A stretch of DNA of 64,000 nt, taken from NCBI RefSeq assembly GCF_947179165.1, contig NC_077245.1, positions 39,301,286-39,365,285 on the forward strand, written 5' to 3'. The DNA is from Solanum dulcamara (Eukaryota > Streptophyta > Magnoliopsida > Solanales > Solanaceae). Under the pieces are notes generated by a model, which saw only the letters and a program-made list of their open reading frames with translations, had not been told where the DNA came from and did not search any database. The position numbers were made by a program, and so were the translations under genes. Below are positions 1-64,000 of the stretch, one piece after another; position 1 is the stretch's first letter; every line of letters starts with the position of its first letter.

Positions 1-2674
1 TATGCCATTTTTTCCTCCGCGTTCATGGGGGCATTATCACAGATATATGCATTACTGGATTAATTCGAATCAATAGTAATAATAACTAGGGTACACATAG
101 CCTATTCATAGGAGGTATACATATTGTACTCCTTGCTCGCGGAGAGGCATACCGAAAAAACAAACATCGTTCTAAATTGTCCAAGTTGCCAAGAAACAAT
201 TCCAAGATCTAGTGTAATTCCCTTTCCCTGGTAGCCAGTCCTAGAAAATGAGGATCATTCTTTTTTTCTTCCAATAAAGCGAAGATAACATCTTTAATGA
301 ATTTGAAAGGATTGAACGAGGAGTCGTATGAGGTAAAAATTATGATTCTTAAGATCTCAACGGGCCTGTTTGCAGAGTGTAAGTCTTTTACCTCTTTGTT
401 CGCGGGCCTCTAGCTATATTCACAAAGACCAGTCTTTCTGACCTCCGTGTTTATGTGCCACTTAGGCCATATTTGCGAGTGCCAAGGTCTGAGTCGTTTA
501 ATAAAAGACCAAGGACAAAAATCAGCCATAGCTCTTTATTTCAAACCTGAATTCCTCCTTCAATACAAGCTCAAATTTGACGATTTAAAGGTCTAAACTC
601 AAGAGAATTTCATATGAAATTAGGTGGTGAGCTCAGAAACTTGAGGGGAGGCATCGTGTGAGGTAAATTTATGAAAATTCTACTGTTTTAGTCATTTTTA
701 GAATGAAATTTTATTGAACGTTGGGAGATTGTATCTTAAACATTTGAGCTTCATTTTTAGTATTTTTTAGGCTAAATTATGAGGTTGTTTTCAAGGAACA
801 TCATGGTGTAATCTTTTTGGATTCGGAGAGTTTCTTTTTTGAGAAATCGTTGATGAAAGATGCTTCCATTTTCACCTTTTTAGTCCGAATTATAAGCATT
901 TTATTGCATGATCATCTCACATTGTTTTTTCACTTCGAATTGTGTTATAATTTGATCTTTGAGATTGAGGTACTATTTTGAACCTATTTGTGGGGTCAAT
1001 TTTAGAATTCTAGATGCGGGTCCCATATTTCCCTTTTTAGACCCCAAAATTGGTGTATTTCTAAAAATTATAAAATTAGTCTATAAATGACTATAACGAC
1101 ATTGTGATTCAGTTTTTGATAGCGTGACAGCATTACAAGGTTGTTTAGAGAGGAAAAGTTGTAGCACAGTGATTTGGAGGACGCGTGATCGGCCTACAGG
1201 TAGGGTAAGGTCTCCCTTTTTTGACTAAACTCTATTAGATATCGCGTAGTATCTTTTACAAATGACTTAGGTGAGTAATTGTTGAGATTAGGATTTCCCT
1301 CATCCAATTTTGTTTTCTTTTTCCCCACTTATATTTAGGCTAGAATAGTCTTGTAATATCCTTACATTGGCTTGTAGGCCTTGGTTGTGGTGTTGACTTA
1401 GCATTATTATCTTGTTTAGGGATAATATTGATGGTCTCACACTAAGTTTGAACCTTAAGTGTTTTATCAGGTGTTTATTGCCCTCTTATCTAGGCGTAGC
1501 TTCTAGTAGGGTTTATTATGACTAGGATATCCATTTATGCTAGTACCTAAGACCACTGGGGCTCATGGTAGCCATTGGTTTGGCTTAGCTGTGCTTGTTC
1601 GGAGCTAAGGTGGAAGATTTTGGGGTAAGGCATCGACCCTAGAGATATTTCTCCCGCTATTTATTTTGAGCCATGTCTCGATTGTTCTCTTTTGTTTAGC
1701 GGTAGGCTTAGAATATCTCTTCATCTATTACCTTTTGATTAGGCCCGAGGCCGTGCTTGAGGAGCGACTGGATCCCAGGTTAGTCACTCTTTGCCCTGAC
1801 AATGTAGTTTAGATCGATGTTACTATTTATATGTTGTATTTCTTGCTTAGATGCTAGTGATGGTATGCTTGCATTGATTGAGCATATTCACTCATTTTGT
1901 GGTACAATCCTGGTATTTCATTGTTTTTTAACTATCGTTTTTGAGAAGGAGTCCTCATATTTTTACTACTTTTAAACTCTTTTTAAATGGAGTTGTACCA
2001 CCTGAGATATTTGATACTACTTTTGAGATCGACGAGACATTGAGGATGTTCTCCCTTATTCTGACAGTTTCAGAGGCATCGAGGATGCACTCAATTTTAT
2101 AAATTATTTACACGGCATAGCCCTTTTATACGTTGGCTGCAACCGATATGCCTTAGCCTATACTTGATTATCCGGCACAGCATCGACCTTTCTACATCAG
2201 CTTGGCTGCTCGCTTTTCGATACAACTACGAAAATTCTATATGTCTATGTAAGACCTAGTTCATGCCTAAGTAGTGTATACGCACTTTATGTATCCCCTA
2301 TGGGTCCCTCTAGCCAGTGCAGGACAGGATGGGGGAGTCGCATGGGTTCCACCTGGCTGGCTGAGGGTCAGGGTGGGTCTATACACTTGTTGTCATTGTT
2401 TATTGTTTAGAGTCACCGATGATGTTACTGGTTTTAACTACAAACTTGCATTCATTAGCATTGCCTATTAGAAGTATATTTGTTTGTTATTCTGTCCCTC
2501 GGTTTATCGGGGCTGGGGTGTGTTTGTCATTGCTTGCACCCTTTAGGGGTATGGTCATCTTATCGGTTATTATCTAATTAATCTTAGTATTATCTCGTGT
2601 TGTACTTATAGTTGATACCTTCATCTCTATTGATAGTTGGTCTATGCGGTATTTGAGTTGGATGGTGGTAGGTC
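1..2674 (+). repeat. Left part of a plus-strand LTR (family G), cut by the window edge
   Basis: No coding region is supported here. Short blocks around 600-1060, such as a GAGG...GAGGTAA motif near 650 and a GGGTCCCAT motif near 1018, match in order the reverse complement of the solo LTR at 2675-4979. I therefore read this as a diverged LTR of the same family in opposite orientation. A donor-like site follows a GCCTACAG motif near 1195-1210, as is common in Ty3/gypsy LTR leaders. The expected LTR start lies left of the window. The match continues after the solo LTR, at 4985-5735. Family identity is inference from shared motifs. Confidence 0.5.
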
Positions 2675-4979
2675 TGGCATGACTCGATTTCTCAGGTCAT
2701 GATGGCGCCTACTACGATCCACTAGTAGGCAAGCCAACCTATATCCTAGAACTGCGAGTAATGGGATGTCAAGGTAGAAGACTAGCAATACAATCCAAAA
2801 TAGTACAGAAATAATAGGAGCATACATGAAGAAGCGGAAGCAACTAAATATATACAAACCAAAAAGATCCCTCCAAGAACCTGAAATTCACATGTACAGA
2901 GCTACTAGTAAAAAGAGTCCAAGTCCCAAAAATGGATCATGGAAACAGAGTTGTCTCAAAAAGAAAAAAGACAAGTAAAATGTATATATAGAGGGAGACG
3001 GGTAAGTCCAGGACGCACTATTCTCACCCTCACCTTTGGTCATAACCGCAGATGGATGGAATCCACGATGGTACCTAGTACTCGAACCTACATCACGAAA
3101 ATAGATACAGAGTGTAGTATGAGTACCCAAATAATAAGTACCCAGTAGGACGACTGAGCAAGATAAACAAAAGTAAATTGAAATGCGGGTAAAAATGATC
3201 ACAACCAAAGACAGAGTAGAAGTAAATGTAGGTATGTACACGAGCGTAATTAACAAAAAAAAAGATAGAGTCTAACTAAATCCGCCGGGCTACCATATAC
3301 ACTCATGCACAATTACAAGATAACCACCTGTATGGACTCCAATAAGCCCGACAGGTGCAACAAAAGATGAAGTAAAGTGAATAGAGACAATAGGGTTCCA
3401 ATAATATCACCATTTTCCGGACTTGAACCAAACCATCTCCAAACTCTCATACCTTAACCCAAACTTGAGGGCAGATGAAGACTTGAACCAAAGATTCATC
3501 AAGGAATTAGGAATTGAACAATGTGTAAGTTGGACCACTGACTTCAATGTGGTAACTGTAGCTAATGAGTCGACATGAGTAAGCTAGACCACAGATTTCA
3601 ACCGAGTAACTGTAGCCTAGGGGTGGAACATGGGTATGATAGACCTCGAACTTCAACCGAGTAACTGTAGCTAAGAAACCGGACATAAGTAACTAGACCA
3701 CGGGCTAGAATTGGGTATCTCTAATTAAGGGATCGGACTGAGTTAGATTCAGCGACCAATCGAGCGTCACGGGGAGAGCCTCCGAACCGTGTGCCATCAA
3801 TATTAATATGGTTGTTATGAAACTAAGATTATCGAATTCGGAGACCGGCCAATTTCGGAGTTAAAATTAGAAATTATGGGACCCACTCAATAATTTACAG
3901 AATTGACTCTAAGAATATGCTCCAAATACTACCCCCAGGTCATGTTCCACAAGAGAACACAATTCACAAACAAAAATAGACCCAAACCTATCATGCATAA
4001 ATGATCAACTACAAAGCCCAAGAACACTAGAAATATAGGAAAAAGGGGAAATTACCTCAAAGGAAGCCTCAAATCCAAATTCTAAACACACCACTTGGTT
4101 CCCCTCAAAAATCTATGCAAGTTAGCCTTTTGAATCGCCTAAGAATTGAAGGAGAAAACAAGGTTTAAAGTTTGATGGAAAATCTAGAAATTAGGTCTTA
4201 AGAACAACCCTCTACTGTCGCTTTAGTGACTACCCGGCGATCTCTTAAGAGACACCTACCTAAAAGGTAAGCATCGCTTTAGCAATATCTGCCCAAGAGG
4301 GCTGGTCACTTTGGAGAGCTCCAAGAAACTATAACGGCACTCGCTTTAGAGGATTGGCTTAGCATGCAAAATCCTCTAACGGGGTGCTCCGAATTCGTTC
4401 AAAACCCCATGCGTGCAAATGAGATATGTTAGCCCACCAAGGTCATTTTAATGAAAAGTGGGTCCCACACCCAAGTTCCATTTTGTGCCAATTTCTACAA
4501 TGGGCCTCAAAATTAGACAGAAAGCCTTGAAAAGTGAATGAAGGGTAGTTCTAGATCAAACTCGACATTCTGAAGCTAACCACACTGCTAGAAATTTCAC
4601 CTGAGTGCGTTTTTCAAGAATGTTGACCAAAATCAACTATAGGCTAACTTTCAAAGAAAAAACTGCCAAATAGTCCTAAACTCGTATCAATTTCCTTGGT
4701 ACTTGTTTTGACCACACTACTAGCCTAATTTGGCTATTCCAGAGCTGATAGAACTGTTAGAATTCTATTTTGAGGTCATTTTCCTAAATTTATGACCAAA
4801 GTCAACTTTTGAAGTTATAAAAGCTCCAAAATAGAGAAATGGGCCTAAAACCCAAACAAAGGACCAGGTGACCGAACAATCAGTGCCAGCAAATCACAAA
4901 TGAATTGGGGTCACTATAGGAATGCTCTAAATGATGGAATAAATGCTTAAATTCAAAAATAACCTGAAGCATCATTACA
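2675..4979 (-). repeat. Solo LTR, family G, minus orientation
   Basis: The segment starts TGGCATGAC and ends CATTACA, giving TG...CA ends. It is flanked by AGGTC (2670-2674) and AAGTC (4980-4984), a 5-bp target-site duplication with one mismatch. The ends match those of the better-defined solo LTR at 19341-21928 (TGTCATGAC...CATTACA), so both belong to one family. No internal retrotransposon sequence remains, consistent with LTR-LTR recombination. The short open frames on both strands inside it look random. Confidence 0.68.
3532..3735. repeat. Tandem repeat of about 55 bp inside the solo LTR
   Basis: Units begin near 3532, 3586, 3641 and 3694. Each opens with GACC, then a TTCAA..GTAACTGTAGC core and a trailing GACATGAGTA-like segment, for about 3.7 diverged copies. 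A similar tandem block occupies the comparable part of the solo LTR at 19975-20220, so the array belongs to the LTR family. Confidence 0.6.
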
Positions 4980-4984
4980 AAGTC

Positions 4985-5735
4985 CTTTCTACTAGGGTCG
5001 GTCAGAATAGTTCCTGGGTGATTATGTGGTTAGAGTTGCCTGTTAGCACTATATTTTTATTAGTTAGCTCTTATGATGCATTCTTTATGTTAGGTGGTTG
5101 TTCAATTGCATTTTAGGTGCGTTCTTTGACTCTTCTCCTTTATGTATATCCCAGTCTCTCTGCCTTATTTCCTATCATTATTGTGATAATTCTTGATTAG
5201 TTACTATTACAGTATTTACCTAATTATATGTTAATTATACTTTCTTTATATATTGAGCTCAGTCTACTTGTGCCTACTGAGTATCATTCATTTTATAGTC
5301 ATGCTACACTTCTTCCCCTTACAGAGTACGAGTTATCGCGATTGATTTGGACTAGTGTGGAGCAGCTTCTAATTCAAAGATTTGGTAAGCTTCTAGTGTT
5401 CGGAGTTGCCAATTTCTATCCATGCCATATTAGGACTAGTCTTTATTTTCTTTTGAAGACTTTCTATACTCATATTGTATTTGTAAAAGCCTGGTACTTT
5501 TGTTTTTGTTTAGATGCTCGATTACTGACTGATGTCAGGTCTTGGAGTGATTTCTTATATTTGTTGTTGTAGTCCTCTTTCTTCTCATTAGTACTTACTT
5601 TCCACTTTGTTTATTAATCTTCCTCTTGTTAGCCTATTACCTCTAGTTTCAGACTAAGGGTTGAGGGTTAGGCTTACCAGTTCGTAGGTGTTAGAGAGTG
5701 TCATTATAGCCTGAGAAATTAGGTCATGGAATTGT
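4985..5735 (+). repeat. Right part of the plus-strand family G LTR
   Basis: This continues the LTR of 1-2674 after the solo-LTR insertion. Near 5710 it has CCTGAGAAATTAGGTCATGG, which matches the reverse complement of the solo LTR's left end near 2680-2700 (CTGAGAAATCGAGTCATG). That is the expected LTR 3' end. The terminal CA is not clear, and a different LTR fragment follows directly. The 114-codon open frame at 5228-5572 has no recognisable protein features. Confidence 0.5.
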
Positions 5736-6359
5736 TATAACTTACATGGTATTATTATCGATTATGGTTCTATACCACATGTATATTCTCTTTATGTTCT
5801 TTTATGATTTGACCTATGTATCTTAAATGCTTTAATCATTATAGTTTATCATGACTTTACTTATCCTCTTTATCATGACGTTAATTGATCATTACATCCT
5901 ATAATGTATATTGCATGGAATGCACACACACGTAGTACATTCAAACGTACCTAAGCATATTGTTGCCTATATTATCTCATAATGTAGGGATTGAGGATCA
6001 CGTTCCTTCCATAGTAGAGCTCCCATCTGCTGAAGTTTTGGTGAGTCCTCATCTATAGAGGGCAAATTATGGGTTTATTTCATTCCAAAGACTTTTGTTA
6101 TATTCGTATTGAGGGTGATCTAGAGATATGTCATAGCCCCCGCCCATCTTGAGTAGTAAAGGAATGTTTGGAAAAATGATATAGAGTCTATGTAGTCGAG
6201 TTTATACTCTCCTTTATGATTCATGTTTTAGATTCTTTCCTATATTATTTCTACATTATTTTACCTTATGTATTCTTACGATATATCAAGAGGCTCGGTT
6301 GGATCACTTTGAGGTTTCGATCACCGTGTTATGACTAGGGCCTAGTTTGGGTCGTGACA
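5736..6359 (+). repeat. LTR 3' fragment related to element A
   Basis: From about 5800, and most clearly at 5930-6060, this segment matches the reverse complement of the element A LTRs near 29580-29700 and 58440-58560. Shared landmarks are ACATTCAAACGTAC, CATAATGTAGGGA and GGTGAGTCCTCAT. It ends TTGGGTCGTGACA at 6359, a typical Ty3/gypsy LTR terminus. It lacks the 5' half of the LTR and abuts the family G LTR directly. Confidence 0.55.
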
Positions 6360-6710
6360 CTATAAGTCATAACAACTTCTATGAATCTAGAGTTGAATTG
6401 TCCAGTTGGTTCTGAAAAACCCTGAGAAATGAGTCTCTGAATCATCCCTACGACTCGTTCTTACGAGTTGTCAAATGTCTTATGGGTCATATACCCAATA
6501 CGTCTTAAACGATTTGAGAAAATACATGGCCAACCTTCCTTCCACAATACCCACCCTACGAGCCACTCCTACGACTTGCAGGAGTGCATAATAGTAGGTC
6601 AAGTCGTAGACTTGAGGACATTCAAATTTTCTTGAAATTTCCCTTCGTTCCAACTTTTAAGCTTCCGAGCTCATACTCTATACTCTTGTTGCATATTAAA
6701 ATTTTTTTTA

Positions 6711-6713
<3 letters not shown>
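6360..6713. repeat. LTR-derived fragment, orientation uncertain
   Basis: The segment carries repeated ACGACTCG/ACGAGTTG and GGTCAT motifs resembling the part of the element A LTR near 30900-31200. I see no gene and no clear boundaries. Confidence 0.3.

Positions 6714-6777
<64 letters not shown>
6714..6777. repeat. Compound microsatellite (AT)n(GT)n
   Basis: About 21 AT units pass directly into about 10 GT units. Open frames across it only encode IY/CV dipeptides. Confidence 0.97.
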
Positions 6778-7304
6778 AAAATAATAGGGGTGAAATATGT
6801 AGAAGAAGGACAGGAAGCAAAAGTACGATAATTAAATGTAAATAATGCAAGAATATAAATAAGAATGCAGATGCAATGAATTAGGCAGCAGGGCCGACCA
6901 TGTGTTAGATAACAAAATTAGTTAATTAAGGATAGGTGGTAGTGCCAACCATAAGAAATAAGAGCAATAATAAGAAACATTAGTAAAGTAAAGAAAGTGA
7001 CTATTTAAAAATTAAAATTTGATATTATATCAAATAAACTTTGAAAGTACAAAGAGGGAGGAAACTCTAACCAAGTATTCTTGTGAGAGAGAGCTTCTTG
7101 GAAGAAAAATAATGTGTTGTTACAAAATGAGGAGGGAGGCTATTTATAGACAAAAACTTGCTACAGCAAAAGTGCAACAGTTTTGCTACAATAGTGCAAC
7201 AGTACCACCCACAATAATTTCTCATTCTTGATTATGTCATGGATGACTTCATATTTTGATGGTTTCATCATGATGTCATTATTATTAAAGATGAAATTTG
7301 AAAG
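6778..7304. other. AT-rich stretch without a recognised feature
   Basis: There is no supported gene. A TATTTATAGAC motif near 7140 resembles a TATA box just before the pararetrovirus-like block, so this could be a decayed viral non-coding region. Nothing else supports that. Confidence 0.3.
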
Positions 7305-7550
7305 TCATGTCTTCTTCATCTTCGAACTCAGATTTATTTGAAGGTTATGATTAATTGGCAGAGAGTTCGACTTTAATTTGTTGAAGTATTTTTTCCATTT
7401 GATTAATAAAATCTTCTTTACTGCTCGAGGTGGCCAATTGTTTAGCTGTAATTGATTTTTTTTTGTAAAAATATGACTTGAGTGGCAACTGTTGGGATCA
7501 GATGTACTGGATTTTGTAGGAACCAATTTTTCTACCTCAGGCAGATGGAC
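7305..7550 (-). pseudogene. Endogenous pararetrovirus-like fragment, inverted piece
   Basis: The minus strand is open for about 73 codons. Near 7485-7550 it matches, in opposite orientation, the plus strand near 17290-17360: both contain the reverse-complement pair of TTTGTAGGAACCA and TACCTCAGGCA. Two inverted copies of one viral segment lie on either side of element D. The piece lies head to head with the RNase H remnant that starts at about 7560. I cannot assign a function to it. Rearranged, inverted fragments are common for integrated plant pararetroviruses. Confidence 0.45.
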
Positions 7551-7559
7551 CTTCTATGC

Positions 7560-8390
7560 CTATCCCTTTTTGATCCCTCTGCATTCAAAATAGTTAAAAC
7601 AGATACATCAGACGTTGGCTATGGAGGTATTTGAAAATAGAGAAAATATGATAAGGAACTTATTATTGTGTTTGCATCTAAACATTGGAATAAAGCCAGA
7701 AAAAATTGCCCTACTATAAAGAAGGAAATTTTAGCAATTATTTTATGCATTCCAAAATTTCAAGCAGATTTACTAAATCAAAAATTTTACTACGAATTGA
7801 TAACAAAGCTACAAAATATGTTTTACAAAAAGATGTACAAATCCTAACTTCCAAACATATATTTTCTAGATGGCAAGCTATTTTGTCTATTTTTGAATTT
7901 GATATAGAATATATCAAAGGGAGCTCACACTCTATTCCAGATTTTGTTACTCGAGAACTCTTGCAGGGTAGGTAATGTGTAGAAAAAAGAAAATAGAATT
8001 ATTGGAGTTACAAAGTGATAATAAAACCTGAATTGTAAAATTTGAATCTCAAGCACAAGTTATTTCCCAACAACAAACAATTGCAGTTACTACTATGCAA
8101 CCCTCAACATAAACAACTGGACTAATCCAGCCCAGATATCAAACTTCAGCAAACTATGCCATGAAAGGAATACCACAATGTTTCCTCTTGGAAAACACAA
8201 ATCCAATTCCAATTTTAAGTCTGAGTTTTGGCATCCCGATCCCCAGGAGGTAGCTAAGAAAATACTTAGCCCCACAACAAATTTCATTCCAAAAACTCCA
8301 TCATATACCCAAAAAATGTATGATTTTATACTTACAGACACCTGATCTTGTTTGTTCAAACCTCATAAAGACAAGAAAATATAATAATAT
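7560..8390 (+). pseudogene. Endogenous pararetrovirus-like RNase H region, broken
   Basis: Plus-strand translation from about 7580 to 7975 shows a retroelement RNase H: a TDTSD-type first acidic motif, a KKEILAI helix, a second acidic motif in LLRIDNKA, then RWQ, an EFDIEYIKG strand and an IPDFVTRE C-terminal motif. The IKG..IPDFxTRE form is closer to plant pararetroviruses (Caulimoviridae) than to Ty3/gypsy elements, which usually have a GKANxVADxLSR-type ending. Stops at several places, including just after the first motif, break the frame. Viral-looking sequence continues to about 8390, where element D begins. The RT expected upstream is absent. It should be an inert genomic fossil. A diverged Ty3-like element is the alternative. 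Confidence 0.6.
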
Positions 8391-8864
8391 TGTTATACCC
8401 CGTACTTTTGAACCTTGAAAGGCTCTTAAGCTTCTTAGAAGTCACCATGTGAGCCGGATAATCTATAATGCTACCAAACAACTCTAAGGAAGGGAGAATG
8501 TGACACCCCATAGTAGGGAAGATTAGAAATATGGTTGTAAGAATTCGGAAGAAGTTGGAGGCCAAAAAATAAGTTGTAGGACTTGATTTACGTATGTAAG
8601 CTACCAATTTGAAAATCTTACATTCTTAAGCTACTTGAGTTCATACCAACCTTATGTAGCAAAGATTACATAAGTTTGTAAAGTAAAATGAGATTACAAA
8701 CCCACGAGAAGGAAAATAAGGTGACATGTGGAAGCAAAAGGGAGTGCCACATGGCAAAAGCTGGAAGTGCCATGTGGCATCATCTCAAGAAAGAGGAGTG
8801 TTCCCCCACATACCATGCGGTAGCCCCTAAGTGGAGGAGGTGATGTGTTGGCCCACTAAGTGCT

Positions 8865-8945
8865 TGACACGTGTCACCACTTAGGAGATGACATGTGTCA
8901 CCCCCTAAGGTTGACTATATATATATATATATATATATATTTATG
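8865..8945 (+). promoter_or_regulatory. Element D LTR promoter: G-box palindromes and TATA
   Basis: TGACACGTGTCA (8865-8876) is a perfect palindrome with a CACGTG core, and a second copy with one change, TGACATGTGTCA, follows at 8889-8900. An alternating TA run starts at 8916 in TATA-box position. The same order (ACGTG palindromes, then TATA) occurs in the B and C LTRs. G-box cores bind plant bZIP/bHLH factors in general; activity here is inferred. Confidence 0.6.
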
Positions 8946-10763
8946 ATCATCCGTATCCAGAAAATGCATTCTTATCTCCAAGAAAATTCTAGAAAAAAAA
9001 AGAAGAGAAACTCTAGACTAGAGAGAGGGAGCCACGGATTTGGAGCCAAAATGGTAAGCCCTCCAATTTTTCTCCATGAATTAATTATATAGGGTATACC
9101 ATGAGGGTATAAATGTGTTATTAATGTAAATTTATGGTTTCAATCAGCCCCAAAAGGATAGCAAACAACCACAAAGTTTAAGCCGTGCTAGAAGAGCTTC
9201 CGAGGCGAGTTTTGGTGAGTTTCGGACAAGGTAAGGCTTTCCCTTTTAAATTGGAGTTTATGATGTTTTTATGAGGTATATTAAATTTATTAAATGAGTA
9301 TGGAAGTAGAGAAATTATATAAGGATGCTTGACGTTAAAAACAAACTAAATTGAAGTCGTTAGAGTTAAATCGAAGTTGAGAAGTCTGTTGTGATTGTGG
9401 TGCTGCAGTTGCAGATGGTTTGATTGCATGTTGCAGGGATGGAAACTTTTATAATAAGGGTGTGGGTTCTTCTGGTTGCAGCCACATGACCCTCCATTTC
9501 TTATGGTTAAAGGTTTTACGAAACAAAGATTAAAAACTCTATTTTGGTATAGTAGTTAAGCGAGTTATTTGGAGTTTGTATTGTGTAAAGTTGAAGTGAT
9601 TTACTTGTAAATATGCTGCTGGTTGTTTTTGTTGGTAAGGTTATTTATATTTTGGCTGAGTTGAAATCTCGGGAATATTGAAGTTATAGGGGAGATGCTG
9701 CCCAATTTTCGGTAACTTCGGAGCTAGTAATAAGCTAGTTAAGGAAAATGGATAAGGAAATGATTCCTATGGATACGTGGTTGTAGAGTTGGAAATTTAA
9801 AAGGAAAGGTTATTAATCTTAGTATTATTCCCATGTTAAATAGGTTCAAAAGACGAATAGGCGAACTTGGTTAAGAGTAATCCATAGGAGGTATGTGAAG
9901 CTACCTTCTTTCTCTTGGCATTTTTTTGGCATAAATATATAAAGCTACCCTTCTTCTCTCTAGATATATCTTTGACATCAGTTATGATGTTATGATGAAA
10001 TATTTATGGTAGCGAGTCCCTTGATGGGCCAAGTAGGATATATGTTACTATCTAAGGATCTGGCCATACGTTCCATGGCATATATGTGTATGATAACTAT
10101 ATGAGGGGAAGTAGAGTGTATGTAAAACTTATCTCTTCTTTTCTCGTGGCATGTCTTAGTCATAAGTGGTTTGTATATGTACTGTGGTGATAATTCCATT
10201 CATAGAACCCCGAGTATGATTCATAAATCTTATTCACTCTTGATGTTAGAACTTCTGCGATAGTTGAGTTATTGTCTTGTACGTCTTCTACATGACGAAA
10301 GGTAGTGCACGTGAAGCCTATCCCTTCCTTTTCTTGAAATGTCTTAATATAAGTAAAGCGGTATACGATATGAGTTAGAGGTAATTCCATTTATAGGTTC
10401 TAGTGTAACTCATGGCTTGTACTCAGTTTTGAATGTAAAAGGTCCTAAAGCAGTTGAACTACTACCCTCGAGCCTTCCATATATTGGGTAGTAACTGGAT
10501 ACGCAAGCTCGTATTCCTAAGGGATCTAGGGCGATGAATGTATCTGATTGCATAAGATGTGTAGCATTATCTTGATGCACGTCTATGACTCATGAGGCTC
10601 CACTTAATATGATCCCTAATGACCCTTAGAGGGTACTCAAGACAATTACTACCCGGATCTTCAAGTGATGGTTCACTTGGCTATTTCATGGAGTCTAAGA
10701 TAATGATTTATCTTGCATATGGTTACTCACCGCTCTACTTATGCATATGGTTAATATATCTTT

Positions 10764-11053
10764 CACCGAGTCCCTCACAAGAGGGCCGGGTACAATTAAG
10801 TCCCATAAAGAGCCAGGTATGATATAAGATGATATAAGTATTCACCGAGTCCCATAAAGGGCCGGGTATGAAAGAGTCCCATAAAGGGCCGGGTATGACC
10901 GAGTCCCATAAAGGGCCGGGTATGATATATATATACGATGGTAAGATGACATAATTATTGATCGGGTCCTATAAAGGTTGGGGTATGGTATATATATGCA
11001 TATAATGATATAATGATACATTTGTGACACCAAGTCCCATAATGGGCTGGGTA
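10764..11053 (+). repeat. Tandem hairpin repeats, element D 5' LTR
   Basis: About seven units follow the form CCGAGTCCCATAAAGGGCC then GGGTATG. Three units of about 27 bp lie in direct tandem at 10842-10924. Each has a CCC(T)...(A)GGG inverted repeat able to form a short hairpin. Diverged versions lie at 10764, near 10798, 10961 and 11027. The same motif family occurs at the matching position in B and C. Confidence 0.75.
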
Positions 11054-11776
11054 CAGAAAATGATATTGAGATACATAATGTCATTTTACAAAATGCAGGA
11101 TAACACTTCTGTCACGAACCAACCCCGTAGGCCGTGATGGGATGACAACCATATTTTGTTCACAGCATCTGTAATGGGGCCAGATATGACATATATTTTT
11201 CCGCATGCATTATCTGTGTTTGTGATAAGTATTTTGACATTTTGGATATTTCACTCATTTTCTGCACATTATGTTCTAGTTATGACTTTATTTATTATAG
11301 TCCATGCTTTACATATTCAGTATATTTTACATACTGACCCTCTTTCCTCGGGGGCTTATTACATGCCCGCAGTTACAGATATTTGAGTTTTCGATCTGCT
11401 TGCTTAGGACATCTACTCTACTTTTTGACAATGCTCCTTTATCTAAAGCCTATATTTTGGTACTAACCTTTCTGTAGCCTATATGTATATGTTGGTCAGA
11501 GATATGAGGGGGACGGTCCCGTCATATGATTATGCTATCATTCTGTAGAGGTCTGTAGATAAGTATTTGTGGGTTCTGTATATGTTTTGGGCTTTTGTGT
11601 TCTGTGATGGCCTTATCAGCTTTCGTGAGTTACATCTATTTCCGTGCGCTATCTAGTAACCTTAATTAATTTCTTTATTTGTTTATTCTTCTAATATGCT
11701 AATTTAGGCTAAGGGTACGTATGGGTGTCAAACTCGAGCACGAGTCGTGGCCTATGGGATTAGGTCATGACAAAAG

Positions 11777-11787
11777 TGGTATCTGAG
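11777..11787 (+). other. Element D primer binding site
   Basis: TGGTATCTGAG lies four bases after the 5' LTR. It differs at one base from TGGTATCAGAG, the complement of the plant initiator-tRNA-Met 3' end. Confidence 0.75.
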
Positions 11788-13945
11788 TAGTCCTTCCTTG
11801 GAGTGTCTACAGACCATGTCTAGTAGAGTCTTGGTTATTGGTGTGTTGTGAGCCACATCTATAAACAGGAGGCTACAGGACATTTAAGATGTTATCTTTC
11901 TTTCATATCTAAGATCGTGTGATAGATCTGAGTCATAGGAAAACTTTTTATATTAACCTTGGATGTTAACAAAAGGATGACAGCAGCGGAAGAAAGTGAC
12001 TGACGATATTGGAAGTCACAAGGCACGTAGGTAAGCAAAGGCATGAAAGATATCTGTTGGGTAAGGTATTGAAGTAGAACTGAAATGCAAAGTTGTAAAT
12101 TGAAAGAAAGAGTAGACAGGAAAGTGTAACAAGGGAAGTCTAGTGGACGTACGAGGTAAGTTGATTTTCATACTGTTGATTGTGGGCGCCCTGTATGGCT
12201 GTGATATGATGTGATACGATACATATATATGCATCTTTATACATGTAGGCCCTGTGAGGAACTGTAGGTATTTTTTACTTGCAGGTTTGAGATAGTAAGA
12301 AATATAGAGAAAACTATGCCCAAATTTTCCTAGAAATAAAAAAGATAATGAGATACAGGGCTATTATATGTCTTGCAAGGTTGTACCCACAATGATAATG
12401 AGATGTAACTAAACCACGAGTATGGATGACCTCGAGAAATAAGTTAATTGCTAAATTGATGGCAATAGAAACTAGGAGGTCGATATTGATATGGTAAACC
12501 GAAGTGGAAAAAGACTTGTGACCCTAGGGAGATGATTTAGAGAAGACTGGTAGTTCTGGATAGAACAACATATTAAGGCACCGATGTTATTGATACACAG
12601 TGATAAACTGTGATGAACTATAATTAAAAGGAGTAACAGTATGATTAAGACAAGAGTGCAAAGGAAACAGAATTATGATGGATATGAAGTATTAGTAGGA
12701 CAGCTTGGGAGATATTAAGGATAAGACTAACTAAGAAGGGTAAGTAGGAAATGGGAAAGTGGTCTAAGCAACAAGTAAGAAAGATTTATCAAGTTCCATA
12801 GGGAAAGTTGTGTATAAAGATTATGCGATAATGGAAATAATAGCGAGCATAAGGAAAGAAAGAGTAACTGAAAGAAATAAGCAAGAAGAAAGTGAGATGA
12901 CAGTGTAACAATAGGTCATGACATGTGTAGCCAAAGATACGAATTCTAAAAGTGATGGAACTACAAAATACCAAGCTATAGAAAGATGAGAAACGAGATA
13001 GAATGGGTGTTAGGGAAATGATTGGTATGATACGAATAAAGATGGATGGACAGAATACGTTTTGGAAATGAGAAAAAGGATTATGTGGAAGTAATGCATT
13101 CCGAATAATACAGAGGTAGTATAAGATCCCTCTTTTATAGAATAAAAGATAGATATAGATGGGATAAATGATAAGAGAAATCTACGGAAGCATCCAATAT
13201 AGATTTGATTAAATGAATGAAGATACGGAATGAAAGGGGAACGTACAATATGAACATAAAAGTGCAATACGACTACATAGTTATAAGGTAAGGCCCTGAT
13301 TTAGGCAAACTTGGTATGTTGTTGAGAAAATTAAATGTCAGTGTTGGGTACACAGTAAGGGCAAGGCATATAAGGTATAAAGGGGTGGTGTGTGCACACA
13401 ATGTCGCCCCGACAATAGTGTAATCCTTAAGAGACAAAGATGGTAAACTTAAGGAATAAATGGCGCAATGTACATTCATCCCAAGAAACAAAGGATATAG
13501 GTTGGGATAAAGCTACTCCTGCAAGAGAACCTTGGACAATTATCATTGGAATACAAGTATTGCCTAATTGAAATTGGAATGACTAAAAGTGCTAATTAAC
13601 TATTGATAAAGATAAGTGAAGTAAGGCCTTGGATAAGTTGTTCCATGGGTCACATTACACAAGTACATATTAATAGATGAGATGTCGCACTATGTATGGA
13701 AAGGTTCTCCTCGCTTCGTGACATAGTCAAGGTTTCGTACATACAAAAACAAGTTATAAAGGATGAAGAAAGAGATGGACATGATACGGTACCACGCGGA
13801 TTTGGAAAATAGATTGGATGAGTTTTTATATTGGACAAAGGTAGTCTAAACTCCTAAAAGGATCGGAAGACAATGGTTATAGAGAACTCCCAAAAATCCT
13901 CGCAAAACCCTATATGATGAGTTAACATTCGAGGATGAATGTTCT

Positions 13946-13959
13946 AAAGGGGGAAAGAA
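13946..13959 (+). other. Element D polypurine tract
   Basis: AAAGGGGGAAAGAA lies directly before the 3' LTR. The upstream CATTCGAGGATGAATGTTCT is shared with A, B and C. Confidence 0.85.
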
Positions 13960-16814
13960 TGTTATACCCCATAATTTTGTACCTTGAAAGGTTCTTAAGT
14001 TTCTTAGAAGTCAGCATGTGACACGGATAATCTATAGCACTACCAAACAACTCTAAGAAAGGGAGACTGTGACACCCCATAGTAGGGATGATTGGAAATA
14101 TGGTTATAAGAATCCGAAAGAAGTTGGAGGCCAAGTAATGTGTCATAGGACTCAACTAATGTACGTACCAACTTGAAAATCTTACATTCTTTAGCTACTT
14201 GAGTTCATACCAAGCTTACGTAGCAAATATTACATAAGTTCGTAAAGTAAGACGAGATTACAAACCCATGAGGAGGAAAAGAAGGTAACACGTGGAAGCA
14301 AGAGGGAGTGCCATGTGGAAGCAGCTGGAAGTGCCATGTGGCAGCAGCTAAAGAAAGAGGGGTGGGCCCCACATACCACGTGGCATCCCCTAAGTGGAGA
14401 AGGTGATGCAATGTCCCACTAAAGGCTTGACATGTGTCACTACTTAGGGGATGAAATGTGTCATCCCCTAACATGGCCTATATATATATGTTTTATGATC
14501 ATCCTTATCCAAACAACTCAGTCTTATCTCCAAGAAAATTCTAGAAAAAAAGAGAGAAGAGAAACTCTAGACTAGAGAGAGGGAGCCACAGATTTGGAGC
14601 CAAAATGGTAAGCCCTCCGATTTTGTTCCATAAATTAATTATATAGGGTATACCATAATGGTATTAAGGTGTTATTAATATAAATATATGGTTTCAATCA
14701 GCCCCAAAAGGATAGCAAACAGCCACAAAGTTTCAGCCGCGCTAGAAGAGCTTCTGAGGCGAGTTTTGGCGAGTTTCAGACAAGGTAAGGCTTTCCCTTT
14801 TAAATTGGAGTTTATGATGTTTTTATGAGGTATATTACATGTATTAAATTATTATGGAAGTGGAAAAATTGTATAAGGATGCTTGACGTTAAAAACAAAT
14901 TAAATTGAAGTCGTTAGAGTTAAATCGAAGTTGAGAAGTCTGTTGTGATTGTGGTGCTGCAGTTGCAGATGGTTTGATTGCATGTTGCAGGGATGGAAAC
15001 TTTTCTAATAAGGGTGTGGGTGCTTCTGGTTGCAGCCAAATGACCCTCCGTTTTATAGTTTTAAAGGTTTTACGAAACAAAGATTAAAAACTCTATTTTG
15101 GTATCGTAGTTAAGCGAGTTGTTTGGAGTTTGTATTGTGTAAAGTTGAAGTGATTTACTTGTAAATATTCTGATGGTAGTTTTTGTTGGTAAGGTTGTTT
15201 ATATTTTAGCTGAGTTGAAATCTTGGGAATATTGAAGTTATAGGGGAGATGCTGCCGAATTTTCGGTAACTTCGGAGCTAGTAATAAGCTAGTTAAGGGA
15301 AATGGATAAAGAAATGATTCCTATGGATACGTAGTTGTAGAGTTGGAAATTGGAAAGTGAAAGATTATTAATCTTAGTATTACTCTCATTTTAAATAGGT
15401 TCAAAATATGATGAGGCGAACGTGGTTAAGAGTAATCCATAAGAGGTATGTGAAGCTACCCCTTTCTTCTCTTGGCATATTTTGAGATAAGTATTATATG
15501 ATGTAAGTTTTGGGGGTTTTTCCATCCATAAAGATCCGAGCATGATTTATGACTTTTATCTACTTCCTAATGTTAGAAATTCCATAATAATGGAGCTATG
15601 CCTCTCAAGTCTTCTATGTGATGGAGAGTAGTAAAAAAATGTGAAGCTATCTTCCTTTCTTTGGCATGGTCATTATGAAACAAATATATGATTTTTATAT
15701 GATTCCAAGTAAGTTCCTATTCTTAGAGACACTTGGATGGCCAATGTTTTAGATTTCCAGAGGTTCTATTTTGATGCAATCCATAGTAACATTCAAAAGG
15801 CACTTGATATGGCACTTGTCTTGATTTTTGAATGATAGCTCATTTTGATAATTCCATCGAGTCTCAAATATGATTTAAATTGCATTTAGTTTCTCACTAC
15901 TCTACTCGTGGATGCCTCAATGCTTCTTTTACTAAGCCCAGGCTAGGAGATACATGATCGTGCGTACTTTTCTGCCTTGTTTGTCGTGCCCCAATGTGAG
16001 GGGGCAGGTATGCTCTGTACATGAGGTGTGGAGTTATGTTGTTCCATGTACACATATGTTCATGTATGATGATATGATATGATATGATATGATATGATAT
16101 GGCCATCTGATATGATATTATCTGTTACAGAGATATTCCCTACTCTAGAGTTATGCTGTGCTCTAGCATCGGTGATGGGATGGCGAGCACATTTTGTTCA
16201 CCACATCCCATAATAAGGCCGGATATGTCATATGTTTTTCCACATGTATTATCTGTGTTTGTGATAAGTATTTTGACATTCTGGATATTTTGCTCATTTT
16301 TTGCACATTCTATTCTTGTTATGACTTTATTTATTACAGTCCATGCTTTACATATTAAGTACATTTTCCATATTGACCCCCTTTCCTCAGGGGCTGCATT
16401 ACATGCCCGCAGGAATAGACGTTTGAGTTGCCGATCCACTTTCTTAGGACATTCACTCTGCTGTTTGACAATGCTTCTTTGACCAGAGCCCATATTTTGG
16501 TACTGACCATTCAGTAGCCTATATGTATACGTTGGTCAGGGGTACGACAGGGCCCTAGCCCATCATATGATTATTCTATTGTTATGTAGAGGTCTGTAGA
16601 TATGTATATGTGGGTTCTGTATATGTTTTGGGCTTTTGTGTTCCATGATGGCCTTATCGGCTTTCGTGATCTGCAACTATTTTTGTGCGCTATCTAGTGA
16701 CCTTAATTAATTTCTATATTTGTTTATTCTGCTAATATGCTAATTTGGGCTAAGGGTACGTATGACTGTCCAACTCGGGCACGAGTCGCGGCCTATGAGA
16801 TTGGGTCATGAAAC
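13960..16814 (+). repeat. Element D 3' LTR
   Basis: The LTR starts TGTTATACCCC and follows the 5' LTR with many substitutions. It lacks most of the hairpin array, keeping one decayed CCCCAATGTGAGGGGG unit near 15990, and gains a GATAT microsatellite at 16071-16101. The end reads GGGTCATGAAACA rather than GGTCATGACA, so the exact terminus is uncertain by a few bases. Confidence 0.8.
16071..16101 (+). repeat. GATAT microsatellite
   Basis: Six consecutive 5-bp GATAT units lie inside the 3' LTR of D. Confidence 0.95.
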
Positions 16815-17360
16815 ATATGTTACCCATACAATGGTGTAGATTAATAAAATAATCTCACTCCAAAAAAGGGGTATGCACCCAACTAAGTACAGAAAACTTT
16901 TACCAACCTTTTAAATCACAAAATTATAATAATTTTGACTGCTAAAATGCATGGATGAATGCCTTCACTTTTCAAAATAAAACTGGCAAGCATTCATGGT
17001 TCCTTCTTTGGGGAAAGCAGTTAGTATCTAAATTCCCCAATGGTTCTTCATCAATGGTGGCCTATCTATGGTCACAAACCTGATATTCTTCTGCTACCAG
17101 TGCGAGAAGGATATGATTATTTTTGTCAGAAATTTTCAATGAACATCAAGTTCGTATACTTCTGCAATTTTCTAACAGGTTCCATATTCCGTGGATATAC
17201 TCACAAAAGTTTGCATTCCACACACCATATGGATAAATGGGTCTCCCATGGTTAGCCCTCCAAGACCATTATAAATGATATAAGAGCTGGAACCCATTGG
17301 AAGCTTATGTGCCTGAGGTAGAAAAATGGTTCCTACAAAATTGAGGACATATAATCCCAA
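16815..17360 (+). pseudogene. Endogenous pararetrovirus-like fragment right of element D
   Basis: Between stops and frame changes the plus strand gives aromatic-rich viral-looking protein pieces around 16960-17345. The last 60-70 bases match the 7485-7550 fragment in inverted orientation. I infer that this and 7560-8390 were part of one integrated pararetrovirus or cluster before D inserted. I do not recognise a specific domain. The frame is broken at several places. Confidence 0.4.
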
Positions 17361-18320
17361 CAGATGCTACTCAAGTTATGAATAACATCATTTGCTAATT
17401 ATCTTAATATCTTATCCTAGTTACAAATCTTAAGAGAAACTTGTTGAATGAGGCTTGTAAGTTGACTATAAGTGATTTTCTCATAAGGAATAACATCACC
17501 AGTGTGTTGGTTTTGGAGTTCTTCTTTGACTAAATCTCTTAGGGACTTAGGCAGTCCATCTAAAAGAATTTCTTTCTAGTAGGGAAGATTGCCATCAGTC
17601 CTTCCATAATTCATGTTAAGAAAGGCATCCTTATACTATCCAAAGTTGAAAAGTGTTTTACATTTGAGGTTGTTCAGTACTTTAGAAGATCTTTCCCTAA
17701 ATATACTCGGACTTCCAATGAAATTTTTAATAATGGCGTATATCAGAGTATTGGTAGAGTCAGCAATGGTTTTTCCATTCTTAAAAATTTACTCTCCGAC
17801 AGTGTCGACTCGGACACTATGGAAAATTTTCTATTTGTCTTCCTCACTAAGATAGGTGTAGTAAGCATATTTGAGCAGTTATGGGAGGTGCTATAAGCAG
17901 TGGAAACCATTGTCATTTGCTGTAACGTGGACAAAATATTATATTCAAAACAACCATCTATGTTCAATTCATTTATGTTATTGGCATTGTAGTTGTTATG
18001 CATAATATTGGGGTTTTCTTCTAAAGCTACATTGGGATGAGTAGCTCTAGGGTAATAAAGTTTTTGTGGCTTACACCAGTTGGAAAATTTGGTTTTGACA
18101 GGGGCAACTTCTAAGGGAACTCCCTCTTCTTTAGACTGACCATTAGATTGGATATCTTCCTAAAGAGCAGTGACATGAGCAGAGGCTTTATAAGATGTTT
18201 CTTTGACTGGGGTAACCAGAGTTTTATCAATTTCTAAGATTCTTCGTTGCAGGTCAGAGAGTTGAGGGGAATGTCTTGAGTGGTGATTTGGAGTTCCTTA
18301 GCAAATGTTGTAGTTTTTAA
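17361..18320 (-). pseudogene. Endogenous pararetrovirus coat-protein-like region, broken
   Basis: On the minus strand, several frames joined by stops and frameshifts read as one degraded protein. It has an 86-codon N-terminal-side block (17743-18003) and then, around 17400-17650, a segment with LLDGLPKSL, YEKITYSQL and LIQQ. The FLxGLP and YxxLTYxxIxxxIQQ pattern is what I associate with coat (gag-like) proteins of integrated solanaceous pararetroviruses. That link is recalled family knowledge, not a search result. Orientation is opposite to the RNase H remnant, so the integrated copies were rearranged or inserted as a cluster. It is inert, with many stops. Confidence 0.45.
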
Positions 18321-18327
18321 TATTGAT

Positions 18328-18358
<31 letters not shown>

Positions 18359-19335
18359 TAAAAGTTAGAATTAAAATATATTATACATAATAAATAGGCT
18401 TAACCCATCAACAATCGTCTAAAGTATGCACTACATTTCACTTAGAAACCTTAATTGGGCTTTTTCCATTTTAGACACCTTATGTAGGGTCGTGCTTTGT
18501 CATTTTGACAGTTTTTTTATATTCTCAGATCCAGTTAAGCGCATATTGACAAACACCTCTACGTGGAAAAATAGAGCAATCCATATGTGACGTGGATTTT
18601 TTAAAAAGGAAAAATAAAAACTTCACTTAGAAACTCCATCTTCTTCATCTTCTTCCTCCCAAACTCCAACTAAAACATGTGAATCTCCAGCAATTTCGTC
18701 CTCAGTTTTCTTTCTTCGTCTTCTTCTTTTCTTATGCCTTGAAATTATTATTTTTTTCTTCTCGGTAATTTCATTTCTTTTTTTAATTATTTTTTGTTTT
18801 CTCTTCTTCTGCATTTTATATATGTAACCTCCCCTTCTCCCAACCCATTTCTTGCATCTTCTTCTTCCTTCTTCTATTATTTATTTTTTGTCTTTTCTTT
18901 CCATTTTTACGAGAAGTCATTATAATTGCAACGGAGGATATTAGTATTGAATGATGGAAAAATTGATTTTCAAGAAAGAAAAAAAAATGGTGTACAAACC
19001 CAACAAAAGATATATAAGTTTTCTCAAAATTTGTGTGGTGATGAGGGGTGCTCTATATGACAGATAGAAAGAGTGAGGAGGAAGAAGAAGGAGAATTGAA
19101 TGGAGGGTGGTTTAAGGATGCAGAGAGAAAGAATGAGGAAGAAGAAGAAACAGAAAAAAATATTTACAAAAAAAACTTCTCAAATGCGCTTTCCTCTATT
19201 CACTCATCCCGATCTGACGCATTAGTCTTTTTTTCACATGAGTCTTTTTAAAAACTTCATGACGATGGGGAGTGCGTCCCAATTGTTTTCCTATAAATAA
19301 AAATATAATTAATAAAATAATATTTTATCAAATAA
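18321..19335. other. AT-rich region, no gene recognised
   Basis: A (TA)n run lies at about 18326-18352. Pyrimidine-rich stretches (18640-18900) and purine-rich stretches (19060-19160) produce low-complexity frames on both strands. TTTTTAAAAA-containing segments near 18600 and 19245 face each other and could be remains of a small inverted-repeat transposon, but I could not define terminal inverted repeats. The right edge is probably part of the CACTA element interrupted at 19341. Confidence 0.3.
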
Positions 19336-19340
19336 TTTAT

Positions 19341-21928
19341 TGTCATGACCCAAATCCGAGTGTGATGGCACTTGTCATTTTTCATCGGACAAGTCAGCCT
19401 AAAACCCAATAATTTTAAAAATAAAGTAGAAAACAGTCTAAATAGGCAAGTAATTAAACAAAAGCGAAATTCTTTCAACTAAAATAACCCCAAAGATTGG
19501 TTGTCACATGTACAAGCCGCTAAAATAAGACTGAAATAAAAAGTACAAGTCTCAATATATCTTCTGCTCTCAAATAGAGTAAAGTAAAGGAAATTTGAGA
19601 GTCTGCTGAATACCAATAGCTATCTCTCTCAGTCTCCTGGAAGCCTCAAATGATCAAAAGGAACGGGTGATCAAAGACATAAGTGTAGAATCAAGGGTGA
19701 GTACCAAACCACACGGTACCTAACAAGCTAACCAACAAAACTAAGTAAATCTAATAGGATACACGAACTCATTTCCAACCCAACCAAACCTCCATAACTA
19801 AAACCTGCACAGAAATCAGCATAACCTAACAGTTCAATAAAGTTCAGATCATTGCTCAATATCACAAGATATAACGTACAAGTAGTCGCAAGTCACATAT
19901 AAGCATCAAGTCTGTCTTACACAGATATGCAAAAAATGTACATGCACACTCAATGATTAGGCATGTGTACAATCGCTGGCAAAGACCTCATCCATACAAT
20001 CTCTAACCGGAAATGACCTTGTTCTCACAATCACTGAACGAAATTGACCTCGGCAATATAACCTCTGACCAAAAATGATCTTGGTCTCATAGCCTCCTGC
20101 CGGAACTAACCTCGGCAATATAATCTCTGACAAAAAATGTCCTCGTTCTCACAATCCCCTACCAAAATTGACCTCGACAATATAATCTCTGACCGAAAAT
20201 GACCTCGGTCTCACAATTATGTACATCTCATAATTGTGTTTCAGAGCAAATGTAATCAACATGATCACGCAAATAATGAGGAATAAATGAATTCAATAAT
20301 CCGCAATCATAATTAGACTATCAAAATATTTCATCAAATACACATAGGTATCTAGATCACGACACATAGTACTTAAATCTCTACAATAACACACATCATT
20401 TTTTTTAAACTCGTTGATCAATTTAAATTAGTGTATATCCCGATTCAACCCGTAACCTTATCCCTATTACCCCCCAACACATAAACAAAAGGAAAATTCG
20501 AGATTCTAATAGATTTACAGAGTTTTAAGAGTCCACTTACCTTAGCCAAATTGCGATCAATCAACCAACATGATCCTTTTTCTTCAGAAAATGCTCCGAA
20601 TCACCATAATCTAGTCAAATGGTGTTTTCACAATCAAAAACTAATTCTAACGACACTAAGAACCTGATATTCAGTGAAAAGGGGTAAAAGGCTCAATTCC
20701 GATTCTGAAAATGGAAGGTTAAATACTGGAATTTTTACATGCGAATGTTCCTCATATCCTTCGGAACTCAATGGTGAAAAGTATTTTGAAAAACAAGCTC
20801 AAATCAAGTCACAATCACCATTTAAAGAATTTCTCAAAATTCTTGAAAAAGGTTCATTTTCACCCATTGAAATCCTCAAATTCATGTTAAAATCAAAAAC
20901 TAATTATTGGGAAATGACAAAGTAGAGTTAAAATAACTTACCCAATGAAATAGCATAAAACCTCTCTCCAAATTGCCCCTACCGAGCTTTAAAGTTCAAA
21001 AAAGGTGAGAATAGCATAAACCCCCATCTAAACCCTTCAGATGTCGCTTAAGAGAAATGGGGTTCGCTTAAGCGGACCCTCGCTTTTGAGAGAAATGGGT
21101 CACTTTCAATACCCCCGCCTCCCCACTAAAATAGGGGTTCAGTCGCTTTTGCGACCCCTTTACAAACCAGAGACCTACACTTTTGCAAAAGGGTTCTTGC
21201 TTAAGCTAGCTTCGCGATTGTGACACCCCCTCTTGTGATCACGAGGTTTGCATCAGAGGACATAAACCAGCAACAATCTTGTAGTCCCAAAGTCTCCAAA
21301 TAACCCTCGAGATTCTATCGAAATCCCATACACATAAATCATAAATGTAACCCTACCAAATTCGACGTTACAGACTCAACAAAAAGGTCAGAATTCTATT
21401 TTGAGGTCTCCTTGACCCAGAACTAGATAATTCACAACCAAACCAATTTTTATGCCTCAAAAGACTAAAATTCCCTAGGAGCTTTCAAAAAATACACAAG
21501 AACTCTTTCTAGGCCTAAAATCATCCTTCGAATCTAATTGAGTCGTTAAAATTCAATTTCAAGCATCTGATCCCCGAATATTGATCAAAGTCAACCCTTT
21601 GGACAAAAACTCAAAGATTTTCAACTCAAATCCATGATATAACCCTGAATCTGATTTTGTTAGCTCTCCTAGACCAATTTCAATATCTTAGAATTGATGA
21701 AATCAATGAAATTTCGTTCAGAGATCCGAAACTCCGAATGACCTCAAATACCACTTTTGATCCATTCAAACCTCTAAAATTCAAAGTTAACCAAAAATCT
21801 AAAATCTTTATGAAAAATTGTGAAACTAATATTGGATATCAATCAAATATGTTTCGGAGAAACTATCGAGAAGGGTAAAATAGTCACTTTTCAAAATTTA
21901 CCAAAAAATGACCTTCAAGGTCATTACA
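19341..21928 (-). repeat. Solo LTR, family G, perfect TSD, inside the CACTA element
   Basis: The LTR starts TGTCATGACC and ends GGTCATTACA. It is flanked by TTTAT at 19336-19340 and TTTAT at 21929-21933, a perfect 5-bp duplication. No internal domain remains, so it is a solo LTR. Its ends match the solo LTR at 2675-4979. Viewed in the LTR's own orientation, the LTR start is at 21928. Near 21040-21230 it has CGCTTAAG/CGCTTTTG repeats like those at 4200-4380 of the other copy. Small frames inside are not genes. Confidence 0.9.
19975..20220. repeat. Tandem repeat of about 62 bp in the solo LTR
   Basis: Four units of the type AATCTCTGACC..AAATGACCTCG followed by TCTCACAAT..TGACCTCG start near 19998, 20059, 20122 and 20184. 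They occupy the position of the 55-bp repeats in the other family G LTR. Confidence 0.7.
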
Positions 21929-21939
21929 TTTATTTAAGA

Positions 21940-22560
21940 GTATGAATTTAAGCTTAAAATTTAGAAACCTTACCATCTTCTTCATAATCGTACAAACACT
22001 CATTGCACCTCTAGTGTGCAATGAGCTACTCTTTACGCTGTCTTTAGCTTTTATTGGCTTGATCGGGAAAAGCCTTGAATTTTTTGGTATCCCAATACTG
22101 GCATAATTCTTCATATATATGTGGATTCATCCAACTTGAAGGTGCCCTATTATCCCTAGCTTTATTTAGCCAGCTAGACAGTATAGCGCTCGCTTTTCTT
22201 TCAAAAGTGGTCACAATGACCAAATTATACCTTGGCTTCCAGGTATATAAAGTCTAAAAAAAGTGAATAGCGTTAAATAATTCGTGAAAGTAGAGTGTAC
22301 TAAAAATATTAAACTTAACTAAAAAAATAGATGTAAACATATATATACCTAGAATTTATAACCTCCTAACACTCTCTTGTAGAGCCCTAGCAGCCTCCTT
22401 CGAAGGATGTCACCTACAAGACACATAATAACCATGTTAGTTCATGAATAATTTATTAATGTAGCAAAAATAAATAAACAAAAGAACAAACTTACAAGGA
22501 TCCATCAAGCTCAATCATGACTCTCCCAATTTTTTCCCTCTGCCCAGGAACTAACTTAGG
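21940..22560 (-). pseudogene. CACTA accessory ORF remnant (Transposase_24-like)
   Basis: On the minus strand the order is a KIGRVMIELDG-like segment near 22520, HPSKEAARALQESVRR near 22375-22420, and the C-terminal LCQYWDT..FKAF and SSLHTRGAMS motifs near 21990-22110. These match the plant Transposase_24 family (Ptta/En-Spm), a second protein of plant CACTA elements, in their usual order. Stops interrupt the frame, including TGA where Trp precedes HPSKEA. The solo LTR insertion lies just downstream. Confidence 0.65.
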
Positions 22561-23068
22561 CACATCCTATGCTACCTCGGGTCTATCAACAAAAGAAGGT
22601 GAAACTGATGTTGTAGAATTTACATAATGCTGAGTTAATAAAAGAGTGCCAGTCTCACAACTAGAATCTCTAAGCCTCAAGATAGATAGGTGAGGAGACT
22701 GATATACGAGAGATGAAACTAGGGAGATGGAGTAAAAGAAGATGATAATCTTTGGGTTAGAGGATAAACCTTTATGGGTAGCTGGTAGGTCTGGTCATAT
22801 CAAGTAAATCTGATCTATGAAGAGGAAAAAGCATTGTGTGGTCAAAGAAACTAACTATGGTAAACCAAAGGATCCATAGTCCTAAAAGGCACAACATGAA
22901 TATGTGTAGGACTAGTTGGGAGGCGTTACATATCTGACGCCGAAGAAATATGTTCTGGGATATCCTCAAGATCAACAGGTCTCCTATACTTCTTCTTTTT
23001 ACTCCTACTAGAATGGCTAACCCCAAGATGAACTCTAGATCTATCACCATCATCAGATGACATCTATA

Positions 23069-23676
23069 TGTAAAGTAAAAATACAATATATAAAAAACAT
23101 AAATTAAATAAATTTAGTGTTAGCCAAATAAATTAACATACATACTAGTTATAATCTACCACTCTATTCCTCCTTGTTTTATTTTTATCATCCTTCCATT
23201 CCTCCTCCTCAAATGATTCATATTTCTCATTTACTTCTGCCTCAACATTTGGCGTTATAAGCTCATCAAGCTCATCATCAAAAACCTCTTCTAGTATGTG
23301 TTGAAGATGTTCTAGTGTGGTTTCTAACTCAATATGAACTTGTTGTTGAGCAAGTGCAACATCATTTTGGTACGACGCATCTAATACATTCTCAGTTTTA
23401 ATTTTTTCCACAGGCTTTGTCTTAATAATAACCCACCAATTAGCCTTATCTCTATGCAATGAATATGGAGCGTAATAGACTTGCTTAGCATTTTGGACAA
23501 TGATAAAAGAATCATAACTTTCGTATTATCTGTTGTGCTTAACTTCAATTACATTATGTTGGTGGTGCACCCTTGGGCCTCTATGTGATGGGTCAAACCA
23601 TTTACACCAAAAAAAATACTACTTTTTAGGCCAACCTGAATATGTTTCTTCAATAATCTCTTGAATGACACCTTTA
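23069..23676 (-). pseudogene. CACTA TNP2-type DUF4216 segment, copy 1 of a tandem duplication
   Basis: The minus strand reads EETYSGWP, WFDPSHRG, VIEVKH, DSFI..QNAKQVYYAPY and WWVIIKTKP, the typical DUF4216 order found C-terminal in plant CACTA transposases. An acidic tail follows, rich in E and D (residues about 55-95 of the frame 23145-23459). The frame 23145-23459 is open for 104 codons, but the upstream part is broken by a stop. A near-copy lies directly to the right, offset 608 bp. Confidence 0.7.
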
Positions 23677-24283
23677 TGTAAAGTAATAATACAATATATA
23701 AAAAAAAAATTAAATAAATTTAGTGTTAGCCAAATAAATTCACATGCATACTAGTTATAATCTACCACTCTATTCCTCCTTGCTTGTTTCATTTTCATCA
23801 TCCTCCCATTTCTCCTCCTCAAATGATTTATATACCTCAGTTACTTCTACCTCAACATTTGGCGTTATAATCTCATAAAGCTCATCATCAAAAACTTCTT
23901 CTAGTATGTGTTGAAGATGTTCTAGTGTGGTTTCTAACTCAACATCAACTTGTTGTTGAGCAAATGCAATATCATTTTGGTAGGCCGCATCTAATACATT
24001 CTAAATTTCAATTCTTTTCAAAGGCTTTGTCTTAATAACAACCCACCAATTAGACTTATCTCTATGCACTATATATGGAGCATAATAGACTTGCTTAGCA
24101 TTTTGGGCAATGATAAAAGAATCGTAACTTTCGCCTTGTCTGATATGCTTAACTTCAATTACATTATTTTGTCGGTGCACCCTTGTGCCTTTATGTGATG
24201 GGTCAAATCACTTACACCAAAATAATACTACTTTTTTAGGCCAACCTGAATATGTTTCTTCAATAATCTCTTGAATGACACCC
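23677..24283 (-). pseudogene. CACTA DUF4216 segment, copy 2 of the tandem duplication
   Basis: The segment repeats 23069-23676 nearly base for base, from TGTAAAGTAA at its left to TTGAATGACACC at its right. Substitutions and extra stops separate it from copy 1. The head-to-tail arrangement with no spacer shows a local tandem duplication after the element inserted or during its decay. Copy 2 keeps the junction to the upstream domain at 24330-24860. Confidence 0.7.
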
Positions 24284-24329
24284 TAGTATTAAATAGTCTG
24301 GCCATTACCGTCGACATCACCTTGAACGC

Positions 24330-24860
24330 ACACACCACTATTGTTGGTTTTCTTATGCATAGCCTCTTTTAATTGTTGATAGAAAAGTCTTGCTTCTTCA
24401 TTAGGAGCTTCAACAAAATATTGATTGGGTTCCATCTCACCTTGAACCCGTAGAGCATCATTGACCATTTCATGAACTCTATCATATTAAATTGTATCAT
24501 GTTGAACTCTATCATGTGGAACCCTGTCATGTTCAACCCTAAATTAACCATGTAGTGCAAGCACATTATATTCATCCACGGGTAGTAAATTATAATATAT
24601 ATTATTCAATCCATCTATTTTCCCATGATCAACCCATACAAAATATCTGGGCTTAAATCAATTTCCATACAAATGAACCATAACTGTATTTGTCTTAAAA
24701 AAATTCAAGCGTCTACATTCACGACAAGAACACCTAACTAATCCATTTCTCTTAAAAATATAAGTGTCATTACATAATGAATAAACTTCTTACACCGTCA
24801 ATTAATTCAGGTTTGAAACAACCACCAACTTCCTAATACATGTTATACATCCACAAACGA
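24330..24860 (-). pseudogene. CACTA transposase-associated N-terminal domain remnant
   Basis: Minus-strand reading gives an FIHYVMT segment, a decayed CxxC region, a VHLYG / VWVDHGKIDG pair and NEEARLFYQQLKEA. That is the order of the transposase-associated domain at the N-terminus of plant TNP2-like CACTA transposases. Stops and frameshifts are frequent. The next expected part, the catalytic transposase, is absent, and DUF4216 follows within about 50 codons. I infer an internal deletion. Confidence 0.6.
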
Positions 24861-24931
24861 TGATCAATCTACAAAATTACATATATTCTAGCTTAATTAG
24901 TTAATAAAAACAACAATTCATCGATATTCCT

Positions 24932-25395
24932 AAAGTTCACAACCTAAGCTCAAATTATAATTAAGTTCACAACCTAATTAATTCAAGTTATATTTAATTC
25001 AAGTTCTAATTAATTTAAGTTATAATTAATTTAAGTTATAATTAATTTAAGTTATAATTAATTTAAGTTCTAATTAATTCAAGTTCTAATTAATTCAAGT
25101 TCTAATTAATTCAAGTTCTAATTAATTTAAGTTCTAATTAAGTTCACAACCTAATTAATTTAATTTATAATTATGTTCATAACCTAATTAATGCAAGTTA
25201 TAATTAAGTTCACAAACTAATTAGTTCAAGTTATAATTAATTCAAGTTCTAATTAACTCAAGTTATAATTAAGTGCAAGTTCTAATTAATTCAAGTTATA
25301 ATTAAGTTCAAGTTCTAATTAATTCAAATTATAATTAACTTCTAGTTATAATTAAGTTCAAGTTCTAATTAATTCAAGTTGTAATTAAAAGTTCT
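24932..25395. repeat. AT-rich minisatellite, 15-16 bp unit
   Basis: Close to thirty imperfect units of AAGTTCTAATTAATTC and AAGTTATAATTAATTT follow one another. Neighbouring units share the same variant (runs of TTATAATT, then TTCTAATT), so local copying spread variants. Looser AAGTTC/TCTAA motifs continue to about 26150. Confidence 0.9.
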
Positions 25396-26640
25396 AATTC
25401 ATGACATTCAAGACGAATGTTTCTAAGTTAAAGTATAAAATTCCAAATTTCAAGTATATACAAATTAAAGTTCTAAAATCCAAATATTCAAGTAATTAAA
25501 GTTCAAGTTCATGACAACATAAAGTTCTAATTAATTAGTTCTAAAGTCTAAGTTCAATGACTTCAAAAATCCTAAAATTCAAGTTCAAATTTTCTAAGTT
25601 CTAAGCTCATGACATTCATTTATCCTAAAATTCAAGTATCTAAGTTATCCTAATTAGTTCGAAAGTCTAAAGAGTTCAAAATATATACAAACTTAAAATT
25701 TTCAAAGTTCAACTTCAAAAATCCTAAAGTTCAACTTCATGACTTTAAATATCTAACTTTAATTATCTTAATTAGTTCATAAGGACCACAATTCAACAAG
25801 ATTTCTACACTTAATAAAAATGCAAGTTTAAGTTCTAAATTCATGTTCTAAGTTCAAAGATCAAGTTCTAAATTCAAGTATTTCCTAAAATTCAAGTATC
25901 TAAGTTATTCTAATTAGTTCTAAAGTCTAAAGAGTTCAAAACTTATACAAACCTAAAAAAATTCTAAGCTCAACTTCAGATATCCTAAAGTTCAGATTAA
26001 TGACTTTGAATAGCTTCTAAACATCAAAAAACATACAATCCAATATTTTTTTAAGTTCAACTTCCAAACATCCTATATTCAAGTATTTCTATGTTTAAAA
26101 ATTCAAGATTTCTAACTTCTAATTACTTCATACTTCTAGCTTTTAACTTCAAAATTAAAGCACTTCAATTCCAACTAAAATGATATCCAATTCACAATCT
26201 AATTCAAAAAAAAAACCAATTCAAACTAAAGAGCTAAAATCTTCATTTACCAATTCACAATAAAATATATAAACTAACTATGTTAATAACATTCTAACTT
26301 CAAGAATACTTCAATTCCAACTAGAACAATATTCAATTCAAAAAATTTCTATTCAAACTAAAGACCTAAAATCTATAATCACTAATTCACAATTACACAT
26401 ACACACTAAATATGTTAATAAAATTCTAACTTCAAAAATACTTCAATTCCAACTCTAAAATACTTAATTCATAATCTAATTCAAAAAACCCCAATTTAAA
26501 GTAAAGACCTAAAATTAAAACTATAATTTCATTCTCTAATTCATAATCAAATATACAAATTAACTATTTTAATAGCATAAATTTAACAAACTAAATGAAA
26601 TAAACTAACTAATAAATCAAAATATTCTTAAATTATCCAA
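25396..26640. other. AT-rich interior of the CACTA element
   Basis: The strand is low in G, with many irregular TTCAAGTTCTAA-type motifs that look like decayed extensions of the minisatellite. No gene is seen. Confidence 0.5.
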
Positions 26641-26880
26641 AAGAAAACCTACCTAACCAACAATGACAGAGCGAGGGAGAGTAACTGGCCAGACAAAATA
26701 GGGGGAAGCAACCGGCACCAGGGTGGGGAGACTGACGGCATGGTGGTTGCACCTAGGTGGAGGCGGCTGGTCGGTGTAAGGGTGGTCGGAGTAGGGGGTA
26801 GGAGAGGAGAGAGGAGACAGGAGAGATACAAAGAAAAAGAGAATAGGGGAAATGGGAGAAATCTCATAAATCTAATTTGA
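26641..26880 (-). other. GC-richer segment near the CACTA 5' end
   Basis: This short, GC-richer segment is open on the minus strand for 72 codons (26649-26867), giving a Pro/Leu/Ser-rich peptide. The position fits an untranslated or first exon of the transposon, between the sub-terminal repeats and the transposase remnants. No domain is recognisable. Confidence 0.35.
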
Positions 26881-27386
26881 TATTTTAAAAGAAGCGATTG
26901 ATTGTGTCATTAAGTCCGTCGCTTTTTTAAAAATAGTTGACTAGACTTTGACAAAAAAAGTGATGGATTAAGCGACGCAATCCATCGCGAATTTCAAATA
27001 GTTGGCCAAATTAAATTGACCAAAAGTGACAGACTTATACACGTTTTCCGTCGCTAAATTTTTTATAAAAAATTAAAAAATTAAAATTAATATAGAACGA
27101 CTGACTATGTCGTTAATATTTAATTTATAATGAATCAATTATAATTATGAGAGACGGACTACGTCGTTATATATATATATATATAAAATTAATTATTAAA
27201 TATATATAGATTTGGAAGAAAAATACGCTAAAAACGACGGACAAACACATGTTGTCTGTCACTTTTTCTTTAAAAAATAATAAAATAAATAAAGTGACGG
27301 ACAGTGTTGCAAATATTGTCACTTTTTTCCAGTGACGCCGTCCGTCACTATTTGTCCTGTTAGTTTTTAGCTCTTTTTCATTAGTG
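26880..27386 (-). repeat. CACTA terminus with sub-terminal repeats
   Basis: Motifs GTCCGTCGC (26909), TCCATCGCG, TCCGTCGCT, CGACGGAC (27234), GTGACGGAC (27295) and GTCCGTCAC (27339) occur in both orientations, ending with TAGTG at 27382-27386. Such motifs are transposase binding sites in plant CACTA elements. A TA microsatellite lies at 27165-27185. Confidence 0.8.
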
Positions 27387-29112
27387 GGTATAAAGGAATT
27401 TTCATGAAAATATACTTTCTTGAAGTTTTTCTTGACACAATTCACCTAAAGCTAAATACAGTTCCTGAAATACTTATTTAAAACTTGAAATATATTTTAC
27501 TCATGAAATAATGTATAAAAAATACGATGACTATGTTTTAAAATAACTTTGGTTAAGAATGTCCATGTGATAAAATAAACATGAACCATCAATCAAAGAC
27601 CATCAATGACATGAAGAATAATAATTTCAATAATAGGATTAAGAATCGACAATCTGAAATAGAGAGAATTTTAAATCATAGACTTTTATCTTACTAACTG
27701 GAAATGTAGATGCAAGGCATTAGGAAGAACTAAATTTCTCACTATGATAGCCTTACATGCCTTGAATCTCTCCAATTGAAACCCTAACGTTGAACAAGAA
27801 TCACAAAATTCTGTTCTTGAGCCTTAAGATGAGTTATCTTGAAAATCCTAGATTTTGAGCGTAGAATTCTTGCTTAGGATATATAATCATATGCTAAAAT
27901 CACTAGAAAATCATTTGAGTATGTATACCTTGATTTTGAATAAAGAACTATGGATGGAATTATTCAAATCGTTAGAAAATTGTTTAGAGTATGCTTACCT
28001 TGATTTGGAAGGAAGAGCTCCAGATATACTTACTCAAAAATCAAGTCTTGAACCCTAGAATTGAGTTCTTAGTTTTACTAGAGATATGAGGGAGATTTGA
28101 TCTTAGAATCTTGTTAAAAAAATCAAGATTTATATTGTAAGATCATGGATATACTTAGCTAGACTTATTAGAGTGGAAGAGAGCTCTTGGGACAGTTGGG
28201 GTCGATCATATAGTAAAAGTGGAGAAAAGAAACTCAAAATAGCATTTTTATAAAATCTAAAACAAATTGATATATATTGATATACGGGTTGTGTACATGC
28301 TCTACGGACCATAGAATTAAAGGAAGGTCTGTCGTTTGACTCGTGCTACCCAAAGGAAACTTTTCCACTCGCTACCAAGAACCAAGGACCGCCATTGGAC
28401 CCGTGAAGCTAACCATTGTTCGTCATTTTGGACCATCAATTGTCATTATTTGATAGTACTTTACTAAAATGTGCATAATTTCTTACTCCGGACTCGAATT
28501 TATGAACAAAAAAGGTGGCGTTGTAAAGAATACTCATAAACCTATAATTTAGTGGGTAATACAACACATGATTCTTCATATTCTAATATATATGATCATT
28601 TGAAGTTGAACTTTGCATATTCTTGTGACAAAAACTTGATCGATAGGGAATCTTTGATCTCGACTTAGTACTAGAGGTTCCTTATGACCCTAATTCATAT
28701 CCAACAAACTTTCCATATTTAGAATTTTATATTAACACCTATGTACAATTAGCATTTTGCGGATTTAGCTTAGGAAAATAATGAAAATATAAAAATACCC
28801 TCAGGAAAAGTCTCACCGGATCGAGTCCACGAGGACTTTCCATGGCCCAGGGAATTCCTCTATGGAACTCATACAACTTGTCATCTATTGGGTTTTCATC
28901 CACGAGTCCATTCCATGGATCGTGGAATGATCTACGGATTGTGGAGTGATTATATAGAACTCAGTATTTTTGATAACTTTCATGTACGAGTCTAGAAGGT
29001 CATTCCACGACTCGGATGCTGGTCATGGAAAACCTAGTACTAAAAAAACTTAATGCTGGTTTTTCTAGCTTAAGCGTTGAATTTTTGTTTGCTCAAAATC
29101 CGAGGTGTTATA
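27387..29112 (-). repeat. Probable minus-strand LTR fragment, unnamed family
   Basis: The right end is CCGAGGTGTTATA, so the minus strand begins TATAACACCTCGG, close to the common TGTAACACCTCGG LTR start. ACGGACC/CCACGAGTCC motifs at 28310-28440 and 28800-29020, and AACCCTAG leader-like segments near 27780 and 28040, fit an LTR. The 27387-27680 part is unassigned. No gene is seen; the small plus-strand frame at 27855-28058 lies in a local duplication (AAATC.CTAGAAAATCATTTGAGTATG and a second version). Confidence 0.45.
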
Positions 29113-29223
29113 GTTTTGCCTTTTCTCTGAGTAAAAGTGTGTGAGTCTCATTGTGGATGAATTTGTATATTTGTAATCTAGTTGTGCTTTCTAGTCCACT
29201 AAGAACTCTTGCTATACAAGAAC
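29113..29223. other. Spacer between two LTRs
   Basis: About 110 bases with no recognisable feature. It ends in AGAAC, the would-be target duplication of element A, whose partner was lost. Confidence 0.4.
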
Positions 29224-31342
29224 TGTCACAGCTCGAACTAGGGACAAGCCGCGACATGGTGATCGGGATACGAGGGAACCCAACCATAAGACATCTTAGC
29301 ATACATCGCATACATATGGTAAAGAAAATGAAAAGATAAGGTGAAGTAATCATCAAGTGGGAGCATGACAAAGGGAAATCAACTCAATAGACGTCCAAAC
29401 TGGACTACATCATAAGTCGTCTTATCATGCTTATAGTCTATTCTTTGATAAGGTCTTAGGATAATCTCCTAGATCACCCTAACAATAGAAGAAAGGTCAA
29501 AGTAATACAAATATGAATAAAAGCCATGTCTTCGATAGAATGAGGACTCACCAACTCCTTGAAAATCTAGAGAAATATGTAGCCATGAATAGGATGGTCG
29601 TGAGTGTCGTCCGTCCCTACATTATGAGACAATGTAGGAAAAATATATGTTAGTACGTTTGAATGTACTAAGTATTTGATGTATGCATGAACAATTAAAA
29701 GAACGTAATCAATATGTCATAAGATGCATGACCAATCATAATGAACATGAGTAAAACTTAAAAGCATTTTAAAACATATGAAACTTATGGTCAATGCCTA
29801 TCATACAACTTCAACTTTTAACTCATAACTTAACTTTAACTTGTGTGGGATAAGAACTTTAACAGATATGTAAGACCATGCGAACTATTACATCAAATCC
29901 GATGACTCCTGCATCCAGACAGGGGAGGCTACCTTTCCAAGGCATACTCCATAGATAACTTGTCTCAACTCAACTCAACTATGCTATATGTGGATCCACT
30001 AGCTTAGCCATGAAGGAAATTCTAGGCGGACAACATAGTTTAAGACTTTAAGTTGCTACTAGGATTCCCTAGGGTAACTAACTGCGTTATCGAACCGAAC
30101 CCCACCTAGACATTCTCTCGCTTCTTAGTCAATATCCCTATGGAAACTCGTAAAACATGATCATAACATAATAGAGAAAGATAGTAATTGCCTATCAATC
30201 CATCTTTAAAATATATAGGAATAGCTCATTAACTTAGTAATTCATAAGAATCTATATACTCAGTGTGAATTGTACTTATCACCATCTTTAATAACATCTT
30301 TGATCTTAACTTTGATCATCATAATAACTTCATCTTTCAAAATCATAATCTCAACTTTAACTCATAAAACTTTCATTGAAAATCATTTAACTCATAAGTA
30401 ACGCAGAAAATCATCTTTAACTCATAGCTTGAGAATAGATTTATGCATGGGCATTCATAATTCAGCTTAAAATCATGAAATTCATATGAAAACATACACA
30501 TAATGATCATTGATAACATCTAAAAATAGAATTTAATCAGCCCAATGCAATTCATCAAAATTAGGGTTTATAATCAATTGAAAATTTAATGAAAACTTGA
30601 GAAATCTTTGGGACTTCATGGATGAAAGGGCACATAAATCAATCCCCACATACCTTGCTTCAAATCACTAGGAATTGTAAAGAAACCTTGGAAGAAATCC
30701 AAAACCCTAGCTTGAATTTGGAGAGAACCCTTAAGAGACTTTAAGAGTTCTTTCCTTGGGAAATTTGGAAGAGTGAATTGAATAGGAAGGAAATTTGAAG
30801 AATTGAATATTTATAGACTTTGATCTTGTCCATAAAAATTCCTAAGTTCATTGAACTGAACTTTGTAACTGACACAATTACCCCTCATTAAACTTCGGAC
30901 TTTGACCTTACGGATCACCTTCTACGGGCCATCGAACCAATGATGAGTCTTCTAAATGAATTGTCTTGTAGGTCTGAGGAAAAGCCTAAAAAATTGAGTC
31001 TCTAAAGTTTGAGAACGGGTCATGTGTACGACCCGTCAAAGCTTCTACGGGTCATTCTTTGGGCTCGTCCTGCAGGTCTCAAAAACCTGCAATTGGAGAG
31101 TCTTTGAATTTTTGTCATGAGTCATTCTTACGACCCATAAAAACTTTGATGACTCATTCTGGCAAGTCGTAGAACCTCTCCTGAGGGCAATATCTTATTT
31201 TGCTCAAGGGGTCACTCTACAACTCACCCTTACGAGTCATAAGAAGCTCTGTGATCCATAGAGTGACTTGTAAACATGGGTAGGTTCAAAAATTTAAGAT
31301 CTTTCTCCTATGTTCCAACTCTCCTACTTCCGTGGTCTTACA
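29224..31342 (-). repeat. Element A 3' LTR (left)
   Basis: The 2119-bp LTR starts TGTCACAGCTCG and ends GGTCTTACA on the plus strand, so it begins TGTAAGACC on its own strand. It aligns with the right LTR up to about 30630, with frequent differences. GTCGTGAG/CATTATGAGACAATGT landmarks near 29600 are shared with 58500 and 5990. ACGACCCGT-like repeats lie at 30900-31250. B inserted at its outer base. Confidence 0.88.
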
Positions 31343-31696
31343 ATGTTACACCCCGCACTCTTGAGCTCGGAACGTCTTCTTAAGTTCCTTAGATACTATC
31401 ATGTGAGCCGGATAAGCTACGACACTATCAAACAACTCTAAGGAAAGAAGATTGTGATACCTCGCGAGAAGGGAGGTCGGAGATAGAGTCATAAGAATTC
31501 GGAAAGAGTTGGAGGCTAAGAAATGAGTCGTAGGACTCGATTTACCTACGTAAGACACTAAGTTAAGAGTCTTATACACTTAAGTTGTTTAAGGATATAC
31601 CAAGCTTACGTAGTGCGGATTACATGAGCTCTTAAAGTAAGACAAGATTACGAACCCGCGAGGAAGGAAAAAAGACGACGCGTGGCAGCCAATGGA

Positions 31697-31895
31697 GGAG
31701 CGACACGTGGCAGCACCTCAAGCAAGCAGGTGATGCACCTACTTAGGGTCAAGTAGGTGATGCAGCTGCTTGGGGGAGGTGGACCCCGCTGCCACGTGGC
31801 AGCCCCTAATTGGCAGCATGACACGGTGGCCCAATAGGGGCTGGACATGTGTCCCTCTTAGGGGCTGACACGTGTCACCACTTGGGACCACCTAT
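31697..31895 (+). promoter_or_regulatory. Element B LTR promoter with G-box palindromes
   Basis: ACACGTGG (31703) is followed by the 16-bp perfect palindrome GCTGCCACGTGGCAGC (31788-31803) and TGACACGTGTCA (31866-31877), all with CACGTG cores. CCTATATTAG, about 12 bases after the last, is the TATA candidate. The leader with AACCCTAAAGC follows. Between the first two boxes an inverted repeat CACCTACTT/AAGTAGGTG (31736-31759, 6-base loop) can form a hairpin. The arrangement recurs in C and D. The 3' LTR repeats it at 38819-39017. Confidence 0.6.
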
Positions 31896-33604
31896 ATTAG
31901 TTGATATGTATCCAAAATCTTCAGCTTGTTCATTAAAAATTTCCAGCAGCAACGTGAACAAAGAACCCTAAAGCTTAAGGAGAGAAACTTGCGACGGCTT
32001 TGGGAGAAAAATAGGTAAGTCCCGTTTTCGTTCCGTAAATTAATTAATTAGCGTATACTACGATGATATGGAAGTATTAGTAGTACAAAATTAGGATTTT
32101 ATGCAGCAAAAAACGAACAGCAAGCTGCCACAACGTTACAGCATGCTGAAAATATTTCCGAGGCGCGATTTTGGCGAGTTCTAGCCAATTTCGGGAAAGG
32201 TAAGTTCTTACCCTCTAATTTGAAGTTTATGATGTTAAATTATGGTGTATTACACACCTTAGGAGCTTCTGGAAGTTGGGTAAAAGGTTTGAAAAGTTCA
32301 GCGTTCGAAATTAACGAATTTAGAATCGCTATAGTTAAGTTGTTGTCGAAATAAAGTGTTGTACGTGTAGGGGCTGCTGCTGGTTGTGTTGTGGCGTGTT
32401 GCAGGGTCTAAAATTTATCTAAATGAGGTGTGGGATCTTCTGGTTGCAGCCACAGGCTTTGCAATTAAAGAATTCGCGAAAGAAAGATTAAAAACTCTAG
32501 TTTTGGTATCTTAGTTTCGAGTGAATTGTTGGGGGTTTATATTGTATAATTTTGGTCGTAATATGTATATGTATGGTCTGCTGGTTGCATTGTTGGTTGG
32601 CTGCAGGTTCTAAGTACATGGTTGGGAATTCGGATAGGGCACATTATAGGGGAGGTGCTGCCCAATTTTCGTTAACGCCTTAACAAACTAAACAACTAAT
32701 CGAGGAAACGACTAAGGGAATAGATTCCATTACCACTAGGGTGTAACCTAAGATGCTGGAAAATTAAGAAGAGTTGATATGCATATTACTCTCCTGTTTA
32801 ATAGGTTCAAAGGATGACGAGGCGAACAGGATAAAGAGAAGTCCATACAAGGTATGTGAAGCTTTCCTTTGGCGTGTTTTTGGAATAGATATGTAGAACT
32901 ATTCTTCTTTTCTTTTGGCATGTCTTAGATATAAGTTATGAATGATATGTATACGATATTTGGGATTTAATCCATTCGTAAAGCCCTGAGTATGAGTCGA
33001 GACTCTTGTTTACTTCTTGATATTAGAACTCCTATAATAGCTGAGTCATTTCCTTTTAGTCTTCTATGTGATGAAAATTAATATATGTAAAGCCTATTTC
33101 TTCTTTCCTTTGGAATGGCTTAACTTTAAGTGAAATGGTATATGATATAGGTTTAGAGGTAATTCCATTTATGAGCTCTGATTGTAACTCGTGACTTGTA
33201 GTCACTCCTGAACATCAAGAGTCTGAAAGTAGTCAAACTACTATTCTCGAGCCTGCTATATAATGAATAGTAAGTAGAGGTACTAGCTCCTCTATTTAGA
33301 GGCTCTGAAATGATAAATGCCGTTGATTGCATGAGTTGAGTCTTTGACTAGATAAATTGTGTTTCTGATTGCATAGACTATATTTCTGATTGCATGAATT
33401 ATGTGGCATTATTTTGATGCATGTTTGTGATCCCTGAAGCCCCAACTGATATAAGCCCTAATGACATCTAAAGGGATACCTCAGATAATTACTCCCCTAG
33501 TCTTCAGGTGACGGTTCACTTGACTGTTTCATCGAGTCTTAGATAATGACTTAGTTGCATATGGTTTCTCACTACTCTACTCGTGCATACTGTAACCCAT
33601 CCTT

Positions 33605-34138
33605 CCTCGAGTCCCACGATGGGCCGGGATATGTTATCGTGCACAGTGTTACTACTTCTTTCACCGCGTCCCGGGCCGGATGTGTATAGTTCCACGCACG
33701 AGGAGACGATGCCGTACGTGAGGTGTGATATATGTTATATGTTATGACGATACGATTATTCACCGAGTCCCGGGCCGGCTGTAATATGATAGTATATATG
33801 GTGAAATAAGGAAGGAACACCGAGTCCCTCCTTAGAGGGCCGGGTATATATGTATATTATGATGGTACGCTATAGACGTACACCACTCCATTCACCGAGT
33901 CCCTCACTAAAGGGCCGGATACTTTATGTAGGCATGCATATGAGATTAAAGCAATACATTGTGACCCTGAGCCCCGCAGTGAACCGGGTGTGATACGATG
34001 ATATACATGATAAGATGATACCGTATACGATGGTATGATACCGTATACGATGATATGATGAAATGAAATGCATTATGATATGATGATATGTGATTATGAA
34101 GAAGTGATTATAACACCGAGTTCACTAGAGGGCCGGGC
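33605..34138 (+). repeat. Hairpin repeat array, element B 5' LTR
   Basis: Irregularly spaced units of CCGAGTCCC(T)...(A)GGGCCGGGTAT occur at about 33608, 33665 (CGCGTCCCGGGCCGG), 33762, 33821, 33896, 33965 and 34115. Each has a CCCT..AGGG or CCCGGG self-complementary core, and GATAC/GATATGAT runs lie between. The 3' LTR has the same array at 40727-41261. Confidence 0.75.
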
Positions 34139-34797
34139 ACAGCATATGATGATGTGTATGATTTATGTGTCCTAAGGTGCAGGTACAGTAATTTATTTAG
34201 TTATTATACTTGTCCCCTGCATCCCTATTTCAGTTATGATCTCAGTTACGATGTGTTATGCTTTACATACTCAGTACATATATCGTACTGACCCCCTTTT
34301 TCTCGGGGGGCTGCGTTTCATGCCCGCAGGTACAGATGTTTATTCTGGAGATTCATCAGCATAGGAGTTCCTCTCAGCTGTGTCGGAAGTGCTTCACTGT
34401 TCTGGAGCCTAAATTTTGATGCTAGTCACTTAATGTATATATTTGTACATTCAGGGGTACGGCGGGGGCCTTGTTCCGCCATATGTTGTTGTTACTATTC
34501 TTAGAGGTCTGTAGACATATGTATATGTGGGTTGTTTGTGAGTTAGTTTCGATGTTGCCTATTCGATATGTTGTGAATGTTCTTGTTATAGCAGCCTTAT
34601 CGGTTCGCGTGCCCTTTCATGATATGATATGAATGGAAGAGGCTACAGGAACATGAAAAAGTTTTAACTCATTGGTTTTTTTTTTGTGAGTAGTATCACC
34701 TTGTTCATAGTTCAATATGACTACAACTAATAGGTAGGTATACGGGGGTCCAGATCGGACCCCAGTCGCGGCCTACGGGGTTGGGTCGTGACAGAAG

Positions 34798-34810
34798 TGG
34801 TATCAGAGCA
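34798..34810 (+). other. Element B primer binding site
   Basis: TGGTATCAGAGCA, four bases after the 5' LTR, is a perfect complement to the 3' end of plant initiator tRNA-Met as I recall it. Confidence 0.95.
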
Positions 34811-36886
34811 GTTCGTCCTTGGAATGTCTACAGACCGTATCTAGTAGAGTCTTGTTTATCGGTGTGTTGTGCACCACATCTATAGACAGGAGGCTACAGG
34901 ATATTTAGGATGTTACTTTCTTTCATATCTAAGATCGTGCGATAGAGCCGAGCTATAGGAAATGAAATTCCTCATACTAACCTACAATTTTAGCAGGAAG
35001 ACAACGCCGATAGAAGAAAGTAACTAACAATATTGGATGTTACGAAGCACGCAGGTAAGCAAAGGCACGAAAGCCCTATGTCAGGTAAGGTATTGAAATG
35101 CGATTGACAGATACAATTGAAAAGTGAAAGGAAAGGTAAACAGGAAAGTATAACAGGTGCAGCTCGAGTGGACATAACAGGTAAGTTCATTTTCATACTG
35201 TTAATTATGAGCGCCCTGTGCGGCTGCGATATGAGATGATATGACTATATATGTGTGCCCTGTGTGGCTGAGATGTTATACAATATGAATGTATATATGT
35301 GTGCCCTGTGAGGCATTGTTGGTATTTTCTGCGTGCAGGTGTTGAGATAGTAAGAAATACAGAGGAAACTCTGCCCAAATTTTCCTAGAAATAAGAGGAG
35401 AATGAGATACAGGGCTATAGTATGTCTTGAAAGGTTGTTCTCGTAACAATGATGAGATTTGACTAAATAAGTATGGCTGACCTCGAGAAATAAGTTAATT
35501 ACTGAGTTAATGGCAATAGAAACTAGGAGGACGATACTGGAATAGTAGAATATGTTAGAAAGGAACTATAAGCCAAAGAAAATGACTCAGAGAGGACTGA
35601 TAGATCGGGATAAAATGAGATAGTAAGGCATTGCCTAAATTGATACATAGGGATAAACTATGACAAGTAATAGTTGAAGGAAGTAACAGTATGGTTAAGA
35701 CAAGAGTAAGACAAGAGTACAAAGGGAAAAGAATTATGACGGATAGGAAGTGTTAATAGGATAGCTTGTGAGACATTAAGGACAAGACTAGCTAACAAGG
35801 GTAAGTAACCCATAGTAAGAATCGTGAAGAAAGTCAAGCGGTATTATACTATGGGTGTGAATGCGAACAAGGTACCAGGTGAAAATAACAAAAACCATTA
35901 TTAGAATAAGCAAAACTTAGTAAGGAATTAACTAGAAGGTATGATGTGGTCCATGTAAATGGAATGTAAAGATAGGTGTGGAACGGAAAAGCAAGCTATG
36001 GAACAAATAAGGAAGATTTATCAAGTTCCATAAGGAAAATTTCGAATAAAGGTTATATGATGACGAAAAGGATGGCTAGTGCAAGGAAATAAAGGGTAAT
36101 ATGGAATTCCTTACGCCCAACCAAAAATGGAAATGAGTTGAAGGAATAATATAGAAGTTCTAATAGAGGCACTCAAGATAGATGTGATTAATTAAGTATA
36201 AGTATCGAACAAAAAGAGACATAGACAGTTACGAACTGGAGGTATAGTACGATGAAAAAGTATTAAGACAAGGCCACTACTACCACGAAGTTGATGTGGT
36301 TTTAAGCAGGATTAGAAATGAGCCTTAGGCACAGGACAAAGGTGCAAGCTCAGGAGGCGTAAAGAAGTATGGTGTACACGTGACTCCACTCTAATAATTA
36401 GTGGTATCCACTGGAATAAAGTTAGTATAATGACGAAGCTCGAAACATGAGTCATTAAAGTATAAGTACACTTGAGTGGGGAATGTGCACCAATTATGAG
36501 CCCTCCCTAATTACTGATTGGGATGAATGGAATGTGGCTTTGAGTGCACTACTACATTACGGATACTACTCGAGTATCAATCATTAGATGAGATTCGATT
36601 CGAGATATTCCAAATATTACAGCACCCTATGATTGTGCTAGGGTTTCCTAGAAAGGCAACCTAACGTGGGGATGATTTAACAGAAGATGTAGATCTGGTG
36701 CAGCCCGTTAAATATGTTGGAATAGAATCATTCGCGTGTAAATAGCTGAAGATATACGAAGAATAACATAGGTACACCCTAAAGGGGGGAAGTGGACAAG
36801 ATAAGTACAAGCGTAACATAAAATTAACTGATGCTATCGCATGTAAATGGGGACGCTTAAACGTCAAACGAGACCCCATAAGTGAT

Positions 36887-36989
36887 GGACGTGATCATAC
36901 CCAAACTGATGCACCGGATTCCGTCAAAACCCCGAAGTTAAGCGTGCTCGAATGAGAGTAGCACTAGGATGGGTGACCCCCTGGGAAGT
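36887..36989 (+). pseudogene. 5S rRNA-like fragment inside element B
   Basis: A 103-nt segment aligns without gaps to the plant 5S rRNA consensus as I remember it, from the GATCATACC 5' region through ATGCACCGGAT, AGTTAAGCGTGC and ACTAGGATGGGTGACC to CTGGGAAGT. I count about 17 mismatches, most of them transitions. The first few bases fit, while the last 15 or so of the 120-nt gene are absent. Box A (AGTTAAGCGTGC) and the intermediate/C-box region (GTAGCACTAGGATGGGTGACC split by one change) look preserved, so RNA polymerase III factor binding is conceivable. The fragment lies on the element's sense strand. The matching parts of C and D lack it. Confidence 0.9.
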
Positions 36990-37639
36990 GAGAAAGAGAA
37001 CAAAACAAGTATGACAAAAAGAGATTATAAAGGCGTGTTGGTACAATGACACATATAGAACAGAGTAAGCCAAGAGCAGAAAAAGATTATGACTGAAATA
37101 CAATGCACCTCGTGAAAATGGCACAAGAATAGTTTGCAGCTTATGAATATTGGCATACTAAGAGCGAGGTCAAATGATTACTCGATAAAAGAAAGTCAGT
37201 AATAACAATGTGATTGCCATATTTAGAATCTATTCAGGAAAAGTGTAAGATGGTTCGAGGCAAAACTATTCAGATATAATCGGTATGAAGGACAAGAGCC
37301 ATAGTGGAACCTTGACCTCGACTAAAGGAGGTAAGCCACTAGTATAGCAATGGTAAGGAATTGTCTAGACTGCTCTATGTCCGTACACACGTTTATGTAA
37401 GGATTACAATATGACGTATGGTAAGAAAACTGGAGAAAAGATCTGAGTAAAAGAGAAAGATAGCATACCTAAGGTATTACAAGTTGGATTAAGAGGAGTT
37501 GTACAATAGCTTAAGTTAAAAGAAGCATCAGCAGTCTGATAGCCTATCTCAGGGAATGGAAACCCCAACTTAGAGGTGGGAAGCAGTTAATATGTATTAT
37601 AGTACGAGCTGACCTCGCATTCTAAGGAACTGGGAGTTC

Positions 37640-38415
37640 ATACGGGCTATGGTAGATGGGTTGACAGAATCAACTTGTTCCCCTCCAGTAAGGAAGGCAT
37701 ATTTAGCTGAGGGTTATATGAGATGACATAGTAGGGAAACGATAAGATTTCACGGAGTTCCCACATTTATTATCTCAGATAGGGAAGTTCAATTTACAGC
37801 TAACCGTTGGAAATCATTCCGGAAGGGATTGAGGAACACAAATGAATCTTAGTACAACATTTTTCCCTTCGATTAAGGGACAGGCCCGAATGTGATCCAC
37901 TAAATTATTGATAAAGTAAAGCTTATTCCAGGACAAGATATCGATTAGCAGCCTAGAGTCGGCAAGAAGGGGATACATTGGTCCTTCTTAAGTCATTTGT
38001 AAAGTAGGTAAGATTGCCTATGAGTTGGACCTACCGTCCGATTTGAAACAACACATTCAGTTTTCACAGATCAATGCTCCGTAAGAATGGGAACGACGCT
38101 CCCAAAATATTTCCCATGGAGGAGGTCCACGTAATAGGGAGTTATCCTACGAGGGGAAACCTATCTCCATTCGGGATCAGCAGATTAAACAGGTTGCGAA
38201 CTAAGGACATAGTTTCCATCAAGGTACTGTGGCGGAATAAGAATCGTGAAGACATAAACTGGGAGGTTGAAAAGGACATGAAACACAAGTGTCCGTACCT
38301 ATTCCCGACGTCTACGGATAGCCCTAGTCTTGGAACTCGTATATTAATTACTTGGATGAAAATGTATGTCATTCCAGTAGAAAGGCATCTCCCTATGATC
38401 CGTATAAAGTCTTAA
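37640..38415 (+). pseudogene. Element B integrase remnant
   Basis: Shifting frames give pieces of a Ty3/gypsy integrase: a VDGLTEST segment near 37650, a VPTFIISDRE..FTANRWKSFRKGL segment (second catalytic Asp context) at 37750-37830, then a C-terminal part open from 38074 with VLWRNKNREDINWEVEKDMK. The last motif matches the WRN..E.ATWE tails of A and C. Stops and frameshifts exclude function. This is the only protein-derived part of B. Confidence 0.75.
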
Positions 38416-38452
38416 GGAAGGTTTTATTCAACATTCGGGGACGAATGTTCTG

Positions 38453-38465
38453 AAGGGGGGAAGGA
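38453..38465 (+). other. Element B polypurine tract
   Basis: AAGGGGGGAAGGA lies directly before the 3' LTR, preceded by ATTCGGGGACGAATGTTCTG, the block conserved in A, C and D. Confidence 0.93.
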
Positions 38466-41400
38466 TGTTACACCCCGCACTCTTGAGCTCGGAACGTCTT
38501 CTTAAGTTCCTTAGATACTATCATGTGAGCCGGATAAGCTACGACACTATCAAACAACTCTAAGGAAAGAAGATTGTGATACCTCGCGAGAAGGGAGGTC
38601 GGAGATAGAGTCATAAGAATTCGGAAAGAGTTGGAGGCTAAGAAATGAGTCGTAGGACTCGATTTACCTACGTAAGACACTAAGTTAAGAGTCTTATACA
38701 CTTAAGTTGTTTAAGGATATACCAAGCTTACGTAGTGCGGATTACATGAGCTCTTAAAGTAAGACAAGATTACGAACCCGCGAGGAAGGAAAAAAGACGA
38801 CGCGTGGCAGCCAATGGAGGAGCGACACGTGGCAGCACCTCAAGCAAGCAGGTGATGCACCTACTTAGGGTCAAGTAGGTGATGCAGCTGCTTGGGGGAG
38901 GTGGACCCCGCTGCCACGTGGCAGCCCCTAATTGGCAGCATGACACGGTGGCCCAATAGGGGCTGGACATGTGTCCCTCTTAGGGGCTGACACGTGTCAC
39001 CACTTGGGACCACCTATATTAGTTGATATGTATCCAAAATCTTCAGCTTGTTCATTAAAAATTTCCAGCAGCAACGTGAACAAAGAACCCTAAAGCTTAA
39101 GGAGAGAAACTTGCGACGGCTTTGGGAGAAAAATAGGTAAGTCCCGTTTTCGTTCCGTAAATTAATTAATTAGCGTATACTACGATGATATGGAAGTATT
39201 AGTAGTACAAAATTAGGATTTTATGCAGCAAAAAACGAACAGCAAGCTGCCACAACGTTACAGCATGCTGAAAATATTTCCGAGGCGCGATTTTGGCGAG
39301 TTCTAGCCAATTTCGGGAAAGGTAAGTCCTTACCCTCTAATTTGAAGTTTATGATGTTAAATTATGGTGTATTACACACCTTAGGAGCTTCTGGAAGTTG
39401 GGTAAAAGGTTTGAAAAGTTCAGCGTTCGAAATTAACGAATTTAGAATCGCTATAGTTAAGTTGTTGTCGAAATAAAGTGTTGTACGTGTAGGGGCTGCT
39501 GCTGGTTGTGTTGTGGCGTGTTGCAGGGTCTAAAATTTATCTAAATGAGGTGTGGGAGCTTCTGGTTGCAGCCACAGGCTTTGCAATTAAAGAATTCGCG
39601 AAAGAAAGATTAAAAACTCTAGTTTTGGTATCTTAGTTTCGAGTGAATTGTTGGGGGTTTATATTGTATAATTTTGGTCGTAATATGTATATGTATGGTC
39701 TGCTGGTTGCATTGTTGGTTGGCTGCAGGTTCTAAGTACATGGTTGGGAATTCGGATAGGGCACATTATAGGGGAGGTGCTGCCCAATTTTCGTTAACGC
39801 CTTAACAAACTAAACAACTAATCGAGGAAACGACTAAGGGAATAGATTCCATTACCACTAGGGTGTAACCTAAGATGCTGGAAAATTAAGAAGAGTTGAT
39901 ATGCATATTACTCTCCTGTTTAATAGGTTCAAAGGATGACGAGGCGAACAGGATAAAGAGAAGTCCATACAAGGTATGTGAAGCTTTCCTTTGGCGTGTT
40001 TTTGGAATAGATATGTAGAACTATTCTTCTTTTCTTTTGGCATGTCTTAGATATAAGTTATGAATGATATGTATACGATATTTGGGATTTAATCCATTCG
40101 TAAAGCCCTGAGTATGAGTCGAGACTCTTGTTTACTTCTTGATATTAGAACTCCTATAATAGCTGAGTCATTTCCTTTTAGTCTTCTATGTGATGAAAAT
40201 TAATATATGTAAAGCCTATTTCTTCTTTCCTTTGGAATGGCTTAACTTTAAGTGAAATGGTATATGATATAGGTTTAGAGGTAATTCCATTTATGAGCTC
40301 TGATTGTAACTCGTGACTTGTAGTCACTCCTGAACATCAAGAGTCTGAAAGTAGTCAAACTACTATTCTCGAGCCTGCTATATAATGAATAGTAAGTAGA
40401 GGTACTAGCTCCTCTATTTAGAGGCTCTGAAATGATAAATGCCGTTGATTGCATGAGTTGAGTCTTTGACTAGATAAATTGTGTTTCTGATTGCATAGAC
40501 TATATTTCTGATTGCATGAATTATGTGGCATTATTTTGATGCATGTTTGTGATCCCTGAAGCCCCAACTGATATAAGCCCTAATGACATCTAAAGGGATA
40601 CCTCAGATAATTACTCCCCCAGTCTTCAGGTGACGGTTCACTTGACTGTTTCATCGAGTCTTAGATAATGACTTAGTTGCATATGGTTTCTCACTACTCT
40701 ACTCGTGCATACTGTAACCCATCCTTCCTCGAGTCCCACGATGGGCCGGGATATGTTATCGTGCACAGTGTTACTACTTCTTTCACCGCGTCCCGGGCCG
40801 GATGTGTATAGTTCCACGCACGAGGAGACGATGCCGTACGTGAGGTGTGATATATGTTATATGTTATGATGATACGATTATTCACCGAGTCCCGGGCCGG
40901 CTGTAATATGATAGTATATATGGTGAAATAAGGAAGGAACACCGAGTCCCTCCTTAGAGGGCCGGGTATATATGTATATTATGATGGTACGCTATAGACG
41001 TACACCACTCCATTCACCGAGTCCCTCACTAAAGGGCCGGATACTTTATGTAGGCATGCATATGAGATTAAAGCAATACATTGTGACCCTGAGCCCCGCA
41101 GTGAACCGGGTGTGATACGATGATATACATGATAAGATGATACCGTATACGATGGTATGATACCGTATACGATGATATGATGAAATGAAATGCATTATGA
41201 TATGATGATATGTGATTATGAAGAAGTGATTATAACACCGAGTTCACTAGAGGGCCGGGCACAGCATATGATGATGTGTATGATTTATGTGTCCTAAGGT
41301 GCAGGTACAGTAATTTATTTAGTTATTATACTTGTCCCCTGCATCCCTATTTCAGTTATGATCTCAGTTACGATGTGTTATGCTTTACATACTCAGTACA

Positions 41401-41916
41401 TATATCGTACTGACCCCCTTTTTCTCGGGGGGCTGCGTTTCATGCCCGCAGGTACAAATGTTTATTCTGGAGATTCATCAGCATAGGAGTTCCTCTCAGC
41501 TGTGTCGGAAGTGCTTCACTGTTCTGGAGCCTAAATTTTGATGCTAGTCACTTAATGTATATATTTGTACATTCAGGGGTACGGCGGGGGCCTTGTTCCG
41601 CCATATGTTGTTGTTACTATTCTTAGAGGTCTGTAGACATATGTATATGTGGGTTGTTTGTGAGTTAGTTTCGATGTTGCCTATTTGATATGTTGTGAAT
41701 GTTCTTGTTATAGCAGCCTTATCGGTTCGCGTGCCCTTTCATGATATGATATGAATGGAAGAGGCTACAGGAACATGAAAAAGTTTTAACTCATTGGTTT
41801 TTTTTTTTGTGAGTAGTATCACCTTGTTCATAGTTCAATATGACTACAACTAATAGGTAGGTATACGGGGGTCCAGATCGGACCCCAGTCGCGGCCTACG
41901 GGGTTGGGTCGTGACA
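38466..41916 (+). repeat. Element B 3' LTR
   Basis: This is a near-identical copy of 31344-34793, offset 7122 bp (7123 after the T-run indel). It ends GGGTCGTGACA, followed by the TACAA duplication. Confidence 0.97.
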
Positions 41917-41922
41917 TACAAT

Positions 41923-41935
41923 ATCTCTCCCTTAG
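41923..41935 (-). other. Element A polypurine tract
   Basis: On the minus strand it reads CTAAGGGAGAGAT, preceded by CATTCGAGGATGAATGTTT, and would directly abut the A 3' LTR start (TGTAAGACC) if B were removed. Confidence 0.8.
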
Positions 41936-42129
41936 AAACATTCATCCTCGAATGAGATTTACTTATCATAGGAAAGACACGGGAAGAGGACTAGCAACCA
42001 AACATGAACATGATGTCATCGTAAAATGCATAGAACATGAAAATCTCAAACTTAACATAAATCATGACTTAAAAATCACTTTCATTAACATGCATGCATA
42101 TGAATAACATAGGAGGGACTGAATACGTA

Positions 42130-43584
42130 AGGTTTCAATTGACTTGACTAAGAAAAACTTACTACTTTAGGCTTGAGTAGATGGAAAGATATATAGGTAT
42201 CGTTTCATCATATCTGCCACCGCTTCCCAAGTAGCACTTTCTACTTGTTGATTTCTCCACAACACTTTATTGGACACAACTTCTTTGTTCCTTAACTTCT
42301 TAACTTGTCGGTCTAAGATTTCCACTGGAACCTCTTCATAAGTCAAATTCTTCTCTACACTTACATCCTTTAATGGCACAATGGAGTTTGTATCACCTAC
42401 AAACTTTCTCAACATAGACACATAAAACACCGGGTTAACCATAGCTAATTCAAGTGGCAAATCTAACTCATAATACACCTTGCCAACACGTCACAATATC
42501 TTATAAGGTCCAACATATCGAGGAATCAATTTTTGTTTCTTGCCAAAATGCATCACACCAAATATGGACCAATCAAAGCCATCTCACCTACTTCAAACCA
42601 TCCCACCGGGAATCTACATCTTCTCTCATACAATGCTTCGAATAGAGTTATTTGGATACTTGAGAGATTACTATTATTATAGGCAAACTCAATTAATGGA
42701 AAATGTTCATCCCAAATTCCATTAAAATCAATAACACACGCTATTAACGTATCCTCTAAAGTTTGGATCATTCTTTTGTCTTGACCATCTGCCTGAGGAT
42801 GGAAAGTGGTACTTAACTTAACCTTTGTTCTGATACCCTTTTGAAATGACCTCCAAAATTGTAAAGTGAATTGTGTACCTCGATATGATGTGATGGACAA
42901 GGGAACACCATTAAGTCTCACCAACTCATGATCATACAACTTAGCATAGTCCTTGATGCCATAAGAAGTCTTACTCGATAAAAAATTTGCCGACTTGGTC
43001 ATCCGATCTATAACAACACAAATGGAATCATATTGCTTTATAGTACAGGCAAACCTGTAACAAAAACCAAATTTACATCCTCCTACTTCCAAGGAGGAAT
43101 TTTAATGTCTTGGGCTAGACCTCTTGGTATTTGATACTCAACTTTAACTTATTGGCAATTTGGACACTTAGCTTCCAACACCTCTATGTCCTTCTTCATG
43201 CCATTCCACCAATACACTTCTCTCAAGTCAGGATACATCTTGGTGGAACCTGAATGAATTGAATATTATGAACTACGGAACTTATTCAATATCAACTATC
43301 TCAACCCATCAACATTACACACAAGTGACCTTGGTAATGCAACATACCATCTCCCCCTTGGGAGAAAGCCTCAATGGCTTTTTTGGCTACCGACTGCTTT
43401 AACTCACTTATCATTAGATCTTGGTCTTGCTTATCCTTAACATCTGCTACAAGAGAAGACTTCAAAAAATTATTGACAAGAACACCTTCATCATTAGAAT
43501 CAACCAAATACATGCCTAAATATGCCAATCTAAGAATATCTTTGATTAATTCCTTCTTATCTTATTCAACATGTGCAACATTAC
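42130..43584 (-). pseudogene. Element A integrase, dead
   Basis: On the minus strand, a linker with KQDQDLMISELK and GGDGMLHYQG (43301-43528) is followed by the integrase core (42553-43092). The first catalytic Asp is present (VVIDRMTKSA), the second is Tyr (TSYRGTQFT for SDRGTQFT) and the catalytic Glu of the DGQAERTIQ motif is Lys (DGQDKRMIQ). So two of three DDE residues are lost. The C-terminal part (42167-42478) ends VLWRNQQVESATWEAVADM, a chromovirus-type tail. A stop separates the parts. The reading continues from the RNase H at 54895 across element C. Confidence 0.9.
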
Positions 43585-46500
43585 TGTCACAACTCAACCT
43601 CATAGGACATGACTAGTGCCTGAGTTAGGAACTCGTGTACATATCTATTAGACATCATCAAACTGAAACCAAACACAATATGGAGGCTTTGTAAAAATAA
43701 GATGTCATCTCAAGCATTACATACATGTATCAGGGTAACCTATCTCCTGAGGAATCAAAATCAATTAAAACCTCATAATAAATGAGCCGAAAAGGCTGTC
43801 ACTACATACAACACCCCATAATATAAGTCATATATGCATAACCAAACACATTATATACACACAACCCACATATATGTCTATAGACGTCTAAGCATATCAA
43901 CAGTATCATATGGAGGGATAGGGCCCAGTTGTACCCCCTAATTAAACATATATATACATCAAAAAGAAGTCTATAAAAAAATTCAATGCTCCAAGATAAA
44001 GGAGCACTCCAACATAGCTGAATAGGAATACTAGGCTAGCGGATCAACAAAGCTAGTACTTGTACCTACGGGAATAAAATGTAGCCCCCCGAGGAAAGGG
44101 GTCAGTACAAAATATGTACTGAGTATGTAAAACATGAAATATAATAGGAAAGATCATAACTAAAGTAGAGAGCCCATGATAATCAAGAGCTCACTGTACC
44201 TATGACTTACGAAGCAAATCATGCATATCATTATCATATATCGTACCCGGCCATTATGGGACACAGTGTCATAATCATATCATCAAATTATCATATCATT
44301 ATATATATAATATACCATACCCGACCTTCTAATAAGGGACTCAGTGAATTAAGTCGTGTACACATATACCTAACCCGCCCCATCATGGGACTCGGTTCCA
44401 TAACCATATCATTGCATCAACATATGATCATATAGTGCACCCGACCCTCTAGTAAGGGACTCAGTGGAGATGTAATAAAGTTGTGCACGATAATATACCT
44501 GGCCTGGGACTCAGTGAAAGAGGTAATAAAAGTATGCACGAGTAGAATATCATGAGAAACCATATGCGATTAGCTCATCGCCTATGACTCAATAGAATAA
44601 TCAAAATGAACCATTATTTGAAAATCAAGAGAGTAGTCATCTCAAGTACCTTTTGAATGTCACTATGGACCATATCAAATGGAGCCTCAGAAATCATTGA
44701 CATGTATCAAGATAATACAAACCAGCTTATGGAATTAGAGATATTTGTCATCGTAGTCTTTATGAATAGAAGCTTAAACATACAACTATTATTCAACATA
44801 TAGAAGGCTCGAGGCAGTAGCTCAACTACTTTAAGCGTTTTACCATCCAGAAGTGAATAAGGATCATGAATCATGTTCAAAACTTATTATTTGAAATACC
44901 CCAAAGCTTATATCATTAATCACTTACGTCAAAGTCATGCCCAAAGAAAGAAGGAATAGGTTTTACATACCTTCAGTGCTTATTCGCAACACAACACGCA
45001 TACACTTCCCAACAATGTCTCAACCTATCTTAAGACGTCAAAAACTATGGTTATGCTACATGAAGGTTTCAAAACGCACTCCAACGTTAGCAGCTCATTT
45101 CTAGAAAATTAAGTGACATTTCCCTTATATTCAAACAAACTACATAACAACCAAGTCAACATCAACAACCACACGTTCAAGTGCTATATTAAAGTTATCC
45201 AAGTCAAGATTCAAGAATGTTCCAAAATAGTCCGCACACTATTCCAAATCAGCCCACACATTATGACATTCCATAATATTTAACATAACGACTACGACGT
45301 AATCAAGTTACTCTTAATAATCTACAGCCACAACACTTTATCGGATGACCTTACAACAGTCCAATAATTACAACAACACTATAGCTTTAACTACTCTTAG
45401 TCCTTCAATTCAACAAGAACAACAACACAATCAACCCAGATCGTTCTCAATACAATACAATTATAACTTTAAATATCAAATTACTTCACTTTCATCATAT
45501 AACCAATCGCAACAACAACTCCAACATTAATCGCAATTAATCTATCATATTTATATTAGAACAGCCCCAACAGTTAAAACCATACAATGTATAATCGTAA
45601 CCATATTTAATTGTTTAATTTAACACAAACAGTCACATAATACAATTATAACTCCAACTTAAAATATCAAATTCTTCCATTTTCATTATATAACTCATGA
45701 CAACAACAACCAAAACGTTAATTAAAATTGATTCACCGTTTCCAAATGAAATAGCCCCTACATGGATTTCACAACATTCCAACTCCAACATACATAATTT
45801 CATACATCCTATTCACATTTACACATTCACAACACTTCTAAATTCATCCTAAAATGTATAGAAAATAATTAATTCTTACCTTAACAACTTGGCTTCTCAA
45901 CTTGGTTGAAACGTGTGGATTGTACCTTAGGTCTTCTTTCTTCCCCAATGGTTAAGTAACATTTTTAATCACCTCCAATTGGTTGAAAATACCTTATAAA
46001 AATAGTGTGGGGATCAAAATTTGGGAGCTTGCTTTCTCATCCATGGTCGTGAGTTGTCATGGCTTGAACTCTCTTTTTTTACTCTATATGTTACTCAAAG
46101 AAGAATGAGCTAAAATGAGCTCTTAGCCATTAATTTTTCATTATATATACATCCCCTAAGAGTGACACATGTCTAGCCTTGACGTGTGTTCCATGGTCAT
46201 CCATGGAAGCCCCTAAAAGTGACACGTGTACAGCTTTGACATGTGTCCATTAGGGACATGTATCCTACTATCATCCACCCTTCAATCACATTCTTCCATG
46301 TGTCTTGGTGGGCCCTACTTAGCATTCTAATTAACTTAATTAATCTTAGTTTATCCCTAATCCCCACTTAATAATCTAGAACAAATAAAATCTATAATCA
46401 ATTGTGTATTAATTAAAATTGGGAATAAAAATCTCTATCTCGCATCCCAGAATAATCTTATCCATTACTTTAAGAAAGTAGGTGCATCACCTCCTTAATT

Positions 46501-46966
46501 CCTGCCACAAGTTCATAAGTAGTTGTATCACCTACTTGCCTTTTTTTAATTTAAATGCAGTCCACACATTCTATGTAGGTGCATCACCTACTTGAAGTAG
46601 ATGCATCACCTACTTATTCTTTTTAGTAGGTTAGCAATTAGTCTTACCTTAAGAACCTGTGTGATCCGTACTACTTAAGCTAGACGTGTAATCACGTAGC
46701 CTAATTATGTAAGACATCCAAACCAGTAGCTTAAGCAAGTAGGTCGATTACTATTATAAATTATTTGTCCTCAAACTCCTTTTAAATCCTTCCAAACCTA
46801 TTTCAAACCATCACTATTTCACATAGAACTAGTCTATGCAAGATATGGGGCATTGCATTCTCCCCTCCTTATGATGATTTGATAACTTCATGGATCATAT
46901 AGATCATATGGACGATTTAGAGAAGCTTAAAAATGTTCTAATGTAAAAAAAATATGGGATATAACA
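43585..46966 (-). repeat. Element C 3' LTR (left)
   Basis: The plus strand starts TGTCACAACTC and ends GGGATATAACA. It is collinear with the right LTR, including the hairpin array near 44244-44513 (CCCGACC..TAAGGGACTCAGTG units), the donor-like site (AGGTAAGAATTAATT on the minus strand, near 45886), the TATA/G-box region near 46140-46240, and the CACCTACTT repeats near 46580-46615. Confidence 0.93.
44244..44513 (-). repeat. Hairpin repeat array, element C 3' LTR
   Basis: On the plus strand the units read TACCCGGCC..TATGGGACACAG, ACCCGACC..AAGGGACTCAGTG and similar. They are the reverse complement of the B and D units, about five copies. The right LTR has the same at 52213-52510, there with a TA microsatellite (52271-52302) between units. 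Confidence 0.7.
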
Positions 46967-46981
46967 TCCTTTCCCCCTTTA
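46967..46981 (-). other. Element C polypurine tract
   Basis: The minus strand reads AAAGGGGGAAAGGA just before the 3' LTR start (TGTTATATCCC), with GAGGACGAATGTTCT upstream. Confidence 0.88.
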
Positions 46982-47119
46982 GAACATTCGTCCTCAAATA
47001 TTAACTAGCCTCATAAGGTTTTACAAGGATTCCGGGAAGTCTTTGTAATAGTTGTCACATATAGCCTTCTTATTAATTGATATAACCAATTTAGGGGTTT
47101 AGAGTACCCGTGGGTATAG

Positions 47120-48200
47120 GGAATAAGTAAGGATAATTATTCTTCATCTCCTTTTCGGCTTCCCAGGTCATTTCTTCTCTATTCTTGTTTCGCCACAATA
47201 CTTTAATGAAGGTCAATCCATGGTACATAACCTTCTGACTTAGCGATCAAGTGTAGCTATAAGTTTTTCCTCATAATACAACCCCTCTATCACTTGGACG
47301 TCATCCACGGGCAATATTTTAGAAGGATCACCAATATATTTGCAAAGCGTCGATATATGAAAGACAGGGTGCACTGCTTCCAAATCAAATGGTAGATCTA
47401 ACTTATAGGCAACCTTGCCCACCCTACGAACAATCTGATAAGGCACAATATACCTCAGGCTAAGTTTCCCTTTATTGCCTAACTTCATTACACCCTTCAT
47501 CGGTGACACCTTCAAGAACACCCAATCCCCAACTTCAAATTCTAAGTGTCGACGTCGATTATATTCGTATGACTTTTGTCAACTCTGGGCCGCTAATAGT
47601 CTCTTTTGAATAAGTTTCACTTTATTCACAGCTTGCTGAATCATGTCTGGGCCTATTAGTTTAGTCTTATCAACCTCAAATCAACCAGTAGGTGACCTGC
47701 ATTTCCTGCCATACAAAGCTTCATACGGTGTCATCTGGATGCAAGAATAATAGCTATTATTGTAGGCAAACTCGATAAGTGGCAAATGATCATCCCAGCT
47801 ACCCTTGAAATTAATAACACAGGCCCGTAACATATCTTGTAGTGTCTGAATAGTATGCTCGGCCAATTCGTCAGTCTGAGGGAGAAATATTGTGTTGAGA
47901 CTCACTTGTTTCCCCAATCCTTCTTGGAAGGGTCTCTAGAAGTTAGCTTTAAACTGGGCTCCTCTGTCTGAGATAATAGATATAGGAACCCATGAAGTCT
48001 TACTATCTCCTTGATATATAACCTCGCATAGTGCTCAGCTGCATATGTAGTTCTAATTGGAAGAAAATATGTTGATTTTGTCAACCTATCTACAATAACC
48101 CATATAGAATCATACTTTCGTGGTGCGCGAGGTAAGCCTGTAATGAAGTCCATATTCTAGAATCTTCAGCCTCATGTATTACCTTTCGATTTCTTTAAAG
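47120..48200 (-). pseudogene. Element C integrase, broken by frameshifts
   Basis: The minus strand gives, in order, MDFITGLPRAPRKYDSIWVI with the first Asp in VIVDRLTKS (47902-48153), a second-Asp segment readable only after a frameshift (IISDRGAQF near 47965), an A-E-H-T-I-Q segment keeping the catalytic Glu (47681-47917), then an SH3-like/C-terminal part with VHPVFHISTL and a WRN-type tail (47120-47521). DDE residues can all be found, but two or more frameshifts and stops break the protein. It is the best-kept coding part of the B/C/D family. RNase H and RT are absent upstream. Confidence 0.85.
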
Positions 48201-51200
48201 AACTTTAATTATCACTCTACCTTTTAGCTCTTAATCCCAATCCTTAGGGTTGGCTATCAAGTAACGCTGGAGTTCACCCATATAATAACTTTACATAGCT
48301 GCTCTGTGCTCTATCTATCATTAATTGGTATAATTCTAAAAGAATTTAACATATAAGTTCACTATTTTTTAGTAACCAGCTAGTTCTAATCATCTTGCTT
48401 AAACCATTTTATAATTCCCGTTACCCAACTTGTAACACTCTAGACACATTATCTCGTGGCGTTTCTTTATCTTTAATTCTGACTCTTCTATTGCCACTTT
48501 ACTCAAATTTTGCTCTAATGTTTTTGTCACACGTTATATTGCAATCTTTACAAGAATATGAGAAGGTGCTCAACTTAGCCCAAGAAATGTCTTAGCGTCC
48601 TCTCGCTAGTCTTCATGTTTTACCTTTCTTTCTTCTCTCTTATCTTACAATCGGTATCAGGATAGATCTTTGGTCAAACCATGGCCATGTTCTATTTTCC
48701 CTTAGTACTAATTGTATCTTGGTAATTTGGATTAACCCATCTTTGCATCTCTCTGTAACATACCCAAAATATCATAACTGCATTGTCATTATTGAACCCT
48801 TAATCCTCTTATCATGTACTCACTCACTTGGTCTTATTCTTAACATACAAACATTCATAGGTTGCATAACCCTTCTGACTTCTATTTATTTATTGCTGGC
48901 TTTCAAATCTTACTAACTTGTTTCAGCAATGGATCTTATTTGAAATTTAAGCATCCATATCAAATATATTGTAGTGTCAATTGTTTCCATCTTGCACTTG
49001 CATTTCTCGTACCCACTTCTCCCCTTAAGGGTGTACTTATACCATTATCCGTTTATACTTTGCTCTATGTCCCAATTTCCAATCTCAAATTCATCTAATA
49101 TTTTTTTCCAATCCACTTGGTACTGTACTATATCCATATCTTTCTTTATAATTTATAACTTGATTATCCACGTACGAAACCTTGACTAAATCACGAAGCG
49201 AAGAGACTCTTGCCATATATAGCACAAAATTTGATCTGATAATTTGTACTCGAGTAATGCGACCAATGTAACAACTCATCCAAGGTCCATTCCACTCATT
49301 CCCATCAATAGTTAATTAGTACGTGTAGTCGTTCCAATCTCACTTAGGCAACACTTATATTCCACGATAAGTATCCAAAGTTCTCTTGAAATAGTATCTT
49401 TATCCCAACCTATATCATTTGTTTCTTTTGATGAATTTATATTGCACCATTTGATCCTCAAGTCTACAATCTTTGTCCCTTAAGGATTTCACTATTTTCA
49501 AGGTGAAGTCGTGTGCATGCCAAGTTCACCTCAATAATGGTCTTACCTTATAACCACGTAGTCGTACTATACCTTTAAGTTCATAACTATATCTTCCCCT
49601 TTCGTTCCATACTCATATTCAATTAATTACATCTATCTTGGGTGCTTCCATTAGAATTTCCTTATTATTTCTCCCGTCTATGTCTATCTTTTATTTTGCA
49701 CACGAGGAATCTTATGCTACCTCTATATCATTCAGAATATATTACTTTCGCATAATCTTTTTTCTCATTTCCAAAACACATTCTGTTCATCCATCTTTAT
49801 TCGTATCATACCATTCATTTTCTAAAACCCATTATACCTCATTGCTCATCTTTCTTCAATTTGGTCATTCACAGTTTTGTCACCTTTAGCATTCGTATCC
49901 TCGGCTACACAAGTCATGACTTATTGCTACACTGTTATCTCTCTTTCTTCTTTTTTCCTCCTTTCAGTTACTCTTTCTTTCCTTGTGCTCTCTATCATTT
50001 CTGTTATCATATAACCTTTATTCGAAACTTTCCCTATAGAACTTTATAAGCCTTCCTTATTTGTTCTATAGCTCTCTTTTCCGTTTCACACTTACCTTTA
50101 TATTCTAGTCACACGGACCACGTCTTATCTTTTGCCACTTTCTCACTAGGATTTACTTATTTCCATAACAATCCTCATTATATTCACATTATATCCTGTT
50201 CGTATTCAATCCCATAGTATAATACTTCTTAACCTTTTTCACGATTCTTACTATGGGTTAATTACACTCGGTGAAGTAAGTGTACTTAACCTTTTACCCT
50301 TCCTAGTAAGTCTTATCCTTCATATCTCACAAGCTGTCTTATTAATACATTCATATCCGTCATAATTCTTTTTCCCCTGTACTCTTATCTTAATCACACT
50401 ATTACTTCTTTTAACTATAGCTCGTCATAATTTATCCCTACTTATCAATTCACCTTAATATAACACTGTATCAAGATTTTCCAGCCTTTTCTAAATAATC
50501 TCTTAGTATTACAAATCCTTTCCCAATTCCTTTTTACCCTATCGATATTGACTTAATATAACCATTTAATCAGTAGTTAACTTATTTCTCGAGGTCATCC
50601 ATACTCGCAGCTTATTCAAATCTTATCATTATTGTAGGAATGACCTTTCATGACATATTACAAACCTATATCTCATTCTCTTTTTATTTCTAGGAAAATT
50701 TTAGCTGACTTTCCTCTATCTTTCTTACTATCTCAAAACCTGCACGCAGGAAATACCAACAGCATCTCACAGGGCCGATATACATATATATATATATATC
50801 ATAGCTACACAGGGCTCCCTATATCAACAAAGGTATGAAAATGATGAACTTACCTCGTATATTCAAATCAAACTGCACCTATTACATTTTCCTATTTACT
50901 TCCCTTTCTATCTTCAACCTTACATTTCAATCGTACTTTAATACCTTACCCGACATATATCTTTCATACCGTTGCTTACCTGCATACTTTGTAACTTCAT
51001 TCATTATCAATCACTTTTTTCTATCGGTGTCATTTTTCTGCTGCAATCAAAGGTTAGTATAAGAAATCTAATTTCATATGACTCGGCTCTATCGCACAAT
51101 CTAAGATATGAAAGGGGAGAGTCGCTCTAATTTGTGCTTTCTTAGTCGACTTGTACCGGGAGGAGTCCTCCTATTGGTTTATTGCTTTCTAGCTTCTAGA

Positions 51201-51545
51201 TAGTCCTTTTTTGTATTTGGGGATGAGTCAGCTGACCTTAGTAGGTTAGGTGACTTATGAAACAACCTAGGAGTGGAGGTAAGGTTTATGTCCCCCTCCT
51301 TTTATTTTTCTATTTGTTATTTATGATAAGGCTTGGGGGTGACACTCAACCCCTGACTATGCACGAGAGCTGGGAGCCTCGTGTAGGGTCTATTCCCATA
51401 AAAAAAAGAAAAAAAAAGAAAGATAACATCCTAAATATCCTGTAGCCTCCTCTTTATAGATGTGGTGCACTTCACATCGATAAAGGAGACTCTACTAGAC
51501 ACGGTCTGTAGACACTCCGAGGATAAACTATTTTGATATCACTTT
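48200..51545 (-). other. Element C non-coding interior
   Basis: On the minus strand this is purine-rich and collinear with the interiors of D and B: leader near 51470-51530 (GTCTACAGACC on the minus strand), the ATAAAGTTCTATAGGG block near 50040, and the CGAAACCTTGACTAAATCACG region near 49180, which matches D near 13720. Several plus-strand (antisense) frames, 49638-49889, 49861-50049 and 50835-51062, resemble antisense frames of D and B. No gag or RT motif is seen. The 5S-like fragment of B is missing here. Confidence 0.7.
51530..51542 (-). other. Element C primer binding site, degenerate
   Basis: On the minus strand GTGATATCAAAAT follows four bases after the 5' LTR. It is a decayed form of TGGTATCAGAGC, at the same spacing as in B and D. 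Confidence 0.65.
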
Positions 51546-52267
51546 TGTCATGACCCAACCCCGTAGGCCGTGACTAGTGCCTGAGTTTGGAACTCGTGTA
51601 CATATCTGTTAGACATCGTCAAACTAAAACCAAACACAATATAGAGGCTTTGTAAAAATAAGACGTCATCTCAAGCATTACATACATGTATCAGGCTAAC
51701 CTATCTCCTGAGGAATCAAAATCAATTAAAACCTCATAATACACGAGCCAAAAAGGTTGTCACTACATACAACACCCCAAATATAAGTCATATATGCATA
51801 ACCGAACACATTGTATACACATAATCCACATATATGTCTACAGACCTCTAAGAGTATCAATAGTATCATATGGAGGGATAGGTCCCAGCTGTACCCCCGA
51901 ATTAAACATATATATACATCATAAAGAGGTCTATACAACAATTCAACGCTCTAAGACAAAGGAGCACTCCAACATAACTAAATAAGAATATTAGGCTGGC
52001 GGATCAACGAAGCTAGTACTTGCACCTGCGGGAATGAAATGCAGCCCCCGAGGAAGGGGATCAGTACAAGATATGTACTGAGTATGTAAAGCATGAAATA
52101 TAATAGGAAAGATCATAACTGAAGTAGAGAGCCCAGGAGACAAGTATGATAATCAAGAGCTCATTGTACCTGTGCCTTACGAAGCAAATCATGCATATCA
52201 TTATAATATACCATACCCGGCCATTATGGGATACGGTGCCAAAATCATATCATCATATAATCATATC

Positions 52268-52306
<39 letters not shown>

Positions 52307-54889
52307 CCATACCCGACCATCTAATAAGGGACTCGGTGAATAAAGTTGTGTACATGTATACAGTACCTGACCCATCATGGGACTCAGTTCCATAACCATA
52401 TCATTGTATCAACATATGATCATATAGCGCACCCGACCCTCTAGTAAGGGACTCGGTAGAGATGTAATAAAGTTGTGCATGATAATTTACCTAGCTCGGG
52501 ACTCGATGAAAGAGGTAATAAAAGTATGCACGAGTAGAATATCATGAGCAACCATATACTATTAGCTCATCGCCTGTGACTCAATAGAATAATCAAAATG
52601 AACCATCATTTAAAAATCAAGACAGTAGTCATCTCAAGTACCTTTTGAATGTCACTATGGACCATATCAAATGGAGCCTCAGGAATCATAGACATGTATC
52701 AAGATAATGCAAAGCAGCTTATGGAATTAGAGAATTTGTCATCGTAGAGTCTTTAGGAATAGGAGCTTAAACATACAAATATTATTCAACATATGGAAGG
52801 CTCTAGGGCAGTAGCTCATGTTTAGAACTTATTATTTGAATTACCCCAAAGGTCATATCATTCATCACTTACGTCAAAGTCATGCCCAAAGAAGAAGGAA
52901 TAGGTTTTACATACCTTCAGCGCTTATTCGCAACACAATACACATATACTACCCAATAGTGTCTCAACCTATATTAAGATGTCAAGAACTATGGTTATGC
53001 TATAGGAAGGTTTCAAAATGCACTCCAACGTTAGCAGCAAATATCTAGAAAATTAGGCTTCATTTCCCTTATATTCATACCAACTACATAACAGCCAAGT
53101 CAACATCAATAACCACACGTTCAAGTGTTATATTAAAGTTAGCCAAGTCAAGATTAAAGAATGTTCCCAAATAGCCTTCACACTATTCCAAATCAGCCCA
53201 CACATTACGATGTTCCATAATCTTTAACATAATGAGTACGACGTTATGAAGTTACTCTTAATAATCTATATCCACAACACTTCATTGGATGACCTTACAA
53301 CAGTCCAACAATTACAACAACACTATAGCTTTAACTACTCTTAGTCCTTTAATTCGACAAGAATAACAACACAACCAACCCAATTTGTTCTCAATATAAT
53401 ACAATTATAACTTTAAATATCAAATTCCTTCACTTTCATCATATAACCAATGGCAACAACAACTCCAACATTAATCAAAATTAATCCATCATCTTTAGAT
53501 TAGAACAGCCCCAACAATTATAACCATACAATGTCTTATCGTAACCACACTTAATTTTTAAATTCAACACAAACAGCCATACGATATAATTATAACTACA
53601 ATTTGAAATATCAAATTATTCCATTTTCATTATATAACTCATGACAGCAACAACCAAAACATTAATTAAAATTAATTCACCATTTCCAAATAAAACAGCC
53701 CCTACACGACTTTAACAACATTCCAATGCCAACATACATAATTTCATACCTCATATTCACGTTTACACATTACAACATGTCTAAATTCATTCTAAAACAT
53801 ATAGAAAATAATTAATTCTTACCTTAACAACTTGGCTGAAATATGTGGATCTCTCGTTAGGTCTTCTTCCTTTCCCAATGGTTAAGTAACGTTGTTAATC
53901 TCCTCTAATTGGTTGAAAATACCTTATAACAGTAGTGTGGGATTGGAATTTAGAGCTTGCTTGCCCAGCCATGGCCGTAAGTTGCCATAGACGTGAGTTG
54001 CCATAGCTTGAACTCTCTTTCTTTTTTTCTATATTTTCTTTAAAGAAAAATGAGTTAAAATGAGCTCTTAGCCATTAATTTTTCATTATATATATAACCC
54101 CTAAGAGTGACACATGTCCAGCCTTGACATGTGTCACATGGTCATCATGGCAGCCTCTAAGAGTGACACGTGTCTAGCTTTGACATGTGTCTATTGGGGA
54201 CATATATCCTACTATCATCCACCCTCCAATCACATTCTTCCACATGTCTTGGTGGGGCCTACTTAGTGGTATAATTAACATAATTAAACTCAGTTTATCC
54301 CTAATCTCCACTTAATAATCTACAACAAATATAATTTATAACCAATTCATGTATTAATTAAAATCGAGAATAAAAATCTCTATCTCACATCCCAGAATAA
54401 TCTTGTCCATTACTTTAAGAAAGTAGGGGCATCACCTCCTTAATTCCTGCCACAAGTTCGTAAGTAGTTGCATCACCTATTTTGCTTTTTTTTATTTAAA
54501 TGCAGTCCACATATTCTAAGTAGGTGCATCACCTACTTGTTCTTTTTAGTAGGTTAGCAATTAGTCTTACCTTAAGAACCTGTGTGATCCTTGCTACTTA
54601 AGCTAGATGTGTACTCAAGTAACTTAATTATTTAATACATCCAAACCAATAGCTTAAGCAAGTAGGTTGATTACTATGACAAATTATTTATCCTCGAACT
54701 CCTTTCAAATCCTTCCAAACCTATTTCAAACCATCACTATTTCACATAGAACTAGTTTATGCAAGATATGGGGCGTTACATTCTCCCTTCCTTAGGATCA
54801 TTTAATAACTTCATGGATAACATGGATCACATGGACGATTTAGAGAAGCTTAAAAATGTTCTGATGTACAAAAAGTACGGGATATAACA
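51546..54889 (-). repeat. Element C 5' LTR (right)
   Basis: The plus strand starts TGTCATGACCC and ends GGGATATAACA. It is collinear with 43585-46966 with many substitutions and small indels. The minus-strand TATA/G-box promoter region lies around 54080-54200 (TGACACGTGTC near 54163). Confidence 0.93.
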
Positions 54890-54894
54890 ATTAC

Positions 54895-55290
54895 TCATGG
54901 ACAACCTACTTAGTCCATCGGCAACCACATTAGCTTTGCCAGAATGATATAACACACTCATATCGTAATTCTTCAACAATTCAAACCATCTCCTTTGACG
55001 AAGGTTCAAATCTTTTTGCTTAAACACGTATTGTAAACTCTTATGGTCGATGAACACATCCACATGGATACCATAAAGATAGTGTCTCCAAATTTTCAAA
55101 GCAAACACAATGCCGCTAGCTCAAGATCATGGGTTGGATAATTCCGTTCATGCACCTTAAGTTGCCTAGAAGCATAGGAAATTACCTTACCATGTTGCGT
55201 CAATACACAACCAAGACCAACCCTTGAGGCATCACAATATACAAAAAACCATCGAATCCTTCAAGTAAGGTAAAGATAGTGGCGGTATGA
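54895..55290 (-). pseudogene. Element A RNase H remnant
   Basis: The minus strand reads [24 protein letters not shown] and [29 protein letters not shown], the standard Ty3/gypsy RNase H second half with the VADxLSR end. The first half, before 55108, is broken by stops. Element C cuts just after LSRLSM, and the reading resumes at 43579 with the integrase linker. Confidence 0.88.
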
Positions 55291-56487
55291 GACAATCTTT
55301 CAACTCTTGAAAACTCTTTTCACATGCCTTCGACCATTGAAACTTCACTTTCTTTTGAGTCAACTTGGTCAAAGGTTACGAGATGAATAAAATCCTTCCA
55401 CAAATCTCCTATAGTATCTTGCTAGGCCCAAGAAACTCTTAATATCCAAATGAGATAAGGGTCTAGGGAAATTCTTAACTGCATTGGTTTTCTTAGGATC
55501 AACCATAATTCTTTCACCGGATACAATGTGACCAAGGAAGGCCACCTCCCTTAACCAAAACTCACATTTATTGAACTTTGCAAATAGTTGTCTATCTCTT
55601 ATAGTTTGAAACACAATCCTCAAGTAATTAGCATGCTCCTCCTCATTCTGAAAGTAAACCAAATCGTCGTTAATGAATACAACCACAAACATGTCTATAT
55701 ATTGCTTGGATACCCTATTCATTAAATCCATGAAATCCATAGGGGGCAGTGGTCAAAACAAATAACTTAACTAGGAATTCATAATGGTCATACCTTATCC
55801 AAAATGCCATTTTGGGAATATCACACTCCTTCACCCTCAATTGGTGACAAATGAAAAGTAGATCTATTTTGGAGAAGTAACTTGCTTCTTGCAATTGATC
55901 AAATAAATTATCTATCCTCAAAATCAGGTATTTATTCTTGATGGTTACCTTGTTCAATTGTTGGTAGTCAATGTACATACGTAGTGAGCCATCCTTCTTT
56001 CTAATAAACAATACGAGAGAACCCTATGAGTATATACTTGGTCTAATGAAACCTTTGTCTAACAAGTCTTTCAATTGATCCTTCAACTCCTTTAACTCCT
56101 ATGGAGCCATCAGGTAAGGAGGAATAGAAATAGGTTGGGTATCCAGAAGAAGGTCTATGCCAAAGTCAATTTTCTTTTCAAGAGGAACACTGAGTAAATT
56201 ATCGAGAAACACATCCAAAAACTCATTAACAATGGGGACCAACTCTAGAATAGGGGCTTTAGAATTCTCATCCCTAACCCTTACAAGATGATAAATGCAA
56301 CCCTTGGAAATCATTTTTCGAGCTTGAAGGCATGAAATAAATTTACCTTTAAACACGGAATTTCTACCCTTCCATTCCAGGATTGGCTCATTAGGAAATT
56401 GGAACTTAACAAGTTGGGTTCTACAATCAATAGAAGCATAACATGCATATACCCAATTCATACTAAGGATAACATCAAAATCATTCA
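55291..56487 (-). pseudogene. Element A reverse transcriptase, dead
   Basis: Minus-strand frames 56011-55715 and 55740-55369, plus the start of the polyprotein part at 56099-56488, give the Ty3/gypsy RT order: a decayed PPY..AP entry, [37 protein letters not shown], the catalytic region and FLGHIVS, then AVKNFPRP and SFLGLARYYRRF. The catalytic FIDDIL box is FINDDL: the first Asp of the pair has become Asn. A frameshift/stop lies just before it at about 55715-55740. Dead by residue loss and stops. Confidence 0.9.
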
Positions 56488-56811
56488 TCTAAGCTCAACT
56501 AGATCACATAAAGTAACTTTATGGAAGACCATAACCGAAAAACATCTATAGACTCTTTTAGTAGCCACAACTGACTCACCTACAGGGGTATAAATGGAGA
56601 AAGGCTCTAATAATATCTCGGGACTAACATTTAATCTCATGTCCGCATAAGGGGAAACAAAAGACAAGTTTGCACTCTGATCAAGCAAAGCATAAACATA
56701 ATAGCGAAAGACGTGTAACATACTGGTAACAACATTGGTAGTCTCCTCCACCTCTTGCCTACCATAGAGGGCATACAACCTATTGTTGCTTTGACCACCC
56801 TTTGGTTTCAC
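56488..56811 (-). pseudogene. Element A protease region
   Basis: The 108-codon minus frame contains ALLDQSANLSFVSPYADM. In this family the active-site triad reads D-[PS]-G-[SA]; here it is D-Q-S, so the Gly is lost. The upstream part (RLYALYGRQEVEETTNVVT) is the usual gag-protease linker. A stop at its end separates it from the RT frame. Confidence 0.85.
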
Positions 56812-56829
56812 TTGAGCACCTTGAGCAAC

Positions 56830-57888
56830 TTGCCCTTGAGGAAGAACATCTTTGACCTTGCATTATTTATCATGATGACCCAGCTTACCACACTGGTAGA
56901 ACACATTCAAACTGGTTAGACATTCACCCTTGTGGTTTCTACCACACTTCTTACATGCAGGACTAACTTGGCCAATAGGAGCACCACCTTGAGGCTAAGG
57001 GTTAGGCACCCTATCCTTGTCAAAACTTGGAGTAATGGCATTAGAAGACCCTTGGCCGAGGTACTCTTGGCAAAAATTAAGACGTCCACCACTTTTGGGC
57101 TTAGCATGAGAGAATTCACTACCATCTGTCCTTGGCCTTTTGGACTCCTTATTCTTCTTCATCTTTAATTTATCACCCTCTACTTGCTCCACATAGGTCA
57201 TGAGTCTAGATATATCCTTCTACCAAATCAAAATAGCCATTTTGCACTCCGTCACTACCATATTTGACACTTTTGATATGAACTTGCTCATATGATCTCT
57301 TGAGTCAGCAACCATTAATGGAGCATATTTTGATAATTGAGTATACTTGAGGTCATAATCTGTCACATTCATACCACCTTTCTTAAGGCTAATGAACTCT
57401 TATACTTTGTCCTCCCACAACTCTAGTGGGAAAAAGCGATCAAGAAACACCCCCTTAAACTCATCCCAAGTCATAGGCTCTGCCTCTCTAGGCCTCTTAC
57501 TTTTCCATTGATCAAACCAAATTTGAGCAACACCCCTCAATTGATACATAGCCAACTCTTCCCTCTTAATCGGGATAATCCCCATGATCTCAACAATCTT
57601 ATATATGCTATCAACAAACTCTTATAGATCCTCTTCAACTTTAGAACCCCAAAACTCCAAAGGATTCATCTTCATGAACTCACAAACACTTGTCTTTGTC
57701 ATATCAACATTTGGGTTCATAGGAGCAACCACCTTACTGTTAACTTGAGCTGTAACGACTTGAGTAAGTACTTGAAAGGCTGCTCGAAACTCGGCATTTA
57801 AAACTTGATTATTCAAAGGGTGGTCATTTAGAGCTTGTTGCTCCTCTTCGCCCACGTTCCTTCTAGTGGGGTACCTTCATGGAGGCAT
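56830..57888 (-). pseudogene. Element A gag, broken
   Basis: The start codon at 57888-57886 (minus) gives MPP then a stop (TGA, probably from CGA). Further frames give EFRAAFQVLTQVV (57622-57855), MNPLEFWGSKVEEDL, then the retrotransposon gag core YQLRGVAQIWFDQWK and WDEFKGVFLDRFFP (57400-57585), a KYAPLMV segment, and a nucleocapsid with a CKKCGRNHKGEC and a decayed second knuckle (FYQCGKLGHHDK, then stop) near 56860-56965. Nucleic-acid-binding capsid precursor by family; four or more breaks here. Confidence 0.88.
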
Positions 57889-58090
57889 ATTCTAAAAATA
57901 AAAAAGAACAAGCGTTAGAGGGGAAAGGCTTAGTGACCACTCTATCATACAATATCGATCATGAAAGAAGTGAGATCTTTCCTAAGATTCTTTGTAGCCT
58001 CCTATTCATGGAGTGGCGTGCTTCACACTAATGAATAAGACTCTATTTAATGCGAAATGTTAGACTCCCAAGTACTCTTCTAAATATTGT

Positions 58091-58102
58091 GCTCTGACAC
58101 CA
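58091..58102 (-). other. Element A primer binding site
   Basis: The minus strand reads TGGTGTCAGAGC, one base from the initiator-Met complement TGGTATCAGAGC, a few bases after the 5' LTR. Confidence 0.85.
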
Positions 58103-58106
58103 AATT

Positions 58107-59643
58107 TATCACTATCCGAAGTAGGGCCAAGCCGCGACACGAAGATTGGGATGCGAAGGACCCCGACCATAAGCCATCTTAGTATACATCTCATACATAA
58201 GGTAAAGAACATAAAAAGATAAGCAAAAGTAATCATCAAGTGGGGAATGGGACTAAGGGAAATCAAATCAATAGACGTCCAAACTAGACTACATCATAAG
58301 CCATCTTATCATGCCTCTAGTCTAGTCTTTGATGGAGGATTAGAAAAAGCTCCTACCTCACCCTAAAAATAGAAGAAAGGTCAAAGTAATAGCAACATGA
58401 ATAAGAGTCATGTCCTCAATAGAATGAAGCCTCACCAACTCCTTGAAAATCTAAAGCGTTCTCTAGCCACAAATTGGATGGTCGTGAGTGTCGTCCGTCC
58501 CTACACTATGATCCAATGTAGGCAAAATATGCATTAGTATGTTTGAATGTTCTAAGTATGTGAGGTATGCATAAATAAGCAAAAGAACATAATAAAAATG
58601 CCATAAGATGAATGACCAATTATAATGAACATGAGTAAATCTTAAAAGCATTCTAAAACATATGAAACTCATAGTCAATGCATATCATACAACTTCAACT
58701 TTCAACTTATAACTTAACTTCAACTTGTGTGGGATAAGATCTTTAATCGATATCTAATACCATGCGAGCTATTACATCAAATCCGATGACTCCTACATCG
58801 AGACAGGAGAGACTACCTTGCCAGGGCATACTCTATAGATAAATCATCTCAAATAAACTCAACTATGCTATATCGATATCTCATACCATGTGAGCTATTA
58901 CATCAAATCCGATGACTCCTACATTCAGACAGGGGAGACTACCTTGCCAGGGCATACTCCATAGATAAATCATCTCAAATAAACTCAACTATTCTATATG
59001 TGGATGAAGTAGCTTGGCCATGAAGGCAATACTATTCGGACAACATATTTTTGGGACTTTAGGTTGCTACTAGGATTCCCTTAGGTAAGTAACTGCATTA
59101 CCGAACTGAACCGCACCTAGAAGTCCTATTGGTGCTTAGTCAATATACCAAGGAAACTTGTAAAACATGATCATAACATAATTGGGAAAGATAATAACTA
59201 CCTATCAACCAATCTTTAAAATATATACTAATAGCTCATTAACTTTGTGATTCATAAGAATCTATAAACTCGATGAGAATTGTATTTATCATCATCTTTA
59301 ATTACATCTTTGATCTTAACTTTGATCATCATAATAACTTCATCTTTCAAAATCATAATCTCAACTTTAACTCATAAAACTTTCATTGAAAATCATTTAA
59401 TTCATGATCAACTCATAAAATCATTTGTAACTTATAATCATAACTTGAGAATAACTTTATACATGATCATTCATAATTCAACTTAAAATCATGCAATTCA
59501 TATGAGAACATACATATAATGATCATTGATAACATCTAAAATAGAATTTAATCAGCCTAATGCAATTCATCAAAACTAGGGTTCATAATCAATTAAAAAT
59601 TGAATGAAAACTTGAAAAATCTTTGGGACTTCATGGGTGAAAG
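58107..59643 (-). repeat. Element A 5' LTR (right), truncated
   Basis: The plus strand starts TATCACTATCCG (TGTCAC in the left copy) and follows the left LTR to GACTTCATGGGTGAAAGG. There homology stops at the equivalent of position 30630, so about 710 bp including the LTR's own start are missing. It differs often from the left LTR. Confidence 0.88.
58747..58998. repeat. 126-bp tandem duplication in the element A 5' LTR
   Basis: The block from TATCTAATACCATG (58751) to AACTCAACTATGC is repeated from TATCTCATACCATG (58877), differing at only a few bases. The left LTR has one copy (about 29870-29995), so the duplication came after insertion. Confidence 0.9.
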
Positions 59644-59645
59644 GT

Positions 59646-60540
59646 GAACTAAAGTAATATGATTACCTAGATGCTTTTTCAGCTAAGATATAAGGAAAGT
59701 GAAGTGAACTATAGATTAAGGAGGCAAATCCAACGTATAGGCAACAAGTCCTACTCCAGCAATAACCTGAAATGGTTCATATAACTCGAGAAGTGGATAG
59801 GGTGACCAATTTGCTTCTTAGACATGAGGATTTTATAAGAACTACCCCAAATCAAGATTCTATGAGGTGGAAACACAATAAGGATGGTAATTTCTCAGTT
59901 AAGAGGGCCTACAAAATAGGTAATGCATAGCTAAATAAAAAGAAACAAGTTTTATGGAACAATGTTTGGAAAAACATAGCACCAAGTAAAGTTTAAATAT
60001 TTTACTTGGTTGGTAGCAAGAAAGGCATGTCTGACATATGAGGTTTTGAGGAAAAAGGAGAAGACTATAGATTCAAGATGTCAACTCTGTAGTGAAACAA
60101 ATGAAACAAACAGTCACCTTTTTTTACATTGCAAATTTACTACACAACTATGGTCTTTTTTCTTACATTCATGGAAACAAAATGGACTATGCTTGAGCTC
60201 ACTGCAGACCTACTAAGTTGTTGGATCAGAAGAGGAGGAGGCAAGAGCCATAAAATATAGTGGAGAATCATCCCACATTGCATTTAGTGGTCCGTGCGGA
60301 AAGAGAGAAATAGTAGAAGCTTTGAAGATAGGTCCAATTCCATTCACATAGTTAAATGGAATGTGTTGTATCTTTCTATTTTTGGTGTAAAAAGATAGAC
60401 ATAGATGAATTAGAACTAGTAGATCTATTAGGGTCATTGTAAGTAGTTTCCCTCCTCTTTTTCCATGTTTATCTTTTCAAGGTTGCCAGCATATCCTTAA
60501 TGCTGATGAATGCAACATTACAAGTTTCAAAAAAATAAAA
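59646..60540 (+). mobile_element. 5'-truncated LINE (non-LTR retrotransposon) 3' end
   Basis: Plus-strand translation, with frameshifts, gives DSMRWKHNKDGNFSVKRAYK, VLWNNVWKNIAPSKV and then the zinc-binding motif CQLCSETNETNSHLFLHC (C-x2-C-x8-H-x4-C, about 60079-60132). This is the reverse-transcriptase zinc-binding (zf-RVT) region at the C-terminus of plant L1-type ORF2. The following frame resembles WWRIIP..W..RKERNSR(S)FE and then 3' UTR, ending in an A-rich AAAAAAATAAAA tail at 60529-60540. RT and endonuclease are absent. The left boundary with the element A LTR is approximate. Confidence 0.75.
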
Positions 60541-61656
60541 TCTTGGCTGAGAGTTTCTGAAAGGAGTGATCTTTGATGGAGAACTGTCTGTAGGGTTGAA
60601 TCTTTACATATACCCAATCACCAATGGCATAAGACTTTTCACTTCTCTTCTTCTCAATGTGCACCTTCATCCTATTCTGAACCTTGAGAAAATGATACTT
60701 CAAGGCTCTCTAAGTAGCCTCTCTAGCATGTAAACTTCTATCAACAGTCTCCAAGTGGGAATCAGAAGGTATGTAGAGAAGCAAGGGGGTGGTTTCTGAT
60801 CATACACTACTTCATAAGGAGTCATCTATGTAGAGAAGTGATAGGTGTCATTGTACCACCATTCTTCTAATGGTATCTACTGTGGCTATTCCATGGGTTT
60901 CTCAAGTGTCATGCAGCTGAGGTAACACTCAAGACCCCTGTTGACAACGTCAGTCTATCCATCAGTGGCGTTAGAAGTCAACAATGAAACCTTTTGTAGC
61001 TTGACTAATTCTATCCATAACTTGCTAGTAAAGATTACATCCCTGACAAACACAATGGAATTTGGCATACCATGTAGTCTGAAGACAGTGTCCATGAACA
61101 CCTTATCCACATCTAAGAAAGACTAAGGGTGCTCGAGGGTCATGAAGTGAGCAGCCATACTGAGCTAATCCACTACTACAAAAAACCCAAATTCTTGTTT
61201 GTATCTTTAGGTAGTCCTTCTATACAATCCATAGAGCTATCCTACCATACCATATTAGGGATGAAAAGAGGTTGGATTAGGCCAGGTGAAGGAAGAAACA
61301 TTCTCATGTTTATACCTCTGGCACACCTCACACTCCCTTATAAAAACATAAACATCCTACTTCATCTTTTTCCCATAAAACTCCGGCTTAAGCCTCTTCA
61401 AAGTGGTAGAAATACCTGAATGACCCCCTATTAAGTTCCCATTGTATAAAGCAATAAGTTGCTTTCTGATGTTAGGATTGTGGTCAACCATAATCTTACC
61501 CTTTCTACTAAGTATGCCCCCTTGAAATTTATAGTAAGCCTTGTGAGTAGTCCCTGTATTCATTTCTTGCAGTATCTTCTGTAATTGAGGGTCTTGACTC
61601 CATGTCATCTTAACCTCATCAACTAGGGTAACCTGCACACTAGATATGCTAAACAA
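60541..61656 (-). pseudogene. Element F integrase region, broken
   Basis: Minus strand: a zinc-binding H2C2 linker region with GGHSGISTTLKRLKPEFY (61357-61656) followed by CEVCQRYK, a catalytic core with VVVD and MTPYEVVY, and a C-terminal GDWVYVKIQPYRQ..QKLSAK segment ending where the LINE tail begins. Numerous stops. The layout is that of a Ty3/gypsy chromovirus-like integrase. The pol reading is cut at SAK by the LINE junction. Confidence 0.8.
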
Positions 61657-62248
61657 CTAGGGTGGCTCCTCTTTTTATGGATAAGGCATCATGAGCAATG
61701 TTTTCTTTCCCTTTTTTATAAAAAATATCACAGTCATAGCTAAGCAATTTCACAAACCATTTCTGCGGGCTAGGTGTTATTACCCTCTACTCCAATAGGA
61801 TTCTGCAGGTTAGGTGTTATTACCCTCTAATCCAATAGGAATTTAAGGTAGTGATGGTTTGTCTTCATAATAAAGTCCTTCCCAACAAATAAGGCCTCCA
61901 CTTCTGTACTATAGTAACTAATGCCAACAACTCCCTTTCATAAACTGACAAAGCTTTGTCATTCGCGGATAAACCATGTCTAAAAGAAGCAATAGATTTG
62001 TTCTCTTGAGTCAACAGTCTAGATTTCTACAATGTTATCTCTTGAGGTATCAGTCGTTACCATAAATTATTAAAGTGAAATCAGGAAGAGCAAGGTTGAG
62101 GGTTGATGTAATCATTTGTTCAAAAGCCTGAGTGGCAGTTTTAGACCAACTGAAACTTCCTTCTTTCGTAAGTCAGTTAGGGGTCTAACAATGCTCATAT
62201 AGCCTTGGACAAACCTTCTGTACTATCTAGTGAGGCCAAGGAACCCCT
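61657..62248 (-). pseudogene. Element F RNase H region, broken
   Basis: Fragments on the minus strand read LSVYERELLALVTIVQKW, a YLLGR segment and QKWFVKLLSYDCDIFYKK, matching Ty3/gypsy RNase H between RT and integrase. Stops and frameshifts are throughout. A 41-bp-scale local repeat (TAGGTGTTATTACCCTCTA twice) lies at 61770-61835. Confidence 0.75.
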
Positions 62249-62840
62249 TTAAAGCTTTAATAGTTGTTGGTTGTTGCCAACTGAGAACAGCATAACCTTC
62301 TGGTCATCCATAGCAACACCATGCACTGAAATGATGTGTCCCAAGTAATTAACTTGAGTTAACCCAAAAGCACACTTACGTTTTTTGACAAATAATTTAT
62401 TGGCTCTCTGTGTCCTGAAAACCTCTTCCAAGAGCAACAAATGATCCCTCAAGCTAGAATTGTATATCAACATGTCATCAAAAAATTCCAGGATAAATTT
62501 CCTGAGATAAGGAGAGAAAACCTGTTTCATCAAGCTTTGGAAAGTAGAAAGAGCATTGGTTAAGCCAAATGGCATGACCAAAAACTCATAATGTCTATGG
62601 TGTGTCATGAATGCAGTCTTGGGAATATCCTCCTCAACCATCCTAATCTGATGGTAGCCAAACCTCAAGTCCAACTTTGAAAAGTATTCAGAGCCATACA
62701 GCTTACCCAGTAGATCCTCTATCACACGAATTGGGAATTTATCCTTCAGAATGGTTTTGTTCAACTCCCTGTAGTCAACACACATCCTCCGTGTACCGTC
62801 CTTCTTTTTTACCATCACAATTGGAGAAGAATAGGGGTTG
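62249..62840 (-). pseudogene. Element F reverse transcriptase, largely open
   Basis: The 189-codon minus frame contains MVKKKDGTRRMCVDYRELN, YFSKLDLRFGYHQIRM, FGLTNALSTFQ, the catalytic FFDDMLIYNSS with both Asp kept, and NYLGHIIS. It is the longest open protein-like frame in the window and the best-kept RT. FGLTNALSTF replaces the more usual FGLTNAPATF. Upstream and downstream frames are broken, so it is a fragment of a dead pol. Element F is a second Ty3/gypsy family, distinct from A. Confidence 0.92.
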
Positions 62841-62979
62841 ATACTATTCCTTATAACTCTGATTCAAGCAGTTCCTCCAACATCTTTTCAATCTCATCCT
62901 TCTAAATCACAAGACACATATAACGCCTAGTAGTTGTTGACTTTGCTCCTATCTGCTATAGACACAACAAAAGGGTTAA

Positions 62980-63370
62980 TGGTTGTCAAGCAAAACCCCA
63001 CCCTATAAGCTATGTTGAGGTCCAAAAAGTTGGGGTATTTTCTGTATCAATCAAAACTTGTATGGCCTTTCCCTTTAGAGATGTGGTCACCCTTGTAGTT
63101 CTGAATTCATATATGCCATTAATAGCATGGACAGACAGATATGGCATGATGAATCCTTCAGAATCAGTAACTAACCCTTGGTCTATCATTGACATCATTT
63201 GAGTAGGATCTATCATACAGTCTTTTTCATTGATCTCTTCCTTCATAGACGAATCCAATTCAGTTGAAATAGTTGTCTTTTCCTCTTACATATATGACCA
63301 ACAGTGAATTTTTCATCATAATTGAAATACAATCCTATGAAACACCATGTTTGTTTTCTTGCATAATATA
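62980..63370 (-). pseudogene. Element F protease and gag end, broken
   Basis: Minus strand: a VLIDTENTPTF segment near 63020-63050 is an aspartic protease active site with the DTG Gly changed to Glu, preceded by YLSVHAINGIYEFRT. Upstream, near 63280-63345, FNYDEKFTVGHICKRKRQLFQL is a nucleocapsid CCHC knuckle whose first cysteines have been lost. Spacing gag knuckle, protease, RT is right for chromoviruses. Nothing further of gag is found. Confidence 0.75.
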
Positions 63371-63479
63371 TGGAATGTGGCATTGTTATATAAGTTGTAA
63401 ATGACTTGGTATAGTACATTAGGAGAATGATATTGAAAATGTGTGGTAATATCAAGAAACTGAACTAAAGTTGTAAGTC

Positions 63480-64000
63480 AATGAAATTCCTTAAACAAAG
63501 GTTTGTGGTTAAAGAAATGGCTCGGGTAGCACCCTGCCCGTTTGGAAGGTTTAAAATAACTTGCACCTTCGGGATAAGTCTAAGAGTGTCTAATATGCTA
63601 GGAATAATGTGTTATGAGGTATTATAATAGAACAATTGTTGTATTTGCATTTGAAAGTCAAGCTAGTTGCAAAATAAAGGTCGGCAAAAGTTATAGTAAG
63701 TTTCTCTTATAATTTTTTTAAACTTTGGGTCAAATGTCTCAAATTATTGCTCTTTATATATAAAGAGTTATGGTCTCACGACCTATCAAATCGAAGTTCT
63801 ACGAGTCTAGTTTGCATCTAAAAAAGGGCACATCAAACCGACATCAGAGTAAAAAGTTATAACAATTTTACCGCAGACTGTTTGAGCTGAAACTAGGTCA
63901 CGAACCGAGTCAGGACAAAATTTTGGTTAAGTTGGCATTTGGACGTTTTACGCCATCAAAACATTTCATTTCATCTTATAAAAAGTGAGCAAGTTGAAGA
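63480..64000 (+). repeat. Probable LTR 5' portion, runs off the window
   Basis: The segment shows the style of a solanaceous gypsy LTR: CACCCTGCCCGTTTGGAAGG near 63525, ACGAGTCTAGTTTGCATC near 63795, and GAGTAAAAAGTTAT. No gene is seen. Boundaries and family are uncertain, and it may be inserted in or next to element F. Confidence 0.35.

Follow-up and report, generated by a model that had tools for sequence, protein, structure and literature searches.

Introduction

The described elements closest to the one reported here belong to Cassandra, a non-coding plant LTR element that also carries 5S-derived sequence (PMC7215508, PMC10853983, PMC12786077). Cassandra elements measure 565–860 bp and have the 5S sequence in the LTR as their hallmark and promoter (PMC10886601). 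Ajax, a nemertean terminal-repeat retrotransposon in miniature (TRIM) of 421–434 bp, is a further non-autonomous LTR element with a partial 5S sequence in its LTR and 5-bp target-site duplications (TSDs) (PMC10886601). The 5S-bearing LTR elements described in these sources are miniature and hold the 5S sequence in the LTR (PMC10886601, PMC10853983, PMC7215508, PMC12786077).

Three other kinds of system are relevant. LARDs are large, have LTRs and a protein-less core and are assumed to be moved in trans (PMC7215508). LTR elements can capture genes by abnormal template switching, the foreign sequence being joined in and multiplied along with the element; the main text of the review concerned never mentions rRNA or noncoding RNA (PMC13317346). 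The chromoviruses Beon1 and TRRT are gypsy elements tied to rRNA sequence in that they sit inside 18S genes (PMC3605345). 5S rDNA and Tekay/Del elements have also been counted in Capsicum, as two matters not linked to each other in the source as available (PMC7076952).

Here we describe element B, located in a 64,000-nucleotide stretch of Solanum dulcamara DNA (the window), with a fragment of host 5S rRNA sequence in its interior. Unlike Cassandra, the B family has a single interior 5S sequence that is cut at nt 103, a 10.6 kb element, 3.45 kb LTRs and no clear constraint on the 5S part. Two hallmarks of Cassandra, a 5S sequence in the LTR and miniature size, are absent from B, in which the sole Rfam match is interior and the length is 10,573 bp. 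In contrast to Ajax, B is a large plant element; in contrast to LARDs, it has a host 5S fragment inside it and part of its interior is a decayed relative of another element, C. In B the sequence taken up is that of a structural RNA made by Pol III and, the reverse of the situation in Beon1 and TRRT, the rRNA piece sits inside the element. No report of an interior 5S sequence in a large gypsy element was found in the open literature, represented mostly by titles and the openings of abstracts, and an earlier record may exist.

Structure of element B

Element B spans 31344–41916 and has the following parts.

31339–31343, no strand: 5′ TSD of element B, TACAA, read directly and the same as 41917–41921
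31344–34793, + strand: 5′ LTR of element B, 3450 bp, TG...CA, 99.8% identical to the 3′ LTR
34798–34809, + strand: primer-binding site TGGTATCAGAGC, in the sequence directly after the 5′ LTR
34794–38465, + strand: interior of element B, with no Pfam match in the four ORF pieces scanned (ORF list and Pfam scan)
37589–37868, + strand: remnant 69% similar in DNA to a part of C with an integrase-like translation (window self-comparison; integrase label assigned by eye)
38452–38465, + strand: polypurine tract GAAGGGGGGAAGGA, directly before the 3′ LTR
38466–41916, + strand: 3′ LTR of element B, 3451 bp
41917–41921, no strand: 3′ TSD of element B, TACAA

The two LTRs differ by six mismatches and one gap over 3451 columns. 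The primer-binding site is presumably of the initiator-Met tRNA type. The features of a LARD (LTRs, primer-binding site, polypurine tract, TSD and a large interior) are all present. Element B appears from its sequence to be non-coding: the longest plus-strand ORF in the interior is 122 amino acids long and the four pieces scanned gave no Pfam domain match, coding capacity having been scanned in B alone, with family matches to its interior mostly 91–97% identical. B is classed as putatively gypsy-affiliated because its interior is related at the DNA level to C, one piece of which has a Tf2-1-like SH3 domain; for this Ty3/gypsy affiliation we take Tekay/Del to be the chromovirus clade name. The preliminary description had located the 5S-like sequence inside a large gypsy-type LARD rather than in an LTR. 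An interior 5S-derived module in a large gypsy-affiliated element that is apparently non-coding is supported; the module is the sole Rfam match in B.

The 5S-derived module

The module and its surroundings are as follows.

36878–36886, + strand: left boundary zone; C-family homology reaches GACCCC just before it, and the commonest form in the family is ATAAGGGAT (alignments and junction tally, 59 copies)
36887–36989, + strand: 5S module, corresponding to host 5S rRNA nt 1–103 in sense orientation, gap-free with 16 mismatches (RF00001 match and host comparison)
36990–37189, + strand: right flank, beginning GAGAAAGAGAACAAAACAAG; not 5S, the host gene continuing CCTCGTG

The genome's own 5S arrays (341 bp repeat, contig C7 of a 942 Mb assembly in 32 contigs) were used as the reference. 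Positions 36887–36989 are identical to nt 1–103 of the host 5S gene at 87 of 103 sites (84.5%) without gaps; the similarity, previously put at about 83% over 103 gap-free bases, is therefore real. Transitions account for 14 of the 16 mismatches. An Rfam scan, which the preliminary description had suggested as a check, gave a significant RF00001 match at 36895–36996 on the + strand (45.1 bits, E = 3.8e-06; gathering score 38). This is the sole match at gathering scores in the 64 kb window, and no other Rfam family was matched in element B at E values up to 0.5. A chance match is ruled out by the RF00001 score, the gap-free alignment to the host gene and the 538 genomic pattern matches given below.

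The module is not a 5S rRNA gene: full length, a closed helix I and a terminator are all lacking, the host sequence beyond nt 103 being missing together with its T-run. Its left edge coincides with 5S +1 to within three shared bases (GAT). In the host spacer TTTAATA starts 30 nt before the gene, GC pairs occupy −14 and −12, and position −1 is a T, which fits the Solanum upstream pattern (TTTAATA at −30, GC at −14/−12; PMC9043955). The 30 nt preceding the module match this spacer at 12 of 30 positions, against 84.5% identity inside the module. Co-capture of the upstream spacer was considered and is unsupported: the TGAT before the module looks spacer-like, and this match depends on a T private to B among 59 near-complete copies, the commonest form being GGGAT.

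Copies in the genome

Pattern searches allowing up to three mismatches in 42 bases were run on one plant genome (942 Mb). A pattern within the module gave 295 + 243 = 538 matches and one just to the right of it gave 308 + 286 = 594, with none for the reversed-pattern control in either case; these matches are not equal to full-length elements. The module pattern leaves out true host 5S sequence, from which it differs at 5 of 42 bases. All 30 loci fetched by the module pattern (out of 538 matches, B included) match the interior of B around the module, some with internal deletions, which makes the module look like an ordinary component of the family. No free-standing module was present among these 30 of 538, nor were the free-standing 5S-headed copies with their own duplications that characterize 5S-derived SINEs (SINE3).

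A second sample of 60 copies besides B was picked by flanking sequence instead of module sequence, 20 coming from the 40 joined-flank places scored and 40 from the listed exact matches to the right flank; it may include tandem duplicates (L124 and L125, 6.6 kb apart; L131 and L132, 7.1 kb apart). At least 95 of the 103 module nucleotides were found at the same site in 59 of the 61 copies, B included, the other two modules being truncated to 47 nt (L075) and 88 nt (L090). Apart from point changes the 59 copies have common junctions, GGGAT followed by GGA... on the left and GGGAAGT followed by GAGAAAG on the right. A query of the joined flanks with the module removed gave no match crossing the join by more than 15 bases among the 40 places scored, and a 35-base empty-site pattern gave no genomic match. 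The module had no match in viral contigs and the right flank none in prokaryote genome contigs. An Rfam scan of 20 of these copies besides B exceeded the RF00001 gathering score in 12; eight fell below it. An insertion confined to the window locus, which the preliminary description had named as a finding that would count against it, is ruled out by the 538 and 594 matches and the shared junctions.

At 5S positions 18 and 22, about one-third of the 61 copies do not have the majority base. Three modules (L077, L088 and L089) form a subfamily that retains the host base at both positions and, on this pattern of bases, may be nearer to the sequence originally captured.

Modules occur in pairs with a spacing of about 7.1 kb at C8:28058137/28065255, C2:12437922/12445046, C3:52891212/52898353 and C4:54621028/54628186. 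This spacing equals one LTR plus one interior and so suggests LTR–interior–LTR–interior–LTR tandem arrays; for Cassandra, tandem LTR–interior–LTR arrays have been reported (PMC7215508).

Transposition and age

Eight further copies were assessed for TSDs. Perfect 5 bp duplications were found in seven and one with a single mismatch in the eighth, and the 5′ flanks of the eight were all different. Both LTR starts were fetched for ten copies, two of which lacked a usable pair and were dropped; the identities of the LTR pieces in the remaining eight pairs (396–1018 columns), which belong to the eight copies assessed for TSDs, were 99.35, 94.99, 94.50, 97.22, 94.65, 94.79, 98.97 and 96.46%. From the TSDs and LTR identities of 94.5–99.4% it follows that the module has been copied through many transpositions covering a range of ages. 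The earlier proposal that it had travelled with its element thus agrees with the pattern matches, the common junctions and the copies' own TSDs. At an assumed rate of 1.3e-8 per site per year, the insertion of B would date to about 0.07 million years ago.

Related elements in the window

The window contains a relative of B in the opposite orientation.

43585–54889, − strand: relative C, with LTR-like repeats at 43585–46966 and 51546–54889 (86.6% identical) and an interior without the 5S module

Two pieces of C were scanned against Pfam; one gave the Tf2-1-like SH3 domain (E = 2e-23) and the other no match. The C family comprises five copies (the window copy and L069–L072), none with the module. 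No Rfam match was obtained in L069–L072 at E values up to 1, or above the gathering score in the window copy, so that the Rfam scan and the alignment bear out the earlier statement that C is without the module. In a multiple alignment of B with the five C copies, homology extends to 9 nt before the module and resumes farther downstream. The downstream homology is backed by BLAST in four of the five, L069 having no match, and the gaps are placed differently in the alignment of L071 with B. The near downstream flank alone scored 45 against C, under the shuffled maximum of 54.5, which leaves the right edge of the insertion unplaced. No closer module-free relative between B and C was found among the 40 places scored per genome DNA search.

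Element A (8391–16811) has an LTR-like pair about 85–89% identical and is about 66% related to the LTR of B. Its interior seems to be deleted across the region that bears the 5S module in B, and is hence uninformative on the module. Direct repeats at 29234–30629 and 58117–59644 (86–87% identical; the right copy with a 126 bp internal duplication) bracket B and C and may be the LTRs of an older element that nested insertions have split. Local direct repeats at 23057–24282 and 24945–26578 (about 610 bp at 90%, several others at 72–82%) lie outside A, B and C.

Origin of the module

Positions 36887–36989 correspond to sense host 5S nt 1–103 at one interior site in 59 of 61 copies. We consider it fairly probable that they derive from 5S RNA by a single capture through reverse-transcriptase template switching and are now a passenger of the element. 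The reverse transcriptase, copying element RNA 3′ to 5′, would have switched at about nt 103 to a 5S RNA packaged along with it, followed this template as far as the 5′ end and then gone back to the element RNA; the resulting element would have founded the family, which a coding relative is predicted to move in trans. One described capture route is abnormal switching of templates among unrelated RNAs in the same package (PMC13317346). Capture from RNA is favoured by the left edge at 5S +1 together with the sense orientation. The 30 nt before the module are read as element sequence because of their homology to C, element homology coming within 9 nt of the left junction.

The same left edge bears on capture at the DNA level, in which break repair or gene conversion would have brought in a fragment of a 5S gene without an RNA intermediate. 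Such an event might have its limit at +1 by coincidence; for a break at a random point of the 341 bp repeat, the chance of lying within about 3 nt of +1 is only about 1% (4/341, our own estimate). The lack of clear spacer before the module (12 of 30 matches) is also against it, while the right end internal to the gene and the absence of an RNA-only mark at either junction are in its favour. On balance we regard this origin as improbable.

The main rival to template switching is insertion by a LINE of a processed 5S retropseudogene or 5S-headed SINE into an ancestor of the B family, followed by amplification. An RNA-derived insert of this kind would likewise begin at +1, the stretch following the module looks A-rich by eye, and 5S RNA seems to act as a LINE template in this genome, since three composite loci of a 5S-headed, tRNA-type SINE, with their own flanking repeats by eye, occur in it. 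On the other hand, the module stops at nt 103 inside the gene without a SINE body, no convincing flanking duplication or tail was seen by eye, and the 30 loci fetched from the 538 matches all lie in B-like interior, with none free-standing. We judge LINE insertion unlikely, although less so than DNA-level capture, and retain template switching as the preferred origin.

The described 5S-carrying LTR elements that were found keep the 5S sequence in the LTR, where a promoter role is possible. The B family offers a natural contrast, with the same host RNA at a place where a role in transcription is not needed, in hundreds of copies and under no clear constraint. This raises the question of whether 5S RNA is simply a frequent template of retrotransposon reverse transcriptase, the LTR placement in Cassandra being the case kept by selection.

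Promoter boxes and constraint

The coordinates of the A box, IE and C box were placed on the module as we take them to be from Arabidopsis work. In B the C box is identical to that of the host, whereas one mismatch is present in each of the A box and IE. The preliminary description, in which the promoter boxes were largely kept, holds for B to this extent; that the kept boxes matter is not upheld, the C box being identical to the host in 4 of 59 copies.

These data bear on a functional reading, in which selection would maintain the module as an active internal Pol III promoter comparable to that of Cassandra LTRs. The module has fixed differences from the host gene at 3 of 39 box sites versus 13 of 64 outside (Fisher p = 0.10), and the sites of the A box and IE are less variable (mean minor-variant fraction 0.035 and 0.027, all sites counted) than the upstream flank (0.049); weak past constraint is therefore possible. 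The C box has a value of 0.050, and the box sites together average 0.041 in 59 copies, against 0.049 upstream and 0.026 downstream; the downstream stretch adjoins the pattern by which copies were selected, and its conservation may be overstated. When CpG sites were left out, the means over 61 copies were 0.044 for the module, 0.041 upstream and 0.026 downstream, the flanks looking more conserved through the choice of copies with B-like flanks. Among 21 sequences the mean pairwise difference was 0.084 for the module, and four flank stretches gave 0.050, 0.079, 0.021 and 0.044. The higher CpG content of the module may raise its rate of change. An earlier conservation profile (module 0.043, flanks 0.036) was dropped in favour of flank-selected copies, because a pattern within the module had served to pick 29 of the 36 copies other than B.

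Other features also speak against a working promoter. The Solanum-type upstream motifs (TTTAATA at −30, GC at −14/−12; PMC9043955) are present in the host spacer and absent before the module, and the first run of at least four T residues lies 871 nt downstream. The 5S fold is eroded, with 17 of 26 consensus pairs versus 23 in the host, at least three of the nine failures lying beyond the module end, and the failure of eight of the 20 scanned copies to reach the RF00001 gathering score points the same way. A maintained Pol III promoter is unsupported because the module is at least as variable as the flanking sequence and has neither the upstream motifs nor the 3′ end of the 5S gene; we hold such a promoter to be very improbable, and the module is probably not a working promoter now.

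Equally doubtful is a bolder proposal, that a gypsy-type element packaged 5S RNA and spread more than 500 sense 5S promoters, of which young copies with an intact C box, such as B, would start internal Pol III transcripts. If this were true, the B family would be a large LTR retrotransposon read by two polymerases. 

There is also a practical caution. The modules of B and of the 12 of 20 further copies pass the Rfam 5S threshold without being 5S genes, and such modules are a potential source of error in 5S counts, FISH probes and small-RNA mapping.

5S-headed SINE loci

A suspected Cassandra copy at G000:C6:35274099 turned out to be a 5S–SINE composite. Three such composites were observed: L161 (G000:C6:35273100–35275200), L162 (C3:65437800–65439300) and L163 (C11:19948460–19949960). 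Host 5S sequence (from nt 4, 12 and 106, respectively) runs in them through the 3′ trailer CTCCTTTT into a tRNA-type, T-tailed SINE, which we take to be Au-like. The 33-base 5S/SINE junction is identical at the three loci, each of which has its own flanking direct repeat by eye. The composite may have arisen when Pol III transcribed past the end of a 5S gene into a neighbouring SINE, LINE-mediated copying and 5′ truncation then following.
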